Source of the DNA: Nitrospiria bacterium
GTDB lineage: Bacteria > Nitrospirota > UBA9217
Assembly: GCA_919902495.1 (NCBI GenBank)
Contig: CAKKRC010000015.1
Location: 1 to 50,056 of the forward strand
Direction: 5' to 3'
DNA: 50,056 bases
The notes under the pieces are model-generated. The model saw only the letters and a list, made by a program, of their open reading frames with translations. It was not told the DNA's origin and searched no databases. How positions within the stretch are numbered: the first letter of the stretch is position 1; every line of letters begins with the position of its first letter. The position numbers and the translations under genes were made by a program. Positions 1 to 50,056 of the stretch are shown piece by piece.

Positions 1-58
1 TATATTCTTGGTTCCCCGCACCTTGTCAAAGAATTAGGACGCGGGGCTCTGCCGGCCT

Positions 59-76
59 GCCCCGACTCGTCGGGGC
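59..76. repeat. short perfect palindrome in 3' flank
   Basis: GCCCCGAC-tc-GTCGGGGC is an 8-bp perfect hairpin with a 2-nt loop. It lies in the first 116 bases, where I see no gene, tRNA or promoter that I can support. It may be a REP-like element or part of a terminator for a gene left of the window. Confidence 0.45.
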
Positions 77-116
77 TTGTCCGGGTCAGGATAGCGCAGC
101 AGAGTTCGATCCCGAT

Positions 117-156
117 CTTGAAAAGAAAAGGCCGCGAAGAGAACCTTCGCGGCCTT
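117..156 (-). terminator. Rho-independent terminator of the menG/ubiE gene
   Basis: A 12-bp perfect stem (AAGGCCGCGAAG at 128-139 pairing with 145-156) with a 5-nt loop is followed, on the minus strand, by a T-rich tract (TTTTCTTTTC). It sits 24 bp after the stop of the minus-strand methyltransferase gene, so it most likely ends that transcript. Confidence 0.8.
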
Positions 157-179
157 GCATGTTTCCGGCAGTGGTCCGG

Positions 180-887
180 CTAAGCCTTCTTGCTGGCACG
201 GTAGACCGTTGCGATACCCAACGTAAGGGAGTCGATGACCACGTTGTCGAAGCCGTTCCGGGCGATGACCTCGCGGAACGCCGGCGGCTGGTAAAAGGCC
301 TCGATGGACCGGGGCAGGTAGAGATAGGGCGCCGAGGACTTCATCACGAGATTGCTCACGAAAGGCATGAACCGTGAGAGGTACCAGCTGTACAACCGGT
401 GCAGGACAGGGGTCTGCGGCTGGGTGAGTTCCAGGCAGAGGAACTTCCCTCCCGGCTTCAGGACGCGCCTGATCTCTTTGAGCGCGAGGATCGTGTCCGG
501 TATGTTCCGCATGCCGAATCCCACGGTCACCGCGTCGAAGGACCGGTCCGGGAAGGGAAGGGCCTTGGCGTCAGCAACCTGAAAGCTCAGGTTCGCGTGG
601 TCCCCGCCTTGTTTCTTCTTGGCAATCTCGAGCATGTTCTCGCAGAAGTCCGTTGCGGTGATGCTCCCCTTCGGCCCAACAGCGGGCAGGAGGGCGAAGG
701 CCAGCTCGCCCGTGCCGGCGCAGATGTCGAGCACGCGGTCACCGGGCTTGATGCCCGACAGGGCAACGGCCTTTTCCCGCCATGAGCTGTCAAGTCCCAG
801 GCTGAACCCGTGGCTCAAGGAGTCCACGTAAGGCGCCACGGTGGTGAAAATGTGTTTGATGAACCTGTCCCGGGTCTCAGTTGACAT
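180..887 (-). CDS. menG: demethylmenaquinone methyltransferase (UbiE/MenG family)
   Basis: This 235-residue protein is the usual length for the UbiE/MenG class I SAM methyltransferases, which put the C-methyl group on demethylmenaquinone (or the ubiquinone precursor) at the inner face of the membrane. The SAM-binding motif I reads VLDICAGTGELAF at residues 52-64, and the family signature GFGMRNIPD lies at about 123-131. No other quinone gene lies beside it. I chose menaquinone because the rest of the window suggests an anaerobe, not because the sequence separates the two activities. It has its own promoter (972-999) and terminator (117-156), so it is probably a single-gene unit with a leader of about 78 nt. 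The start ATG at 887 has GGAAAC a few bases upstream. Confidence 0.88.
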   Translation of the reverse strand: MSTETRDRFIKHIFTTVAPYVDSLSHGFSLGLDSSWREKAVALSGIKPGDRVLDICAGTGELAFALLPAVGPKGSITATDFCENMLEIAKKKQGGDHANLSFQVADAKALPFPDRSFDAVTVGFGMRNIPDTILALKEIRRVLKPGGKFLCLELTQPQTPVLHRLYSWYLSRFMPFVSNLVMKSSAPYLYLPRSIEAFYQPPAFREVIARNGFDNVVIDSLTLGIATVYRASKKA

Positions 888-971
888 GATGTTTCCGGAT
901 CCTCTCTCGTGCGGGGTCCTGATGAACGGTGCTGCAGAGCGACAATCTGGTTTGGTATCGTTCTAACGAGA

Positions 972-999
972 ATTGTAGCAGACGGCCGGTGCTTGTCAA
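972..999 (-). promoter_or_regulatory. sigma70-type promoter for menG/ubiE
   Basis: On the minus strand TTGACA (999-994) is followed after 16 bp by TACAAT (977-972), five of six matches to the -10 consensus. It is divergent from the promoter of the zinc-ribbon regulator at 1046-1074. Confidence 0.65.
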
Positions 1000-1045
1000 G
1001 AAGCCGCTGAAAATATTTCGATCATCCTCCGGGCAGAGAAGCTCG

Positions 1046-1074
1046 CTGACGGCGAAGCGGAAACGGGGTATACT
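1046..1074 (+). promoter_or_regulatory. promoter giving a probably leaderless message
   Basis: CTGACG (1046-1051), a 17-bp spacer and TATACT (1069-1074) lie directly before the ATG at 1080. The expected transcription start coincides with the ATG, and no Shine-Dalgarno sequence is present between the -10 box and the start codon. Confidence 0.55.
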
Positions 1075-1079
1075 TGTTT

Positions 1080-1421
1080 ATGGTACGGAAGCACGATGAA
1101 CGCGATGAAGGTCCCCGTCCTCCCGCGGAGGCGCACGATACGGTGCGTCACCTGATCATGACGGAGCTGCTACAGGGGCCGTTCTCGGCCCGCGATCTCT
1201 CCGGGTTGGTGGGCATCCCCGAGAAGGAGGTCGCCGGCCACCTGGAGCATATCAGGAAGTCTTTGCACCGGACCGGCAGACATCTCACTGTCCAACCCGC
1301 GGAGTGTATCAAGTGCGGGTTCGTCTTCGACAAACGCGAACGCCTCACCCGGCCGAGCCGCTGCCCGGTGTGCAAGAGCGAGTCTCTTCATGCGCAGCTG
1401 TTCTCCCTTGCACGCCTCTAA
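1080..1421 (+). CDS. winged-helix transcriptional regulator with C-terminal zinc ribbon
   Basis: This 113-residue protein has an N-terminal helix-turn-helix-like region (about residues 24-65, with FSARDLSGLVGIPEKEVAGHL as the presumed HTH; compare ArsR-like folds) and a C-terminal zinc ribbon with two cysteine pairs, CIKC and CPVC, spaced by about 16 residues. This arrangement matches small predicted regulators called HTH plus Zn-ribbon. The target is unknown; nothing in the sequence names a ligand. The ATG at 1080 was preferred over an upstream TTG because the -10 box ends at 1074, so the message would begin at this ATG. It reads toward the convergent reductase gene that ends 9 bp further on. 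Confidence 0.75.
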   Translation: MVRKHDERDEGPRPPAEAHDTVRHLIMTELLQGPFSARDLSGLVGIPEKEVAGHLEHIRKSLHRTGRHLTVQPAECIKCGFVFDKRERLTRPSRCPVCKSESLHAQLFSLARL

Positions 1422-1430
1422 CAGCAGGCG

Positions 1431-2588
1431 CTATGTTCTTGCAGACGCTGTGCCAAGAAGCATCTTCGCAATGTACCCGGGCAACTTCTTGAGGAGCCAC
1501 GTGCGAAAATGCCGGTAATCGGATCTTCCCGCCGGGATGTCCAGGTACTTGTCCAGCGCCGTCCGGTCAGAAAAGAACACGGCCAGAAAGAGTTTCGGAT
1601 ATCTGTTCAGCATCCGCGCCATCTGAAGCGCGATCCGCATCTCCCGCACGATCAGCCGGTCGCATTCCGCGGCGTACCAGGTGAGCGGGTCCTTCTTTCC
1701 CCCGATGCCGTCCACGATCGCCTGTCCTGCCAGCTTCCCCGACAGGATGGCGCCTGCCATCCCCTCGCCGTGGAAGGGGTCGGCGAACCCGGCCGCGTCG
1801 CCGACCAGGATGGTCCTTCGTCCGGTAACAGGCCGGTCAATGCCGCCCATCGGTATCGTATGGCCCCGCGGCTTTTCTATCGGCATCCCCGTTGATGCGG
1901 AAAAGCTGTTGAACACCTTCTGCGGTGCGTCGAACTCAGCTGCCCGGCACATGACCCCCACGCCGTAATAGCCCTTGTGCGGAAAGACCCAGCCGTATCC
2001 CATCGGGGTAACGCCAAAGAATAACTCCAGCAGGCTGTCGGAGCGTTGCGCGATCTCCCGGTCGTCTGCTGGATGCGAACCGACAAGCGCCGCGAATATC
2101 TCGTCGCGCGGGAACAGGGGACGTACGGTCCTGCCCACGACGCTGTACGCGCCGTCTGCGCCGACCAGGCAGCGCGCCTCATATCGTCCCTGCTCCGTTT
2201 CGACCGCCACGCGGTCTCCCTGTACGGAAAATCCACGGACCGGTTCTCCTTCATGAAGACCTGCCCCCGCCTCCACAGCCTGCTGCGCGAGGTAGTGGTC
2301 GAACTTCTCCCGGTTCACCATGACCGCGATCGGCACGTCTTTCCTGGCCTCGACCGTATGCTTTCCGAAGTGGACGCGTACGCCGAAGCATTCCCGTTCG
2401 ATAAGGTCGGAGGGCAGGGAGAGGCCGAGGTGGGAGAGCGCGCGACCGGACAGGGCGCCGCCGCAGGGCTTGGGCCTCGGGAAGGTCTCCCGTTCGAGCA
2501 ACAGGGTCCGGAGACCGGCCTTCGCGCAGATACGGGCACAGGTGGAGCCTGCCGGACCTGCGCCGGCTATGATGACGTCGTAATCCAT
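1431..2588 (-). CDS. geranylgeranyl reductase family FAD-dependent oxidoreductase
   Basis: The 385-residue protein starts MDYDVIIAGAGPAGSTCAR, a Rossmann FAD-binding motif (GxGxxG at residues 9-14) beginning at the second residue, so the ATG at 2588 is the natural start although the frame stays open for 86 more codons through a repeat. A CGGALSGRAL motif near residue 45 and VGDAAGFADPFHGEG near 275 (the second FAD motif) are typical of the geranylgeranyl reductase/digeranylglycerophospholipid reductase family. These enzymes saturate isoprenoid chains; in bacteria they may act on menaquinone side chains or other polyprenyl lipids. The link to the nearby menaquinone methyltransferase is suggestive only. 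The next gene upstream on the same strand is the VOC protein, 205 bp away across two repeats. Confidence 0.85.
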   Translation of the reverse strand: MDYDVIIAGAGPAGSTCARICAKAGLRTLLLERETFPRPKPCGGALSGRALSHLGLSLPSDLIERECFGVRVHFGKHTVEARKDVPIAVMVNREKFDHYLAQQAVEAGAGLHEGEPVRGFSVQGDRVAVETEQGRYEARCLVGADGAYSVVGRTVRPLFPRDEIFAALVGSHPADDREIAQRSDSLLELFFGVTPMGYGWVFPHKGYYGVGVMCRAAEFDAPQKVFNSFSASTGMPIEKPRGHTIPMGGIDRPVTGRRTILVGDAAGFADPFHGEGMAGAILSGKLAGQAIVDGIGGKKDPLTWYAAECDRLIVREMRIALQMARMLNRYPKLFLAVFFSDRTALDKYLDIPAGRSDYRHFRTWLLKKLPGYIAKMLLGTASART

Positions 2589-2621
2589 ACGATATTCAGA
2601 TCTCAAATGACAATAACCCGA

Positions 2622-2715
2622 TTTTGCCACAGAGGGCTCAGAGTTCACAGAGAAAAGCTCATTATGACAGAGGAAGATTGTTCTCTGTGTCCTCGGTGTT
2701 CTCTGTGGCGAAAAA
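2622..2715. repeat. long imperfect inverted repeat, CACAGAG word family
   Basis: The left arm (2622-2654) and right arm (2681-2715) are near reverse complements built from the word CACAGAG/CCGAG repeated every 10-11 bp: TTTTGCCACAGAG...CACAGAGAA. The two arms would form a hairpin of roughly 33 bp. The same word family recurs at 40844-40948, and related ones at 7783-7891 and 29179-29287. It lies between two minus-strand genes. Confidence 0.8.
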
Positions 2716-2769
2716 AGCCTTCTGATCTTGGCAGTAAATGACGTTTCTTGGAGCCACGTGCTTCTACTG

Positions 2770-2807
2770 TCTCCGTGTCCCCGCGTCCCCCTGTCACCGC
2801 GTCTGCT
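2770..2807. repeat. GACACGGGG-type word repeat overlapping the VOC 3' end
   Basis: On the minus strand this stretch is a run of GACGCGG/GACACGG words. The same words appear at 5785-5815, 42675-42710 and 44225-44270. The stop codon of the VOC gene (2794-2796) lies inside it. Confidence 0.6.
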
Positions 2808-3387
2808 CTTTCTTCCCGTGGAACAGCTCGCTTCCCATGCCGGCATATACTTTGCGCTCCGTCTTCGGCGTCGGCGCGGTCACAGGCGGCCACCGGTCGG
2901 GCCGCGGCTCGGGACCCTCAAGCGCGGTCTGCGTGGGCTCCCGGTCAGACATCACCGGTATCTGACCGATGTCGCGCCCGGGGATGACGCGGCTGAACTC
3001 GATGGGAATGCCGTTGGGGTCATAGGTGTATATGGAGTGGATGAAACCATGGTCGATCACTTCGGAGACCCAGATGCCGGCCGTAGCGATGCGGTCCTTG
3101 AGCTCCCATAGACCGTCCTCGGTCTCGATCCCGAAAGATACGTGGTCGAAGGCGAATGGCCCGGTTGCCGGCCTTCCGTGCTCCTTTTCCTCGACCGGCA
3201 GAACGCCCGGCCACTCGAAGAAGGCGATCATGTCCCGGTCGGAGATCTGAAGGAAATACTGTCGGTAACCGGGCCGGCCCAGGCCTGCAACGAGCCGCAT
3301 TCCCAGGAGGTCTCTCCAGAACCGGATGGTCTCATCCATCGACCCTGTTGCCAGGGCAAGGTGGTTCACACCGCTGTACGTGATCAT
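2794..3387 (-). CDS. VOC (glyoxalase/extradiol dioxygenase fold) family protein
   Basis: This 197-residue protein has the vicinal oxygen chelate fold: a first beta-alpha-beta module starting MITYSGVNHLALA and a second with FDHVSFGIE, with candidate metal ligands H9, the His of DHVSF (about residue 80) and the Glu of PIEF (about 129). These are the metal-binding positions of glyoxalase I and related dioxygenases. The C-terminal tail after about residue 135 is rich in Pro, Arg and Thr and looks unstructured. The last residues (KEQTR) are encoded by an intergenic repeat that also supplies the stop, so the end of the protein was probably altered by repeat insertion. The substrate is unknown. Confidence 0.75.
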   Translation of the reverse strand: MITYSGVNHLALATGSMDETIRFWRDLLGMRLVAGLGRPGYRQYFLQISDRDMIAFFEWPGVLPVEEKEHGRPATGPFAFDHVSFGIETEDGLWELKDRIATAGIWVSEVIDHGFIHSIYTYDPNGIPIEFSRVIPGRDIGQIPVMSDREPTQTALEGPEPRPDRWPPVTAPTPKTERKVYAGMGSELFHGKKEQTR

Positions 3388-3567
3388 GGCCCGCTCCCTG
3401 TCTTCCGTAGTTGAGTGTTACGCATATGCGAATCCCCGAAATCGGACGATTACGGTCCTTCCCTTCCGCTTCATGCAGCGAATACTGCTTAATTCTACTC
3501 TGTTACAGTGATTTTTCCAAGGGAATGAACAACAAATTGCAGAAAAACCCTGTCCGATTTTCATTTT

Positions 3568-3576
3568 TGATAGAAT
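3568..3576 (+). promoter_or_regulatory. extended -10 promoter of the V/A-ATPase operon
   Basis: TG-A-TAGAAT (TG at 3568-3569, hexamer 3571-3576) is an extended -10 element. The first ATG of the operon is at 3583, six bases after it, with no Shine-Dalgarno sequence. I see no convincing -35 box at the right distance. The message would start at or next to the ATG. Confidence 0.45.
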
Positions 3577-3582
3577 AGAGAC

Positions 3583-3897
3583 ATGGATAACGACATTCTG
3601 AACGAGGTGATCGAGGCCGAAAAGGAGATCCAGCATTGCATCGAGGACGAGCAGGCAAAACTGCGGGTCTGGCTCGACCAGGTCAAGCGGAAAGCCTCCG
3701 AGGCCGTCGCATGCGAGGAGAATAACGACCGTGACCTGCTGACGAGGGCGCTGGAGGACGCGAAAGGTCGCGCCGAAGAGAAGGCAAGACTGGTGGTCGA
3801 TGATGCGGCGGCGCGCTCATTACGGATCGAAAAGCTGGATGACGGGACATTGACCGGGATCATTCTCAAGCGTATGCCCCGGATCCTTCTGGAATGA
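3583..3897 (+). CDS. V/A-type ATPase peripheral stalk subunit G/H
   Basis: The 104-residue protein is almost entirely charged and helical (EAEKEIQHCIEDEQAKLRVWL, then long Glu/Lys/Arg runs), as expected for the coiled-coil stalk subunit called G in Thermus and H in archaea. With subunit E it forms the outer stalk that holds A3B3 against the membrane subunit I. It is first in the operon, four bases ahead of subunit I, exactly where atpG lies in Thermus. It is weakly conserved in sequence, so position and composition carry most of the call. Confidence 0.75.
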   Translation: MDNDILNEVIEAEKEIQHCIEDEQAKLRVWLDQVKRKASEAVACEENNDRDLLTRALEDAKGRAEEKARLVVDDAAARSLRIEKLDDGTLTGIILKRMPRILLE

Positions 3898-3901
3898 GAC
3901 C

Positions 3902-5779
3902 ATGATCGTCAGAATGTCAAAGGTGGAGATCGTCGGGCCGAAGGACCTCCTCCAGGAGTCCATCGTGCTCCTGCGGGACGCGGGGATCTTTCAGATCGAG
4001 CCGGCCGCAGTGGGATTCATCGAGAAAGAGGCCCAGGAGCATATCCGGTCGTTCTCGCTCGACGAAAAGACGGGCGTGGAGCGCCTGTATCTTGAGGACC
4101 TGCGGCTCAAGATCGAGGAGCTCTTCTCCTTTCTCCCCGCTCTGCCGGTGCGCGAAAGCTACATAGATCCGGCCAGCATCGCGCATACCATCGCGGGAAC
4201 CGTGGAGCGGCATACCTGCCAGACACGGGAGCTTTCCGAACAGCGGGACGCACTGCAGACGGAGCGGTCCGAGCTCGAACGGTATGCCATCTTCCTCGGG
4301 GGGCTATCGATGCTGATGGACAGCACCAGGGAGACGCCCGACCTGGACTTCATCGGTCTTACCATCAAGGAGCCGGAGATGGTCCCGCGGCTTCGCGAGG
4401 TCCTTTCGCGCATCACGGACTGGAAGTTCGAGTTCCAGACCGAACCGGCCGAGGACGGTTCGCTTGTCGGGCTCATCACGGTCGAGAAGTCCATCGCCGA
4501 CCGGGTGAAAAAGACGCTCTCCGATGAGCATGTCCCCGAGCTTACGTTCCCGGCCTCCTTCGGGACGCTCTCGTTCCCTCAAAAGATCGCCTACGTGAAA
4601 GAGCGGACCGGACGGGTATCAGCGGAGATCGACCGGATCCAGGAGGACCTCCTGAGGTTCGCACGGCGATGGACGCCGCTTTACAAGAGCGTTCGTGAAT
4701 GGATCGACGACCGGCTGGCCCTTCTGAAGACGACGGCCTCCGCGTATGAAACGCGGATGTGCTTCTTCATCCACGGCTGGATGCCGTCGCGGGACATGGC
4801 ACGGCTCCGGAAGATCATGGAGGGTGCCTTCAAGACCCAGGTCGTTGTGGTGGAGAAGGAAATGCGCGAGGAGGACCTGGAGCGGGTGCCCATCGTCCTG
4901 AAGAACCCGGCCTATTTCCGGCCCTTCGAGCTCATGACAAGCCTCCTGCCGCTGCCGGCGTACACGTCCTACGATCCCACACCGTTCATCGGCATCTTTT
5001 TCCCCATTTTCTTCGGGATCATCCTGGGCGACGCAGGTTACGGCCTGGTGCTGATCCTCCTCACCCTGTACCTCCGGAAGCGGTTCCGGAAGAACAAGGC
5101 GGTCCATGACGGGGCTACGATCCTGCTCATTGCCTCGCTCTATTCGATATTTTTCGGCGTGCTGTACGGTGAGTTCTTCGGCGACCTCCCGGAGAGGTAT
5201 TTCCACCTCCAGCCGCTTGTCGTTGAACGCCGTACGGCGATCGTTCCCATGCTGCTTTTCTCCCTGGCCATCGGCGTGGCACACATCGTGTTCGGGCTGG
5301 TCCTGGGGGCCATCAATGCATTCCAGCGGAACGTGAAGCGGGAGGGGCTGTTCAAGGTCCTGAGCATTGTCATCATTTGCTGTATCATTGCCATCATCGC
5401 GTCGCTTTCCGGCATCATCCCGCTGGTGTTCACGCGGCCTGTCGTCCTTGTTATCCTGTTCCTGACCCCGCTCCTGTTCTTTGCCGGCGGGGTCCTGGCC
5501 CCCCTGGAGTTCCTGAAGAGCATCGGGAACATCATCTCCTATGTCCGCATCATGGCCATCGGCCTGACGTCGGTGCTGCTTGCCTATACGGCGAACGAAC
5601 TCGGCGGACTGACCGGCGATGTCGTGACCGGTGTGATCATCGCCGGCCTGATCCATGTCCTGAACATCGTCCTGGGCGTATTCTCTCCCACGATCCACGC
5701 GCTCCGGCTCCACTATGTTGAGTTCTTCAGCAAGTTCATCGAGCACGGCGGCAGGAAGTTCGAACCGCTGAGGAAGTAA
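3902..5779 (+). CDS. atpI: V/A-type ATPase membrane subunit I (a)
   Basis: This 625-residue protein has a soluble N-terminal half (to about residue 340, with coiled-coil arms) and a C-terminal half of seven or eight hydrophobic helices beginning near IFFPIFFGIILGDAGYGLVL. The segment ISYVRIMAIGLTSVLLAY carries the conserved membrane arginine that faces the c-ring glutamate in ion translocation. The length agrees with bacterial subunit I (about 600-660). It forms the ion half-channels and binds the peripheral stalks. It follows the stalk gene by 4 bp and is separated from subunit K by a 185-bp spacer holding two repeat families. Confidence 0.92.
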   Translation: MIVRMSKVEIVGPKDLLQESIVLLRDAGIFQIEPAAVGFIEKEAQEHIRSFSLDEKTGVERLYLEDLRLKIEELFSFLPALPVRESYIDPASIAHTIAGTVERHTCQTRELSEQRDALQTERSELERYAIFLGGLSMLMDSTRETPDLDFIGLTIKEPEMVPRLREVLSRITDWKFEFQTEPAEDGSLVGLITVEKSIADRVKKTLSDEHVPELTFPASFGTLSFPQKIAYVKERTGRVSAEIDRIQEDLLRFARRWTPLYKSVREWIDDRLALLKTTASAYETRMCFFIHGWMPSRDMARLRKIMEGAFKTQVVVVEKEMREEDLERVPIVLKNPAYFRPFELMTSLLPLPAYTSYDPTPFIGIFFPIFFGIILGDAGYGLVLILLTLYLRKRFRKNKAVHDGATILLIASLYSIFFGVLYGEFFGDLPERYFHLQPLVVERRTAIVPMLLFSLAIGVAHIVFGLVLGAINAFQRNVKREGLFKVLSIVIICCIIAIIASLSGIIPLVFTRPVVLVILFLTPLLFFAGGVLAPLEFLKSIGNIISYVRIMAIGLTSVLLAYTANELGGLTGDVVTGVIIAGLIHVLNIVLGVFSPTIHALRLHYVEFFSKFIEHGGRKFEPLRK

Positions 5780-5937
5780 TGGACGCGGGGACGCGGGGAA
5801 GGGGAGACGCGGAGAAGATAAGTTCGAAGAATATGGAACCACAGATGAACACAGATGAGCACAGATAGAACCCAGCAAGAGGCGAAAAGAACTTATAATA
5901 TTTTTAAAAAACCGTTATCTGTGTTGATCTGTGGTTG
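5780..5937. repeat. intercistronic repeats between atpI and atpK
   Basis: Directly after the atpI stop comes a GGACGCGGGGACGCGG word run (5784-5815), then a second element with arms ACCACAGATGAACACAGATG (from 5839) and TTATCTGTGTTGATCTGTGG (from 5915) that are reverse complements of each other. The arms are about 23-32 bp and enclose about 46 nt. The resulting hairpin ends 28 bp before the atpK start. Confidence 0.8.
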
Positions 5938-5964
5938 CAGAAGCTTATATCAAAGGAGGTGTCT

Positions 5965-6189
5965 ATGAATCTCGAAAAGGTATTGATCGCATTTTGCGCC
6001 GCGCTGGCCATCGGCATTCCCGCCATCGCCACGGCGTGGGCACAGTCCAAGATCGGCGCCGCCGGGGCGGGTACACTCGCGGAGAAGCCGGAGCTGACCG
6101 GGACCATCATCATCCTGGTGGCGATCCCGGAGACCATGGTGATCCTCGGCTTCGTGGTATCGACGATGATCCTCTTTACGGTGAAATAG
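5965..6189 (+). CDS. atpK: V/A-type ATPase proteolipid subunit K (c)
   Basis: The 74-residue protein is a single two-helix hairpin, so the rotor ring is built from small two-helix units. Helix 1 is LIAFCAALAIGIPAIATAWAQ and helix 2 runs from GTIIILVAIPETMVILGF, with the essential ion-binding Glu in PET. The loop holds KPE, the usual polar-loop region. The start at 5965 is fixed by a perfect AAAGGAGGT five bases upstream; an in-frame extension to 5935 runs into the repeat. A Gln in helix 1 and a Thr after the Glu occupy positions used as sodium ligands in sodium-binding c-rings (see findings). The gene is followed 1 bp later by subunit E. Confidence 0.9.
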   Translation: MNLEKVLIAFCAALAIGIPAIATAWAQSKIGAAGAGTLAEKPELTGTIIILVAIPETMVILGFVVSTMILFTVK

Positions 6190-6190
6190 G

Positions 6191-6757
6191 ATGGGCTGCA
6201 AAGAGCTGATCGAATCGCTCCGGGCCGCGGGGGACGAGCGCGTCAAGGCCATGCGGCTTGAAGCGGAACAGGAGGCGGAGCGCGCACGGGCCGAGGCCGC
6301 GCGCAGGATCGCCGAGATACAAGCGGAGCACGCAGCCAAGCGTACAGCTGCGGCGGCCGCGCACGCGGAACACTTTCTTGCCGAGGCGAACGGGACCGTG
6401 CGACAGAAGAGGCTCCTGGCGGAGCGGGCGCTGGCGGACCGTTTGTACGGCCTGGCCCGCTCCTCGCTCGCTGGCTTGCGGAACGTCGGCTATCGGGACA
6501 TGTTCACGTCATTCGTCCAGGAGCTTCCGCGTTTCACCTGGAGGACGATACGCGTGAACCCGGCCGATGGGGCGCTTGCCCGGGAGCATTTCCCGGACGC
6601 CGAGATCCTCTTTGATAAGGCCATTACCGGAGGTCTGGAAGCCCTGTCCGATGATGGCCAGGTGAAGGTCGTGAACACGTTCGAGAAGCGGCTGGAGCGC
6701 ATGTGGGAAGAAATGCTACCGGAGATCATGAAGGAAGTAATGGAGCGGTTCCCATGA
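6191..6757 (+). CDS. atpE: V/A-type ATPase peripheral stalk subunit E
   Basis: This 188-residue protein has an N-terminal Ala/Glu/Arg-rich coiled coil (residues about 10-75: EAEQEAERARAEAARRIAEI) and a more globular C-terminal half with VNTFEKRLERMWEEMLPEI, matching subunit E of A- and V-type ATPases. It pairs with the G/H subunit at 3583 as the peripheral stalk and caps the B subunits. It starts one base after subunit K and its last codons overlap the start of subunit C (ATGA at 6754-6757), so the pair is translationally coupled. Confidence 0.85.
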   Translation: MGCKELIESLRAAGDERVKAMRLEAEQEAERARAEAARRIAEIQAEHAAKRTAAAAAHAEHFLAEANGTVRQKRLLAERALADRLYGLARSSLAGLRNVGYRDMFTSFVQELPRFTWRTIRVNPADGALAREHFPDAEILFDKAITGGLEALSDDGQVKVVNTFEKRLERMWEEMLPEIMKEVMERFP

Positions 6758-7773
6758 GCGCTTCTTTCCGACAGAGCAACGACAGGGACGCGGCATTTCC
6801 TGACGGCCCCCGCGGACTGTTGAAGCAGGGCAGGGAACGCGGCTATCCCGTGGAATATCTGCTGTCCAGGATCAGGGGCAGGCGCTCGCGTCTCATCCGC
6901 GATTGGCGGCCACTTGTGTATGAATCCACGCCCATCGAATTTATCGCTTCTGCCCAGTACCAGGGGTTCGTGCGGGAGCGGACGGCAGAGGGAATGTGGA
7001 GGGCGCTGTTGCGGGAGCATGGATGGGTCTTCGGACAGATGGAGGAAGAGGTCAGGAGGATATTCGCTCCCTATCTGCTGTACACGGAGCTGCGGACGGT
7101 TTTCATCTGCCTGCGGTGTCTCCATGGTGACAGGACCCAAAAGGCCGGAGAGGTCCTGGCGGTGAGCCTGCTTGCGGACAGCGTCAAGAACATGCTTCGT
7201 GACGGAGAAACCTCAGCTGCCGTGGAACGGCTGGAGCGGCTGTTTTGCCGCCTGTCACCGGAGTTCACCGGGCTTGCGGCAAACTATGAGGAACAGGGGC
7301 TCCGCGAAGTAGAGCAGCACCTGTCCAACAGCATCCTCATCAGTGTCATCAGGACACCGCTCCACCCGGTGATGAAGGAGTTCTTTTCAAGGATCATTGA
7401 CGCCCGGAACATCCTGTCGCTCTACAAATCCCTGCGATCGGGCGCGAAGGACCCTGCGGTGTTCATAGCGGGAGGCACCATTGCGACCGGGCAGTTGAAG
7501 GACCTGCTGGAAAAGGACGACCTCTTCGCGGTGGTCTCGCTTATCCGGCAGGCCTCGGGCATCTCCATTGCGGCGCCGGCCCCGACCCAGGTGGAGGTCG
7601 CGCTCTACCGCGGCATCACGAAGTATCTCCACAAGGAGGGCAGGGACCCCCTCGGCGCGGAGCTCATTCTCGATTATCTCTGGCGCTGTTCCCTGGAGGT
7701 CATGAACCTGAGCCTTCTCCTCGCGGGGAAGGACCTGGAGCGGGAAGAGATCGCCGCGGAGCTGGTGTGGTAA
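6754..7773 (+). CDS. atpC: V/A-type ATPase subunit C (central-stalk to ring connector)
   Basis: The 339-residue, mostly helical protein matches subunit C of bacterial V/A-ATPases (eukaryotic d/AC39), the socket that joins the central shaft to the c-ring. The middle segment HPVMKEFFSRIIDARNILSLYKSLR is the kind of helix pair that repeats in this family. The start ATG at 6754 overlaps the stop of subunit E; the frame is open further upstream inside E, but that would be a 51-bp overlap with no reason for it. The next gene, F, is separated by a 127-bp spacer with a long hairpin. Confidence 0.82.
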   Translation: MSASFRQSNDRDAAFPDGPRGLLKQGRERGYPVEYLLSRIRGRRSRLIRDWRPLVYESTPIEFIASAQYQGFVRERTAEGMWRALLREHGWVFGQMEEEVRRIFAPYLLYTELRTVFICLRCLHGDRTQKAGEVLAVSLLADSVKNMLRDGETSAAVERLERLFCRLSPEFTGLAANYEEQGLREVEQHLSNSILISVIRTPLHPVMKEFFSRIIDARNILSLYKSLRSGAKDPAVFIAGGTIATGQLKDLLEKDDLFAVVSLIRQASGISIAAPAPTQVEVALYRGITKYLHKEGRDPLGAELILDYLWRCSLEVMNLSLLLAGKDLEREEIAAELVW

Positions 7774-7782
7774 AAATGGTTC

Positions 7783-7891
7783 ACCGCAGAGGTCGCAGAG
7801 GTCGCAGAGATCGCGGAGTAAGGAACTCCATGGATCAACATTCTGAGGAAGCGGAGATCTGCTCTGCGTTCTCAGCGTTCTCTGCGGTAAA
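7783..7891. repeat. intercistronic hairpin between atpC and atpF, GCAGAG word family
   Basis: The left arm ACCGCAGAGGTCGCAGAGGT and onward (7783-7818) holds the word CGCAGAG three times; the right arm (7862-7891, ending TCTGCGGTAAAA) is its reverse complement. Loop about 43 nt. The hairpin begins about 10 nt after the atpC stop and ends 9 nt before the atpF start. Confidence 0.82.
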
Positions 7892-7900
7892 AAGAATAGC

Positions 7901-8221
7901 ATGAAAAAGATCGTCTTCATAACGACGTGCGACGCGGAATTCGGCTTCAGCCTCGCCGGGATAACGCATCATGTCGTGGATCCATCCGGGGCCGGGGAGC
8001 TGCTCGACAGCGTCATGGCGGAGCCTGACAACGGCCTGGTCATCATCGACGAGCGCCTGGTGCGGGGCGGGATCGAGGAACGGATGCGGGAGCGGGAAAA
8101 GGGCTGGTCGGGCATCCTGCTGGTGCTCCCGTCGCCGGAGAAGCTTCCGGCCGAGGTGGAGGATTACGCCGCCCGGCTGATAAGGCGCGCGATCGGATAT
8201 CATGTGCGATTGAACGTTTAA
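7901..8221 (+). CDS. atpF: V/A-type ATPase central shaft subunit F
   Basis: The 106-residue protein has the short alternating beta-alpha pattern of subunit F: FITTCDAEFGFSLAGITHHV then LVIIDERLV and ILLVLPSPE, and a basic C-terminal helix (ARLIRRAIGYHVRL). The normal length is 100-110. Subunit F binds subunit D in the rotating shaft. The start ATG follows the hairpin by 9 bp with little ribosome-binding sequence, and a second large hairpin follows the gene, so F is bracketed by structure on both sides. Confidence 0.85.
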   Translation: MKKIVFITTCDAEFGFSLAGITHHVVDPSGAGELLDSVMAEPDNGLVIIDERLVRGGIEERMREREKGWSGILLVLPSPEKLPAEVEDYAARLIRRAIGYHVRLNV

Positions 8222-8232
8222 GATGGACGGTA

Positions 8233-8311
8233 TTTGACACTGAGGCCACTGAAAGAACCCTATGAAGTTCATGCTTATTCATAGTAGTTATCAGTGTCTT
8301 CAGTGTCGAAA
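8233..8311. repeat. intercistronic hairpin between atpF and atpA, CACTGA word family
   Basis: Left arm TTTGACACTGAGGCCACTGA (8233 on) and right arm ending CTTCAGTGTCGAAA (8287-8311) are imperfect reverse complements built from GACACTGA words, enclosing about 28 nt. It begins 11 nt after the atpF stop. Confidence 0.78.
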
Positions 8312-8365
8312 CATTGTTTTCCGTTCTATTCAGAAAATTATTCCGTTTTGAGGTGAAACTTTATC

Positions 8366-10006
8366 ATGCAGACCGGAAAGATCCTCGGCATATCAGGACC
8401 CACGGTAAGCGTCGACCTCAAGGGGCTCAAGCTCTATGAGCGGGTCTTCGTGGGCCACGGCCTGCTCACGGGCGAGGTGGTGCGGCTTGAGCGCAGCCAC
8501 GCCGTGATCCAGGTGTACGAGGAGACCCGCGGTCTGGGGGTGGGCGAACCGGTGAAAGGACTGGGCATGCCGCTCACGGTCAGGCTGGGCCCGGGGCTCA
8601 TGGGCAGCATGTACGACGGGCTCCAGCGCCCGCTCGAACGGATGAGAAAAGAGATGGGCCCATTTATCCGCGTATGGAAGGAGATGTACGGCCTCGATTA
8701 TATCAAACGATGGAACTTCAAGCCGGCGGTAAGGATGGGTGATGAGCTGCAATACGGCATGATCGTCGGTGAGATCCAGGAAGGGGCGTTCAAACATTAC
8801 ATCATGTGCGGCGCCGAGAAAGGCATGGTGGCCTGGATCGCCTCGGGCGATATAAGCCTTGATGAGCCCTTCGGCGAGTTCACCGGCGGCCTTGAGATCC
8901 CGGGATGCCACGAATGGCCGGTGCGGATGCCGCGGCCCTACCGGAAGAAGTTCGCGCCCGTGACGCCGCTGGTCACGGGCCAGCGGATCATCGATTTTCT
9001 CTTCCCCCTCGCGCGGGGCGGGGCGGCCATCATCCCCGGAGGGTTCGGCACGGGCAAGACCATCTTCGAACAGTCCGTGGCCAAGTTCGCCGACGTGGAC
9101 ATCGTGGTCTACGTGGGATGCGGCGAACGCGGGAACGAGATGGCGGACCTCATCGCCGAGTTCGACGAACTGGAGGACCCCTGGACCAAGCGGCGGCTCA
9201 GGGACCGCACCATCCTCGTAGTGAACACATCGAACATGCCGGTCGCCGCCCGTGAGGCCTCCATCTATACGGCCGTGACCATGGCGGAATACTACCGGGA
9301 CATGGGGTACAACGTGCTTTTTCTCGCCGACAGTCTTTCCCGCTGGGCTGAGGCGCTGCGCGAGATATCGACGTCGCTGGAAGAGATGCCCGGCGAGGAA
9401 GGCTATCCGACGTATCTCGCCTCCCGGCTCTCGTCCTTCATCGAACGGGCCGGCGTGGTGGAGACCATGAGCGGCCGGATCGGTTCGCTCAGCATGATCC
9501 TGTCGGTATCTCCGCCGGGAGGCGATTTCACGGAACCCGTGACCCAGGCGTGTCTCAGGACCACCGGGGCGTTCTTCATGCTCGATACGTCCCTTGCGCA
9601 CCGCAGGCATTTCCCGGCCATCAACTGGTTCCAGTCCTATTCGCTGTATGCCAAGGACCTCTCCGAACATTATTGCCGCGAGGTCGCGCCTGAGTGGGAA
9701 GACCTGCGCAGGCGCTGCAACCAGCTTTTGCAGCAGGAGGAATCGATCCGCGAGGTCGCGGAGATCGTCGGCGTCGAGGGACTGCAGGACGCGGACCGGC
9801 TCGTCATGCGCGTGGCCGAGCGCATCAGGAACGAGTTCCTGGGCCAGAACGCCTACAGCGATGACGCGTTCTCCCCGCCCGACAAGACCCTGGCGCTCAT
9901 CAAGTCGATCATTGCGTACCATGACCGTGCGGCGGAGAAGTTGAAACAGGGCATTGCGCTGGATGAAGCGATGAAAAGCGACGAAGTTGGGAGGGTGGGA
10001 GGATGA
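8366..10006 (+). CDS. atpA: V/A-type ATPase catalytic subunit A
   Basis: The 546-residue catalytic subunit carries the P-loop GGFGTGKTIFEQS (about residue 228), the Walker B-like FLADSLSRWAEALREIS, and the catalytic region VYVGCGERGNEM. It hydrolyses or makes ATP with subunit B in the A3B3 hexamer. It is some 30-40 residues shorter than the common 580-590, with a reduced non-homologous region after LGPGLMGSMYDGLQRPL. The C-terminal residues EVGRVGG are encoded by a repeat (GAAGTTGGGAGGGTGGGAGG) that also supplies the TGA stop, so the end was remade by repeat insertion. The start ATG has GAGGTGAAA ten bases upstream. Confidence 0.93.
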   Translation: MQTGKILGISGPTVSVDLKGLKLYERVFVGHGLLTGEVVRLERSHAVIQVYEETRGLGVGEPVKGLGMPLTVRLGPGLMGSMYDGLQRPLERMRKEMGPFIRVWKEMYGLDYIKRWNFKPAVRMGDELQYGMIVGEIQEGAFKHYIMCGAEKGMVAWIASGDISLDEPFGEFTGGLEIPGCHEWPVRMPRPYRKKFAPVTPLVTGQRIIDFLFPLARGGAAIIPGGFGTGKTIFEQSVAKFADVDIVVYVGCGERGNEMADLIAEFDELEDPWTKRRLRDRTILVVNTSNMPVAAREASIYTAVTMAEYYRDMGYNVLFLADSLSRWAEALREISTSLEEMPGEEGYPTYLASRLSSFIERAGVVETMSGRIGSLSMILSVSPPGGDFTEPVTQACLRTTGAFFMLDTSLAHRRHFPAINWFQSYSLYAKDLSEHYCREVAPEWEDLRRRCNQLLQQEESIREVAEIVGVEGLQDADRLVMRVAERIRNEFLGQNAYSDDAFSPPDKTLALIKSIIAYHDRAAEKLKQGIALDEAMKSDEVGRVGG

Positions 10007-10070
10007 GAAGATAGGATGAGTGTCGGTGTTGATTTTTCTCAACTTCCCAACTTCTCAACGTCTCACCTTC
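9983..10070. repeat. inverted repeat at atpA 3' end, GTTGAGAAG word family
   Basis: The left arm (9983-10010, GAAGTTGGGAGGGTGGGAGG then ATGAGAAG) includes the last seven codons and stop of atpA. The right arm (10038-10070, CTCAACTTCCCAACTTCTCA then ACGTCTCACCTTC) is its imperfect reverse complement. The same words occur at the end of atpD (13466-13492). Confidence 0.75.
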
Positions 10071-10083
10071 GAGGTTCATCACG

Positions 10084-11412
10084 ATGAGACTATCCGAACA
10101 TACCTACCGGACCATATCGACCATTGCGGGCCCGCTCTTGTTCGTGGAAAAGGTGCAGGCGGCCCGGATCGGCGAGGTGGTCAGGGTCGTCATGCCCGAC
10201 GGCAGGTCGACCGACGCCGAGGTCCTTGAGATCGACGGCGAGACCGTGCTGGTCGAGGTCTACGGCACGACGCAGGGCGTCGACATCGAAAAGACCACGG
10301 TCACCTTCACCGACGCCATCAAGAAGGTGCCGCTGTCCCCGGACATCGTCGGCAGGATCTTCAACGGGTCCTTTGTTCCCAAGGACGGCGCGCCGCTCTT
10401 CATCCCGGAGAAATGGATGCCGCTCACGGGTTCGCCCATGAACCCCGCGGCACGGGCGCGGCCCGCGGACTTCATCGAGACCGGGATCACCGCCATCGAC
10501 GGTCTGAACACCCTGGTGCGGGGGCAGAAACTGCCGATCTTTTCCTGCGCCGGGCTCCCGTCCAAGGAGGTCGTCGCCTTCATTCTCAGGAACGCCCGTC
10601 TTGCCCAGGCCGACCGGTCGTTCGTCGTGGTATTCGCCGCCCTGGGCCTCACCTTCCACGAATACTCGTTCTATCAGCGCGTCCTGGACGAGATGCGGAC
10701 CGGCTTCGTCGCCTTCGTGAACATGGCGGACGAGCCGGTGATGGAGCGGCTCCTGGCCCCGCGCTTCGCCCTGACCGTCGCCGAGTACCTGGCCTTCGAG
10801 AAGAACATGGACGTCCTGGTGATCATCACCGACATGACGAACTACTGCGACGCTCTGCGCGAGATCTCGACGGCCCGGGAAGAGCTTCCCGGCAGGCGGG
10901 GGTATCCCGGCTACATGTATTCGGACCTGGCCTCGCTCTACGAGCGTGCCGGGCGAATCCGCGACCGGGTAGGCTCAGTCACCATGCTCCCGGTGGTGAC
11001 CATGCCCGAGGATGACATCACCCACCCCATCCCCGACCTCACCGGGTATATCACCGAGGGGCAGATCGTTCTCTCCCGCGAGCTGCACCAGAAAGGGGTC
11101 TCCCCGCCCATCGACGTGCTCCCGAGCCTTTCCCGGCTGATGCAGAAGGGGATCGGCGAGGGCCGGACCCGGGCGGACCACCGGAACACGGCGAATCATC
11201 TCTACAAGTACTATGCGAAGGGCAGGGACCTTCGGCGTCTCGAGGCGATCGTGGGCAGGGACGGCATGACCAAGGCAGATCTGCCCATGCTTGATTTCGC
11301 CGACGCATTCGAGCAGGAGATCATCGGCCAGGGCCCAGCGCGCCGGACGGTGCAGGAAAGCCTCGACGCGGGTCTGGTGCTGATGAAAAAATTTTCTCTT
11401 GAGGTGAGCTGA
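10084..11412 (+). CDS. atpB: V/A-type ATPase regulatory subunit B
   Basis: The 442-residue non-catalytic nucleotide-binding subunit lacks a Walker A lysine motif: at the P-loop position it has FSCAGLPSKEVVAFILR, which is the normal state of subunit B. Family signatures FIETGITAIDGLNTLVRGQKLP and LREISTAREELPGRRGYPGYMYSDLA are present. The length is normal (about 440-460). Its stop overlaps the start of the next gene (TGATG at 11410-11414), so the thioredoxin-DsbD-like gene is translationally coupled to it, which is unusual because subunit D normally follows. Confidence 0.93.
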   Translation: MRLSEHTYRTISTIAGPLLFVEKVQAARIGEVVRVVMPDGRSTDAEVLEIDGETVLVEVYGTTQGVDIEKTTVTFTDAIKKVPLSPDIVGRIFNGSFVPKDGAPLFIPEKWMPLTGSPMNPAARARPADFIETGITAIDGLNTLVRGQKLPIFSCAGLPSKEVVAFILRNARLAQADRSFVVVFAALGLTFHEYSFYQRVLDEMRTGFVAFVNMADEPVMERLLAPRFALTVAEYLAFEKNMDVLVIITDMTNYCDALREISTAREELPGRRGYPGYMYSDLASLYERAGRIRDRVGSVTMLPVVTMPEDDITHPIPDLTGYITEGQIVLSRELHQKGVSPPIDVLPSLSRLMQKGIGEGRTRADHRNTANHLYKYYAKGRDLRRLEAIVGRDGMTKADLPMLDFADAFEQEIIGQGPARRTVQESLDAGLVLMKKFSLEVS

Positions 11413-12719
11413 TGCTGTCCTTCGCGCACCGGCGCTCACGGTCCGGATATCTTCTTGCCGGCATCATCGCGCTCATGATGGCGCCGTTCCCATCGCTTGC
11501 GGCCGGCGTGGAAACGCCGGGTCGCGACAAAGCGGGTACGGTCCTCACGCTGTTCTGGGGTGACGGCTGTCCCCATTGCGAGAAGGAAAAAGAGTTCCTG
11601 AAAGGGCTGGCGCGGAAATATCCCGGGCTTACCATGCGGGACTATGAGGTCTGGCGCAACAAGGATAACGCCGCGATCTACAAGCGGGTAATCCAGGCCG
11701 CCGGCATAAAACAGGCGGGGGTGCCGTGTACCATCGTGGGCACGTCTGTTTTCATGGGATTCAACGACCAGACGCGCAAGGATATCCTTCGTGCCGTCGA
11801 GCGTTGCATGCGAGAGGGCTGCCCGGACGGAGTGGCGGAGATCAGCAAAGGCCAGCTTGCGCCTGCTGGTGAGGGCGACAAGGCGCTGACACTCCCGCTC
11901 CTCGGCAGGATCGATCCCGCAAGCGTATCGCTTCCGGTCCTTACGGCAGTCATCGCCGGCATGGACAGCTTCAATCCGTGCGCGTTCTTTGTTCTGCTCT
12001 TCCTGCTGAGCATGCTGATCCATGCCAGGTCCCGCAGGCGCATGTTCCTCATCGGCGGTGTCTTCGTGTTCTTCTCCGGCCTCATCTACTTCCTGTTCAT
12101 GGCCGCGTGGCTCAATGTGTTCCTGGTCGTCGGGCAGATCGCGGCGATCACGGTCACCGGGGGCATCGTCGCGATCATGATCGGCGGCATCAACGTGAAG
12201 GATTTTTTCCTGTTCAAGCAGGGGGTCTCCCTGGCCATCCCGGAGTCCGCAAAACCAAAGCTGTTCGAGCGGATGCGGGGGCTGCTGAAGGCCCCGACGC
12301 TGCCGGCCATGATCGCCGGGACCGTCGTCCTTGCCGTCTCGGCGAACGCCTACGAGCTGCTGTGCACGGCCGGGTTTCCCATGGTCTACACCCGGGTGCT
12401 CACGCTGCATAAGCTCACGACGTTCCAGTACTATGAGTATCTCGTGCTGTATAGCATCGTGTATGTTGTGCCTCTGGCGATCATCGTATCGGTCATCACC
12501 ATCACGCTCGGCGCGCGCAAGATGACCGAGTGGCAGGGGCGGCAGCTGAAGCTCGTCTCGGGCCTCATGATGCTGTCGCTGGGGGCGGTCCTGATCGTGG
12601 ATCCCGCTGTCCTGAACAATATCCTGGCCTCGATCGTGCTCCTGGGAGGGGTGATCGTGGTATCGCTGGTTATTATCATGGTCATGAAGAGGGTGAAGCC
12701 TGAAATAGCGTCAAACTGA
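11412..12719 (+). CDS. thioredoxin-like (CPHC) and DsbD/CcdA-like membrane fusion protein
   Basis: The 435-residue protein begins with a signal peptide (residues 1-30), then a thioredoxin-fold domain with a CPHC motif (C53, C56) in LFWGDGCPHCEKEKEFL. CPHC is the DsbA/DsbC-type active site. From about residue 175 come six to seven membrane helices with FNPCAFFVLLFLL and, later, YELLCTAGFPMVY, the two cysteine-bearing helices characteristic of CcdA/DsbD electron carriers. It therefore looks like a complete unit that moves reducing power from the cytoplasm to a periplasmic disulfide domain. The stop/start overlap with atpB places it inside the ATPase operon. I know no ATPase role for such a protein; co-transcription could be coincidental. 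Confidence 0.8.
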   Translation: MLSFAHRRSRSGYLLAGIIALMMAPFPSLAAGVETPGRDKAGTVLTLFWGDGCPHCEKEKEFLKGLARKYPGLTMRDYEVWRNKDNAAIYKRVIQAAGIKQAGVPCTIVGTSVFMGFNDQTRKDILRAVERCMREGCPDGVAEISKGQLAPAGEGDKALTLPLLGRIDPASVSLPVLTAVIAGMDSFNPCAFFVLLFLLSMLIHARSRRRMFLIGGVFVFFSGLIYFLFMAAWLNVFLVVGQIAAITVTGGIVAIMIGGINVKDFFLFKQGVSLAIPESAKPKLFERMRGLLKAPTLPAMIAGTVVLAVSANAYELLCTAGFPMVYTRVLTLHKLTTFQYYEYLVLYSIVYVVPLAIIVSVITITLGARKMTEWQGRQLKLVSGLMMLSLGAVLIVDPAVLNNILASIVLLGGVIVVSLVIIMVMKRVKPEIASN

Positions 12720-12721
12720 TT

Positions 12722-12820
12722 GATAATATCAAATTGTAAATATCAAAATGAGTGGAGACTGAAATCCTGATTGTGACATTCAACTTGCAATTTACAATTT
12801 GAAATTTGCACTTTGCAATG
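12722..12820. repeat. AT-rich inverted repeat before atpD
   Basis: Left arm AATATCAAATTGTAAATATC (from 12725) and right arm ACTTGCAATTTACAATTTGA (from 12782) are imperfect reverse complements built from CAAATTGTAAAT/TTTGCAA words. It is AT-rich, in contrast to the genes on both sides, and ends 13 bp before the atpD start. Confidence 0.72.
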
Positions 12821-12833
12821 CTTTTGGAGACGT

Positions 12834-13481
12834 ATGATCCACCCAACCAGAACAAACCTGCTGATGCTGAAGGAGAAATCCCGGTCCATCATCAACAGCA
12901 TCGGCATCCTGAAGGCCAGGAAACAGGCCCTGATCAAGGAATTCCTGTCCACCACCCTGCCGTTCCTGCGCTCGCGTGAGGAGATCAAGAAGTCCTATGC
13001 AAAGGCGATCCGCGAACTCGCGATCTCCCTGGGGCGGGAAGGAAGGGACACCATTGATTCACTGACCGAAGCCACGGAACGGGAGTTCGACATCGATGTG
13101 CGCGAAAAGAGCATCTGGGGCCTCCGGTACAAGGACATCGCCTACCACGACACGCCGGTGCGGGAGCCGGGAAAACGGGGATATAATGAGTTCGGGACGA
13201 CGCCCCATCTCGAGGACAGCATTAACCTGTTCGAGAAGCTCCTGGAGTCGATGCTGACCATTGCCGAGTATGAGAGCAAACTGAAGCGGCTGGGGGAGGA
13301 GATCATTCGGACCACGCGGAGGATCAAGGTCCTGGAGGAAATGGTCCTGCCCGGCATCAAGCACCAGATCAGGACCATCGGCCAGTACATCGGCGAGCGG
13401 GAGCGTGAGGCGTTCTACCGGCTGAAGCGGGTGAAAAGCATATTGGAGAGGAAAGCGGAACTTGCGAAGGTGAGAGGTTGA
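12834..13481 (+). CDS. atpD: V/A-type ATPase central shaft subunit D
   Basis: The 215-residue protein begins MIHPTRTNLLMLKEKSRSI, matching the conserved start of subunit D (PTRxxLLxLKxxL), and ends with a long antiparallel helix ending near RLKRVKSILERKAELA. The two terminal helices form the coiled-coil rotor shaft inside A3B3. The ATG at 12834 has TTTTGGAGACGT directly upstream. The last residues (KVRG) and the stop lie in a GTGAGAGGTTGAGAAGG repeat, as for atpA. It is the last ATPase gene; the next gene is on the other strand. Confidence 0.9.
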   Translation: MIHPTRTNLLMLKEKSRSIINSIGILKARKQALIKEFLSTTLPFLRSREEIKKSYAKAIRELAISLGREGRDTIDSLTEATEREFDIDVREKSIWGLRYKDIAYHDTPVREPGKRGYNEFGTTPHLEDSINLFEKLLESMLTIAEYESKLKRLGEEIIRTTRRIKVLEEMVLPGIKHQIRTIGQYIGEREREAFYRLKRVKSILERKAELAKVRG

Positions 13482-13561
13482 GAAGGTGAGAAGCGTTCAG
13501 GTTCCTGGCCTGACCCCTGACCCCTGACCCCTGACCCCTGACCCCTGACCCTTCTCTTCAC
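13466..13561. repeat. repeat cluster after atpD with TGACCCC heptamer tandem array
   Basis: GAAGGTGAGAGGTTGAGAAG (from 13466) overlaps the end of atpD. A run of six TGACCCC heptamers follows (13511-13552, the last truncated). The closing segment CTTCTCTTCACCTAC is the reverse complement of the opening words, so the array sits in the loop of a hairpin. It separates convergent genes and may serve as their terminator. Confidence 0.8.
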
Positions 13562-14017
13562 CTACAACTTCATATCCACCAGTTCGAACCACTTGACCAC
13601 TTTTACCTTGCCGTGTTCCGCGGCGAACTTTTCCGCCTGAGCTTTGTCCCTGAACGCCACGATGCCATAACCCATGGGCGTTCTGAAGCTCGACTTGAAT
13701 GCGAAGAAGGCCTTTTCGGCGGGGACCTGCTCACCCGTCACAAAATCAAACACGATCGCGATGCCGTCGAAGAACGACTGGCGCGTCGCGCATTCGCCAT
13801 TCCGTGACATGACGGCACAACCGATGTCGTCGTAGGACGCGGGCCCCATTCCTTCTGCATTCGGCAGCACCACGGAGAATTTCCTTTCCGTCTCGCTGAT
13901 CTTCATGTTGCACACGCTGCAGATGGATGGTTTGACCTTGTCGTCCGCGCGGCCGGCAGCGGCCATCGCGATTATCAGGACAAGGGAGAGGAACAGCGGA
14001 AAGAGGGAACGTATCAT
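13562..14017 (-). CDS. NosL-like periplasmic metal-binding protein
   Basis: The 151-residue protein has an N-terminal signal peptide (residues 1-24, ending AGRADD) and then CSVCNMKI, the Cys/Met motif at the same place as CxMC(G)M in NosL copper chaperones. The YDDIGCAVMSRNG and PMGYGIVAF segments also match NosL, where a partly processed aspartate/cysteine helix recurs. NosL binds one Cu(I) for nitrous oxide reductase, but no nos genes are in view, and many NosL homologues lie elsewhere. There is no lipobox cysteine at the cleavage site, so it looks soluble in the periplasm rather than a lipoprotein. Confidence 0.75.
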   Translation of the reverse strand: MIRSLFPLFLSLVLIIAMAAAGRADDKVKPSICSVCNMKISETERKFSVVLPNAEGMGPASYDDIGCAVMSRNGECATRQSFFDGIAIVFDFVTGEQVPAEKAFFAFKSSFRTPMGYGIVAFRDKAQAEKFAAEHGKVKVVKWFELVDMKL

Positions 14018-14092
14018 ACAACCTCCTGAAATAACGACAGGAATATGCGTTTCCGGCGAGTGTTGACGGCGCGGCCCGAAGCGGGAACGGAC

Positions 14093-14719
14093 TTACGTCC
14101 TTACCTCGAGCCCGAAGGCATCGGAAAACTTCTCCTGCGTCGTCAGGTCCAGTTCGATCGATGCGGGTCTGAACGGATAGAGCAGTTTTTCCGGGCCTTC
14201 CAGCCGCGGCTCGATGACGTAGCGGGCAAGGGCAATCTCCCTGAAACACCCTTCGCACCGGTTCTTTTTTACCAGGTATTTCAACCCAAGTGAAAATGCG
14301 CCGTCGTTGGCGGAAATGATATTGTTCATGATACAGGAGTATTTATCGATATCAGCGGTGGTCAGTATGGCCAGGATATTGATGGCTTTGTACTTCTTCC
14401 TTCCCCGAAGGTAGAGGTTCTTGACCACATCCCCGCCCAGGTAAGCGACATGACCTGAATTGCCGATAAAGTAATTGACGATCGGTCCGATCTGCACCGC
14501 GTCCTTATTTTTCAGGAGGTGGGCGTATTTTTCAGGAGAGGTCTCGAGCCGGAAGAGCGGTGTAGAGCTGAAATGGATCAGTGACGGGTGATCGACGTGT
14601 AACAGGCCCCGTGAAAGGAAGGCAGAAATGCCTTTTTTCTGAGGCACTTTCGAAACCGGTGTCGAATGCCCGGGCCGTTCTTTTGTCTTATGTTCACCCA
14701 TGATCTTATATGTTTGCAT
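14093..14719 (-). CDS. conserved hypothetical protein, possibly with a small metal or zinc site
   Basis: I do not recognise this protein. From the ATG at 14719 it is 208 residues, starting MQTYKIMGEHKTKERPG. An alternative ATG lies at 14701, and neither has a strong ribosome binding site. The frame is open much further upstream, but there it is out of frame inside the next gene and has no protein-like composition. The C-terminal half has NRCEGCFREIALARYVIE, with a CxxC pair, and ends in a Thr/Glu-rich segment. No signal peptide or membrane helix is evident, so it is probably cytoplasmic. Confidence 0.55.
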   Translation of the reverse strand: MQTYKIMGEHKTKERPGHSTPVSKVPQKKGISAFLSRGLLHVDHPSLIHFSSTPLFRLETSPEKYAHLLKNKDAVQIGPIVNYFIGNSGHVAYLGGDVVKNLYLRGRKKYKAINILAILTTADIDKYSCIMNNIISANDGAFSLGLKYLVKKNRCEGCFREIALARYVIEPRLEGPEKLLYPFRPASIELDLTTQEKFSDAFGLEVRT

Positions 14720-14784
14720 ACTAACACATTCGGGAACAGGAAATAAAGAGGGAAGAAGGGCAAACCAGGGGTCAAGTACCAATG

Positions 14785-15447
14785 CTATGACGCGTGACGC
14801 CTTCCGAGCCAGCCGGCGAGTACACAGACCACAACGATCGTGATCAACGAGGTCACCGCCATGGCGATCACGGAGGGCGGAGGCGGCGCAACGGTCATCC
14901 CGATAACGGTGGAGATGATGACGACAAGACACAATACCGTGAGGCCGATCCTTCTTGCCCGAGACAGGTGGGCGCCGGACAAAAATATATAGAGACCCGC
15001 TGCGGCGATGAGCGTTTCGACTGTAAGAGCCGCCGCCATGCTTTGCCACAGCCCGAGCCCCATCATCACAGAATCTGCGCCCGCGACCGGCAGCTCCGGG
15101 ACATGGACGAGCGCATCGAGAAGCCAATGAGAGAAGACCGCTGCGGCGATCAGGACTGCGGCACGGGACCTTGCCTTCTCCAACCGTCGATAGTAAAAAT
15201 AGGCGGCTGTACCAGCCAGTGCCGACCAGGCAAGACCGGCGAGCAGGCCATGGGAAAAGGGAAAGACGAACTCCGGCTGATGGGTCGCGGTAAAGTCGGC
15301 GGGGATGATCACGGACTCCCAGCCGAGAAGAACAAAGAGCCAGAGCATGAAGTCGATAAGGACGGCTGCAAAGATGAAAACACCGATGTTGACGCGTCGC
15401 TCAGCGCTTCCTATGGCCAATCCCGCGCCTATGTGACCTGCGAACAT
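14785..15447 (-). CDS. multi-pass membrane protein, YdjM/DUF457-like (possible metal-dependent hydrolase)
   Basis: The 220-residue protein has six to seven hydrophobic segments. It begins MFAGHIGAGLAIG and contains FVFPFSHGLLAGL and FSHWLLDALVHVPE, a histidine-rich pattern (AGHxxxG, PFSHG, SHWLLD) that resembles the LexA-regulated YdjM family of membrane metal-dependent hydrolases. The physiological reaction is not known. The start at 15447 is preferred to a GTG-like extension 18 bp upstream because a purine-rich G run (GGGGGGGG) lies 5-13 bp before it. Confidence 0.6.
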   Translation of the reverse strand: MFAGHIGAGLAIGSAERRVNIGVFIFAAVLIDFMLWLFVLLGWESVIIPADFTATHQPEFVFPFSHGLLAGLAWSALAGTAAYFYYRRLEKARSRAAVLIAAAVFSHWLLDALVHVPELPVAGADSVMMGLGLWQSMAAALTVETLIAAAGLYIFLSGAHLSRARRIGLTVLCLVVIISTVIGMTVAPPPPSVIAMAVTSLITIVVVCVLAGWLGRRHAS

Positions 15448-15538
15448 AGCGACCCCCCCCCTCATGGAACGAGTTGACGCTGTGCTTCACGCCGCTCGGT
15501 CTACCGGCCCACGGATGCGCGGCTTGCGAACGGGAATA

Positions 15539-16594
15539 TCACAGCTCCTTGCCGAGCTCGATCAGGTCCGCCTGGTAGCTCCCGATCTGTGCTCCGAGCC
15601 ACTCGACGTGGCGCTCGAACCTGTTCCTCATATTTTCATAGTAACGTGAGAGCTCTTCCAGGCGGTCGAGCGCTCTGAGCGAGCCGGTCTTTGTGATGCC
15701 GCGGTTCTTTGCGTCGATCTCACCGGACCTTCTCTTGAGGGCCGCCCTATCCGCCTCGTACGTTCTGATCGTATCCCTGACGGCATGGACCAGCGGGCCT
15801 GGGCCAGCGCCGCTAATGACCCCGGCGATCTCCTGCGATTTCGTGAACTCATCGGACCTGACGAGGAGCCAGACCTCTTCATATTTTCCCAGCTCCGACA
15901 GGCACTCAAAATACTTCTGCTGCTCACCGAGCGATCTCAGCTCATTCCTGAAATAGAGGACCTCTTCGTCGGTCAGATCCTTGTAGAGCGCCTCTCGCCG
16001 GTCATACGACCTGTCGCGATACGACGGCCCGATCTCCCGGGCCAATTCCAGGTCATCCTTGTCGACCAGGATGCGGCGTTCAGCAACGGCAGTGTTCAAC
16101 TTCCGCATGCGCGGCTCGAGCTTTTTCTTATCTCCGTCCAACGTTTGTATCATTGCACCGAGTTCGTCCGCCAGCTTCCGGGATCCCTTTGCCAGTTCCT
16201 CATACCGCGTGACCCATCCGGCCCCTGCATGTTGCTTCGAGAAAAAGCTGCTTACGTCGAGATCGCATTCAGCTGACATTCCCCTGAGCCAGTCGGCATA
16301 CTTTTGATACCATTCCAAAAGACCCTTGCGTTCATTCGCCTTGATGTCAGGATCACGGTTCGCCGCGGCTTCGGCCTGTTCGTTCAGCAAAGCGGTGGTT
16401 TCGTTCACGAACGCAAGCGTCCTGCCGAGGTCCTCAGAACGCCTCAGAAGGAACACCTGTTCCCTCCCGGTCCTTTTCTTGAACGGATCTTCCATGCGAG
16501 TTCCGGGGGCGTCAGCCGCGCCGGCAACCGATACAGGGAGCAGGAGGAACGCTGCAGCGAACAGACGGAACCAATAAAGCTTTGAAAAATGCAT
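15539..16594 (-). CDS. exported coiled-coil protein of unknown function
   Basis: I do not recognise this 351-residue protein. A clear signal peptide (residues 1-26, ending VAGAADA) is followed by a nearly all-helical body rich in Leu, Glu, Arg and Lys with heptad-like spacing (for example EELAKGSRKLADELGAMI and ALDRLEELSRYYENM), which suggests a periplasmic coiled coil. Only one cysteine pair is visible (CDLDV and YFECLSE). It is the last gene of a run of minus-strand genes with short gaps. Confidence 0.6.
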   Translation of the reverse strand: MHFSKLYWFRLFAAAFLLLPVSVAGAADAPGTRMEDPFKKRTGREQVFLLRRSEDLGRTLAFVNETTALLNEQAEAAANRDPDIKANERKGLLEWYQKYADWLRGMSAECDLDVSSFFSKQHAGAGWVTRYEELAKGSRKLADELGAMIQTLDGDKKKLEPRMRKLNTAVAERRILVDKDDLELAREIGPSYRDRSYDRREALYKDLTDEEVLYFRNELRSLGEQQKYFECLSELGKYEEVWLLVRSDEFTKSQEIAGVISGAGPGPLVHAVRDTIRTYEADRAALKRRSGEIDAKNRGITKTGSLRALDRLEELSRYYENMRNRFERHVEWLGAQIGSYQADLIELGKEL

Positions 16595-16622
16595 TTCGCT
16601 TGCCCTCTTAGTAACAAAGTGA

Positions 16623-17330
16623 CTAGACCGGTCTGATGTTTCCGATCAGCCTCATAAAATGCTCCGGGACCGCTGTTTCAAACGAAAGCCGCTGACCGGT
16701 AAACGGATGAGTAAAGGTTATCGAATGCGCGTGCAGTGCCAGCCACTGGTAACCATCGCCCTTTTTCCCATACTTTTTATCACCGACAACAGGATGTCCC
16801 TTATCCGATAAGTGAACGCGGATCTGGTGTTTTCTGCCGGTGAGCAGGTCAATTTCCAGCAGGCTGAAACCTCGGGCTTCCTTAAGCGTACGGTAAGCGG
16901 TATGGGACAGTTTTCCCTTCGAGGCATCGGATGTGGAATAGACGGTGAGCGCGCTGTTCTCGACCAGATAGCTGCTGATGGTCCCCTCCGGAGGGGTCAG
17001 GCAGCCGTACACGATCGCCAGATATCTTTTTTCCGTGTTTGTCCAGTCATCCTGCAAGTGCCGTTTGGCCTGCTCGTGTTTGGCAAAAACGAGGATGCCC
17101 GAGGTGTCCCGGTCCAGCCGATGGACAATGTACACCCGGTTCCGGGACCTGGAGTTCCCTTTGCGGACATAGTCGTTCAGGATGGCCTGGGCGGTATGGG
17201 ATTTGTCCCGCTCGGTGCCCATGGTCAGAAGGCCGACAGGCTTGTCAATGACGATGACGTCCTGGTCTTCGTACATAAGGGAAAGACCTTTTGGCCGATG
17301 TTTGGCAGGAGCGCTTTTTGTTTTGATCAC
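16623..17330 (-). CDS. RluA-family 23S/tRNA pseudouridine synthase
   Basis: The protein (235 residues from a GTG at 17330) has the RluA catalytic motif VHRLDRDTSGILVFAKH (catalytic Asp in HRLDRDTSG), the start motif YEDQDVIVIDKPVGLL, and GRKHQIRVHL near the C-terminus; there is no S4 domain. It isomerises uridine in structured RNA; which RNA cannot be told. The frame is open for 58 more codons upstream, but that part overlaps the 3' end of the preceding gene and is not protein-like. The GTG is chosen because CAGGGAC lies about 10 bases upstream, and it needs checking. Confidence 0.82.
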   Translation of the reverse strand: MIKTKSAPAKHRPKGLSLMYEDQDVIVIDKPVGLLTMGTERDKSHTAQAILNDYVRKGNSRSRNRVYIVHRLDRDTSGILVFAKHEQAKRHLQDDWTNTEKRYLAIVYGCLTPPEGTISSYLVENSALTVYSTSDASKGKLSHTAYRTLKEARGFSLLEIDLLTGRKHQIRVHLSDKGHPVVGDKKYGKKGDGYQWLALHAHSITFTHPFTGQRLSFETAVPEHFMRLIGNIRPV

Positions 17331-17373
17331 GTATGTAGAGTCCCTGAATAAAGAGTTCAGCGTTTTCCCGCCG

Positions 17374-18633
17374 TCACTTGTCGATCTGGTCGGCCACCTT
17401 CCGCAAGTCGGTCTGACGGAACGCCTCATAGGTGGTCCAGAGATCGAGGTTGCCCTTCTTGTCCCCGCTGGGCCTTCCCTCCTTCCATGTTTTTTCGAGC
17501 GCACGGATCCGGCTGACGACGATGATCTGCGGCACGCTGCGGGGCAGCTGCGGATCGAAGAAGTTCGGGTTCCTGCCGACGAGCGGCACGCACTTTGGGG
17601 TGCCCATCGCCACCAGACCGCTCTTGGTCATGTCGTTTCGGTCCTCGAGGAGGCAGGCTGGTGAGCTGCGATCGGCAGGAGACATGGCCGCCAGCTGCTC
17701 CCCGGCGGCTTTCACGCCGGCGATCACGCCTGCGAGGGGAGAGACTTTCGGGTCGCGGGACGCCCCGCGCTTCAGGACGGAGAGCGCATCGGCCTCATCG
17801 CGCTCCCAGTACCTCCGCTCGTGTTCGACCGCCGACGCGCCTTTGGACGCCATCTTGTCGATCGCCGCCTTGTATTTCGCCTGGCGGGCGGCGTATGCGT
17901 CGGGAGCGACAAAGGCCTCATACTTTTTCTGCTGATCAGCGATGTAGCTCTCCGCGTTGGCGGCGTCCGGCCGGCGTTTGGCGATGAAGGCCTTGAGGTA
18001 GCGCTCGCGGGAGATCGGCGTCCAGACGGGCCGTCCATTCTTCGTGATGATCAGCATGTCGCCGTAGGTCGGGAACCCGCCGATGTCGGCCGTGCGGACC
18101 AGCTCCTCGAAAAACGCCCCCTCATCGTCGCTGAGCATGTTGACACCGCCGCCTTTGGGGAGCAAATTCACATTGAATATGATGTGTACGGTCTCGTCGC
18201 CAATGTACCGCTCGCGCTGCTCCTGGCCGCCTGTCGTCCGGACCACCTCAACGTGCTCGAAGCTGCCCATCATGATGGAGCCTGCGATGGGATGGTTCTT
18301 CAGCTTCTTCGCGGAGGAAGGATAGACCGACACACCGTAGAGCGAGCCTGTGAGCGAGGGATCGACTCCCATCGGCGGATTCCAGACAGGCGATTTCCGG
18401 AAGATGTCAGCGATCCGCTGGAGCCGCGTCTTGAATGCGTCGGCGTCGGACGGGGTGAAGCCGAGGAGCTTGAGATCGCTTGCCGAGTGGCCGCCGCAGC
18501 TCCACGGCCGCCACGTGCCCGGCTCGTTCGACAGCGTTCGTGTCGTTGCTTTCTGCGCGCCCAGGGACGGCGCCGCGGTCAGCAGTATCACTGAAAAGAT
18601 AGTCAAAAACAGCCGGGTGAGGTGCAGCGTCAT
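17374..18633 (-). CDS. exported protein of unknown function (about 420 residues)
   Basis: I do not recognise this protein. A signal peptide of about 26 residues (MTLHLTRLFLTIFSVILLTA, then APSLGAQ) leads to a mature part with a Trp/Gly-rich start (GTWRPWSCGGHSASDLKLLGF), a block with conserved-looking loops (IFNVNLLPKGGGVNMLSDD) and a helical middle (residues about 230-310) rich in Lys, Ala and Asp. Cysteines are few. The start at 18633 has CAGGAGAAACCC upstream; an earlier ATG at 18675 lacks one. Confidence 0.65.
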   Translation of the reverse strand: MTLHLTRLFLTIFSVILLTAAPSLGAQKATTRTLSNEPGTWRPWSCGGHSASDLKLLGFTPSDADAFKTRLQRIADIFRKSPVWNPPMGVDPSLTGSLYGVSVYPSSAKKLKNHPIAGSIMMGSFEHVEVVRTTGGQEQRERYIGDETVHIIFNVNLLPKGGGVNMLSDDEGAFFEELVRTADIGGFPTYGDMLIITKNGRPVWTPISRERYLKAFIAKRRPDAANAESYIADQQKKYEAFVAPDAYAARQAKYKAAIDKMASKGASAVEHERRYWERDEADALSVLKRGASRDPKVSPLAGVIAGVKAAGEQLAAMSPADRSSPACLLEDRNDMTKSGLVAMGTPKCVPLVGRNPNFFDPQLPRSVPQIIVVSRIRALEKTWKEGRPSGDKKGNLDLWTTYEAFRQTDLRKVADQIDK

Positions 18634-18696
18634 GGGTTTCTCCTGGGGGAAAATAATAGTTTCACGTCTATCCATAGCCTTACCTGACCTTCTGGC

Positions 18697-19077
18697 TCAG
18701 TTCGGGATCCACTGGCCTTTCATATTGGTGCATTGTTTTTCGGCTTCCGCTGCAACGCCACCTTTTGGTTTGATGCCGAATCCCGGAAAACTGGTGTAGT
18801 AACGATAGTAGGATTCGTTATTTTTCCCTTTGAACATGACGCAAGAACCCACCCGCTTCTCGGTCGGGCAGGCGCCTCTGAGGAACGTCATCTTCTGTTT
18901 TTCACAGGACCTCTCCACATTTGCTGCTTTGTAGGAGGACCCGGTAAATTCGTTGCAAAACCCGCTGGCGGTGTTATTGCAGCTCCCCGCGATCACGGAG
19001 CTGGCACATTCGGCAACGTTTGAGCTTGAGAGTGATAGTACGGCCACCAATACGGATACATAATATAATTTTTGCAT
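18697..19077 (-). CDS. small cysteine-rich exported protein
   Basis: The 126-residue protein has a signal peptide (residues 1-25) and eight cysteines in the mature part (SCNNTASGFCNEF, SCEKQKM, GACPTEKRVGSCVMF, KQCTNMKG), spaced so that several disulfides are likely after export. It ends KGQWIPN. I know no family for it. AGGAGAG lies 9 bp before the ATG at 19077. Confidence 0.6.
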   Translation of the reverse strand: MQKLYYVSVLVAVLSLSSSNVAECASSVIAGSCNNTASGFCNEFTGSSYKAANVERSCEKQKMTFLRGACPTEKRVGSCVMFKGKNNESYYRYYTSFPGFGIKPKGGVAAEAEKQCTNMKGQWIPN

Positions 19078-19105
19078 ACAGAAACTCTCCTATAGGTTTG
19101 CTGTT

Positions 19106-19543
19106 CTACTCATCTTTGTTCAAAATGATATCAACCATGGTCTTTCGCGGCTGGCGGAACAGTTTCTTGACGCGGCGGCGGAATTCTTCCGAGGTTACAT
19201 GCTCTTCGTGCGTACCGATCACGATCCTGATCTTGGGAAACGTTTCTTCGAGCGCAGCTTTGTATTTTTCCTTGAACGGGCAGAGCGCCTTCACGCAATA
19301 AGCGAAATGTATCGTATCAACGCCAAAATCGGTCAACGCGCGGATCCTTCCGATCAGCTTGTCCGGGCCGGTAAGCGTTGGGCAGCCGGGGCAATTTATG
19401 ATGCCGGCCAGGGTGAGCTTCTCATTCTCAGGATATTCGGCGAACGTCCCTTTTCGCTTTCGAAAGTCAGCGAGGCAGCTCACCGATGAGCAGCCAAGGT
19501 CCTGGGTGGCGTTGGAGCATGTCAAAATACCGATCTTTGCCAT
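19106..19543 (-). CDS. CGGC domain protein (putative metal-binding)
   Basis: This 145-residue protein matches the CGGC domain family: an early segment CSNATQDLGCSSVSCLADF, a middle NCPGCPTLTGPDKLIGRI (the CxxC of the name is present as CPGC) and a later HFAYCVKALCPFKEKY. The spacing of conserved cysteines suggests binding of zinc or another soft metal. Function is not established. AAAGGAGC precedes the ATG at 19543. Confidence 0.75.
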   Translation of the reverse strand: MAKIGILTCSNATQDLGCSSVSCLADFRKRKGTFAEYPENEKLTLAGIINCPGCPTLTGPDKLIGRIRALTDFGVDTIHFAYCVKALCPFKEKYKAALEETFPKIRIVIGTHEEHVTSEEFRRRVKKLFRQPRKTMVDIILNKDE

Positions 19544-19582
19544 ATGCGGTGCTCCTTTCGCGGAGGAGAGGGGGGCGCGAAG

Positions 19583-19942
19583 CTAACCGGCCGCCTGCTT
19601 CTTGGCGGCCCGTGTTGCGCGCTTGGTCAGACGAGCGGTGGGAACGAGCTTGATCTCCAGACGACAGCCGACCGCCCGCGCATACTTCTTGAGCGTAGTC
19701 AGAGACGGTGCATGCTTACCCGCAGCTTCCAAACGTGACACTGCACTTTTTGTCGTCCCCATTAACTCAGCAACGGCTTCCTGAGTGAGGCCGAACTTTG
19801 AACGAGCGGCAAGCATCTCACGGGTAAGCCGATACTCTTCTTCCAGATCCTCGTATGCTTTCCTGAACCCTTTCCGTTTAGATGCTTTTTTGAGGAAAGC
19901 TTCATGGTCATGGGAAACGGGTTTATATTTTAAATCAGCCAT
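19583..19942 (-). CDS. HigA/XRE-family antitoxin
   Basis: The 119-residue protein has an XRE-type helix-turn-helix in its middle: FGLTQEAVAELMGTTKSAVSRLEAAGK (about residues 49-75) and then SLTTLKKYARAVGCRLEI. Antitoxins of the HigA type in HigBA pairs have this layout with a C-terminal tail. It overlaps the toxin gene by 8 bp and is probably translated with it. Toxin-first order is the HigBA order. It would repress the pair's own promoter through the HTH. It ends in a Lys/Arg-rich tail. Confidence 0.82.
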   Translation of the reverse strand: MADLKYKPVSHDHEAFLKKASKRKGFRKAYEDLEEEYRLTREMLAARSKFGLTQEAVAELMGTTKSAVSRLEAAGKHAPSLTTLKKYARAVGCRLEIKLVPTARLTKRATRAAKKQAAG

Positions 19943-20261
19943 TTCGCACCTCCTTCATTCTTTTCCGGGCAAGGCGTAGTTCTTTTTCAGGGGTTTCTTG
20001 TGTCTTCTTTACAAATGCATGAAGCATCACAATATGTTGACCAACAACGAAGCAGTATAATGCACGACCAATGCCTTCACGGCCGCGTGGCCGCAATTCA
20101 AAAAGACCATCGCCCATGGCGCGGGAATGCGGCATCCGCAGATTCGGCCCAAACTCCATTAGAAGTACTACTAACCGGGCATAATCAGCCAATATACCGT
20201 CGGGCCAGCTTTCGATGTCGTTTTTGACACGGACATGGAAGTACTCGACGGTATATTTCAT
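19935..20261 (-). CDS. RelE/HigB-like toxin (Gp49-like)
   Basis: This 108-residue protein has the RelE/HigB fold pattern: ILADYARLVVLLMEFGPNLRM, then DGLFELRPRG and a beta strand pair GRALYCFVVGQHIVMLHAFVKK, ending in KELRLARKRMKEV. LFELR and HAFVKK are the family signature. RelE/HigB toxins cut mRNA on the ribosome. Its start at 20261 has no Shine-Dalgarno sequence and sits 7 bp after a -10 box (20269-20274), so the message is probably leaderless. The frame is open to 20537, but that part is repeat sequence. Confidence 0.82.
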   Translation of the reverse strand: MKYTVEYFHVRVKNDIESWPDGILADYARLVVLLMEFGPNLRMPHSRAMGDGLFELRPRGREGIGRALYCFVVGQHIVMLHAFVKKTQETPEKELRLARKRMKEVRNG

Positions 20262-20268
20262 GTTCGGT

Positions 20269-20297
20269 ATGTTAGCAAATATGATAACCGCTGTCAA
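20269..20297 (-). promoter_or_regulatory. promoter of the toxin-antitoxin pair
   Basis: On the minus strand TTGACA (20297-20292), a 17-bp spacer and TAACAT (20274-20269) precede the toxin ATG by 7 bp. The whole unit is a good sigma70 promoter with almost no untranslated leader. Confidence 0.65.
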
Positions 20298-20423
20298 GTA
20301 TTCTGATATGAGGTGGGCTGGAGCGATCGGTCGGCGTAAAGGATGTTTTTGTTGACGATCAGCGATGAGTCGCTTATCGTGAATCCCTGATGGGGGCCAG
20401 CTGACCCGCCGGGGGGAAGGGAG

Positions 20424-20869
20424 AACGAGTCTGTAGAATAAGTACCTTTTCAAGCCCCAACGCACCAGGCGTCGTCTAGCGCGATTAAACTTCTGCGATG
20501 TCGCTCGATGATAGCTATGTGAGGGAAAGCCCGTCATTCGCCCTCATAAGCATCGCTGCCCTCATTCCTATTATCATCAGTGGAATTTCATTGTTGTCCT
20601 GACAGTGCCAAAATAGGCCTTTCAGGGGGTTTTCCTACAGCCTCAACGAGTCTGTAGAATAAGTACCTTTTCAAGCCCCAACGCACCAGGCGTCGTCTAG
20701 CGCGATTAAACTTCTGCGATGTCGCTCGATGATAGCTATGTGAGGGAAAGCCCGTCATTCGCCCTCATAAGCATCGCTGCCCTCATTCCTATTATCATCA
20801 GTGGAATTTCATTGTTGTCCTGACAGTGCCAAAATAGGCCTTTCAGGGGGTTTTCCTACAGCCTCAACG
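20424..20869. repeat. exact 221-bp tandem duplication (possible geneless integron cassettes)
   Basis: Bases 20424-20648 are repeated without a single mismatch at 20645-20869, giving two head-to-tail copies of a 221-bp unit sharing the four bases AACG at the joint. On the minus strand each copy begins at a G/TTGAGG boundary, the cut point of integron core sites; the right end abuts the attC at 20862-20920. Neither copy has a convincing gene; a 56-residue open frame runs across the joint but its composition is not convincing. No complete attC could be drawn inside a copy, although CCTCAC and GTTGAGG lie about 105 bp apart. Nothing else is seen between 20298 and 20423. Confidence 0.9.
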
Positions 20870-20920
20870 CCGACGTGAGGGGCGCGATCTTCAGCGACCC
20901 TCTCGACGTCGTTGTTGGGC
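20862..20920 (-). other. attC site (59 bp) of the integron cassette array
   Basis: On the plus strand CCTCAAC (20862-20868) and GTTGGGC (20914-20920) flank an imperfect inner palindrome: CGACGTGAGGG pairs with CCCTC-TCG-ACGTCG. Read in cassette direction (minus strand) this is R'' GCCCAAC, paired inner boxes with unpaired bases on one side, and R' GTTGAGG. R'' fits the RYYYAAC consensus; R' fits GTTRRRY except for its last base. Confidence 0.72.
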
Positions 20921-20982
20921 AGTCCTGATTCCGTTTAAGTTAATCGGTAACCAGGTAGCGGCGGCGCCCTGACAACCGCAGA

Positions 20983-21129
20983 TCAATTTGCTTTCTTCCC
21001 AAAGATATATCCTACTATCATGCCAATCAACGTTGCAGCCTGCCCTTGAAGCTTGTCCATATAAGTTAAAAGAAATATGCCCAATAGGACAAGTAATGAA
21101 AGAACAAATTGCCTTGTTGAGCGAACCAT
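20983..21129 (-). CDS. small membrane peptide (48 residues), cassette gene
   Basis: The frame MVRSTRQFVLSLLVLLGIFL and onward encodes 48 residues, ending GYIFGKKAN, with two hydrophobic stretches (residues 8-22 and about 34-44) separated by YMDKLQGQ. It would be a small inner-membrane protein. A perfect AGGAGGG lies 4-10 bp upstream of the ATG. A core site, GTTAAAC, lies on the minus strand at 21146-21140, where a cassette start is expected, and the attC at 20862-20920 follows the gene. I do not know the family. The ribosome binding site and start codon sit in a hairpin arm (21128-21162). Confidence 0.62.
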   Translation of the reverse strand: MVRSTRQFVLSLLVLLGIFLLTYMDKLQGQAATLIGMIVGYIFGKKAN

Positions 21130-21162
21130 AGTCCCTCCTGTTTAACTTAATGAAGGGACTAT
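21128..21162 (-). promoter_or_regulatory. hairpin covering the ribosome binding site and start of the small peptide gene
   Basis: ATAGTCCCT (21128-21136) and AGGGACTAT (21154-21162) are perfect 9-bp complements enclosing 17 nt. In the minus-strand transcript the 3' arm holds part of the Shine-Dalgarno AGGAGGG and the first bases of the ATG, so folding would block initiation. Confidence 0.6.
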
Positions 21163-21226
21163 AATCTAAGTTTATTCAAATGTATCGAAACATAACGAGA
21201 AGAGATAAACAAAATAAGGTAATTCA

Positions 21227-22192
21227 CTATTTTGCGGTCTTCAAATATTTCTTATAGCCTCCATTAATAAGTGCAAGCGCATTTTTGTAATAGTTTTCGA
21301 TGCTTCTGATATCTACAATCAAGTTTTGCGAGGTCAAATCTTCGGTTTGAGTAAGTTTATCGATCTCACCAGCTATCTCTGTAAACGTTAGTCCACGTGC
21401 TTTCAAGTCATAAACAATTAAATAAAATTTCCATTTATCAGTTCTCACACGTCCTCTATTAGGCCTAAGCAATTCTTTTAGCTTTGGTATCAAGGATTTT
21501 TCTACGTCACTGATGTTAGCTGTTCTTGAGACGCCGAGAAAAATAGTGTCCTCGGGTCGTTTCTTAGAAATGTAGAGCAATTCCAATGGTGACGAATAAG
21601 CACGGCCAAACACAGGATGAGAATCAGTTTCACGTTTTAGCTGCTCAAACGTAAAGCACCTAACTAGTTCTCCAGATATTGGGGGATACAAGCTTTTCTT
21701 AAAGTCACAGTATCTTATTTCCGGACGCGGAAGTCCTCTTGCAAATACATTCATCTTTTCTAATTTTGCAAGTCTCTCGACTTCGTCCTGCGAAAGTTTT
21801 GCCTTTGGCACACGAAAACAAAAAGGCCGAATCATAAAGCAGTAATGCTTAAATAAGAATCTATTTATGTTTTTAAGGCCTGGATCGGATGTCATAAAAG
21901 CTTCATCTCCAACCCCTAATTCCTCCTCAACTTGCTCCATAAACCCATAAATCAAGTTGAGTTCCTTTTTGTACTTGGCGTGATCGTTGCGAGTGGCATT
22001 GTTGTTGGATAGCACTTTAACAATGGTAGCGTTTGTAAAGAAGCTATCAATTTTCTTTTCAAACTCATTGAATTTAGTTCTGTAGGCTGCTGACCTCCTA
22101 ACAAATTCCCATATCCAACCCTCAAAGGGCATACTATCCATATAAGCATAAGATTTCTTATTTAGTAGCGTACCCGATCTCTTTTTTGCCAT
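21227..22192 (-). CDS. cassette-encoded protein with WEFVRRS motif, unknown function
   Basis: The 321-residue protein has an N-terminal segment WIWEFVRRSAAYRTKFNEF, resembling the W-EF-RR-YR motif of DUF6499/DUF2285-type proteins (often called transcriptional regulators in phage and plasmid regions), then a long region without a recognised domain, and a C-terminal half with LRPNRGRVRTDKWKFYLIV followed by a helix-turn-helix-like stretch (ARGLTFTEIAGEIDKL). No membrane helix is evident. The gene is clearly more AT-rich than the host genes around it, as expected of a captured cassette. It is preceded by the core site R' GTTAGAC at 22228-22222. The start has only a weak ribosome-binding sequence. 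Confidence 0.6.
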   Translation of the reverse strand: MAKKRSGTLLNKKSYAYMDSMPFEGWIWEFVRRSAAYRTKFNEFEKKIDSFFTNATIVKVLSNNNATRNDHAKYKKELNLIYGFMEQVEEELGVGDEAFMTSDPGLKNINRFLFKHYCFMIRPFCFRVPKAKLSQDEVERLAKLEKMNVFARGLPRPEIRYCDFKKSLYPPISGELVRCFTFEQLKRETDSHPVFGRAYSSPLELLYISKKRPEDTIFLGVSRTANISDVEKSLIPKLKELLRPNRGRVRTDKWKFYLIVYDLKARGLTFTEIAGEIDKLTQTEDLTSQNLIVDIRSIENYYKNALALINGGYKKYLKTAK

Positions 22193-22221
22193 ATGTTTGC
22201 AGTTTTCCTATTTTCCTTCTG

Positions 22222-22280
22222 GTCTAACGCGGCGCTGACGCGCCGACCTTGGCGCGTCGCCGTCGAGCGCCAGGTTAATT
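22222..22280 (-). other. attC site (59 bp)
   Basis: Plus strand GTCTAAC (22222-22228) and GTTAATT (22274-22280) bracket a palindrome in which GGCGCTGAC pairs with GTC-G-AGCGCC (one extrahelical G) and GCGCC pairs with GGCGC inside. In cassette direction R'' is AATTAAC and R' is GTTAGAC, a perfect GTTRRRY. R'' is the exact complement of the first seven bases (GTTAATT) of the cassette to which this attC belongs. Confidence 0.85.
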
Positions 22281-22290
22281 CTTTTCTGCT

Positions 22291-23418
22291 TCAGTGCCAA
22301 CCCATCTTCTTCTCGTATTCCTGGATAAGCTCGACGTTCTTCTTTTCTGTTTCGTTAAGGTCGGTTTCTTTGAAATCAGGTTTCGGTTTATACCATGGGG
22401 ACTTTTCAAATATCTGCTTCATCTCAGGCGTTGTAAAAACCCTTCCATGGCGGGCATAGATTTCATTACGGAGGGCTTTAATGCAAAGACGAGGCATGGG
22501 GTCTTTATCGCTAAAACGATCTTCATACCAATGTTCCAATTCATCAGTTCTGTAATTTCTGCGATTGCCTTCATACCGAGTCTTATTTTTAAAATATCCA
22601 GCGCAGCGATACATAGCGTCCGGAATCGGAGGCGGTTCATCTCTACTTGTAACTACGATACCCCCACCTTCAAAGAATCCCTGACCTTCATCAGCTGAAG
22701 TACTGTCAGCATCTTTGAGAAAAGTAACCACGCCGAGATTTTCTTTTGGTTTCCAGTTCTGAAAGTGCCACTCGATTCGGTTACCCTTCCGCATGTAGCC
22801 CGATGGATATGCTCGCAAAGCTGTACCTGGGTGCTTCAAGTAGTCCATCGTGCTTTCACTCAGAATTAGTGAAAAATCCGCTTTTCCGATCGTTCCGCTC
22901 CATAAGGCCCCGGTTTCTACAACATAAATAAAGTAGGATGTTGATCGATCAAGTGAAAAGCCCCAAGTGCCAAGGTATTCAACTTTGACGTTTTTCTTCT
23001 CATGAGGTTGAAAAGAGATATCCCAGGCATTCATATGGAGAATGTAGCCACTCCGTTCATGCTGTAATACAATCTCTCCTTTCCCGCCCATTGGCCGCTT
23101 CTCGATATTTACGACCTTATCCTGTACCCAAGCTTTGAAGCTCTTTGGAGCTGAGGAGAAATAGGGGAACCCCATTTTCATGCTAATTGGCTGATCGGTA
23201 AGATTTTCGAACAGAAAGGTCGCATTAACCTTAACATCTTCTGTAATACCTTTCGTGTTTGCGGGAACCATCACTACTTCTTCTGATACCATCCGAATCT
23301 TATTATTTTGAACGGGAATGACGGTATTACCGTCTGTTGAAGAAACCTCGACTCCATCAGCCCAAACAGTGGCAGTAATAAAGAAGAGCAAAGCGATGAC
23401 GGTGGCGATTTTATTCAT
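22291..23418 (-). CDS. exported protein with C-terminal YARHG domain, cassette gene
   Basis: The 375-residue protein starts with a signal peptide (residues 1-20, MNKIATVIALLFFITATVWA). The middle resembles the DUF4424 family (NNKIRMVSEEVVMVPA followed by ATFLFENLTDQPISMKMGFPYF). The C-terminus has the YARHG motif: LCIKALRNEIYARHGRVF, then PWYKPKPDF and a final helix. YARHG domains are extracellular and found in many cell-surface proteins of unknown role. The stop is 11 bp before the attC at 22280. In the transcript it is preceded by GAAAGGGACT, a good ribosome binding site. AT-rich compared with host genes. Confidence 0.72.
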   Translation of the reverse strand: MNKIATVIALLFFITATVWADGVEVSSTDGNTVIPVQNNKIRMVSEEVVMVPANTKGITEDVKVNATFLFENLTDQPISMKMGFPYFSSAPKSFKAWVQDKVVNIEKRPMGGKGEIVLQHERSGYILHMNAWDISFQPHEKKNVKVEYLGTWGFSLDRSTSYFIYVVETGALWSGTIGKADFSLILSESTMDYLKHPGTALRAYPSGYMRKGNRIEWHFQNWKPKENLGVVTFLKDADSTSADEGQGFFEGGGIVVTSRDEPPPIPDAMYRCAGYFKNKTRYEGNRRNYRTDELEHWYEDRFSDKDPMPRLCIKALRNEIYARHGRVFTTPEMKQIFEKSPWYKPKPDFKETDLNETEKKNVELIQEYEKKMGWH

Positions 23419-23430
23419 AGTCCCTTTCAG

Positions 23431-23488
23431 AATTAACGCGAAGATGAGCGGCGGGCGAAGCCCGACCGTCTCGATCTTCTGGTTGGAT
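23431..23488 (-). other. attC site (58 bp)
   Basis: Plus strand AATTAAC (23431-23437) and GTTGGAT (23482-23488) flank GAAGATGAG pairing with CTC-G-ATCTTC, then CGG/CCG and GGGC/GCCC toward the loop. In cassette direction R'' is ATCCAAC and R' is GTTAATT. The unpaired G on one side is the extrahelical base typical of attC. The stop codon of the upstream cassette gene overlaps it by one base. Confidence 0.85.
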
Positions 23489-23949
23489 CATATCTTTGGA
23501 TTAGCATACTTTAGGAGGGAGTACAGATGGTTAAGAATCACATCTCGTCTTTCTGTTTTATCATCTTGATTATTGAAATGCTCGGGCCATTGTCGATACT
23601 TTTCCCAAGCAGCATCGAAGCTAGCACGAGCGGACGCGTCAATAAAGGGTTCAAATCTGATTTTGGCTTTTTCATGATCACGTTCAATCGTCTCGGTATG
23701 AATTTCTCTCATATTGAACCATCCAGCATCGGCATCAGTCATGCTCTTGGTATGACGAAGGGTATAGATATAGTCAACAAAGGCGGTGCGAAAGTCAGCA
23801 GCGGCTTTGTTGAATTCGGTGATTCGGATGGCCTCAATGCTGCGGGAAATAGCGAGACGATGTTCAAAAAGTGTTCGTGCAAAATAGACAACTATTCCAC
23901 CAAAGAATGTACCGGAAAAGAAAATAATGTAATTGATAAGTTCGTCCAT
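23488..23949 (-). CDS. first cassette gene: membrane-anchored protein of unknown function
   Basis: This 153-residue protein has one N-terminal membrane helix (NYIIFFSGTFFGGIVVYFA, residues about 6-24) and a charged helical C-terminal part (residues 30-150). It is of the small, orphan kind usually found in integron cassettes. No catalytic motif is visible. It is the cassette nearest to the integrase, and its stop abuts the attC at 23488. A weak GGGGAAA precedes the ATG at 23949. Confidence 0.58.
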   Translation of the reverse strand: MDELINYIIFFSGTFFGGIVVYFARTLFEHRLAISRSIEAIRITEFNKAAADFRTAFVDYIYTLRHTKSMTDADAGWFNMREIHTETIERDHEKAKIRFEPFIDASARASFDAAWEKYRQWPEHFNNQDDKTERRDVILNHLYSLLKYANPKI

Positions 23950-24346
23950 AGTGGTTATTTCCCCATATGTACTTTTATGATTGGAGTAGTCGCAACAGCT
24001 ATGTACTTTGCGTTTGAATTTCGCAGTCGATTTTGAGGCCTGCTCAGCGGCGTAAGTCCGTCTGGAGCGTACGGTTGGAAAATTCCAACCAGTGATTATC
24101 TATCCGTCTCCGGCTAGTAAAACACAAAATTCTGTTCTTTACCAGCCTGCAAAAATAATGCTCGACTTCTGTGGTGCGAGATCAGTTCGTAGTACTTCAA
24201 CCGTACAATATCATCCGTTCAAATAACAGTAGCATAGATGGCTGTAATGGGTCAATCGATTTGCTGATCAATGGGAGAAATGCAACTGTATGCTCTGAAA
24301 GGCTGGTACAAGGCTGAATTTGGCAGGATCGAAGGGTGCCTGGTAC
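23950..24346. other. leader region between integrase and first cassette; attI candidate
   Basis: No gene is visible here. A palindrome, GTTGGAA-AA-TTCCAAC, lies at 24074-24089; TTCCAAC reads GTTGGAA in cassette direction, and the first cassette's R'' is ATCCAAC, six of seven complementary. Left of it (24035-24070) GCTCAG-CGG pairs with CCG-T-CT-G-GAGC, an attC-like stem. Together they may mark the attI recombination site or a worn attC. A cassette promoter on the minus strand is expected; the best I see is TTGACC (24255-24250) with an 18-bp spacer to TACTGT (24231-24226), which is weak. Confidence 0.4.
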
Positions 24347-24375
24347 TTGACAGGTGAACGAACGTTCACTATAAT
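24347..24375 (+). promoter_or_regulatory. intI promoter with LexA-type operator
   Basis: A perfect consensus promoter: TTGACA (24347-24352), 17-bp spacer, TATAAT (24370-24375). The spacer contains the palindrome GTGAACGAACGTTCAC (24354-24369), whose core GAAC-N4-GTTC at 24356-24367 fits the Bacillus-type SOS box GAACRNRYGTTY. A repressor bound there would cover both promoter boxes. Transcription starts near 24382, about 57 nt before the ATG. Confidence 0.75.
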
Positions 24376-24438
24376 TAAAACGAATCGTCAGTGTGGTAAA
24401 TATATGCCGCGTCTAATGGGCCATTGAGGGATGCTAAT

Positions 24439-25875
24439 ATGAAAAACATACATCCGGATATTCTCTCGCGTTTTGATAACATCTTGAAATTGCGGAAGCT
24501 TCCCTTTCTTTTGCATTCCGACTATCGGAAATGGCTGCGGTATTTCCTGGATTTTCAGTCCAAATGTTCGCAGCCCGGTGAACGGTCGGTTCAGGTCCGG
24601 CTGTTCTCTGAAAAACTCCGATCAAAGGGACAGACTGAAGCGCAGGTGAGGCAGGCGGCAGATGCCGTCTCTCTTTTTTTTACTTCCCAGCAGAAGGCAC
24701 CGGTCGCTCATTCATCGACACGATCGGGCGCTGTTCCGGATACTGTCGTGCAAGGTGTCGCAGAACAGCCGTGCACGCGGGTCCCCGATCTGCCGCCCGC
24801 GGTGAAGGAGTCCGGCATGATATGCGAGCCACCCGGACCGCCGGTTCCCGATGGTCACAGCTGGCGGCGCAAAGGACGGTTTGATGATTGGCGCTGTCTG
24901 AGAAAAACAGATCATCCTGCATGGGACGCTATCATTGCCTCGCTTGCCGATGAGATAAAGACCAGGCATTACTCCAGAAAAACGCTTCAGCATTATGCGA
25001 ACTGGACGAGAAAATACCAGAGCTATTTATTGCATAAGGATCCGTCCAGCCTCTCTCCGCGGGACGTCAAGAATTATCTCACCTATCTCGCCGTAAATTG
25101 CAAAGTATCCTCGTCGACGCAGAATCTGGCTTTCAATGCCCTGTTATTCCTGTACAGGCATGTTCTCAAAAAAGATTTCGGCGATCATAAGGATATTCCC
25201 CGCGCGAAGAGATCCACCTATGTCCCGGTGGTGCTCTCGCGCGAAGAAGTCCAGGAGATTCTTGCCAGGCTGGGACAGCCGTATCATCTTATCGCCAAGC
25301 TGCAGTACGGCTGCGGCTTGCGTTGCTTTGAAGCGGTGAAGGTGCGCGTGAAAGATTTCAATTTTGATGCGGGTCTGCTTACGATCAAGGGAAAAGGCGG
25401 CAAGAGCCGGGTAGTGCCCATACCGAACAAGATGATGCCGGAATTGCTCGCTCAAATGACGTTCGTGAAAAAGCTGCATGCCGACGATCTGGCTTCCGGA
25501 TATGCCGGCGTGTTTCTCGAAGACCAATTGGAAAAGAAATATCCTAACGCTGTAAGAGAGTTCCAATGGCAATGGTTCTTCCCGCAGGCATCATTGACAG
25601 TCGCTGCGATCTCCGGAGAGAAGCGGCGGTACCACGTGCATGACTCGCGTTTTCAGGATGCGATGTATCTCGCTGTGAGAAAAGCCCAGCTCACCAAGCG
25701 CGTAACAACTCACACGTTCCGCCATTCCTTTGCCACCCATCTCCTGCAGGCGAACTATGATATCCGCACGATCCAGACGCTTCTCGGCCACGCCGACGTC
25801 AGGACGACGATGATCTACACTCACTGCGTGCCGAGCAAGACACTCAAAGAAATCAGAAGCCCCCTCGATTTCTGA
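24439..25875 (+). CDS. intI: integron integrase IntI with an extra N-terminal domain
   Basis: The 478-residue tyrosine recombinase holds the catalytic Arg in YGCGLRCFEAVKVRVKDF, Lys in KGKGGKSRVVPIP, HTFRHSFATHLL, LLGHADV and the nucleophile Tyr in TTMIYTH. The extra helix found only in integron integrases is present: EDQLEKKYPNAVREFQWQW followed by HVHDSRFQDAM, and it ends RSPLDF as IntI proteins do. Typical IntI is about 320-340 residues; here about 140 extra N-terminal residues form what looks like a second core-binding domain (about 5-78), followed by a Pro-rich linker, before the usual one (about 150-240). ATG at 24439 was chosen over TTG at 24424 because GAGGG lies about 9 bp upstream. 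Confidence 0.93.
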   Translation: MKNIHPDILSRFDNILKLRKLPFLLHSDYRKWLRYFLDFQSKCSQPGERSVQVRLFSEKLRSKGQTEAQVRQAADAVSLFFTSQQKAPVAHSSTRSGAVPDTVVQGVAEQPCTRVPDLPPAVKESGMICEPPGPPVPDGHSWRRKGRFDDWRCLRKTDHPAWDAIIASLADEIKTRHYSRKTLQHYANWTRKYQSYLLHKDPSSLSPRDVKNYLTYLAVNCKVSSSTQNLAFNALLFLYRHVLKKDFGDHKDIPRAKRSTYVPVVLSREEVQEILARLGQPYHLIAKLQYGCGLRCFEAVKVRVKDFNFDAGLLTIKGKGGKSRVVPIPNKMMPELLAQMTFVKKLHADDLASGYAGVFLEDQLEKKYPNAVREFQWQWFFPQASLTVAAISGEKRRYHVHDSRFQDAMYLAVRKAQLTKRVTTHTFRHSFATHLLQANYDIRTIQTLLGHADVRTTMIYTHCVPSKTLKEIRSPLDF

Positions 25876-25909
25876 CGCAAATTCTGTTTATCCTTCGCCG
25901 CGTTAATGT

Positions 25910-25915
25910 TATAAT
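25910..25915 (+). promoter_or_regulatory. -10 box of a probably leaderless EndoQ message
   Basis: TATAAT at 25910-25915 lies 7 bp before the ATG at 25923, with no Shine-Dalgarno sequence between; the transcript would start within one or two bases of the ATG. The -35 region (GTTTAT, 18-bp spacer) is poor. Confidence 0.45.
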
Positions 25916-25922
25916 TGTCTCC

Positions 25923-27194
25923 ATGCGTTTCCTCGCCGACCTCCACATCCATTCCCGCTACTCCCGCGCAACGAGCAAGGACATGTCCCCGGAAGGCATC
26001 GGGAAGTGGGCGCAGCTCAAGGGCATCAGGGTCATCGGCACGGGCGACTTCACCCATCCCCAGTGGTTCCAGGAACTGGGGGACAAGCTTGAGCCGACCG
26101 GGAACGGGTTGTTCACGCTGAAGAAGGAATTCCCTGCTACCGATGTTCCTGAGTCCTGCAAGGCCGAGGTTTCCTTTCTCCTAACCGCAGAGATAAGCTG
26201 TATCTACAGCAAGGGCGGCAGGACGCGGAAGGTCCATGCCCTCGTGCTGGCGCCTGATTTCGAAACGGTCAGCCGCATCAGCGCGTCACTTGCGAAGATC
26301 GGCAATCTTTCCTCCGACGGCAGGCCGATCCTGGGGCTTGACGCGAAAGCGCTCCTCCGGATCGTGCTGGACGCGTCGCCGGACGCCCTGTTCATCCCGG
26401 CCCACGCGTGGACCCCGCATTTCTCCGTGTTCGGCTCGGCCTCGGGTTTCGATTCGCTGGAGGAATGCTTCGAGGAGCTGACGCCGCACGTCCACGCCAT
26501 CGAGACCGGCCTCTCGTCGGACCCGCCCATGAACTGGAGGCTTTCGGCCCTCGACGGGATCACGCTCATTTCCAATTCCGACGCCCACTCGCCGTCGAAG
26601 ATCGGGCGCGAGGCAACGATCTTCGATACGGAGATCGCCTACGCTTCCATGCGGGATGCCATCAGAACACGAAAAGGATTTCTCGGGACCGTCGAGTTCT
26701 TCCCCGAAGAGGGGAAGTATCATTTCGACGGCCATAAGGCCTGCGGCGTCAGTCTCTCGCCGGCCGAGACGCGGCGGCACAACGAGACCTGCCCGCTCTG
26801 CCTTAAAAAAGTGACCGTCGGCGTGATGAACCGCGTCGAGAAGCTTGCCGACCGGGAAGAAGGGTACCGTCCGGATCACGCCCCGCTCTTTCATTCCCTC
26901 ATCCCCCTCCAGGAGATCATTGCGGAAACACTGAAGGTGGGAGCAAGCAGTAAAAAAGTTGCCAGGGCCTATCTGGCGCTCCTGGAACAGCTGGGGAACG
27001 AGCACACCATCCTCATGGATTCCCCGCTCGATGCTATCGAAGCCGCCGGATCGCCCTTGCTTCGCGAGGCTGTCGCCCGCATGCGTGCCGGGAATGTCCG
27101 TATCATCCCCGGGTACGACGGCGAGTACGGGAAGGTCAGGACCTTTGTGGATTCGGAAAAGAACGAGGCGAAATGGCAGATGCAGCTGCTGTGA
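25923..27194 (+). CDS. endonuclease Q family protein (PHP domain DNA repair nuclease)
   Basis: The 423-residue protein starts MRFLADLHIHSRYSRAT, the first PHP metal-binding motif (HxH at 8 and 10), and continues with GTGDFTHPQW, PAHAWTPHFSVFG and LISNSDAHSP, which carry further metal ligands. A zinc-binding module follows with KACGVSLSP and RRHNETCPLC, and then a helical C-terminus. This layout and length match endonuclease Q (long listed as TIGR00375), which nicks DNA 5' to uracil, hypoxanthine, xanthine or abasic sites and is found in Thermococcales, some methanogens and scattered bacteria. It starts 47 bp after intI on the same strand but has its own -10 box. Confidence 0.85.
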   Translation: MRFLADLHIHSRYSRATSKDMSPEGIGKWAQLKGIRVIGTGDFTHPQWFQELGDKLEPTGNGLFTLKKEFPATDVPESCKAEVSFLLTAEISCIYSKGGRTRKVHALVLAPDFETVSRISASLAKIGNLSSDGRPILGLDAKALLRIVLDASPDALFIPAHAWTPHFSVFGSASGFDSLEECFEELTPHVHAIETGLSSDPPMNWRLSALDGITLISNSDAHSPSKIGREATIFDTEIAYASMRDAIRTRKGFLGTVEFFPEEGKYHFDGHKACGVSLSPAETRRHNETCPLCLKKVTVGVMNRVEKLADREEGYRPDHAPLFHSLIPLQEIIAETLKVGASSKKVARAYLALLEQLGNEHTILMDSPLDAIEAAGSPLLREAVARMRAGNVRIIPGYDGEYGKVRTFVDSEKNEAKWQMQLL

Positions 27195-27215
27195 GATAAT
27201 ACAAACGTATAGAGT

Positions 27216-27305
27216 ATTGTCATTGCGAGTGACCGAAGGGAACGCGGCAATCTCGCTGTAAAGTAATAGATTGCTTCGTCGCTACGCTTCTCGCAATGAC
27301 ACAAT
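27216..27305. repeat. CATTGCGAG-family inverted repeat
   Basis: Left arm TTGTCATTGCGAGTGACCGA (27216 on) and right arm GATTGCTTCGTCGCTACGCT with TCTCGCAATGACACAA (to 27305) are imperfect complements. This element type is widespread between genes of unrelated bacteria. It separates EndoQ from the next gene. Confidence 0.8.
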
Positions 27306-27349
27306 GTTTTGTGTGTTTATCATAGTATGACGACGGAGAACAACTAACC

Positions 27350-27874
27350 ATGGAAAAAAAGATCATCATGATCTCCCTGCTGGGCGCGGTGGTGCTCGCC
27401 AGCCTGATCGCGGGCGCCATTGCCCTGAGGAAGAACGATCTCACCGCCCTCAACCGGGACCACACCTGGTATGTCGAGTATGATACCGCTGCGAGAAAGG
27501 ACTTGCTGGTACAGGGCAGCAAACTCAAGAGCATCAAGGGCGACATCAACAAAATGATCATTGCCCTGAACAAGGCGACCTTCGAGGCGGAATCAGCCGG
27601 CGCCCAGGGGGCAGGGGTCCCGCTCGAACCGCCGACGCTGCGGCTTCAGAGCGTCGCGGAGGGCATCGCCCATGTCGAGATCATCGGCGCCGAATATCTG
27701 ACACAGCGCATGGGAACGTCGGGGGCGCAGAACTATCTGGCTGCAGCGACCTACTCGCTCACCGAAGCGCCGGGCGTCCGGGGGGTCGACTTCGTATTTC
27801 CGGTGGGAGACCACGCGGCGCCGGGCGTCTATACGCGGGAGAGCTTCAGGGACTATGTGATCGTGGCACGGTAG
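27350..27874 (+). CDS. membrane-anchored GerMN-like domain protein
   Basis: The 174-residue protein has a single N-terminal membrane helix (residues 4-26, MISLLGAVVLASLIAGAIAL) and a periplasmic part whose second half, EYLTQRMGTSGAQNYLAAAT and then YSLTEAPGVRGVDFVF, follows the GerMN pattern (short helix, LxALxxxPGVxxVxFxxxG). GerMN domains are found in spore germination and lipoprotein assembly factors and are thought to bind extracellular partners. No operon partner is obvious. GGAGAAC lies about 12 bp before the ATG. Confidence 0.6.
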   Translation: MEKKIIMISLLGAVVLASLIAGAIALRKNDLTALNRDHTWYVEYDTAARKDLLVQGSKLKSIKGDINKMIIALNKATFEAESAGAQGAGVPLEPPTLRLQSVAEGIAHVEIIGAEYLTQRMGTSGAQNYLAAATYSLTEAPGVRGVDFVFPVGDHAAPGVYTRESFRDYVIVAR

Positions 27875-27918
27875 TCGAAAGTCGAAATTACTTTACAGAG
27901 GCAATTCAACTGAGATCA

Positions 27919-27993
27919 CCCCACCTGACCTCCCCTTAGCAAGGGGAGGGACGCTTTACATCCCCTCCTTGCCAAGGAGGGGTTGGGGAGGTG
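27919..27993. repeat. CTCCTTGCCAAGGAGGGG-family inverted repeat
   Basis: CCACCTGACCTCCCCTTAGC (from 27921) is complementary to GCCAAGGAGGGGTTGGGGAG (27971 on); the core of the second half is CCCCTCCTTG-CCAAGGAGGGG, nearly a palindrome by itself. It ends 24 bp before the GalT-like start. Confidence 0.78.
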
Positions 27994-28017
27994 GTTCTAA
28001 ACCCCGGAGGGGAACGC

Positions 28018-29070
28018 ATGGCGGCAATACAGTTCGAACGATACGGATCGACCTTCAGGATCCTGAATCCCTTCAACGATTTCACCGAGGAAGAACATAC
28101 GGTCGAGGTCCGGAAGGACCCGCTGCTGCACGATACGAGCATTTACAATCCTTATTTGAAGGACAAAGCGAAGGCATTCTTCGGCCAGAATGACGGGGAT
28201 CTGATCCGGAAGCTGGCCGAGGACTCCGCCGCGAACTGCATTTTCTGCGGCGACAACGTCCGTCAGAAGACGGCCCGCTATCCCGACGACATCGTGCCCG
28301 GCGGCAGGCTGGAGCTGGGCGAAGCTGTCCTCTTCGCCAACCTGTTCTCGCTGGCGCCGCACCATCCCGTGATCGTCCTGTCGAAGGACCACTTCCTTCG
28401 GCCCGGGGAGATCACATCATCCCACCTGGCGGACGGCCTCTCGCTGGCGAGGCGCTATCTGAAAGAGGTCTCCGAACGCGACCCGGCCCTTTCCTTCGCA
28501 ACGGTGAACGCCAACTACCTCCTGCCCGCGGGCGCAAGCCTCGTCCATCCCCACATGCAGATGCTCGCGACGCAGGTGCCCTATACCTATCACGCGCGCC
28601 TCCTGGACGGCGTGTCGTTCTACCTTCTGCAGAACGGCACGCACTACTTCCCGGACCTCATCGCCGAGGAACGGTCCCTCGGCGAGCGATACATCTGTCA
28701 GCAGGGGGCGTGGCACTGGATCTCGGCGTTCTCGCCCATGGGGAGCAACGAGATCATGGCGGTCCATGACGAGGAGAGCGACCTGGGCAGGATCACGGTC
28801 AAGGACCTGCGCGACCTCAGCGACGGCATCACGCGGGTCCTGGCCCTGTACGAAGGCATGGGCCATATGAGCTTCAACTTCGCGCTCTATTCGGCGCGGG
28901 GCGGCGAAACGGTCGGCTTCCGCTGCCTGTTCAAGATCGTGAACCGCCAGAACCTCTATCCCAACTACCGGAACGACGACTATTTCCTGCAGAAGCTGCT
29001 CCAGTCCGAGCTGATCCTGAACCTTCCCGAGGACCTGGCGGCGGAGGCGAGGAAGCGCTTCTGTTCTTGA
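28018..29070 (+). CDS. galactose-1-phosphate uridylyltransferase-like HIT superfamily protein
   Basis: The 350-residue protein has the branch-III HIT motif SLVHPHMQML (HPHxQ; GalT has HPHGQ), a zinc-like CIFCGDN, and GGRLELGEAVLFANLFSLAPHHPVIVLS, which follows the GalT layout of two HIT-like halves. The second half with YEGMGHMSFNF matches the C-terminal GalT domain. GalT transfers UMP between UDP-glucose and galactose-1-phosphate. No Leloir genes are beside it, so it may act on another sugar phosphate or nucleotide; related orphan proteins (DUF4922-like) exist. Start ATG at 28018 has CGGAGGGGAA upstream; the codons before it belong to the repeat. Confidence 0.72.
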   Translation: MAAIQFERYGSTFRILNPFNDFTEEEHTVEVRKDPLLHDTSIYNPYLKDKAKAFFGQNDGDLIRKLAEDSAANCIFCGDNVRQKTARYPDDIVPGGRLELGEAVLFANLFSLAPHHPVIVLSKDHFLRPGEITSSHLADGLSLARRYLKEVSERDPALSFATVNANYLLPAGASLVHPHMQMLATQVPYTYHARLLDGVSFYLLQNGTHYFPDLIAEERSLGERYICQQGAWHWISAFSPMGSNEIMAVHDEESDLGRITVKDLRDLSDGITRVLALYEGMGHMSFNFALYSARGGETVGFRCLFKIVNRQNLYPNYRNDDYFLQKLLQSELILNLPEDLAAEARKRFCS

Positions 29071-29178
29071 TGTTCCGGATTCTTTAATAAAGATCCGCAG
29101 TCTTCGACCAGGGAGGAGCCTTGATCCCCTTTATCAGGCGGTTGAGAAGCGATTATTTCTCAAATCGGGAAGAACATA

Positions 29179-29287
29179 TCTCGCAGCGTCGCGGAGTTCG
29201 CAGAGTAAAACGGAAAAACTGTTCCGTGCTGGAACCAAGACCTAACGGTTTTGATTTAACTCTGCGTCCTCCGCGGGCTCTGCGAGA
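29179..29287. repeat. inverted repeat, GCAGAG/GCGGAG family, in leader of the D15-type gene
   Basis: Left arm TCTCGCAGCGTCGCGGAGTT (29179-29209) and right arm TTTAACTCTGCGTCCTCCGC to GAGA (29255-29287) are complementary. It precedes the ATG of the outer membrane gene by 25 bp, so the hairpin would be in its leader. Confidence 0.78.
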
Positions 29288-29312
29288 GAAGCCTTTTTTG
29301 TTCCGGCTTGTC

Positions 29313-30590
29313 ATGTCTTCGATCCTTCGACTCTGCGCTGTCGTACTACTCATGCTGGCCATGGCCCAGCATTGCTACGCAGAGACCGGCACCGGTCTCC
29401 TTCCCGACCGCAGGAAGCCGCAGTTCATGAACGATCAGGGCTACTATGTCTTCCCGATGCCCTACAGCATCCCCGGCGTGGGCGCGGGTCTCGGCATCAT
29501 GGGCATCGGCATGAACCTTGGCGGCACCTACACCGACGCCTTCGGGTTCGTGCTGGGAGGCGGACTGAAGGGTGAAGGGGGCGGGATCACCGATATTCAT
29601 ATCGTGCCACGGACGCTTCTCCTGGACATCACGGGCATGAACTTCGGGAAGTCCACGATCACGAACTTCAAGCAGCGCGGCATGGAGACCGACAAGCACG
29701 ATTATTCCTATCTCCAGTTCAACAACTATTACTTCGCCGGTGGCAGGCTCACGGCGACGTTCGCCGACCGCCTGTTCGAGGTCTACGGGGGCGGCTACCG
29801 TATCGGCTCGGAGCTGGACAAGGTCCTTGACCAGAACAAGAACACGATCCTGGAGACCCAGGATTCTCCGAAGTGGCGGACGAAGGTCTACGGGCTGGGA
29901 GTGCGGGGAGACCTGACCGACGATTACTATGATCCGCGCCGGGGAGTCAGGCTGGATGTGAGCAGGTGGTGGTCGCCGCCGGCAAAATCGAGCGATCCCG
30001 ACTTCTTCCGCATCGAGTACAATGCGGCTGCCTATCTGCCTCTTGGAAAACGGAGCACGTGGGTATTCAACTATTTCCGGTCAGATGCCCATGTCGACCG
30101 TCAAGGCGAGACGGACCGGCTTGCGATCGAGAATGAACAGGGATTGAACTGCAGCGATCCGACGTTGACACAGCAGGAGAAGAGGGACTGCGACAGTGTC
30201 GTCAGCAACATCATCGCCGGGAACACCTACGGGACCGCGACGGGCCTCGGCGGGACGAGCCGCATGCGGTCCTACCCGAACGAGCGGTTCTCCGGCGCCC
30301 ACACGGTCTTCTACGGCACCGAGGTCCGGTGGACCCTGACCGAGGAGGCACATCCCTTCGACATTTTTATCGCCAAGGACGTGCGCACGCTCCTGCAGGT
30401 GGCGGTCTTCTACGAGCTGGGAAGCGCCGCGGATCTCCGGGATCAACTGGGGGATATCTATCGCGCCTCCTACGGAGCAGGGTTCCGGATGGTAACGGCG
30501 TCGGGCCTGGTGATCCGGGCGGACGTGGCAACGGGGAAGGAAGGGATCGAGACCACGATCCTCTTCGGGTATCCCTGGGAGTCGTTCTGA
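29313..30590 (+). CDS. outer-membrane surface antigen (D15/Omp85-type barrel) protein
   Basis: From the ATG at 29313 (MSSILRLCAVVLLMLAMAQH) there is a signal peptide of about 23 residues ending CYAETG, then a 400-residue mature part with alternating aromatic/glycine strands (for example YGLGVRGDLTDDYYDPRRGVRLDVS), the conserved D15 element (DPRRGxxL) and a C-terminal aromatic residue (WESF) typical of outer-membrane barrels. No POTRA domains are present, so it is a short barrel-only member. Earlier in-frame codons (from 29121) are repeat sequence. It precedes the HD-GYP protein by 8 bp and may be co-transcribed. Confidence 0.75.
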   Translation: MSSILRLCAVVLLMLAMAQHCYAETGTGLLPDRRKPQFMNDQGYYVFPMPYSIPGVGAGLGIMGIGMNLGGTYTDAFGFVLGGGLKGEGGGITDIHIVPRTLLLDITGMNFGKSTITNFKQRGMETDKHDYSYLQFNNYYFAGGRLTATFADRLFEVYGGGYRIGSELDKVLDQNKNTILETQDSPKWRTKVYGLGVRGDLTDDYYDPRRGVRLDVSRWWSPPAKSSDPDFFRIEYNAAAYLPLGKRSTWVFNYFRSDAHVDRQGETDRLAIENEQGLNCSDPTLTQQEKRDCDSVVSNIIAGNTYGTATGLGGTSRMRSYPNERFSGAHTVFYGTEVRWTLTEEAHPFDIFIAKDVRTLLQVAVFYELGSAADLRDQLGDIYRASYGAGFRMVTASGLVIRADVATGKEGIETTILFGYPWESF

Positions 30591-30597
30591 CCTCATC

Positions 30598-31890
30598 ATG
30601 ATACGACAGGTACGCAACAGGCTCATCAAGCGGCTCTTTTTTGTCGCGCTGCTGCTGTCCGTGCTGTCGGGGACCGTCGTCTTCTTCCTCGAGATAGAGG
30701 AGGTCGGTGAGAATGTCCTGCAGCTCGCCCTCCAGGAAGCGCAAAGCCTTTCCGATCATGTCGCCTTCCTGTCGCTCAAGGATCAGCGGGACTTTGAAAT
30801 GGTCCGGAAGCAGGTGGCCGAACATATCATGTCCGACCATATTTCCCGCGGACATTTCGTTGTCATCGAACTGTACGATCCGGGAAAGAAAAAGGTCCTG
30901 GAAGTGTCCGACCCGGACTACGAACAGGTGGAGGCCGCTGTCAACAAGCAGCCGCATGATAAACTGCTCACGGACAAGGTCGACTACAGGAAACTGCGCA
31001 TCGACGGCCTGCTCTATGTCCAGGTGTTCGCGCCGATCAGCCTGGCCTCCGGCGAAGTGGCGGCGTATTTCGAGGGGGTCTACCGGGTGGACCCGGAGGC
31101 GATGCGGTCGATCAACCAGCGGCTGCTGGTGTCGGTGCTCCAGGTCGTCGTGGTCATCTTCGTTACCGCGGCGGCCATGTATCCGGTCATCATCGTGCTG
31201 AACCGGGACATGATCCGTCTTTCCGATGACCTCGCTATGGCGAACATGGGCATCCTCGAGGCGCTCGGAAGCGCAGTATCCAAGCGCGACCGCGGCACGA
31301 ACAGCCATAATTATCGCGTGACGCTCTATGCCATCCGCCTGGCGGAAGCGGTCGGCCTGGACCGCGAAGGCATCCAGGGCCTCGTCAAGGGCGCCTTCCT
31401 CCATGACATCGGCAAGATCGGAGTCTCCGACGACATCCTGCATAAGCCCGCCGGGCTTACCCCGGAGGAGTCCCGGGTCATGGAGGAGCATGTCGATCAT
31501 GGCGTGGACATCGTCAAGAACTACGCGTGGCTCACTGATGCGTTCGATGTGGTGAAGTATCACCATGAAAAATACGACGGAACCGGCTACCGTACCGGAC
31601 TGCGGGGCAGGGATATCCCGCTGAAAGCGCGGATATTCGCCATCGTCGACGTGTTCGATGCGCTCACGAGCAAGCGTCCGTATCGCGACCCGGCATCCTA
31701 TCACGAGGCGCTGCACATGATGCAGGAGGAGCGCGGGACGCGGTTCGACCCGGATCTTCTTGACAAATTCATGACCATAGCGGCCGATCTGCATCGCGAC
31801 ATCTGTCTTGCCGGCGACGAACGCCTGGTCGGCATGCTGGCGGAGCTCAGGGCCGTCTATTTTGGCGCCGGTCGCGATGTGATCGCGTGA
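30598..31890 (+). CDS. membrane HD-GYP domain phosphodiesterase
   Basis: The 430-residue protein has a membrane helix at 10-31, a periplasmic sensor segment (about 32-175), a second helix (about 178-200) and a cytoplasmic HD-GYP domain (about 220-410). The metal motifs AFLHDIGKIG, MEEHVDHG and KYHHEKYDGTGY are present; the GYP motif reads GYR here, so the third residue of the signature is changed, which may or may not affect cyclic-di-GMP use. It likely hydrolyses cyclic-di-GMP in response to a periplasmic signal. The adjacent outer-membrane gene hints at a linked envelope function. Confidence 0.85.
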   Translation: MIRQVRNRLIKRLFFVALLLSVLSGTVVFFLEIEEVGENVLQLALQEAQSLSDHVAFLSLKDQRDFEMVRKQVAEHIMSDHISRGHFVVIELYDPGKKKVLEVSDPDYEQVEAAVNKQPHDKLLTDKVDYRKLRIDGLLYVQVFAPISLASGEVAAYFEGVYRVDPEAMRSINQRLLVSVLQVVVVIFVTAAAMYPVIIVLNRDMIRLSDDLAMANMGILEALGSAVSKRDRGTNSHNYRVTLYAIRLAEAVGLDREGIQGLVKGAFLHDIGKIGVSDDILHKPAGLTPEESRVMEEHVDHGVDIVKNYAWLTDAFDVVKYHHEKYDGTGYRTGLRGRDIPLKARIFAIVDVFDALTSKRPYRDPASYHEALHMMQEERGTRFDPDLLDKFMTIAADLHRDICLAGDERLVGMLAELRAVYFGAGRDVIA

Positions 31891-31921
31891 AGCTCGGGAC
31901 GGGATGAACGAGGGGGCGGGG

Positions 31922-34900
31922 CTAAACCGTGACCGTCAGTGCTAACTTCTTGCTGTCCACGAACAACAGGTATCCTTCCACGGCCTCAAGCCGGAACATC
32001 TCCTTGACCGCTTCGCAGTAGATCCTGACCTGGGGACGATAGTGGTCCATCTGTGACTGCAGCGCCTCGTCGTTCTCGATGGTTTTGGTCTTGTAGTCGA
32101 CCACGTACCCCCGTCCGTCCTTGACGACCACGCGGTCGATGATGCCGCTCACGATCTCGTTCCCTTTCCGGTACAGGAAGGGGAGCTCGGAGTATGCCGC
32201 CGGCTGACGGTGGAATATCCATGCCAGCTCGTCGCTCTCCGTGACCGAGCGGATCACCATACCCACACCGGCAAGGAACCGGCCCCGTTCTTCTTCGCTC
32301 AGCGCCCGGACCTCGGGGAACTCGCCCGCGACGGCCGCGGGATCACAGCTTTTCGTTGTGGCGTATTCTTCAAGGCACCGGTGGAAGATACTGCCGCGGA
32401 CGTGCGGAGCAACAGGACCGCTTTCCGGGGCAGATGCCTGCTCAAGAGACCATTCCTTTTCCTGGATAAGGTCGATCGCTTTCTTCCACTCTGGTGACTG
32501 TGGGGCGGCGATGGCGGAGATGTTCGCAAGGACCTTGTCCGCGTCGATCCTTTGCGTCCTCTTCTGTTCCGGAAGGCGTGACCGTGCATCGAAAGCTTCG
32601 ATCGGCAGCACGCGCGCCTGCCATTCCGGGCAGGCATACTCGATGAGCCGTGATCGCGGTTCACTCACGATCTCGGGTGCGGGTAGCGCCTGGTGAAGCC
32701 AGGACAGCCAGGAGTTCTGCCTGACGGGCTTGTTCCCGGTCTCAAGGGTCCCGAACATGACGAGGTGGTCCCGTGCCCGCGTCATGGCCACATACAGGAG
32801 CCGCTGGTGTTCGCGGCGGAGCTCTTCCTGCTCCCGCTCCCACAGCTCGTCGTAGAGCGTGCTTTCCTTGTCCTTCACCGCCATGCGCACGACGCCGTCG
32901 CGGTCCTCGACGATCGCCAGCGGTCCGGCGGTGACGGACCGGGGCTGCTGATTCATGCCCGGAAGAAACACGACGGCGAACTCCAGTCCTTTTGCCTTGT
33001 GCACGGTCATGATGCTCACCGCGCCGCGTGATCCGGGCAGGTTCATGTCCGCGGCGGCCTCGCGCTGGTCGGAATCGCGGATGTTCTTCACCCACTCCAC
33101 GAGGTCCTGCAGCGTGGTGTATCCCCTGCGGTCGAACTCGCGCGCCGTGTCGAGCAGCTTGTCCAGGTTGAAGATCGCCTGGGGGTTCCGCTTCCCGAAC
33201 CGTATATAGGCGCCGGTGTCCCCGATGATGCGGTGGACCAGCCCGGCAAGCGGCTCCGTCAATGCATACCGCGACCAGCGGTCCAGCAGGTCTCCGGCGG
33301 AGGGATGGTCGCGCCGGATGTTGTTCATCATGTCCCCGTCCATGCAGGTCTTCAGGATGTCCTGGTCGGTGAGCCCGAAGAGGGGGGAACGGAGGCTGGC
33401 CGCAAGGGAGAACCGGTCGTCCCTGTTCCACAGGAAGAAGAGCACGTTCAGCACCGCCTGGACCTCGTCCTCCTCGTAAAAGCCGATGCCGCCCACCACG
33501 CGGAACGGGACGTCTTCCGCCTGGAGCGCCGCTTCGTACTCCTTGAGCTTTGTCCGGCTCTGGATGAGGATCGCGCAGTCATTGTATCCGGCAGCACGCT
33601 GCACCCAGCTACGCGACTTGCTCCCGCCCTCGCGTATCTCCTGTCCGGGCAGGGACCGTTCATAGACGGACGTCCCGCTCTCGATCAGCATTCTGATCTC
33701 TCTTGCCAGAACATCCGCTTCCGTCGCGCCGCCGCCGGCATCTTCCCTCGCTCTATCCGTCAAGAGCTCAACGAGCCGCACGCTGCCCGCGCTGTCCTTC
33801 CGGTCCGGCGCGGAAGGCTGATACTCCCCGCTCCAGAGCGTACCGAAGACCTTGTTGACCGTATCGACGATCTCGGGCGCGGAACGGTAGTTCTTATCAA
33901 GCGTCCGGATGTCCCGCAATGCCTCCGGGAGCTGTTCCATCTTCTCGCGGATGCTGTCGATGAGACGGTAGTTCGCCTCGCGGAACCGGTAGATGGACTG
34001 TTTCTTGTCGCCCACAACGAACAGGGTAGGCTCCAGGGGCTTGTCCGCTCCCTGGCCGGAGAAGATCTCCTCGGTCAGCCGGTCAAGGACCGCCCACTGG
34101 ATGTCGCTGGTGTCCTGGAACTCGTCCACCAGGAAGTGGAGGATCTTCCGGTCGAGCCAGTAGAGGATGTCCGGCGTTTCCGGGGACCGCAGGAGGCGGT
34201 AGGCATAGATCTCGAGGTCGTCGAAGTCCAGAAGGCCTTCGCGGAGCTTCGCGGTCTGATAGCGCTCCTCTGCCCGCTGGAACAGCTTGAGCAGGCTCTG
34301 CGCTTCCCGGCCGGCCCGGATCCGTGCGTGGAGGTCGCGGAACCGAACCAGCAGGTCCTGGACCGCAAAGTACGCTTCTTCATACTGCTTCCGTTCCGTT
34401 CCGCTGAAATATTTTTTAGCGATATATGGTTTCTTCGCCGGGCTGCCGTCCTTGTTGAAATAGACCGGGGCAAGGTCCCTGATGATCGCTGACGCGGCAG
34501 CTGTTGTTCGCGCATCTGCAAGGAAAAGGTGCGCCCCGCCCCGGCACGCTTCGTAATGGGCGCCCTGCGTCTTAAGGATGGACCCCATCGTTCGCAGAAC
34601 GGCGCGCCATCCGGCGCTCGTGATGAAGCTGTCCAGATCGTTCTCGGCGTGCCCGGTCCCCATGCCGGAACTGACGGCGCGCAGCAGTTTTTCCGGTCCG
34701 CCCGCGTCGATCTCCCTGCGCTTGAGCCTGCTCCTGATCTTGAGCAGGAATCCGAGGGTGTCGATCAGGTCGTCTGCCGAGAGATCGCCCAGCGGGGCCA
34801 TGATCCCGGCGTCGCGGTCCAGCTCCTCAAGGGTCTCCTCGATGGCCTGCTGTGTCTTGTACGTCTGGTCCCGCTCGTCAAGGATGCCGAAGTCCGGTGG

Positions 34901-35227
34901 AAGGCCTGCTTCGAGCGGGTAGCGCTTCAGGAGGTTCATGCAGAAGGAGTGGATGGTCGAGATGCGGAGGTCCTGCCGGCCCCGGATGATCTTCTTGAGC
35001 ATGGGCTCGGGCAGGCCCTCCATCACCCGCTTCTTGATCTCCGCCGCCGCTTTGTCCGTGAAGGTGATGGCCACGGCCTGGTCGATGTTGAGGTCATTTT
35101 GGTCAAGCAGGTCCAGGAGCGCGAGATAGCGGTCCTTCAGCGCGCGCGTCTTGCCGGACCCGGCCGATGCCGAGAGGTGGATGGAACGGGAGGTGTCGGG
35201 GGTCTTATCGGGGCGATTAATATTCAT
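31922..35227 (-). CDS. addA: AddA-like UvrD-family helicase-nuclease
   Basis: The 1101-residue protein has the SF1 helicase motifs in order: Walker A SASAGSGKT (residues 19-27), QxVAITFTDKAA, Walker B HFLVDEFQDTSD, VVGDKKQSIYRFREA, YRSAPEIVDT, TVHKAKGLEF and TRARDHLVMFG. The C-terminal PD-(D/E)xK nuclease is seen as IIDRVVVKDGRGYVVDYKTK. It fits AddA (length about 1100-1250), which processes double-strand breaks with AddB before RecA loading. The AddB-like gene lies immediately upstream, but a decayed transposase now separates the two (35240-35612). Confidence 0.9.
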   Translation of the reverse strand: MNINRPDKTPDTSRSIHLSASAGSGKTRALKDRYLALLDLLDQNDLNIDQAVAITFTDKAAAEIKKRVMEGLPEPMLKKIIRGRQDLRISTIHSFCMNLLKRYPLEAGLPPDFGILDERDQTYKTQQAIEETLEELDRDAGIMAPLGDLSADDLIDTLGFLLKIRSRLKRREIDAGGPEKLLRAVSSGMGTGHAENDLDSFITSAGWRAVLRTMGSILKTQGAHYEACRGGAHLFLADARTTAAASAIIRDLAPVYFNKDGSPAKKPYIAKKYFSGTERKQYEEAYFAVQDLLVRFRDLHARIRAGREAQSLLKLFQRAEERYQTAKLREGLLDFDDLEIYAYRLLRSPETPDILYWLDRKILHFLVDEFQDTSDIQWAVLDRLTEEIFSGQGADKPLEPTLFVVGDKKQSIYRFREANYRLIDSIREKMEQLPEALRDIRTLDKNYRSAPEIVDTVNKVFGTLWSGEYQPSAPDRKDSAGSVRLVELLTDRAREDAGGGATEADVLAREIRMLIESGTSVYERSLPGQEIREGGSKSRSWVQRAAGYNDCAILIQSRTKLKEYEAALQAEDVPFRVVGGIGFYEEDEVQAVLNVLFFLWNRDDRFSLAASLRSPLFGLTDQDILKTCMDGDMMNNIRRDHPSAGDLLDRWSRYALTEPLAGLVHRIIGDTGAYIRFGKRNPQAIFNLDKLLDTAREFDRRGYTTLQDLVEWVKNIRDSDQREAAADMNLPGSRGAVSIMTVHKAKGLEFAVVFLPGMNQQPRSVTAGPLAIVEDRDGVVRMAVKDKESTLYDELWEREQEELRREHQRLLYVAMTRARDHLVMFGTLETGNKPVRQNSWLSWLHQALPAPEIVSEPRSRLIEYACPEWQARVLPIEAFDARSRLPEQKRTQRIDADKVLANISAIAAPQSPEWKKAIDLIQEKEWSLEQASAPESGPVAPHVRGSIFHRCLEEYATTKSCDPAAVAGEFPEVRALSEEERGRFLAGVGMVIRSVTESDELAWIFHRQPAAYSELPFLYRKGNEIVSGIIDRVVVKDGRGYVVDYKTKTIENDEALQSQMDHYRPQVRIYCEAVKEMFRLEAVEGYLLFVDSKKLALTVTV

Positions 35228-35239
35228 GATACGCTTAGT

Positions 35240-35599
35240 TTACCTGTCGGTTTCGGCTTGCTCCTTTCGTTCAGGATTTTCATTGTCTTGCTCCCAGCCG
35301 GCAGGATTATTGATAACGTATTCGCGAATGGCGTTCAGATCGCGTTCGTCACGGATGACGTGCTCATAGTAGTTACGTGGCCACAATTTTCCGGGAAAGG
35401 GCCGCCATTGACATTGTTCGACACCCCGGATGTAATCATTCGTCGTCATGGTCTTGAACCAATCGATCATGTCGCCTAATGTAGGGGCAACCCTATGTGG
35501 TTGCCCTCCTGGGCGGCCAAGAAGGGCCGCCCCTGCGATATTCTGATCTGATCCGTCAGGGCGGCCACATAGGGCCGCCCCTACGGGTGATTCGGTCAC
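35240..35599 (-). pseudogene. decayed REP-associated tyrosine transposase (RAYT), C-terminal part only
   Basis: The frame ends with KLWPRNYYEHVIRDERDLNAIREYVINNPAGWEQDNENPE (shown in two parts: KLWPRNYYEHVIRDERD and LNAIREYVINNPAGWEQ), the usual C-terminus of RAYT proteins (xRNYYEHIIRxExELNxIREYIxxNP). The N-terminal HUH motif and the tyrosine helix are missing: before about residue 42 the frame is made of REP-like repeat sequence (GAALCGRPDG, GAALLGRPGG). It is therefore a truncated remnant and not a working enzyme. Confidence 0.82.
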
Positions 35600-35618
35600 G
35601 CGGGGCCGCCCCTACGAA
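35484..35618. repeat. REP-like palindrome cluster (GGGCCGCCCCTACG family)
   Basis: Five or so GGGCGGCC/GGCCGCCC palindromic units lie here, for example GGGCGGCCACATAGGGCCGC and GGGCCGCCCCTACGA. The cluster directly borders the RAYT remnant and runs to the stop of addB, as REP arrays often do beside their transposase. Confidence 0.8.
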
Positions 35619-38600
35619 TCCTCTTTTCCGCACATCATCCCGTTCGGGCAATTCCGGCACTTGTTCTGGTCCCGCGGTGTGGACGGGAAGTTGCCGGCTC
35701 GGATCCCTTCGATCGCCCTACGGGCGCTGTCCATGCTCATGGCCAGGAGCGCCTCAAAATCGGCCGCGCTCTTCGGGCTTGCCTTCGGTTTCGTCGAAGG
35801 CTGGTCCCCCAGGGCTTCTTTATCATAGAGGACCAGGTCCCGTGTGGCTCCCTTGTTCTTCCCGGACAGGTCGTAGTAGGCAAGGCCGACGGTCCGCTTG
35901 AGGCCGGGGTCCTTGTCCGCCAGGGTCCGCAGGGCCATGACCGCGTAGACCGGGAGCTGGAAGATCTCCTGTTCGAGCGTCATCACGGGAAGGGGATAGC
36001 CGCCGGTCTTGTAGTCCACGATGATGAAATTGCCATGCTCGTCCACGTCGATGCGGTCGATCTTTCCATGCAGTTCGACCCCGGTGCCGTCGGCCAGCGT
36101 GAGCGTGAAGGACTCGATCTTCTGCTCCAGGTAGGCCGGCCGGAAGCCCTGTTTCCAGAACTCCTCCTCGGCGTCGAGGAACCGCTCCGCCATGACCGTG
36201 ACGAACAGGTCCTTTTCCCGGCGGTTGCGGAAGGTGTCGGCCTCATAGCTGAACTCCCGATCGGCGAGGCCGGCGAGGAGCTCGTTGGCCTTGTCCCGGT
36301 CCCCCGCGGTCACCGGCCCGTTCCATTCTGCGTAGAACCGCCGGAGGATCGAATGCACCTTGCTTCCCCGGTCGAGGGCAGAGATGTCCTCGGACACTTC
36401 CTCCAGCGGGGATATCCTGAGCAGGTGCTTCACATAGTACGCGTAGGGACACTTGAGATAGTCGTCCAGTTCGGTGACGGAATATTCCTTCCTTTCCCGG
36501 GTTGCCAGTGACCCCGGCGTTGCTGCCGGCTGGTAGTCAAGGCCGCGTGCTATCCCCGCCATGCCTTCGCGATCGCCGGCCAGCACCTTTTCCAGACCGG
36601 TGATGTCTCCCGCGAGGGACAAAGATTTCGCCAGCTCCGGAATGCTCCGGCTATCCTCGACCGTGAGGCTGAACTGGACGTTCCGTGTTTCTTTCATCAC
36701 GCCTGCCCTGAGGAGCGGGGTGAGCTCCGCGAGGAACGGTGACGGCACGATGGGCTTGTCGCCCACGTTCTCCGGCCAGGTGAGCGTGACGCGGGGCGCC
36801 GAGAGCAGGAGGCGGTAGAAATGGCTGGCAGCGTTCAGCCGGGCGTTCTCCAGCGTGCGCACGCCCAGGGCCTCGAGGGTGGCCTCGGGCAGAAAGATGT
36901 TCTGGGGCAGGCGCCGGGGGAACGCTCCGTCCATGAGCCCGCCGAGATAGATCTCCGTCCAGGCGTGGCCGATGCTTTCTTCCATGCCCAGGACCTGGAC
37001 GCCGCCCTCGTCGTCCTGCGGGACCTGATAGCGGGTATGCATGAAGGTCTTCTTGAGCAGGAACAGCCATTCGTTGAACGTATAGGAATATTCAGGGAAG
37101 AGGTCGCCTGCCTGGCGGAGGGACGCGAGCGTCTCGGTCAGTTTCTTGTAGGCCTGGAGGTTGCTGTTGAGGGGTCCCTTGATGAGCGTCACCCGCCCGC
37201 TGAGGCCCGACCAGGTCAGGAGGGAGGACAGGCGGTCCATCCACGAGGTGAGCGGTGCCGGGTCCCGCGTGGAAAAAGGGTCCAAGGCCAGGAACAGGTC
37301 CTTGATCGAGCCCGTGAGAATATCATGTCCTTCCGCTTCCGGCGAAGCGCGCTTGAGCGCCATAAGCAGTTTGTGCCTGCCTCCGGTGATGCGGCGGTCC
37401 GCCATCAAGCGGGCAAGTGCCGGAGCGAGGGAAGGGGCCTCGCCGAACTTCAGGAAGGGCGAGCTGAAGATGCGGAGCAGCGAGGGCCCGGAATGATCCT
37501 CGCGGCAGGAGGACAGGAGCGAGACCACGGCGGTGGTCACCGGCGAGGCGCTGAGCTGACGGCCGAGGGCGCGATTGTAAGGGATGCCGAAGTCGGTGAA
37601 CAGCTCCTCAGCGAGCGGGCCGTATTCATCGAGCGATGGAAATGCCACGAGGATGGAGTCGGGGGGCCTTCCGGCCAGGAGCGACCGCTTCACCTCGCCC
37701 GCGATGAACGACACCTCCTCGCGCATGGTGATCGCCGAGAGCAGGCGGAGGTCCTTCCGGAAGTCAGGCGGCGCTTTCTTTGCCGCCTCGTCGAAGGACC
37801 TGGCCGAGAACAGCGCTTCGGCGAGGTAGCGATCGTCCGTTCCTGCCGGCACGGACGATCCCCCGACCATGAGGCCGACGCGGGCCATGAACTCCTTCAA
37901 GAGCCTCAGCGGGTGGTAGTCACCGGCGTTCCGGATGCTGTCGGGCGAGGGGGCGTCCACCAGGAACGTGCAGTCATGGTGTGCCGCGATCTTGCGCAGG
38001 ACCCGGACCTGGAGCTCGGACGCGTCGTGCAGTCCGTCGATGATGATGGTCGAGTAGGAAGTAAGCCAGGAGGGATCGAACCGGTCGGCGAGATGGGAGA
38101 GCATACCCGCGGGATCGGCAAGCCCCCGGGTGGACAGGATCCGCTCATACGTTTCATAGGCCTCCATGAGCAACCGCACCTGCGGTTTGTCGGAGACGTC
38201 GGACATCGCTACGGCTCCCGCCAGGTGCTCCGGCGAGATGCCCGACGCGGACAGCTCCTCGATCATACCGGCCACCGCGGCGGAAAGCGACGGGGCCAGG
38301 ATGTCCGGCGTGTTCCCGAACGCCTTCTTCCCGGTGATGCACGACTTCACGATTCCTTCGAGCAGGACGAGCCGTCCGTTCTCGTCGATGAGCGCGGGGC
38401 CTCCGGTCTTCTCGGAGAGCCGCTGCAGGAAGAGAGGGAGGGTCTGGACCTCGGGCTGCACCAGGGCATGGCTGCGACGGGTCCGCTCCATGATGTCCAG
38501 AAAAAGCCTGCCGTAGGTCCTGCGGAGGCGTGAAGAGGGGACGATGAGCAAAACATCGTTATACAGGAACGGGGGGCCTGCCTTTTTGGAGAACAGCTCC

Positions 38601-38662
38601 TCAATGATCCGGACCTTCTCGCCCCAGCCCGCTGCTCCGTATGGCGCTATGCGTGTTTGCAT
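35612..38662 (-). CDS. addB: AddB-like nuclease with iron-sulfur cysteines
   Basis: The 1016-residue protein has an inactive UvrD-like N-terminal region (PSSRLRRTYGRLFL, no Walker A lysine) and a C-terminal PD-(D/E)xK nuclease, GKIDRIDVDEHGNFIIVDYKTG. Four cysteines for the AddB-type 4Fe-4S clamp are present: CPYAYYVKHLLRI before the nuclease and CRNCPNGMMCG at the end. With the AddA-like protein downstream it would form the break-processing helicase-nuclease. Start ATG at 38662 lacks a Shine-Dalgarno sequence and is placed by the promoter at 38672-38700. The 3' end touches the REP-like repeats. Confidence 0.85.
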   Translation of the reverse strand: MQTRIAPYGAAGWGEKVRIIEELFSKKAGPPFLYNDVLLIVPSSRLRRTYGRLFLDIMERTRRSHALVQPEVQTLPLFLQRLSEKTGGPALIDENGRLVLLEGIVKSCITGKKAFGNTPDILAPSLSAAVAGMIEELSASGISPEHLAGAVAMSDVSDKPQVRLLMEAYETYERILSTRGLADPAGMLSHLADRFDPSWLTSYSTIIIDGLHDASELQVRVLRKIAAHHDCTFLVDAPSPDSIRNAGDYHPLRLLKEFMARVGLMVGGSSVPAGTDDRYLAEALFSARSFDEAAKKAPPDFRKDLRLLSAITMREEVSFIAGEVKRSLLAGRPPDSILVAFPSLDEYGPLAEELFTDFGIPYNRALGRQLSASPVTTAVVSLLSSCREDHSGPSLLRIFSSPFLKFGEAPSLAPALARLMADRRITGGRHKLLMALKRASPEAEGHDILTGSIKDLFLALDPFSTRDPAPLTSWMDRLSSLLTWSGLSGRVTLIKGPLNSNLQAYKKLTETLASLRQAGDLFPEYSYTFNEWLFLLKKTFMHTRYQVPQDDEGGVQVLGMEESIGHAWTEIYLGGLMDGAFPRRLPQNIFLPEATLEALGVRTLENARLNAASHFYRLLLSAPRVTLTWPENVGDKPIVPSPFLAELTPLLRAGVMKETRNVQFSLTVEDSRSIPELAKSLSLAGDITGLEKVLAGDREGMAGIARGLDYQPAATPGSLATRERKEYSVTELDDYLKCPYAYYVKHLLRISPLEEVSEDISALDRGSKVHSILRRFYAEWNGPVTAGDRDKANELLAGLADREFSYEADTFRNRREKDLFVTVMAERFLDAEEEFWKQGFRPAYLEQKIESFTLTLADGTGVELHGKIDRIDVDEHGNFIIVDYKTGGYPLPVMTLEQEIFQLPVYAVMALRTLADKDPGLKRTVGLAYYDLSGKNKGATRDLVLYDKEALGDQPSTKPKASPKSAADFEALLAMSMDSARRAIEGIRAGNFPSTPRDQNKCRNCPNGMMCGKEDS

Positions 38663-38671
38663 CGAGAAATG

Positions 38672-38700
38672 ATTATGCCATAAGTAAAAAATATTGACAA
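38672..38700 (-). promoter_or_regulatory. promoter of addB, overlapping the ferredoxin -35 box
   Basis: Minus strand TTGTCA (38700-38695), 17-bp spacer, CATAAT (38677-38672); the addB ATG follows 9 bp later, so the leader would be 0-4 nt. Its -35 hexamer overlaps that of the divergent ferredoxin promoter. Confidence 0.65.
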
Positions 38701-38723
38701 CATGGGAAGCGGGAGACTATAAT
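38694..38723 (+). promoter_or_regulatory. promoter of the ferredoxin gene, probably leaderless
   Basis: TTGACA (38694-38699), 18-bp spacer, TATAAT (38718-38723). The ATG is at 38728, four bases after the -10 box; the start of transcription should be at or just after the ATG. The purine run GGGAG upstream would not be in the message. Confidence 0.65.
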
Positions 38724-38727
38724 CCGA

Positions 38728-38922
38728 ATGTACATTGTGAACCAAGATATATGCACCGGCTGCGGGACCTGCGCCGATGTGTGCCCCACCGACGCGATCA
38801 AGATCGAGTCCAAGAAGGCCGTCATCACCTGGGCATGCACGGACTGCGGGGCCTGCCCGCGGTACTGTCCTGAGGGGGCTATCAGGAAACAGAACGTAGC
38901 TCTTGCAGCGCCGGGCGCATAA
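38728..38922 (+). CDS. 2x[4Fe-4S] ferredoxin
   Basis: This 64-residue protein carries two clusters: [12 protein letters not shown] (residues 9-20) and [12 protein letters not shown] (37-48), each CxxCxxCxxxCP, the bacterial 2[4Fe-4S] ferredoxin pattern. It is a small soluble electron carrier for low-potential reactions. Thioredoxin follows 20 bp downstream on the same strand, and the two are probably one transcript. Confidence 0.9.
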
Positions 38923-38942
38923 TAATTTCTTAGGAGGCTGGC

Positions 38943-39266
38943 ATGGCTGAAGCGGTAACGAGCGCAACATGGGATCAGGAAGTACTGAAGGCCGCGGACC
39001 TCGTCCTCGTGGATTTCTGGGCGGTGTGGTGCGGGCCCTGCAGGATGGTGGCCCCGATCGTCGATGAACTGTCGAAGGAGTACACGGGCAAACTGAAGGT
39101 CCTGAAGCTGAACACCGATGAGAACCCCGATATCGCGGGCAAGTACCGCATCATGGGCATCCCGACCCTGATGTTCTTCAAGGGCGGCCAGACAGTCGAC
39201 CAGGTGGTCGGCGCGGTCCCCAAGGCGCAGCTTAAGAGCAAGATCGACGCGCTTCTTCAGAAGTAA
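38943..39266 (+). CDS. trxA: thioredoxin
   Basis: The 107-residue protein is a classical thioredoxin: WCGPC at residues 29-33 in [21 protein letters not shown] and the cis-proline loop [12 protein letters not shown]. It reduces protein disulfides in the cytoplasm. It starts after TTAGGAGGCTGGC, a strong ribosome binding site. A hairpin at 39303-39332 lies downstream and probably ends the transcript. Confidence 0.95.
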
Positions 39267-39302
39267 ACCGCCTGCAGGCGTTTCCCCCGATCCGTCCACC
39301 AT

Positions 39303-39340
39303 CCCGGCGGCCGTTCACCTTCGGCCGCCGGGTCATTTGT
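39303..39340 (+). terminator. probable terminator after trxA
   Basis: An 11-bp GC-rich stem (CCCGGCGGCCG at 39303-39313 pairing with 39322-39332) and an 8-nt loop are followed by TCATTTGTT, a poor but T-rich tail. It stands alone between trxA and the TlpA-like gene. Confidence 0.5.
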
Positions 39341-39370
39341 TCTGCCTCTCGTTCAATAAGGAGCCGTTCG

Positions 39371-39862
39371 ATGTCCAGAAAAGCGATCGTCATGATCAGT
39401 ATCATTGTCCTTGCCCTGTTTGGCGGGTGCATGAGCAAGGAGAAGGAAGGCGCGACGGCAGCGGCCCCTGATTTCACGCTTCAGGACATTTCCGGGAAGC
39501 AGGTGCGCCTCGCCGACCTGAAAGGCGGCGTGGTCATGCTCGAGTTCTGGGCGACCTGGTGCCCGCCGTGCCGCGCCGAGGTTCCCGCTATCGAGCGCTT
39601 GCACACGCAATACAGCGGCAAGGGCCTCACGATCCTCGCCATTGCCCTGGATGAGGGCGGTTGGGACGGGGTGAAGGACTTTGTAGCGGACCGCAAGATC
39701 AGCTATACGGTGCTCCGCGGCACGGAGGATGTTTCCTCGAAGTATAAGATACGCCTGATCCCTTCGACGTTCCTGATCGATAAAGAGGGGAACATCAAGA
39801 AGCAGTACATGGGGGGCGGAAGCAACGAGGTCGTCGAGCAGGATATCAAGGCGCTCCTGTAG
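39371..39862 (+). CDS. TlpA/ResA-like thiol-disulfide oxidoreductase lipoprotein
   Basis: The 163-residue protein has a lipoprotein signal with lipobox LFGGC (Cys at 20) and a thioredoxin-like domain with the active site WCPPC (Cys 64 and 67) in EFWATWCPPCRAEVP, characteristic of TlpA/ResA proteins, and RLIPSTFLIDKEGNI. Anchored in the outer face of the inner membrane, it would reduce disulfides in exported proteins, often cytochrome c apoproteins. It stands alone between trxA and the tRNA. Confidence 0.9.
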   Translation: MSRKAIVMISIIVLALFGGCMSKEKEGATAAAPDFTLQDISGKQVRLADLKGGVVMLEFWATWCPPCRAEVPAIERLHTQYSGKGLTILAIALDEGGWDGVKDFVADRKISYTVLRGTEDVSSKYKIRLIPSTFLIDKEGNIKKQYMGGGSNEVVEQDIKALL

Positions 39863-39894
39863 CGGTCCGGATCGATATGCCGCCGGATTTTCGA

Positions 39895-39923
39895 TTGACA
39901 ACGCGCGTCGCCGTAATTATAAT
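39895..39923 (+). promoter_or_regulatory. consensus promoter of tRNA-Gly
   Basis: TTGACA (39895-39900), 17-bp spacer, TATAAT (39918-39923), both hexamers perfect; the tRNA begins 12 bp after the -10 box. It is one of two completely consensus promoters in the window, the other being that of intI. Confidence 0.8.
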
Positions 39924-39935
39924 ACCTCACATTAA

Positions 39936-40011
39936 GCGGGCGTAGCTCAGTTGGTAGAGTACAAGCTTCCCAAGCTTGGGGTCGCGGGTTCGAACCCCGT
40001 CGCCCGCTCCA
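39936..40011 (+). tRNA. tRNA-Gly (anticodon CCC)
   Basis: The sequence folds as a cloverleaf: acceptor GCGGGCG pairs with CGCCCGC, D-arm GCTC...GAGT, anticodon stem CAAGC/GCTTG around the loop TTCCCAA (anticodon CCC), and T-arm GCGGGTTCGAACCCCG. The genome encodes the CCA end (40009-40011). It reads GGG codons for glycine. Confidence 0.95.
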
Positions 40012-40017
40012 TATAAA

Positions 40018-40121
40018 CAGACAACAGACATCAGATAGAGGCGAGACAACAGACGAAAACCTTTTAAACGGCTGCGTTGGTTTTGTCTGCAGTCTGACAG
40101 TCTGTGATCTGAGTATCTGAA
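40018..40121. repeat. CAGACA-family inverted repeat after tRNA-Gly
   Basis: Left ACAGACAACAGACATCAGAT with GAGACAACAGACGAAAAC and right GTTTTGTCTGCAGTCTGACA with GTCTGTGATCTGAGTATC are imperfect complements. It begins 7 bp after the tRNA. Confidence 0.72.
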
Positions 40122-40125
40122 ATTG

Positions 40126-40157
40126 CCCCTGCCTGACGAACCAGGTGGGGGTTTTTT
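40126..40157 (+). terminator. Rho-independent terminator
   Basis: CCCC-TG-CCTG (40126-40135) pairs with CAGG-TG-GGGG (40142-40151) and is followed by TTTTTT (40152-40157). It ends transcription from the tRNA side and lies 16 bp before the next ATG. Confidence 0.7.
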
Positions 40158-40173
40158 GTCTGAGGAGTGCACG

Positions 40174-40827
40174 ATGATAACGATCCGCATACTGCAAAGC
40201 ATCCTTGCCGTTCTTCTGGCGGTTTCCCTTGCCGGGGCTGAGGACCGGCTGGTCATCGCCGACTTCTCCACGGGAGTCGACGCACAGGGAGTGCCCCCGG
40301 GCTGGCAGGTCAAGGAAAAGTCCGGCAAGTCGGACTTCGCTGTCGTGAAGGACGGCGATCTGCATGCCCTTATGCTCAGGAGCGCGAATACCTCGTTCTC
40401 CCTTCAGAAAGAGGTGAAGGTGGACGTGAAGCAGTACCCGGCCCTTTCGTGGAAATGGAAGGTGACGAAGCTGCCGAAGGATGGCGACTTCCGGAAGTCC
40501 CGGACCGATGACCAGGCTGCCCAGCTCTTTCTCGCCTTTACCAAGACCAAGGCCATCGTCTACATCTGGGACACTTCGGCGCCGCAGGGGCTGATGGAGT
40601 CCACCTCTCCGGTGCCGTTCATGACCGTCAAGGTCGTTGTCGTCCGTTCCGGATCAGCGGAGCTCGGGAAATGGATCACCGAGACCCGGAACGTCTATGA
40701 AGACTATAAAAAGTTTTATGGCGATGAGCCGCCCGTGGTAAGCGGCATGCGGCTCCAGATCAATTCCCAGCATACTGAAACTTCGGGGGAGAGCTGGTTC
40801 GCGGACGTCGAATTCAGGAAGAAGTGA
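40174..40827 (+). CDS. DUF3047 family exported protein
   Basis: The 217-residue protein has a signal peptide (residues 1-22, ILQSILAVLLAVSLAGAEDR) and a DUF3047 domain: FSTGVDAQGVPPGWQVKEKSG, YPALSWKWKVTKLP and DDQAAQLFLAF, ending in beta-rich RLQINSQHTETSGESWFADVEF. DUF3047 proteins are periplasmic and of unknown role; the fold is predicted to be a beta-sandwich. GAGGAG lies about 9 bp before the ATG at 40174. Confidence 0.82.
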   Translation: MITIRILQSILAVLLAVSLAGAEDRLVIADFSTGVDAQGVPPGWQVKEKSGKSDFAVVKDGDLHALMLRSANTSFSLQKEVKVDVKQYPALSWKWKVTKLPKDGDFRKSRTDDQAAQLFLAFTKTKAIVYIWDTSAPQGLMESTSPVPFMTVKVVVVRSGSAELGKWITETRNVYEDYKKFYGDEPPVVSGMRLQINSQHTETSGESWFADVEFRKK

Positions 40828-40843
40828 ATAAAAGCGCTTGATC

Positions 40844-40948
40844 TTGCCACAGCCAGAAGTAGGCGCCTCTAGGCGAGGTCACAGAGGACACCGAGAAAAG
40901 CATGGTTTTGCGTTGTCCTCTCTGTGAGCTCGGTGTCCTCGGTGGCAA
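40844..40948. repeat. CACAGAGGACACCGAG-family inverted repeat upstream of cobU
   Basis: Left arm TTGCCAC... with GGTCACAGAGGACACCGAG (to 40898) and right arm TTGTCCTCTCTGTGAGCTCG to GGTGGCAA (40948) are complements from the same word family as 2622-2715. A small nested palindrome, GGCGCCTctAGGCG, lies within the left arm. No cobalamin riboswitch is visible in this leader. Confidence 0.8.
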
Positions 40949-40994
40949 ATGCAGTTGACGATAGCACGCTTTCAACCGGCAGTCGGGAATACAT

Positions 40995-41522
40995 ATGCTT
41001 ATGGCACACAAAATATATTTCATCACCGGCGGTGCGCGGTCAGGGAAATCCGCATTCGCTGAACAACTGGCGACCGGCATCTCCGGGAAGCGGGCGTACC
41101 TCGCGACCGCGCAGGCGCTTGACGCCGAGATGGTAGCGCGGATCGAGCACCACCGGAAACGGCGCGGGAGCGCCTGGGACACCTATGAGGAGCCTCTTGC
41201 CGTCGCCGAGCTGTTCCGGAAGCTTGCCGGCAGGTACCAGGTGGTCCTTCTTGACTGCGTGACCTTGTGGCTCAGCAATATCATGGCCCGTTCCGAAAAG
41301 GACGACGGCATCCTGTCCCAGGTCGACGACCTGATCACCGCGCTCAAAGCATTTAGCGGAACGTGCATCGTCGTGTCGAACGAGGTGGGATTGGGCATCG
41401 TTCCCGATAACGCCCTTGCCCGCCGGTTCCGCGATCTTGCAGGCATCCTGAACCAGAGGATGGCCCGGAGGGCGGACGATGTGTATTTTCTCGCGGCAGG
41501 GATACCGATGAAGATCAAGTAA
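40995..41522 (+). CDS. cobU: adenosylcobinamide kinase / adenosylcobinamide-phosphate guanylyltransferase
   Basis: The 175-residue protein starts with the P-loop GGARSGKS (residues 12-19) and contains AYLATAQALDAEMVARIEHH and DCVTLWLSN, characteristic CobU motifs that include the GMP-linked histidine region. It phosphorylates adenosylcobinamide and attaches GMP to give AdoCbi-GDP, the substrate of CobS. It is first of the cluster cobU-cobT-cobS-cobC on the same strand. Confidence 0.92.
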   Translation: MLMAHKIYFITGGARSGKSAFAEQLATGISGKRAYLATAQALDAEMVARIEHHRKRRGSAWDTYEEPLAVAELFRKLAGRYQVVLLDCVTLWLSNIMARSEKDDGILSQVDDLITALKAFSGTCIVVSNEVGLGIVPDNALARRFRDLAGILNQRMARRADDVYFLAAGIPMKIK

Positions 41523-41598
41523 GCCAATTGCGGATTTCGGATTGCGGATTGCGGAATAAAACATAAAAATGAATTTATCGAAGGGGGAGATAGTGCAA

Positions 41599-42669
41599 AT
41601 GGGAAGATTACAGGAGATCCTGAAGAACATCAAACCGATCGACGAATCACGCGGCCCGGCCATACAGGCGAGGCTGGACAACCTCACCAAGCCCCTGGGA
41701 AGCCTGGGGCGGCTGGAAGAGCTCGCCAAGCGGTACTGCCTCATCACCGGCAAGGACAAGCCGGTGATCAGGAACAAGATCATCTTCACCTTTGCCGGCG
41801 ACCATGGCGTCACGGGGGAAGGGGTCAGCGCCTTCCCGAAGGAAGTGACGCCGCAGATGGTCTACAACTTCCTGCGCGGCGGAGCGGGCGTGAACGTGCT
41901 GGCGCGTCACTGCGGCGCGCGGGTCATCGTCGTCGATGTGGGGGTTGACCACGACTTCGAACCGGCCGAGGGCCTCGAGATCAGAAAAGTGGCCCGCGGC
42001 ACGAAGAACATGGCCGTCGGGCCGGCCATGACCCGGGAAGAGGCGGAGCAGGCCATCCTCGCCGGCGTCGAAATGGTGGAAAAATATAAGGACGGCCTCG
42101 ACATCATCGGCACCGGCGACATGGGCATCGGGAACACGACGCCGTCGTCCGCCATCGTGTCGGTCATCACCGGGACCGAGCCGGAACTGGTCACCGGCAG
42201 GGGAACGGGGATCGACGACGCTTCCCTCAAGGGCAAGGTCGCGGTCATCAAAAAAGCGATCGCGGCCAACCGGCCCGACCCGAAGGACGCCATGGACGTC
42301 CTGGCCAAGGTCGGCGGATTCGAGATCGCCGCCATCGCGGGCCTGGTGCTGGGCGCGGCGCTCCATCGCATCCCCGTCGTCGTCGACGGTTTCATCTCGA
42401 CGGCGGGCGCGCTCATTGCCGCCGAATTGAACCCCCTCGTCAGGGGATACATCATCGCCGGGCACCAGTCCGTGGAGATCGGGCACCGGAAGATGCTGGA
42501 GCACCTCGAACAGCGGCCGCTCCTGGACCTGAACCTCCGGCTGGGCGAGGGCACCGGCGCGGCCCTGGGCATCTCGCTCGTCGAGGCAGGGGTGAAGATC
42601 CTCATGGAGATGGCGACCTTTGCCGACGCCGGGGTCTCGGAGAAGAGCGAAGAAACGGTGAAGAAGTAG
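41599..42669 (+). CDS. cobT: nicotinate-nucleotide-dimethylbenzimidazole phosphoribosyltransferase
   Basis: The 356-residue protein matches Cob[19 protein letters not shown] at the start, [34 protein letters not shown] in the middle, and a C-terminal catalytic Glu region, [14 protein letters not shown]. It activates a lower-ligand base to its alpha-ribotide. ATG at 41599 was chosen because GGGGGAG lies about 10 bp upstream; the frame starts earlier at 41569 without one. It follows cobU by about 76 bp, where GGATTGCGGATTGCGG direct repeats lie. Confidence 0.92.
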
Positions 42670-42674
42670 AAGCC

Positions 42675-42745
42675 ACCTGACACGGGGACACGGAGACACG
42701 GGGACGGGGAGAGAAGATCCGGATAAGAATCAAATCCACTTCTTC
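42675..42745. repeat. GACACGGGG-family repeat between cobT and cobS
   Basis: GACACGGGGACACGGAGACA (42678 on) is a run of the same words seen at 2770-2807 and 44225-44270. A partial closing arm near 42740 (TTCAGTGTC) is weak. Confidence 0.55.
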
Positions 42746-42788
42746 AGTGTCTAAATGGCCGTTCCAGGGAAATGTGAAAGGCGGAACG

Positions 42789-43556
42789 ATGCTACATGGA
42801 TTCATCACAGCGCTCCAGTTCCTGACGATCTTCACGGTCAGGAAAGATCACGAGGTGGACGAGAACGACCTGGCGCGGTCCATGGTTTATTTCCCGTTCG
42901 TGGGCTTCATCATCGGGCTTGTTCTGGTGTACGCTGACAAGGCCCTGCTCTGGATCTTCCCGGACACGGTCTCCAACCTGTTCCTCCTCCTGCTGTCCGT
43001 GGTCATGACCCGTGCCCTGCATATCGACGGCCTGGCCGACAGCATGGACGGGATCATGGGCGGCAGGGACCAGGAGTCCCGGCTCGCCATCATGCGGGAC
43101 AGCAGGATCGGGACTGCCGGCGTACTCAGCATCGTCTTCATCCTCCTGATCAAGTATGCCTGCCTGAACACCCTCTTCTATGACTACAAGACCGCGGCAT
43201 TGCTGACGGCGCCTGCGTTCAGCCGGTGGTCCCAGATGCTTATGATGTTCCAGGCAGGCTACGGACGGGAGGATGGCATGGGCAAGGCCTTTGTAGGCCA
43301 TGTCCGGCTGGGGGGGCTCCTCGCCGCGTCGGTGATCACCGTCGGTCTTTCCGGATTCGTGATCTATCAGTATGACACCCGGACCGCTGTTCTCGCGGTC
43401 GGCATTCCCCTTGCTGTCGGGCTGGTGACATTCTTCTGGCGGTGGTTCGTCGTCCGCAAGGTCGGCGGCGTCACCGGAGATTCCGTCGGGGCGATCAGCG
43501 AAATGAACGAGGCGCTGACGTTCCTCCTGTTCGTGTTCTTGCTGAGCGAAAGGTAG
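42789..43556 (+). CDS. cobS: adenosylcobinamide-GDP ribazoletransferase (cobalamin synthase)
   Basis: The 255-residue, five- to six-helix membrane protein has the CobS signature ALHIDGLADSMDGIMGG with its Asp-rich metal/diphosphate site and FSRWSQMLMMF. It joins AdoCbi-GDP and alpha-ribazole (or its phosphate) to give adenosylcobalamin (phosphate) in the membrane. The ATG at 42789 has AAAGGCGGAACG upstream; an earlier in-frame start at 42747 is possible. Confidence 0.9.
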   Translation: MLHGFITALQFLTIFTVRKDHEVDENDLARSMVYFPFVGFIIGLVLVYADKALLWIFPDTVSNLFLLLLSVVMTRALHIDGLADSMDGIMGGRDQESRLAIMRDSRIGTAGVLSIVFILLIKYACLNTLFYDYKTAALLTAPAFSRWSQMLMMFQAGYGREDGMGKAFVGHVRLGGLLAASVITVGLSGFVIYQYDTRTAVLAVGIPLAVGLVTFFWRWFVVRKVGGVTGDSVGAISEMNEALTFLLFVFLLSER

Positions 43557-43626
43557 TAAATAAATTCAACGTTCAAGGTTTAAGGAGTGCCTGTTGGCTG
43601 GCTGACATGCGACAGGCTGATCTACT

Positions 43627-44223
43627 ATGACAACTCGTGTCTATCTCATGCGTCACGGCGAGGTGGCGAACGGCGGCGAGAAGCGCTACAATGGCCATAT
43701 CGACGTGGATATCACGGAGCGGGGCATTGAGCAGATGCACCGGCTTGCCGGCCTCCTGGAAGGGAAACCGGTAAAGGCGGTCTATTCCAGCGACCTCATC
43801 CGGTCGGTCAAAGGCGCGGAGATCGTCTCGGAGCGCCTGGGTCTGACGCCTACGCCGGTCCGTGTGCTCCGGGAGCGGAGCGTGGGGAAGTGGGAAGGGC
43901 TCACGCAAGAGGAGATCCAGCAGCGCTATCCCGAGGAGTTCGTTGCCTGGCGCGCGGATCTGCTTAATTACCGTCCGCCGGAAGGCGAGTGCCTGATCGA
44001 TGTCAAGAACCGTATCTTGCCGGAGTACAGGAAGATCGTCTCGTCCCATCCGGACCAGGAGATCGCTCTGCTCCTGCACGGCGGCGTGAACCGGGTCATC
44101 CTGGCTGACGCCCTGGGGCTGCCGCCGCTCAACCTGTTCCGCATCGATCAGTCGTTCGGGGCGCTGAACATCATCGACCATTTAGAGGACGGGATGACGG
44201 TGGTGAAGCTGCTGAACGGGTAA
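43627..44223 (+). CDS. cobC: alpha-ribazole phosphatase (histidine phosphatase family)
   Basis: This 198-residue phosphatase has the catalytic RHGE motif (residues 9-12), VYSSDLIRSVKGAEIV, and a second His in LLLHGGVNRVILADAL. The family includes phosphoglycerate mutases, but its position behind cobS supports removal of the phosphate from alpha-ribazole-5-phosphate or cobalamin phosphate. A GACACGGGG-family repeat follows its stop (44225-44270). Confidence 0.88.
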   Translation: MTTRVYLMRHGEVANGGEKRYNGHIDVDITERGIEQMHRLAGLLEGKPVKAVYSSDLIRSVKGAEIVSERLGLTPTPVRVLRERSVGKWEGLTQEEIQQRYPEEFVAWRADLLNYRPPEGECLIDVKNRILPEYRKIVSSHPDQEIALLLHGGVNRVILADALGLPPLNLFRIDQSFGALNIIDHLEDGMTVVKLLNG

Positions 44224-44224
44224 G

Positions 44225-44270
44225 AGCGGACACGGGGAAAAGAAAAACCGACACGGTGACACGGTGAAAG
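44225..44270. repeat. GACACGGGG-family repeat after cobC
   Basis: GCGGACACGGGGAAAAG and CCGACACGGTGACACGGTGA are words of the family at 2770-2807; no clear complementary arm is present, so this is a one-armed copy directly behind the cobC stop. Confidence 0.6.
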
Positions 44271-44356
44271 ATCAACTGCGGGGAGTGATGAGTGCGGAAA
44301 ACATTCAAGGGCCGGAAAGTCCTTTGCTGTGATGCCGGATGCCAAGGGGGATCGAC

Positions 44357-45193
44357 ATGAGTATGTGCGCAAAAAGATCGATAATGGCAATGACCATCGT
44401 TTTGCTCGCGCTGCCGGCATTTGCGGCTGTTGACGAGCCGGTACGGGTGGAGGCAGAGGGCGCGATCCTCCTGGGCGACGACTCGACCATGGGGCAGGCA
44501 AAGGCGGCTGCGCTGAACAACGCCCGGCGCACTGCTCTCGAGAAGGCCACGGGCGTAGAGGTCCACGGGTCCTCGACGATCTACAACTTCCAGCTCATTA
44601 ATGATCTGGTGCACACGGCCACACGCGGCATCATCGTAAAGGAGAACGTGCTCAAGAGCTCCTGCGCGACGAAGGACGAACAGGTGTCGTGCAGCACGAA
44701 GATAGAGGCCTGGGTGAAACCTCTTCATACCGAGCGACGGGGAAACTTCGCGGTGAAGAAGGCCTTTGTCCACCGGAGCGATAAGCAAGAGGCCGCGGCA
44801 AGCCCCGTGTTCCAGAACAACGACGAGATCGTGATCCGCGCCACAGCCAATCAGGATGCGTATCTCAGCCTCTTCAGCGTGGACCAGTTCGGGGCCCTGA
44901 TCAAGCTCTACCCGAACGAATATGTGAAGCAGGAGAAGCTGCCGGCGGGCAGGGAGATCGTCTTCCCCGAGGAGTCGCAGAGACAGGGGGGCTTGAAGCT
45001 CAAGGTCCGGACGCCCAAGGGCAGGAAGAAGGCGGTGGAGTCGGTGCTGATCATCGCCACGAAGGAGCGGTCAGCGCTCCTTGAGGACGTGAAGGGCCAG
45101 GACCTGACCATCACGGACCTCATGAAGGAGTTGTCGGTGATGGACCCGTCGCAGTGGGTGGAACAGACCGTGGGATATGAGGTGAGGGAGTAG
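44357..45193 (+). CDS. exported FlgT-N-like / DUF4384 protein
   Basis: The 278-residue protein has a signal peptide (residues 1-24, CAKRSIMAMTIVLLALPAFA). The N-terminal half, VEAEGAILLGDDSTMGQAKA with ALNNARRTALEKATGVEV, follows the pattern of the FlgT N-terminal/LPP20-like family. The C-terminal half with QDAYLSLFSVDQFGALIKLY and FPEESQ is a DUF4384 domain, often found beside or fused to caspase-like peptidases; a caspase-like protein lies at the right window edge. Its 3' end is repeated twice further downstream in damaged form (45892-45957 and 46682-46732). Start has AAGGGGG upstream and a strong terminator follows. Confidence 0.8.
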   Translation: MSMCAKRSIMAMTIVLLALPAFAAVDEPVRVEAEGAILLGDDSTMGQAKAAALNNARRTALEKATGVEVHGSSTIYNFQLINDLVHTATRGIIVKENVLKSSCATKDEQVSCSTKIEAWVKPLHTERRGNFAVKKAFVHRSDKQEAAASPVFQNNDEIVIRATANQDAYLSLFSVDQFGALIKLYPNEYVKQEKLPAGREIVFPEESQRQGGLKLKVRTPKGRKKAVESVLIIATKERSALLEDVKGQDLTITDLMKELSVMDPSQWVEQTVGYEVRE

Positions 45194-45223
45194 GCAACTC
45201 GTCCAGAATGAGGAATTAAAAAA

Positions 45224-45251
45224 GCCGCAGGCTCAACAGCCTGCGGCTTTT
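45224..45251 (+). terminator. Rho-independent terminator of the DUF4384 gene
   Basis: A perfect 10-bp stem GCCGCAGGCT/AGCCTGCGGC with loop CAAC and a TTTT tail (45248-45251, then GTTT). A run of A before the stem lets it also work on the other strand, where the convergent DUF2442 gene ends at 45298. Confidence 0.88.
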
Positions 45252-45297
45252 GTTTAGCTGGGTTATTGGGAGGGAGGATGTTCTTAAATTCTACACT

Positions 45298-45597
45298 TCA
45301 GCGATGAGCGAGAACGCGTTTGCCTGCATGCGGTGCAGCAGTTTTTGATACAAGCGGATAGTGCTCTGGGTGCTCAAGGACATCGACCTCAAGGTCAATG
45401 TCCAGTTCGGGCCAATATAAATGGTACTCGTGGAGCAATTGCACCTTTTGAATGGCATACAAAGGCCGGTCTTGAAAATAAGGATAATCCCGGTAGGGAA
45501 GAAAATACTCCTTGTTCTTCACCAGGAGCCAGATGCCGAAGGGAGTGATATTTTCAACGCTTGCCGAAATGTTTTTGCCAGGCTTTTTTGATCTCAT
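45298..45597 (-). CDS. DUF2442 family protein
   Basis: The 99-residue protein (start ATG at 45597) has the DUF2442 pattern: SASVENITPFGIWLLVKNKEYFLPYRDYPYF and then HLYWPELDIDLEVDVLEHPE. The family is small and of unknown function but usually encoded next to DUF4160, as here, where the genes overlap by 44 bp. The pair is thought to behave like a toxin-antitoxin module, which is not shown. Confidence 0.75.
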   Translation of the reverse strand: MRSKKPGKNISASVENITPFGIWLLVKNKEYFLPYRDYPYFQDRPLYAIQKVQLLHEYHLYWPELDIDLEVDVLEHPEHYPLVSKTAAPHAGKRVLAHR

Positions 45598-45796
45598 CTG
45601 CGCGCACCTCAACGATCTTTTGTATCTCCTGAAGCTTCTTTTGATTGAGACCATGATATACGGCCAGCGAAACGAGCGGCTCCAACCAGAATTTGGCTTC
45701 GCCGTCCTCGCAGGTCACATGCACATGGATCCGCAACTCCTCATTGGAGAGAAAATAGAACCGATAACCTTTTTCTCTAAATACTGTTGGACTCAT
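45554..45796 (-). CDS. DUF4160 family protein
   Basis: This 80-residue protein has the DUF4160 signature GYRFYFLSNEELRIHVHVTCEDGEAKFWLEP and ends in a helical segment (EVRADEIKKAWQKHF). DUF4160 proteins are paired with DUF2442 proteins in many genomes. A promoter (TTGACA at 45839-45834, 18-bp spacer, TATATT at 45815-45810, minus strand) precedes the gene by 13 bp. The unit is AT-richer than its neighbours and sits between damaged copies of the DUF4384 gene tail, as would be expected of an inserted module. Confidence 0.75.
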   Translation of the reverse strand: MSPTVFREKGYRFYFLSNEELRIHVHVTCEDGEAKFWLEPLVSLAVYHGLNQKKLQEIQKIVEVRADEIKKAWQKHFGKR

Positions 45797-45891
45797 ACGT
45801 ATTCACTCTAATATAATTCAAAGATATATGCAATGTCAAAAGCATGTTGTATGCTGCTTTGCAATGGACGTCACTGAGATTGATGCATGGT

Positions 45892-45957
45892 GAACTGTCG
45901 GAGATGGACCCGTCGCAGTGGGTGGAACAGACCGTGAGATATGAGGTGAGGGAGTAG
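45892..45957 (+). pseudogene. decayed copy 2 of the DUF4384 gene tail
   Basis: Codons reading ELSEMDPSQWVEQTVRYEVRE-stop correspond to the last 21 residues of the DUF4384 protein (ELSVMDPSQWVEQTVGYEVRE) with two substitutions; the DNA identity is above 90 percent over 66 bp. Everything upstream of it is gone, so it is a remnant of a paralogue. Confidence 0.85.
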
Positions 45958-45988
45958 GGCGAGGCCTGTGAACAAAACCGAAAGCCGC

Positions 45989-46029
45989 TTGACAGGAAAA
46001 AATGACCATGGTAATATGACCATGGTCAT
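45989..46029 (+). promoter_or_regulatory. promoter and operator of the Phd/PIN pair
   Basis: TTGACA (45989-45994), 17-bp spacer, TAATAT (46012-46017). ATGACCATGGT is directly repeated at 46002-46012 and 46016-46026; the second copy extends to the perfect palindrome ATGACCATGGTCAT (46016-46029). The repeats overlap the -10 box, as expected for an autorepressor. Confidence 0.7.
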
Positions 46030-46054
46030 TTTGTAATTGCGCGGAGGATATCCC

Positions 46055-46285
46055 ATGGGCAAGGTCGTCACCAAGTCGCAGTTCAAGCCGCATGCGCTTG
46101 AGTATTTCCGGAAGATCCAGGAAACGGGTGAGGAGGTCATCATCACGGACCATGGAAAGCCGGTCCTGAAGGTCGTACCCTACGCTGAGCGGCCTGCTGA
46201 CGCTTTGAAGTCGCTCCGGGGTTCCGTCCTGAAGTATGACGAGCCCCTGAAGCCGGCGGGGGAGAAGTGGGATGGCCTGAAGTGA
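46055..46285 (+). CDS. Phd/YefM-family antitoxin
   Basis: The 76-residue protein has the Phd/YefM N-terminal DNA-binding pattern (KSQFKPHALEYFRKIQETGEEVIITDHGKPVLKVVPY, given as KSQFKPHALEYFRKIQET and EEVIITDHGKPVLKVVPY) and a short C-terminal toxin-binding tail. It represses its own promoter and neutralises the PIN toxin. The ATG at 46055 follows CGGAGGATATCCC. Its stop TGA overlaps the GTG start of the toxin gene. Confidence 0.85.
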   Translation: MGKVVTKSQFKPHALEYFRKIQETGEEVIITDHGKPVLKVVPYAERPADALKSLRGSVLKYDEPLKPAGEKWDGLK

Positions 46286-46677
46286 TCCTCCTGGACACGC
46301 ATACGTGGATATGGTGGGCCAGTGATCCGGCGCTGCTGTCAGGGAAGGCCCGGAGCGCCGTCAACAAGGCCATGGAAGCCGGTGAGGTCCATGTGTCCGC
46401 CATCAGCGCCTGGGAAGTGGCTGTCCTGGAAAAGCGGGGGAGATTGAAGCTGACCATGAACGTACGTGACTGGATCGCCAGGTCCGAGGCCTTGCCGTTC
46501 CTGCATTTTGTGCCGGTGAACACGCAGATCGCGGTTGATTCCGTGGAGCTGCCGGGTGCTCTGCACGAAGATCCCGCCGACCGTATCATTATTGCCACGG
46601 CCCGAACCTTGAACGCCACACTCATTACCAAGGATGAGAAGATACTGAAGTATCCCCACGTGAAAGCGCACTGGTAG
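46282..46677 (+). CDS. PIN-domain (VapC-like) toxin
   Basis: The 131-residue protein begins LLDTHTWIWWASDPALLS, the DTHxWxW start of PIN toxins with the first active-site Asp, and has SAISAWEVAVLEKRG with the conserved Glu and GALHEDPADRIIIATARTL with further acidic residues. It would be a ribonuclease. The GTG at 46282 overlaps the antitoxin stop, the usual coupling. It ends five bases before the third DUF4384 tail copy. Confidence 0.85.
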   Translation: MILLDTHTWIWWASDPALLSGKARSAVNKAMEAGEVHVSAISAWEVAVLEKRGRLKLTMNVRDWIARSEALPFLHFVPVNTQIAVDSVELPGALHEDPADRIIIATARTLNATLITKDEKILKYPHVKAHW

Positions 46678-46681
46678 GCTG

Positions 46682-46732
46682 GATTCGTCGTAGTGGGTGG
46701 AGCAGACCGTGGGGTATGAGGTGCGGGCGTAG
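46682..46732 (+). pseudogene. decayed copy 3 of the DUF4384 gene tail
   Basis: Codons read D-S-S-stop-WVEQTVGYEVRA-stop, matching the last part of the DUF4384 protein (DPSQWVEQTVGYEVRE) with an in-frame stop. It is followed by a hairpin like that behind the intact gene. Confidence 0.8.
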
Positions 46733-46767
46733 CAGCCGGTCCGGAGCAAACAAAGCGGGAAAATTAA

Positions 46768-46800
46768 AAAGCCGCGGGGCGGGTACCCTGCGGCTCTTTT
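46768..46800 (+). terminator. Rho-independent terminator
   Basis: AGCCGC-GGGG pairs with CCCTGCGGCT across CGGGTA, followed by CTTTT; an A-rich stretch on the other side suits termination of the minus-strand propeller gene too. It resembles the terminator at 45224-45251 (AAAAAGCCGC...GCGGCTxTTTT). Confidence 0.75.
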
Positions 46801-46819
46801 GCGTCGTATGTACATCAGG

Positions 46820-49432
46820 TCAAGGAACGACGACCATATGCATTCCGCCGCCAGCGCTGGTCGAGATCACGGTGTTCGTATCGCTCGCCACATCGATCAC
46901 GTACCCGGTCAGATCTCCCATGCAGTCGACGTAGAGTATCTTTGCGGCTGCATCCATCCCTACGCTCCGCGCGCCGGTGCCGACCGTGATCGTATCGAAG
47001 GCCACGTTGGTAGAAGTGTTGATGGCCGAGACCGTATTTCCAACTCCGGAGTTGTAGTTCGTTACGTACAGACGCTGCGCAGCGCTGTCCAGCGCAAGCC
47101 GGAACGGGCCGGTGTCGACCGGAATTTCGGACCTGGCACCCGTGCTCATATTGATCGCCGATACTGTGTTGGCGCCCTGATTCGTCACGAACAGCTTGCT
47201 CGTTGCCGGATCAAATACCGCGCTGACGGGGTCATTGAAGCCCGACAGGGTCGCGGACGGAATGATGGTATTCGTTAGCGTATCAACGACCGAGACCGTG
47301 TTGCTTGCACTATTGACGACATACAGCCGGTTACCGGTAGGGTCGAAGGTTAGACCCCTGGGGCCGCTCAATCCTGTTATGGTCGCAATCACCGTGTTGT
47401 CGCTCGTATCAATAACCGAGACAGTTGTTCCGTTGTTCGCATTGCCATTGTTCGAGACATACAGTCTGTGAGTGCCTTGGGGAGATAGTACCGCGCCGGG
47501 ACCTGTGCCAACCGTTATGGAGGTTAGCGTCATATTGTTGATCGTGTCAATGACGTAGACTTTATTGCCGGTGCCGCCGCCGTTATCGGAGGTGTAGAGC
47601 CGATTCGCCGATGCGTCCACTGCGGCGTTCACGAGCGACACGGCCGTTGAACTCGGCGTCTGTACCATATACAGTTTGTAGAGCGTCGTGGCTGTTGAAC
47701 TGGAGTAAGTGGTCGTGACGGCAAGTTGATTGCCGCCGACGCCGTAGATCTTTCCCTTGGTCGTCACGTCGTTCCAGTACCGGGCGAGGGCAATATTGTT
47801 ATTGGAGGCTGGAGCGACCGAATATGCCGCAGTGATGATCTTCCCATCGGACTGGATGCCAAGCCCAAAGCTTTGATCAACGACCGCGCCGCAGGTTAGG
47901 CAATTGCCAGGCATGTCGGTGCCTATGGCGGTCATTAGTGTTCCGGGCTGGGGTCCGGAAGGATTAAAGGTCACATCCAGATTACCCGAAGAATCATACT
48001 TGGCGATCCCGAAGACCCATCTCGTGCCGTTGTTAACGTCGCCGAAGATGATAAAAGAATCATCCGGCAGCACTTTCAACGCGTATGCCTCGGCAGAGGT
48101 AGTGCCGTTGAAGGTCGTCAACACCTTGCCGGAAGCGCCGAATCCCGTGTCGATCGTGGCGTCGGCGTTGAAGCGTAGGATGCCAAAACAGGATTTTGAT
48201 AGACTGTCGCAGCCGGCAGGGCCTGCCATGAGGACCTTGCCGTTGGATTGGATCCCGATCGCCCGGCCAAGCTCGCGCTTGCCGAAACCAACATCGAGGA
48301 CGGACTGATTTACCTTGCTACCGCTCGAGTTGAACTTTATCAGCGCAAAGTCCGACTCGCTTGTGATCCATGAGTCGCCGCCAACGAAGATGCTGCCGTC
48401 GCCTGAAATGGCAACGGCATGGCCGTAATCATTGGCCGAAGATCTGGCAGTGGCCGTTACCGATGTGATGACGCTGCCGCTTGTGCTAAGTCTCAAGAGT
48501 GAAAAGACCCATGCGGAGCCTGGCACAGCTTGTCCCGTGGCAACGATCGTGCCATCGCTCGCGATTGCCAACCCGTTGTAACGGTCGCCGCCGCCATGAT
48601 TCACCGCAAGCCATCCTGAGCCAGCCAGATTTCCCAAAGGATCGTTCGCCGAGTTGTCGAGCCTGCCATCGGGAAGGTACCGCGCTATAAAACTGTCCGG
48701 TCCACTTGAGCCTGCTATAATAATCTTGCCGTCTGGCTGGATAGCGATGGCATAGGTGGTCGGAATTACCGTACCCGTCAGGACTGACACGATCCCACTG
48801 CTCCCGAAACCGGGATCCAGTGTCCCATCGGGATTATACCGAATGATGTGCGATGCTGAAGTGGGCCCGCCTACCCACCAGGAATTCGCCACGACCACGA
48901 TCTTGCCGTCCGGCTGGACCGCCAGTCCGGTTGCCTGGCTGGCGGTGCTGGTGCCGAACGAGGTCACGGCCATACCGTCGGTATCGAAGCTGGTATCCAG
49001 GAGCCCGGACATGCCGCCTTCAACATACATCGCCACACTGCCTGCATTCGTCGTTGCCCCACCGGTCACGGTGATGCCGTCTTTAGATCCTTGATAATAG
49101 ACGGCAGTCTTGCCCGAGTTCAGTCCCTGGAACGTCAGCGTCCAGCCCGATCCCGCAGGAACGCTCGCGATACTGCCGCTGCCGGCGGCGGCAGCGAAAT
49201 CTGCCTGAAGGGTCGTCGTGCCTTTGGACACGATCATGCGGACCCAGGCCACCTCGGCGGGAGCCTTTTGGAACACGGCGCCAGACTTCGCTGACGCGCC
49301 GCTGCCCGGCCAGACCGCGGTGGCAGTGATGCCGCCCATGCCTTGATCAGTCCCAGCCATCTCGCTGTTGCCGCAGGCGGACAGGGACAGTACCGCGAGG
49401 AAAAGAAGTCCGATAGCAAATGTGCGTTTCAT
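46820..49432 (-). CDS. lipoprotein with delta-60 and YVTN beta-propeller repeats
   Basis: The 870-residue protein has a lipoprotein signal with lipobox LSAC (Cys 20). After a linker comes a run of delta-60 repeats (about residues 130-560): GLAVQPDGKIVVVAN, AIQPDGKIIIAGSS, GIQSNGKVLMAG and others, each with LDxxFGxxG. The C-terminal third has YVTN-type propeller repeats: LYVSNNGNANNGTTVSVIDT, LYVVNSASNTVSVVDT, LFVTNQGANTVSAIN, LYVTNYNSG. Such propellers are secreted or cell-surface proteins of unknown ligand. It is transcribed in the same direction as the small gene before it. Confidence 0.85.
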   Translation of the reverse strand: MKRTFAIGLLFLAVLSLSACGNSEMAGTDQGMGGITATAVWPGSGASAKSGAVFQKAPAEVAWVRMIVSKGTTTLQADFAAAAGSGSIASVPAGSGWTLTFQGLNSGKTAVYYQGSKDGITVTGGATTNAGSVAMYVEGGMSGLLDTSFDTDGMAVTSFGTSTASQATGLAVQPDGKIVVVANSWWVGGPTSASHIIRYNPDGTLDPGFGSSGIVSVLTGTVIPTTYAIAIQPDGKIIIAGSSGPDSFIARYLPDGRLDNSANDPLGNLAGSGWLAVNHGGGDRYNGLAIASDGTIVATGQAVPGSAWVFSLLRLSTSGSVITSVTATARSSANDYGHAVAISGDGSIFVGGDSWITSESDFALIKFNSSGSKVNQSVLDVGFGKRELGRAIGIQSNGKVLMAGPAGCDSLSKSCFGILRFNADATIDTGFGASGKVLTTFNGTTSAEAYALKVLPDDSFIIFGDVNNGTRWVFGIAKYDSSGNLDVTFNPSGPQPGTLMTAIGTDMPGNCLTCGAVVDQSFGLGIQSDGKIITAAYSVAPASNNNIALARYWNDVTTKGKIYGVGGNQLAVTTTYSSSTATTLYKLYMVQTPSSTAVSLVNAAVDASANRLYTSDNGGGTGNKVYVIDTINNMTLTSITVGTGPGAVLSPQGTHRLYVSNNGNANNGTTVSVIDTSDNTVIATITGLSGPRGLTFDPTGNRLYVVNSASNTVSVVDTLTNTIIPSATLSGFNDPVSAVFDPATSKLFVTNQGANTVSAINMSTGARSEIPVDTGPFRLALDSAAQRLYVTNYNSGVGNTVSAINTSTNVAFDTITVGTGARSVGMDAAAKILYVDCMGDLTGYVIDVASDTNTVISTSAGGGMHMVVVP

Positions 49433-49475
49433 AGATAATCACTCCGTCCAATGAGCATGATGGGAGAAACGAGCA

Positions 49476-49802
49476 CTACCAGGAACCCGAGACCGTACCG
49501 GTCGTCGGTGGAGGGGCAGCGCCACCACCACCGCCACCGCCGCCACCGGCAGCAGCAGCGATGCCGCCGACGATAAGAGCGCCGAGCGCCCACTTCCACC
49601 AGTTGGACTTGCCTTCCCCGGGTTTTTCGCCGGCCTTGGCGGGCTCACCGGTCTTCTTGAAGTCCTCGGTCATCTTTTCCTCAAGCGTCATTGGCGTACG
49701 GAGCTTCTTTTCCACCGGATCGAACTCGGGGATGAGCTGCGCCCGCACCGGCATAGGCAGAAGGAACCCAAGCAGGACGAGTATGGCGATGAGCTTTTTC
49801 AT
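49476..49802 (-). CDS. small exported glycine-rich protein
   Basis: The 108-residue protein has a signal peptide (residues 1-22, AILVLLGFLLPMPVRA), a charged stretch (EKKLRTPMTLEEKMTEDF with KAGEKPGEGK), a second membrane-like segment WWKWALGALIVGGIAAAA and then nine glycines and a Pro/Thr-rich tail. AAGGAGG directly precedes the ATG at 49802. I do not know the family. Confidence 0.6.
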   Translation of the reverse strand: MKKLIAILVLLGFLLPMPVRAQLIPEFDPVEKKLRTPMTLEEKMTEDFKKTGEPAKAGEKPGEGKSNWWKWALGALIVGGIAAAAGGGGGGGGGAAPPPTTGTVSGSW

Positions 49803-49852
49803 GGAAAACCTCCTTAAGGTCAGCTGACATACTGACAGGCTGGCAAGCTGTA

Positions 49853-50056
49853 TTACTTCCGGAACAGCACGACGCCCCGGTCGCCGTTCATCTGCGGCTC
49901 CTGCTCACGGTTGTACAGCCGCCAAGCGTGGTCGTTCACGCTCTCCGGGGCCAGCAGGGCCTTCTCGAGGTCGCCGGTCGTCAGCGTTTTACCCTCGGCA
50001 AAGCTGGTCTTGAGCGCCTTCAGGAAGAAGTAGGTGAAGAGGCTGTGGTTCTTGTC
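49853..50056 (-). CDS. caspase-like (peptidase C14 family) protein, C-terminal part only
   Basis: The last 67 residues are in the window; the gene continues past 50056. The end reads HSLFTYFFLKALKTSF then LTTGDLEKAL, and RLYNREQEPQMNGDRGVVLFR. This matches the C-terminal end of prokaryotic caspase-like domains (HSLFTYYFLKALxG, then REQxPQ). The catalytic His and Cys lie outside the window. A DUF4384 gene lies 5 kb away, a family often linked with such peptidases. Confidence 0.68.
   Translation of the reverse strand, partial: DKNHSLFTYFFLKALKTSFAEGKTLTTGDLEKALLAPESVNDHAWRLYNREQEPQMNGDRGVVLFRK

Follow-up and report, generated by a model that had tools for sequence, protein, structure and literature searches.

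A tandem pair of MITEs at an integron attC site in a Nitrospiria bacterium, probably from an attC-targeting IS1182-family group

The analysis covered a 50,056-nt window, that is, the whole stretch of contig CAKKRC010000015.1 studied here, which includes an integron array of a Nitrospiria bacterium. The integrase gene intI was located on the plus strand at 24424–25875 and matched TIGR02249 (2e-109) as well as PF00589 and PF13495. Read from its first TTG, this ORF carries ~170 residues ahead of the integrase domain, which begins at about residue 171, and the true start is probably downstream of that TTG. On the minus strand, two intact attC sites were found at 23435–23484 (ATCCAAC...GTTAATT) and 22226–22276 (AATTAAC...GTTAGAC), both between intI and a third attC at 20866–20920 (20866–20916 in a shorter delimitation), which belongs to a cassette ORF at 21227–22192 and carries the repeat described below. 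The third site has the R'' box GCCCAAC and a hairpin z-score of -4.0. Just past the repeat, domain matches identified a toxin-antitoxin module (19583–20262, minus strand) with a Gp49/HigB-like toxin, an HTH_3 antitoxin and a promoter-like site of its own at 20297–20269. No Rfam family was matched within 18500–26000.

The toxin-antitoxin segment (19560–20303) has an 87% identical paralogue elsewhere in the genome, at G000:C68:6512-7233, and a homologue in a congener. As the upstream DNA of these homologues differs, the relatives yielded no true empty site for this cassette pair. Insertion-free examples of the third attC type were nevertheless seen at several places in the relatives, and further matches to it occur in the bacterium's own genome.

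Between the third attC and the toxin-antitoxin module, Tandem Repeats Finder reported a perfect head-to-tail repeat at 20424–20869 (period 221, 2.0 copies, 100% match), comprising two identical 221-bp units and four additional bases. Such a repeat is far beyond chance, and the exact duplication proposed in a preliminary description of this DNA was thus borne out. A search of the 3.67-Mb, 110-contig assembly confined the unit to these two tandem places, and no copy was found away from a core site. The G/TTGAGG start assigned earlier to each unit proved to be right on the minus strand, where the units read TTGAGGCTG...CAGACTCG between GTT cores.

Judged from its sequence, each unit is a 218-bp MITE with inverted ends plus a 3-bp target duplication. 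The two copies occupy 20427–20644 and 20648–20865 on the minus strand and are identical, with the inverted ends GAGTCTGTAGAATAAG / GAGGCTGTAGGAAAAC that are also found in the homologues of family relatives; aligned, they read GAGGCTGTAGGAAAA against GAGTCTGTAGAATAA. The triplet AAC, which is GTT on the minus strand, is present at all three junctions of the pair. It forms the putative target duplication toward the next cassette at 20424–20426, a triplet that also ends the relatives and complete insertion sequences; it is common to both copies at 20645–20647, a junction pattern found in this genome alone among 395; and at 20866–20868 it is the R'-box GTT of the attC and the predicted target site. 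In the cassette direction, the minus-strand order is attC...GGC-GTT-[GAGGCTGTAGGAAAACC...GGTACTTATTCTACAGACTC]-GTT-[same]-GTT-CTCCC, so that the pair starts exactly behind the R'-box GTT of the third attC. The element is short and has terminal inverted repeats (GAGKCTGTAGRAWAA), and AAC/GTT lies on both sides of it. Both the inverted termini and the intact attC directly beside the pair escaped the earlier reading.

The statement that the copies hold no clear gene withstood closer analysis. No ORF in the unit exceeds 56 aa, except where the toxin ORF is artefactually extended at its 5' end. A coding unit was rejected, as the relatives carry stops in all frames, conserve no ORF and show no strong codon-position bias. 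Similarly, the reported lack of a complete attC within the copies agreed with the folding results: on neither strand was the fold superior to that of shuffled sequence (z -0.6 and -0.9), and the RNAalifold covariation term was unfavourable, which led to the rejection of an internal attC or a conserved fold. No plasmid matched the unit by DNA similarity, and the unit junction was not found in viral contigs.

The preliminary description had asked for single-copy versions in related strains, and selection by DNA similarity alone recovered them from four further genera of the family. Three of them are full-length, with 70–80% identity and AAC on both sides, and the fourth is truncated. A further full-length sequence (L051) was recovered from another Nitrospirae MAG by its end pattern, and one genome holds a 106-bp form with an internal deletion. 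The five full-length sequences, including that of the window, align over 224 columns with no gap. The identity among L034, L036, L071, L051 and window positions 20424–20647 is 69–81% at identical length, which is unusual for non-coding DNA.

Elements with the same ends are not restricted to these close relatives. When some 85,000 species genomes were scanned for one end, 27 loci were returned, with ~7 expected by chance according to our estimate. Most of these loci had both ends and lengths of about 100–340 bp and came, by record title, from Nitrospirota, Desulfobacterota, Methylomirabilota and others. Overall, the MITEs bounded by these ends measured 82–340 bp. A stricter end pattern gave 57 matches in 34 of the 395 genomes of the phylum, while the reversed pattern gave 0. 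The left AAC was built into the search pattern for many of the elements, but not for the DNA homologues or the loci selected by transposase. The other elements of the family have their ends in common and differ in their interiors. A second MITE group with the same ends showed lengths clustering at 158–161 bp. Two 158-bp MITEs of this same family, each flanked by GTT, lie ~1 kb apart in L147 (G157:C35:6000-12500), where they apparently occupy successive sites of one array.

The same ends were also borne by complete 1.8-kb insertion sequences of the IS1182 family, and the IS1182-family elements with these ends include L065, L155, L156, L158, L164 and others, which identifies candidate autonomous partners. 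The 1.8-kb L065 encodes an IS1182-family transposase. The best model for the transposase was NF033551 (9e-79), at 265.6 bits just under the curated cutoff of 270, and the Pfam domains DUF772 and DDE_Tnp_1_6 scored above cutoff. An alignment of 11 proteins contained four invariant Asp residues. Together, these results place the transposases of the partners in the IS1182 type. The transposase-based search recovered complete or partial insertion sequences in 17 of the 395 genomes. Among elements chosen by protein and not by flank, we counted 24 perfect ends, of which 22 had GTT or AAC next to them, and all of the transposase genes had one orientation relative to GTT, reading away from the attC side. 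Relatives on Pseudoalteromonas plasmids showed ~41% transposase identity, and one of their sites was not clearly an attC. In the bacterium's own genome, which is 97% complete, no IS1182 transposase belonging to this group was detected; the transposase source is therefore absent or unbinned.

The target sites were analysed by a forced-pairing fold of the 130 bases before each insertion point, in which AAC of R'' was paired with GTT of R'. The folds of the upstream flanks were far more stable than those at random GTTs (p=8e-12), with medians of -0.133 and -0.037 kcal/mol/nt, respectively. When each flank was compared with its own dinucleotide shuffles, p<=0.05 was reached at 27 of 48 sites where 2–3 were expected, in a simple test on partly non-independent sites, and about a third of the sites gave no attC signal in the folding. 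A first, cruder attC score had been weak (14 of 49 at p<=0.05), and constrained folding was used instead. Visual inspection also showed attC in many flanks, such as TAACAAGTAAATCCAGCGG...CCGCTGATTTCAGGCGTT in L072, and in the family relative L179 an end of an insertion sequence of this group lies within the same attC type as that of the window. GTT adjoins nearly all elements with these ends, mostly directly behind an attC hairpin. On the far side of the window pair, GTT is followed by CTCC and not by RRRY.

Taken together, these observations point to two adjacent non-autonomous MITEs of an attC-targeting IS1182-family group, a reading to which we assign a probability of roughly 0.88. This figure concerns the identity of the repeat as MITEs in an attC, and the way in which the second copy arose is less certain. 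Membership of such a group is suggested by ends held in common with the insertion sequences, by the abutment on GTT, by the attC hairpins and by the single transposase orientation. An IS1182-type DDE transposase supplied in trans would recognise the MITE ends, would read the attC either as sequence or as a folded hairpin, and would join the element at GTT, leaving a 3-bp duplication. Hairpin reading would be plausible, as stem-loop targets have been reported for IS1272, a member of this family. After a first insertion the same attC could remain a target, since its body and its GTT are left intact and GAGG from the MITE stands where RRRY would be. A second copy entering this attC, for example from the sister chromosome, would then produce a head-to-tail pair with one GTT in common. 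We consider this second insertion at a still-intact attC the simplest route to the tandem and favour it slightly. No other tandem pair was observed in the 395 genomes, so that re-entry into an occupied attC is either rare or collapsed in short-read assemblies.

The tandem might also have arisen without a second transposition. The element would still be an attC-targeting MITE, but its second copy would come from replication slippage or unequal crossing-over between the flanking 4-bp AACG repeats, which we regard as a possible but less probable history. AACG at both unit ends would yield exactly the observed product, and the identity of the copies, their being the sole ones in the genome, the missing group transposase and the lack of tandems among the other genomes are all compatible with it. 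However, 4 bp is a very short homology for a 221-bp duplication, and targeted re-insertion predicts the same product, given the apparent activity of the family.

The assembly itself is an unlikely origin of the repeat. A single real MITE copy could have been duplicated in the contig, or a free circular MITE incorporated into it, and both the draft state of the assembly (110 contigs) and the exact identity of the copies would fit such an error. Yet, with no further copy of the unit in the genome, there is nothing to force a break or misjoin at this place; the join shares exactly one AAC; and a k-mer assembler can write the junction only if it is present in the reads.

IntI requires an attC on the cassette. 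That the integron integrase inserted a geneless cassette two times, or duplicated one, is strongly disfavoured and very improbable: the boundaries of the unit do lie at G/TT core points in an array with an integrase gene, but the unit has no attC hairpin at its 3' end or elsewhere, its terminal inverted repeats match those of complete IS1182-family elements, GTT flanks each copy, and family elements with the same ends differ in interior. Of the double insertion at core-site boundaries suggested in the preliminary description, the integron setting stands, with a real array, a TIGR02249 integrase and three attC sites, while the cassette identity does not. An integrase is likewise not required for the duplication, as the supposed core-site boundary can be read as a transposon target plus its target duplication.

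To our knowledge, the attC-targeting elements described so far are IS1111-type elements and group IIC introns. Group IIC-attC introns are retroelements that target attC and lack inverted repeats and target duplication; like the MITEs they are mobile and directed to attC, whereas the window unit is 218 bp long and has no reverse transcriptase. The IS1111-attC group comprises insertion sequences entering integron attC sites (Tetu and Holmes 2008; Post and Hall 2009, as cited in PMC12444791), and IS1111 elements have subterminal repeats, encode a DEDD transposase and make use of a guide RNA (PMC11187229). The present elements resemble this group in their specificity for integron attC sites but differ in having a DDE transposase of IS1182 type, repeats that are truly terminal, derivatives in the form of MITEs, and a duplication of GTT. 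Membership of the IS1111-attC group was accordingly rejected, as the partners carry DDE IS1182-type transposases and terminal rather than subterminal repeats. We regard the group as IS1182-type MITEs that act like IS1111-attC elements without belonging to that group, the machinery being unrelated. MITE-like structures are also known to flank a class 1 integron and mobilise it whole (Gillings 2009, as cited in PMC8618304); these too associate a MITE with an integron, but they flank the entire integron, whereas the window MITEs sit inside a single attC.

The group also resembles the IS1182 family, including staphylococcal IS1272: the transposase family is the same, the terminal inverted repeats are simple, and hairpin-forming targets are preferred. 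IS1272 is reported to use stem-loop targets and to replace the inverted-repeat target on insertion (PMC5678879). The window element differs in that the attC hairpin is retained, GTT flanks the element at either end and the target is a single, specific kind of site. A search of the non-subscription literature returned no description of an IS1182-with-attC or MITE-with-attC group. We propose, at about even odds, that an unreported IS1182 lineage spread across several phyla and bearing many MITEs reads the folded attC hairpin and inserts at GTT, the integrase cleavage point, in one orientation; cassette sites would then serve as landing pads for DDE transposons, with tandem stacking possible. With such a DDE group and its tiny, cargo-free versions, there would be a second and unrelated way for integron arrays to become interrupted, frozen or expanded, and attC-targeting MITEs may explain some of the 'geneless cassettes' in environmental arrays. 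An attC-dependent DDE transposase would further make it possible to test directly if transposases of this kind read DNA as folded hairpins.

Other features were observed in the window away from the integron. Short tandem arrays occur at 13509–13551 (CCTGACC x6), 12781–12819 (CAATTTG x5.6) and 7785–7818 (CGCAGAGGT x3.8). Two adjacent minus-strand genes at 31922–35227 and 35612–38662 encode a UvrD-like helicase/PD-(D/E)XK protein and an AddB-like nuclease, which probably form a recombination pair of AddAB type.

Follow-up and report, generated by a model that had tools for sequence, protein, structure and literature searches.

REP palindromes and the C-terminal half of a RAYT gene between addB and addA in a Nitrospiria bacterium

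The window, a 50,056-nucleotide stretch of DNA from the genome of a Nitrospiria bacterium (genome G000), contains in minus-strand order addB, a group of REP palindromes, the C-terminal half of a RAYT (TnpAREP) gene, and addA. The stop codon of addB and the ATG of addA are 384 nt apart. Bit scores for both flanking genes fall below the equivalog cut-offs, and their names are backed by gene order and by relatives. The features are as follows.

35612..38662, minus strand: addB, the upstream neighbour (profile matches, gene order, relatives)
35597..35615, minus strand: partial REP, whose GTAG foot supplies the TAG stop of addB
35559..35584, minus strand: complete REP unit, GGCC type, counterpart of the 5'-flank REP in the related genome G001
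35511..35536, minus strand: REP unit, GGCC type, outer unit of the loop doublet, with foot GCAG rather than GTAG
35481..35506, plus strand: REP unit, AACC type, inner unit of the loop doublet, proximal to the C-terminal half
35240..35480, minus strand: RAYT/TnpAREP C-terminal half (Tyr half, YVINNP), supported by NF047646 and by identity to G001; TAA stop at 35240-35242
35378..35383, minus strand: codons TGG CCA for W-P, in place of the W-Q found in 65 of 65 intact relatives
31922..35227, minus strand: addA, the downstream neighbour (profile matches, gene order, relatives)

Four REP units therefore lie 5' of the C-terminal half, and those at 35511-35536 and 35481-35506 form an inverted doublet directly before it. 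An open reading frame of 119 amino acids (35240-35599, minus strand) begins at a GTG codon within a REP and encodes a REP-derived peptide followed by the RAYT C-terminal half. Its residues 41-99 match positions 72-131 of the 146 in model NF047646 (REP_Tyr_transpos) with an E-value of 7.1e-8 and 32.5 bits, below the model's cut-off of 80. A Pfam search of this frame gave no match, and no solved structure with a sequence relationship was found at E 0.001. An HMM for the RAYT N-terminal half, applied to all six frames of the addB-addA interval, found no such half, the best i-E-value being 19 (L101) as against 4.5e-37 in G001. A frameshifted but intact RAYT in the window is ruled out, since the N-terminal half is absent from every frame. 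The initial annotation, which described a remnant consisting only of the RAYT C-terminus, with a reading frame continuing through REP-like units, is borne out in both respects, and the intact N-terminus that would have spoken against it, had correction of a sequencing error revealed one, is not there. Nothing but the TAG of the REP interrupts the common reading frame of addB and the RAYT, in G000 as in G001, so that readthrough of this codon would produce an AddB-RAYT fusion.

The REP-like units are real and belong to a genome-wide family. The REP core pattern occurs 52 times in the window genome, versus 0 for a reversed control pattern, and a stricter pattern occurs 51 times versus 1; the reversed control gave 0 or 1 hits per genome and strand. 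Within the genus, core counts are 52 in G000, 40 in G001, and 1 in G002, and range from 0 to 14 in the eleven remaining genomes of the family (12 in G004, 14 in G005). REPs and RAYT do not always occur together, since G005, with its 14 cores, has only a weak RAYT match (3.5e-4). Inverted doublets are frequent, and all 29 typed close pairs in G000 and G001, transcribed by hand from the core scan with one further G001 pair of other types excluded, combine one AACC-type with one GGCC-type REP. An Eco57I-type restriction-modification (RM) gene of the window genome (L207:790-4023, minus strand, G000:C38) carries a REPIN of the same family in frame, at G000:C38:38595-38647, encoding the peptide VGAALRGRPVSGQPHGVAPT from residue 625 of 1077.

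The genome search suggested in the initial annotation, for matching REP units and an intact RAYT, thus recovered the former; a second, intact copy of this RAYT did not turn up in the window genome, a 110-contig draft estimated 97% complete, in whose unassembled part such a gene could lie. A search with the window protein matches its own locus only, and the one addition when the G001 protein is used instead is the REP-coded stretch in the RM gene. Four other NF047646 matches in this genome have no REP of this family within their loci of 2-3.4 kb, and the three whose frame was read (L003, L004, and L006) show a different layout.

We compared the junction in eleven genomes of the same family with a clear addB-addA arrangement (L102-L112), the window genome not included; G006 and G013 were left out because they have no clear addA. 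Distances were measured to the nearest in-frame ATG. There is no real gap in four of the eleven, in which the genes overlap by 1 nt (G002) or 11 nt (G009 and G012) or lie 2 nt apart (G010), which supports the earlier reading that the element separates genes that would otherwise be adjacent. A RAYT is present in two (G001 and G004), and the other five have gaps of 96 to 810 nt (G003, G005, G007, G008, and G011). The overlaps in G002, G009, and G012 suggest a translational coupling of addB and addA that would have been lost in the window genome.

In G001, a member of the same genus, an intact RAYT of 188 amino acids occupies the same site (L102). Reading from the addB stop, there is a flank REP, a start codon, the HUH motif PNHFH, and then, in frame, the linker VGAALCGRPGGQPHGVAPT, which is encoded by a GGCC/AACC REP doublet and is followed by LGDMIDWFKTM and the Tyr half; the HUH, WQ, and Y (YIVNNP) motifs are all present. 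The window C-terminal half is 86% identical to residues 88-177 of this protein, a stretch that takes in part of the REP linker. Relative to G001, the HUH half is missing from the window, which still has the Tyr half, the loop doublet, and outer REPs. The second intact RAYT, in G004 (L111), is a different one, with REPs of another family (GTAGGGGCGGGTTTCAAACCCGCCC) on its 5' flank, in frame in its loop, and at its 3' end. A single ancestral insertion for G001 and G004 is not favoured; a rough FastTree tree of 76 sequences places the two proteins, which share 53% identity, in different clades, and independent arrival of two RAYTs at this junction is therefore probable. The remaining gaps gave no RAYT trace except a weak one in G011 (L112), where a C-terminal motif, SNYRQHMIRNEHGLNGI, scores an i-E-value of 0.0042 and may mark a third RAYT relic at the junction.

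Very probably, then, the window element is a 5'-truncated RAYT relic whose HUH half was lost between REPs in this lineage. On this reading, a RAYT resembling TnpAREP subclass 2.4 (an assignment made for G001 from its motifs and internal REP) stood at the addB-addA junction before the divergence of G000 and G001. In the working gene, which G001 still has intact, the in-frame REP doublet occupies the loop between the HUH half and the Tyr half, and its peptide is a tolerated linker, as is described for subclass 2.4 in PMC6006769. In the window lineage, the HUH half disappeared between the 5'-flank REP and the internal loop REP, likely by deletion between near-identical palindromes about 310 bp apart, through recombination or replication slippage. 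Such a deletion is the simplest mechanism, because the flank and loop REPs of G001 carry an identical direct 25-mer, 313 bp apart. An exact REP-to-REP crossover cannot be drawn, since the window also has an extra partial REP and, in addition, short spacers of 12 and 22 nt.

That the gene is truly intact, and that the assembler skipped its N-terminal half at the REP repeats, we consider unlikely. The window spacers and REP units are not those expected from simple collapse of the G001 layout, and the locus is flanked by both of its neighbours within a 50-kb contig, even though the 25-nt direct repeat is of a kind that could mislead an assembler, and a mis-join or collapse at REPs is conceivable in draft assemblies such as this one, in 110 contigs.

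Two observations at other loci support deletion between REPs as the mechanism. We assembled a set of broken RAYTs from 73 loci and 20 hand-picked regions, which is not a random sample. Among C-terminal pieces without a nearby N-terminal half, 12 of 18 have a REP at the break, defined as within -120 to +30 of the start of the C-terminal half, as compared with 2 of 100 control windows further upstream; the 18 pieces come from 17 loci, the window included, after two contig-edge cases were set aside. Of the six that fail this strict test, three (L034, L193, and the second piece of L073) have a REP visible by eye. In four of the 12 besides the window (L185, L187, L188, and L194), a forward REP is followed by a spacer, then by a reverse REP, and then by the C-terminal half. 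Of five pieces that consist of the N-terminal half only, two have a REP at the break, as against 0 of 27 controls; a hairpin is visible by eye in L196, one of the three that fail. Loss bounded by REPs is not the sole route, since 6 of 73 relatives are broken by frame or stop changes with the N-terminal half still upstream. In L049, from a Desulfobacca MAG (4820-6010), the upstream REP array and the N-terminal half are duplicated in tandem with a step of 612 nt, yielding a 429-residue frame with two HUH motifs; this duplication is the reciprocal of the deletion.

Two further loci involve REPs and RAYT pieces. A homolog of the RM gene in G320 (L208, around 2990-3330, G320:C54) matches it at 71% over residues 311-627, and the match ends at the REP site; past that point, the G320 gene runs in frame through REPs into a RAYT C-terminal half, a join that reflects either rearrangement mediated by REPs or a chimeric assembly. 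On a 585-kb contig of G323 (L205, G323:C2:408900-413500), additional DNA of about 1.5 kb interrupts a RAYT within the REP of its loop.

As an object, the window element is ordinary, and the small general point is that breakage bounded by REPs is a recurrent way for RAYTs to break. Half-genes bounded by REPs suggest that such transposases are liable to lose the catalytic half because of their internal REPs. A broader proposal, which we put forward tentatively and regard as possible rather than probable, is that RAYTs with an internal REP are prone to break there. Recombination of the internal REP with flanking or dispersed REPs would recurrently remove the nuclease half or duplicate it; REP-bounded half-genes would remain, in several phyla, and a half would occasionally be joined to another REP-tagged gene, as with the RM gene of G320. 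The internal REP would thereby limit the life of the transposase. Titles and the beginnings of abstracts in the open-licence PMC literature gave no description of RAYT relics that are half-genes broken at a REP, which is weak evidence that none exists.

Two motifs of the window copy have departed from those of subclass 2.4. Its W motif reads WP where the subclass has WQ, and the HUH motif NH[IFV]H is absent, with the rest of the N-terminal half, from all six frames. The Y motif is YVINNP as compared with YIxNNP, retaining the Tyr with Ile replaced by Val. WQ is altered in two other broken relics as well, to WH in L061 and WR in L190. A RAYT without an HUH motif cannot work as an HUH nuclease. 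The relic would be unable to act as one, and the REPs of this genome would be left with no detectable cognate transposase. Between the window C-terminal half and G001 there are 13 synonymous and 10 non-synonymous changes, for a dN/dS of 0.146, a rough value from only 69 codons; it is lower than those of addA (0.289, 311 codons) and addB (0.264, 131 codons). The C-terminal half has probably been under constraint through most of the time since G000 and G001 split, and because its ratio lies below those of both neighbours, the truncation is probably recent, with no sign of long neutral decay.

Might the REP-bounded C-terminal half be not a dead leftover, but a moving or functional unit, mobilised for example by RAYTs in trans or acting as a REP-binding peptide? 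We think this very improbable. The constraint may predate the truncation, the WQ motif is broken, the start codon lies inside a REP, and G001 shows the C-terminal half already at the site. No promoter-like site was found in 35150-35700, where the single terminator-like site is on the opposite strand, inside addB, and scores at shuffle level. The 119-residue open frame and the low dN/dS would fit such a unit, as would the recurrence of stand-alone C-terminal halves with REPs and the in-frame joining of one to the G320 RM gene at a REP.

For a truncated relic, the continuity between REP and RAYT frames still calls for comment. A motif scan found 65 intact RAYTs, and the 62 with a sufficiently long loop were tested for matches between loop DNA and their own flanks, taken as up to 1.5 kb on each side. 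A score of at least 16 was reached in 33 of 62, as against 3.5% of comparisons with flanks of other loci and, for N-terminal segments against their own flanks, 3 of 61; among the 33 matches, at least two are not REP-like (L028 and L068), and L049 and L077 contain gene duplications. The foot of the forward REP in these loops is read as GTA-GGG in 36 cases and as x-GT-AGG in 5, and the third frame would give a TAG stop. REPs in frame within the gene are a published feature of TnpAREP subclass 2.4, and a model in the same 2018 paper (PMC6006769) puts the loop away from the active site. Because a matching REP doublet is already read in frame within the intact G001 orthologue at this site, the frame continuity is, as judged from these sequences, ancestral rather than produced by decay. 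That a RAYT fragment decayed and, late in that process, was joined in frame with the REPs beside it, as the initial annotation had it from the presence of only a C-terminal half with a frame continuing through REPs, is scarcely credible, given the identical in-frame layout of the intact G001 gene and the publication of that layout in the same paper. Its reading of a RAYT relic with a REP family that splits two genes stands, its fusion by decay does not, and its "late stage" is doubtful in light of the low, if rough, dN/dS of the C-terminal half. In one RAYT subclass, a frame that runs through REPs is the usual arrangement and not a sign of decay, which corrects a natural misreading. One genus here presents three states of a locus, with no RAYT in G002, an intact one in G001, and a truncated one in G000, alongside 1, 40, and 52 REP cores, and so suits tests of how long REP populations persist after loss of the transposase.

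The closest known systems are three. With TnpAREP subclass 2.4 (Quentin et al. 2018, PMC6006769), the G001 orthologue has in common the motifs NH[IFV]H, WQ, and YIxNNP, whereas the window copy is a relic without the HUH half and with WP instead of WQ. The biochemistry of cognate single-stranded REP binding and cleavage is treated in PMC8266576. Intragenic GTAG REPs (Di Nocera et al. 2013, PMC3733652) likewise include REPs whose foot forms the TAG stop of a neighbouring gene and REPs in frame within genes, but the REP-bearing gene here is the RAYT itself, truncated. In REPINs (Bertels and Rainey 2011, PMC3116915), the repeated unit is, as here, an inverted REP doublet whose spacer is short; the doublets described there are extragenic, whereas here one also lies inside a RAYT gene and another inside an RM gene.
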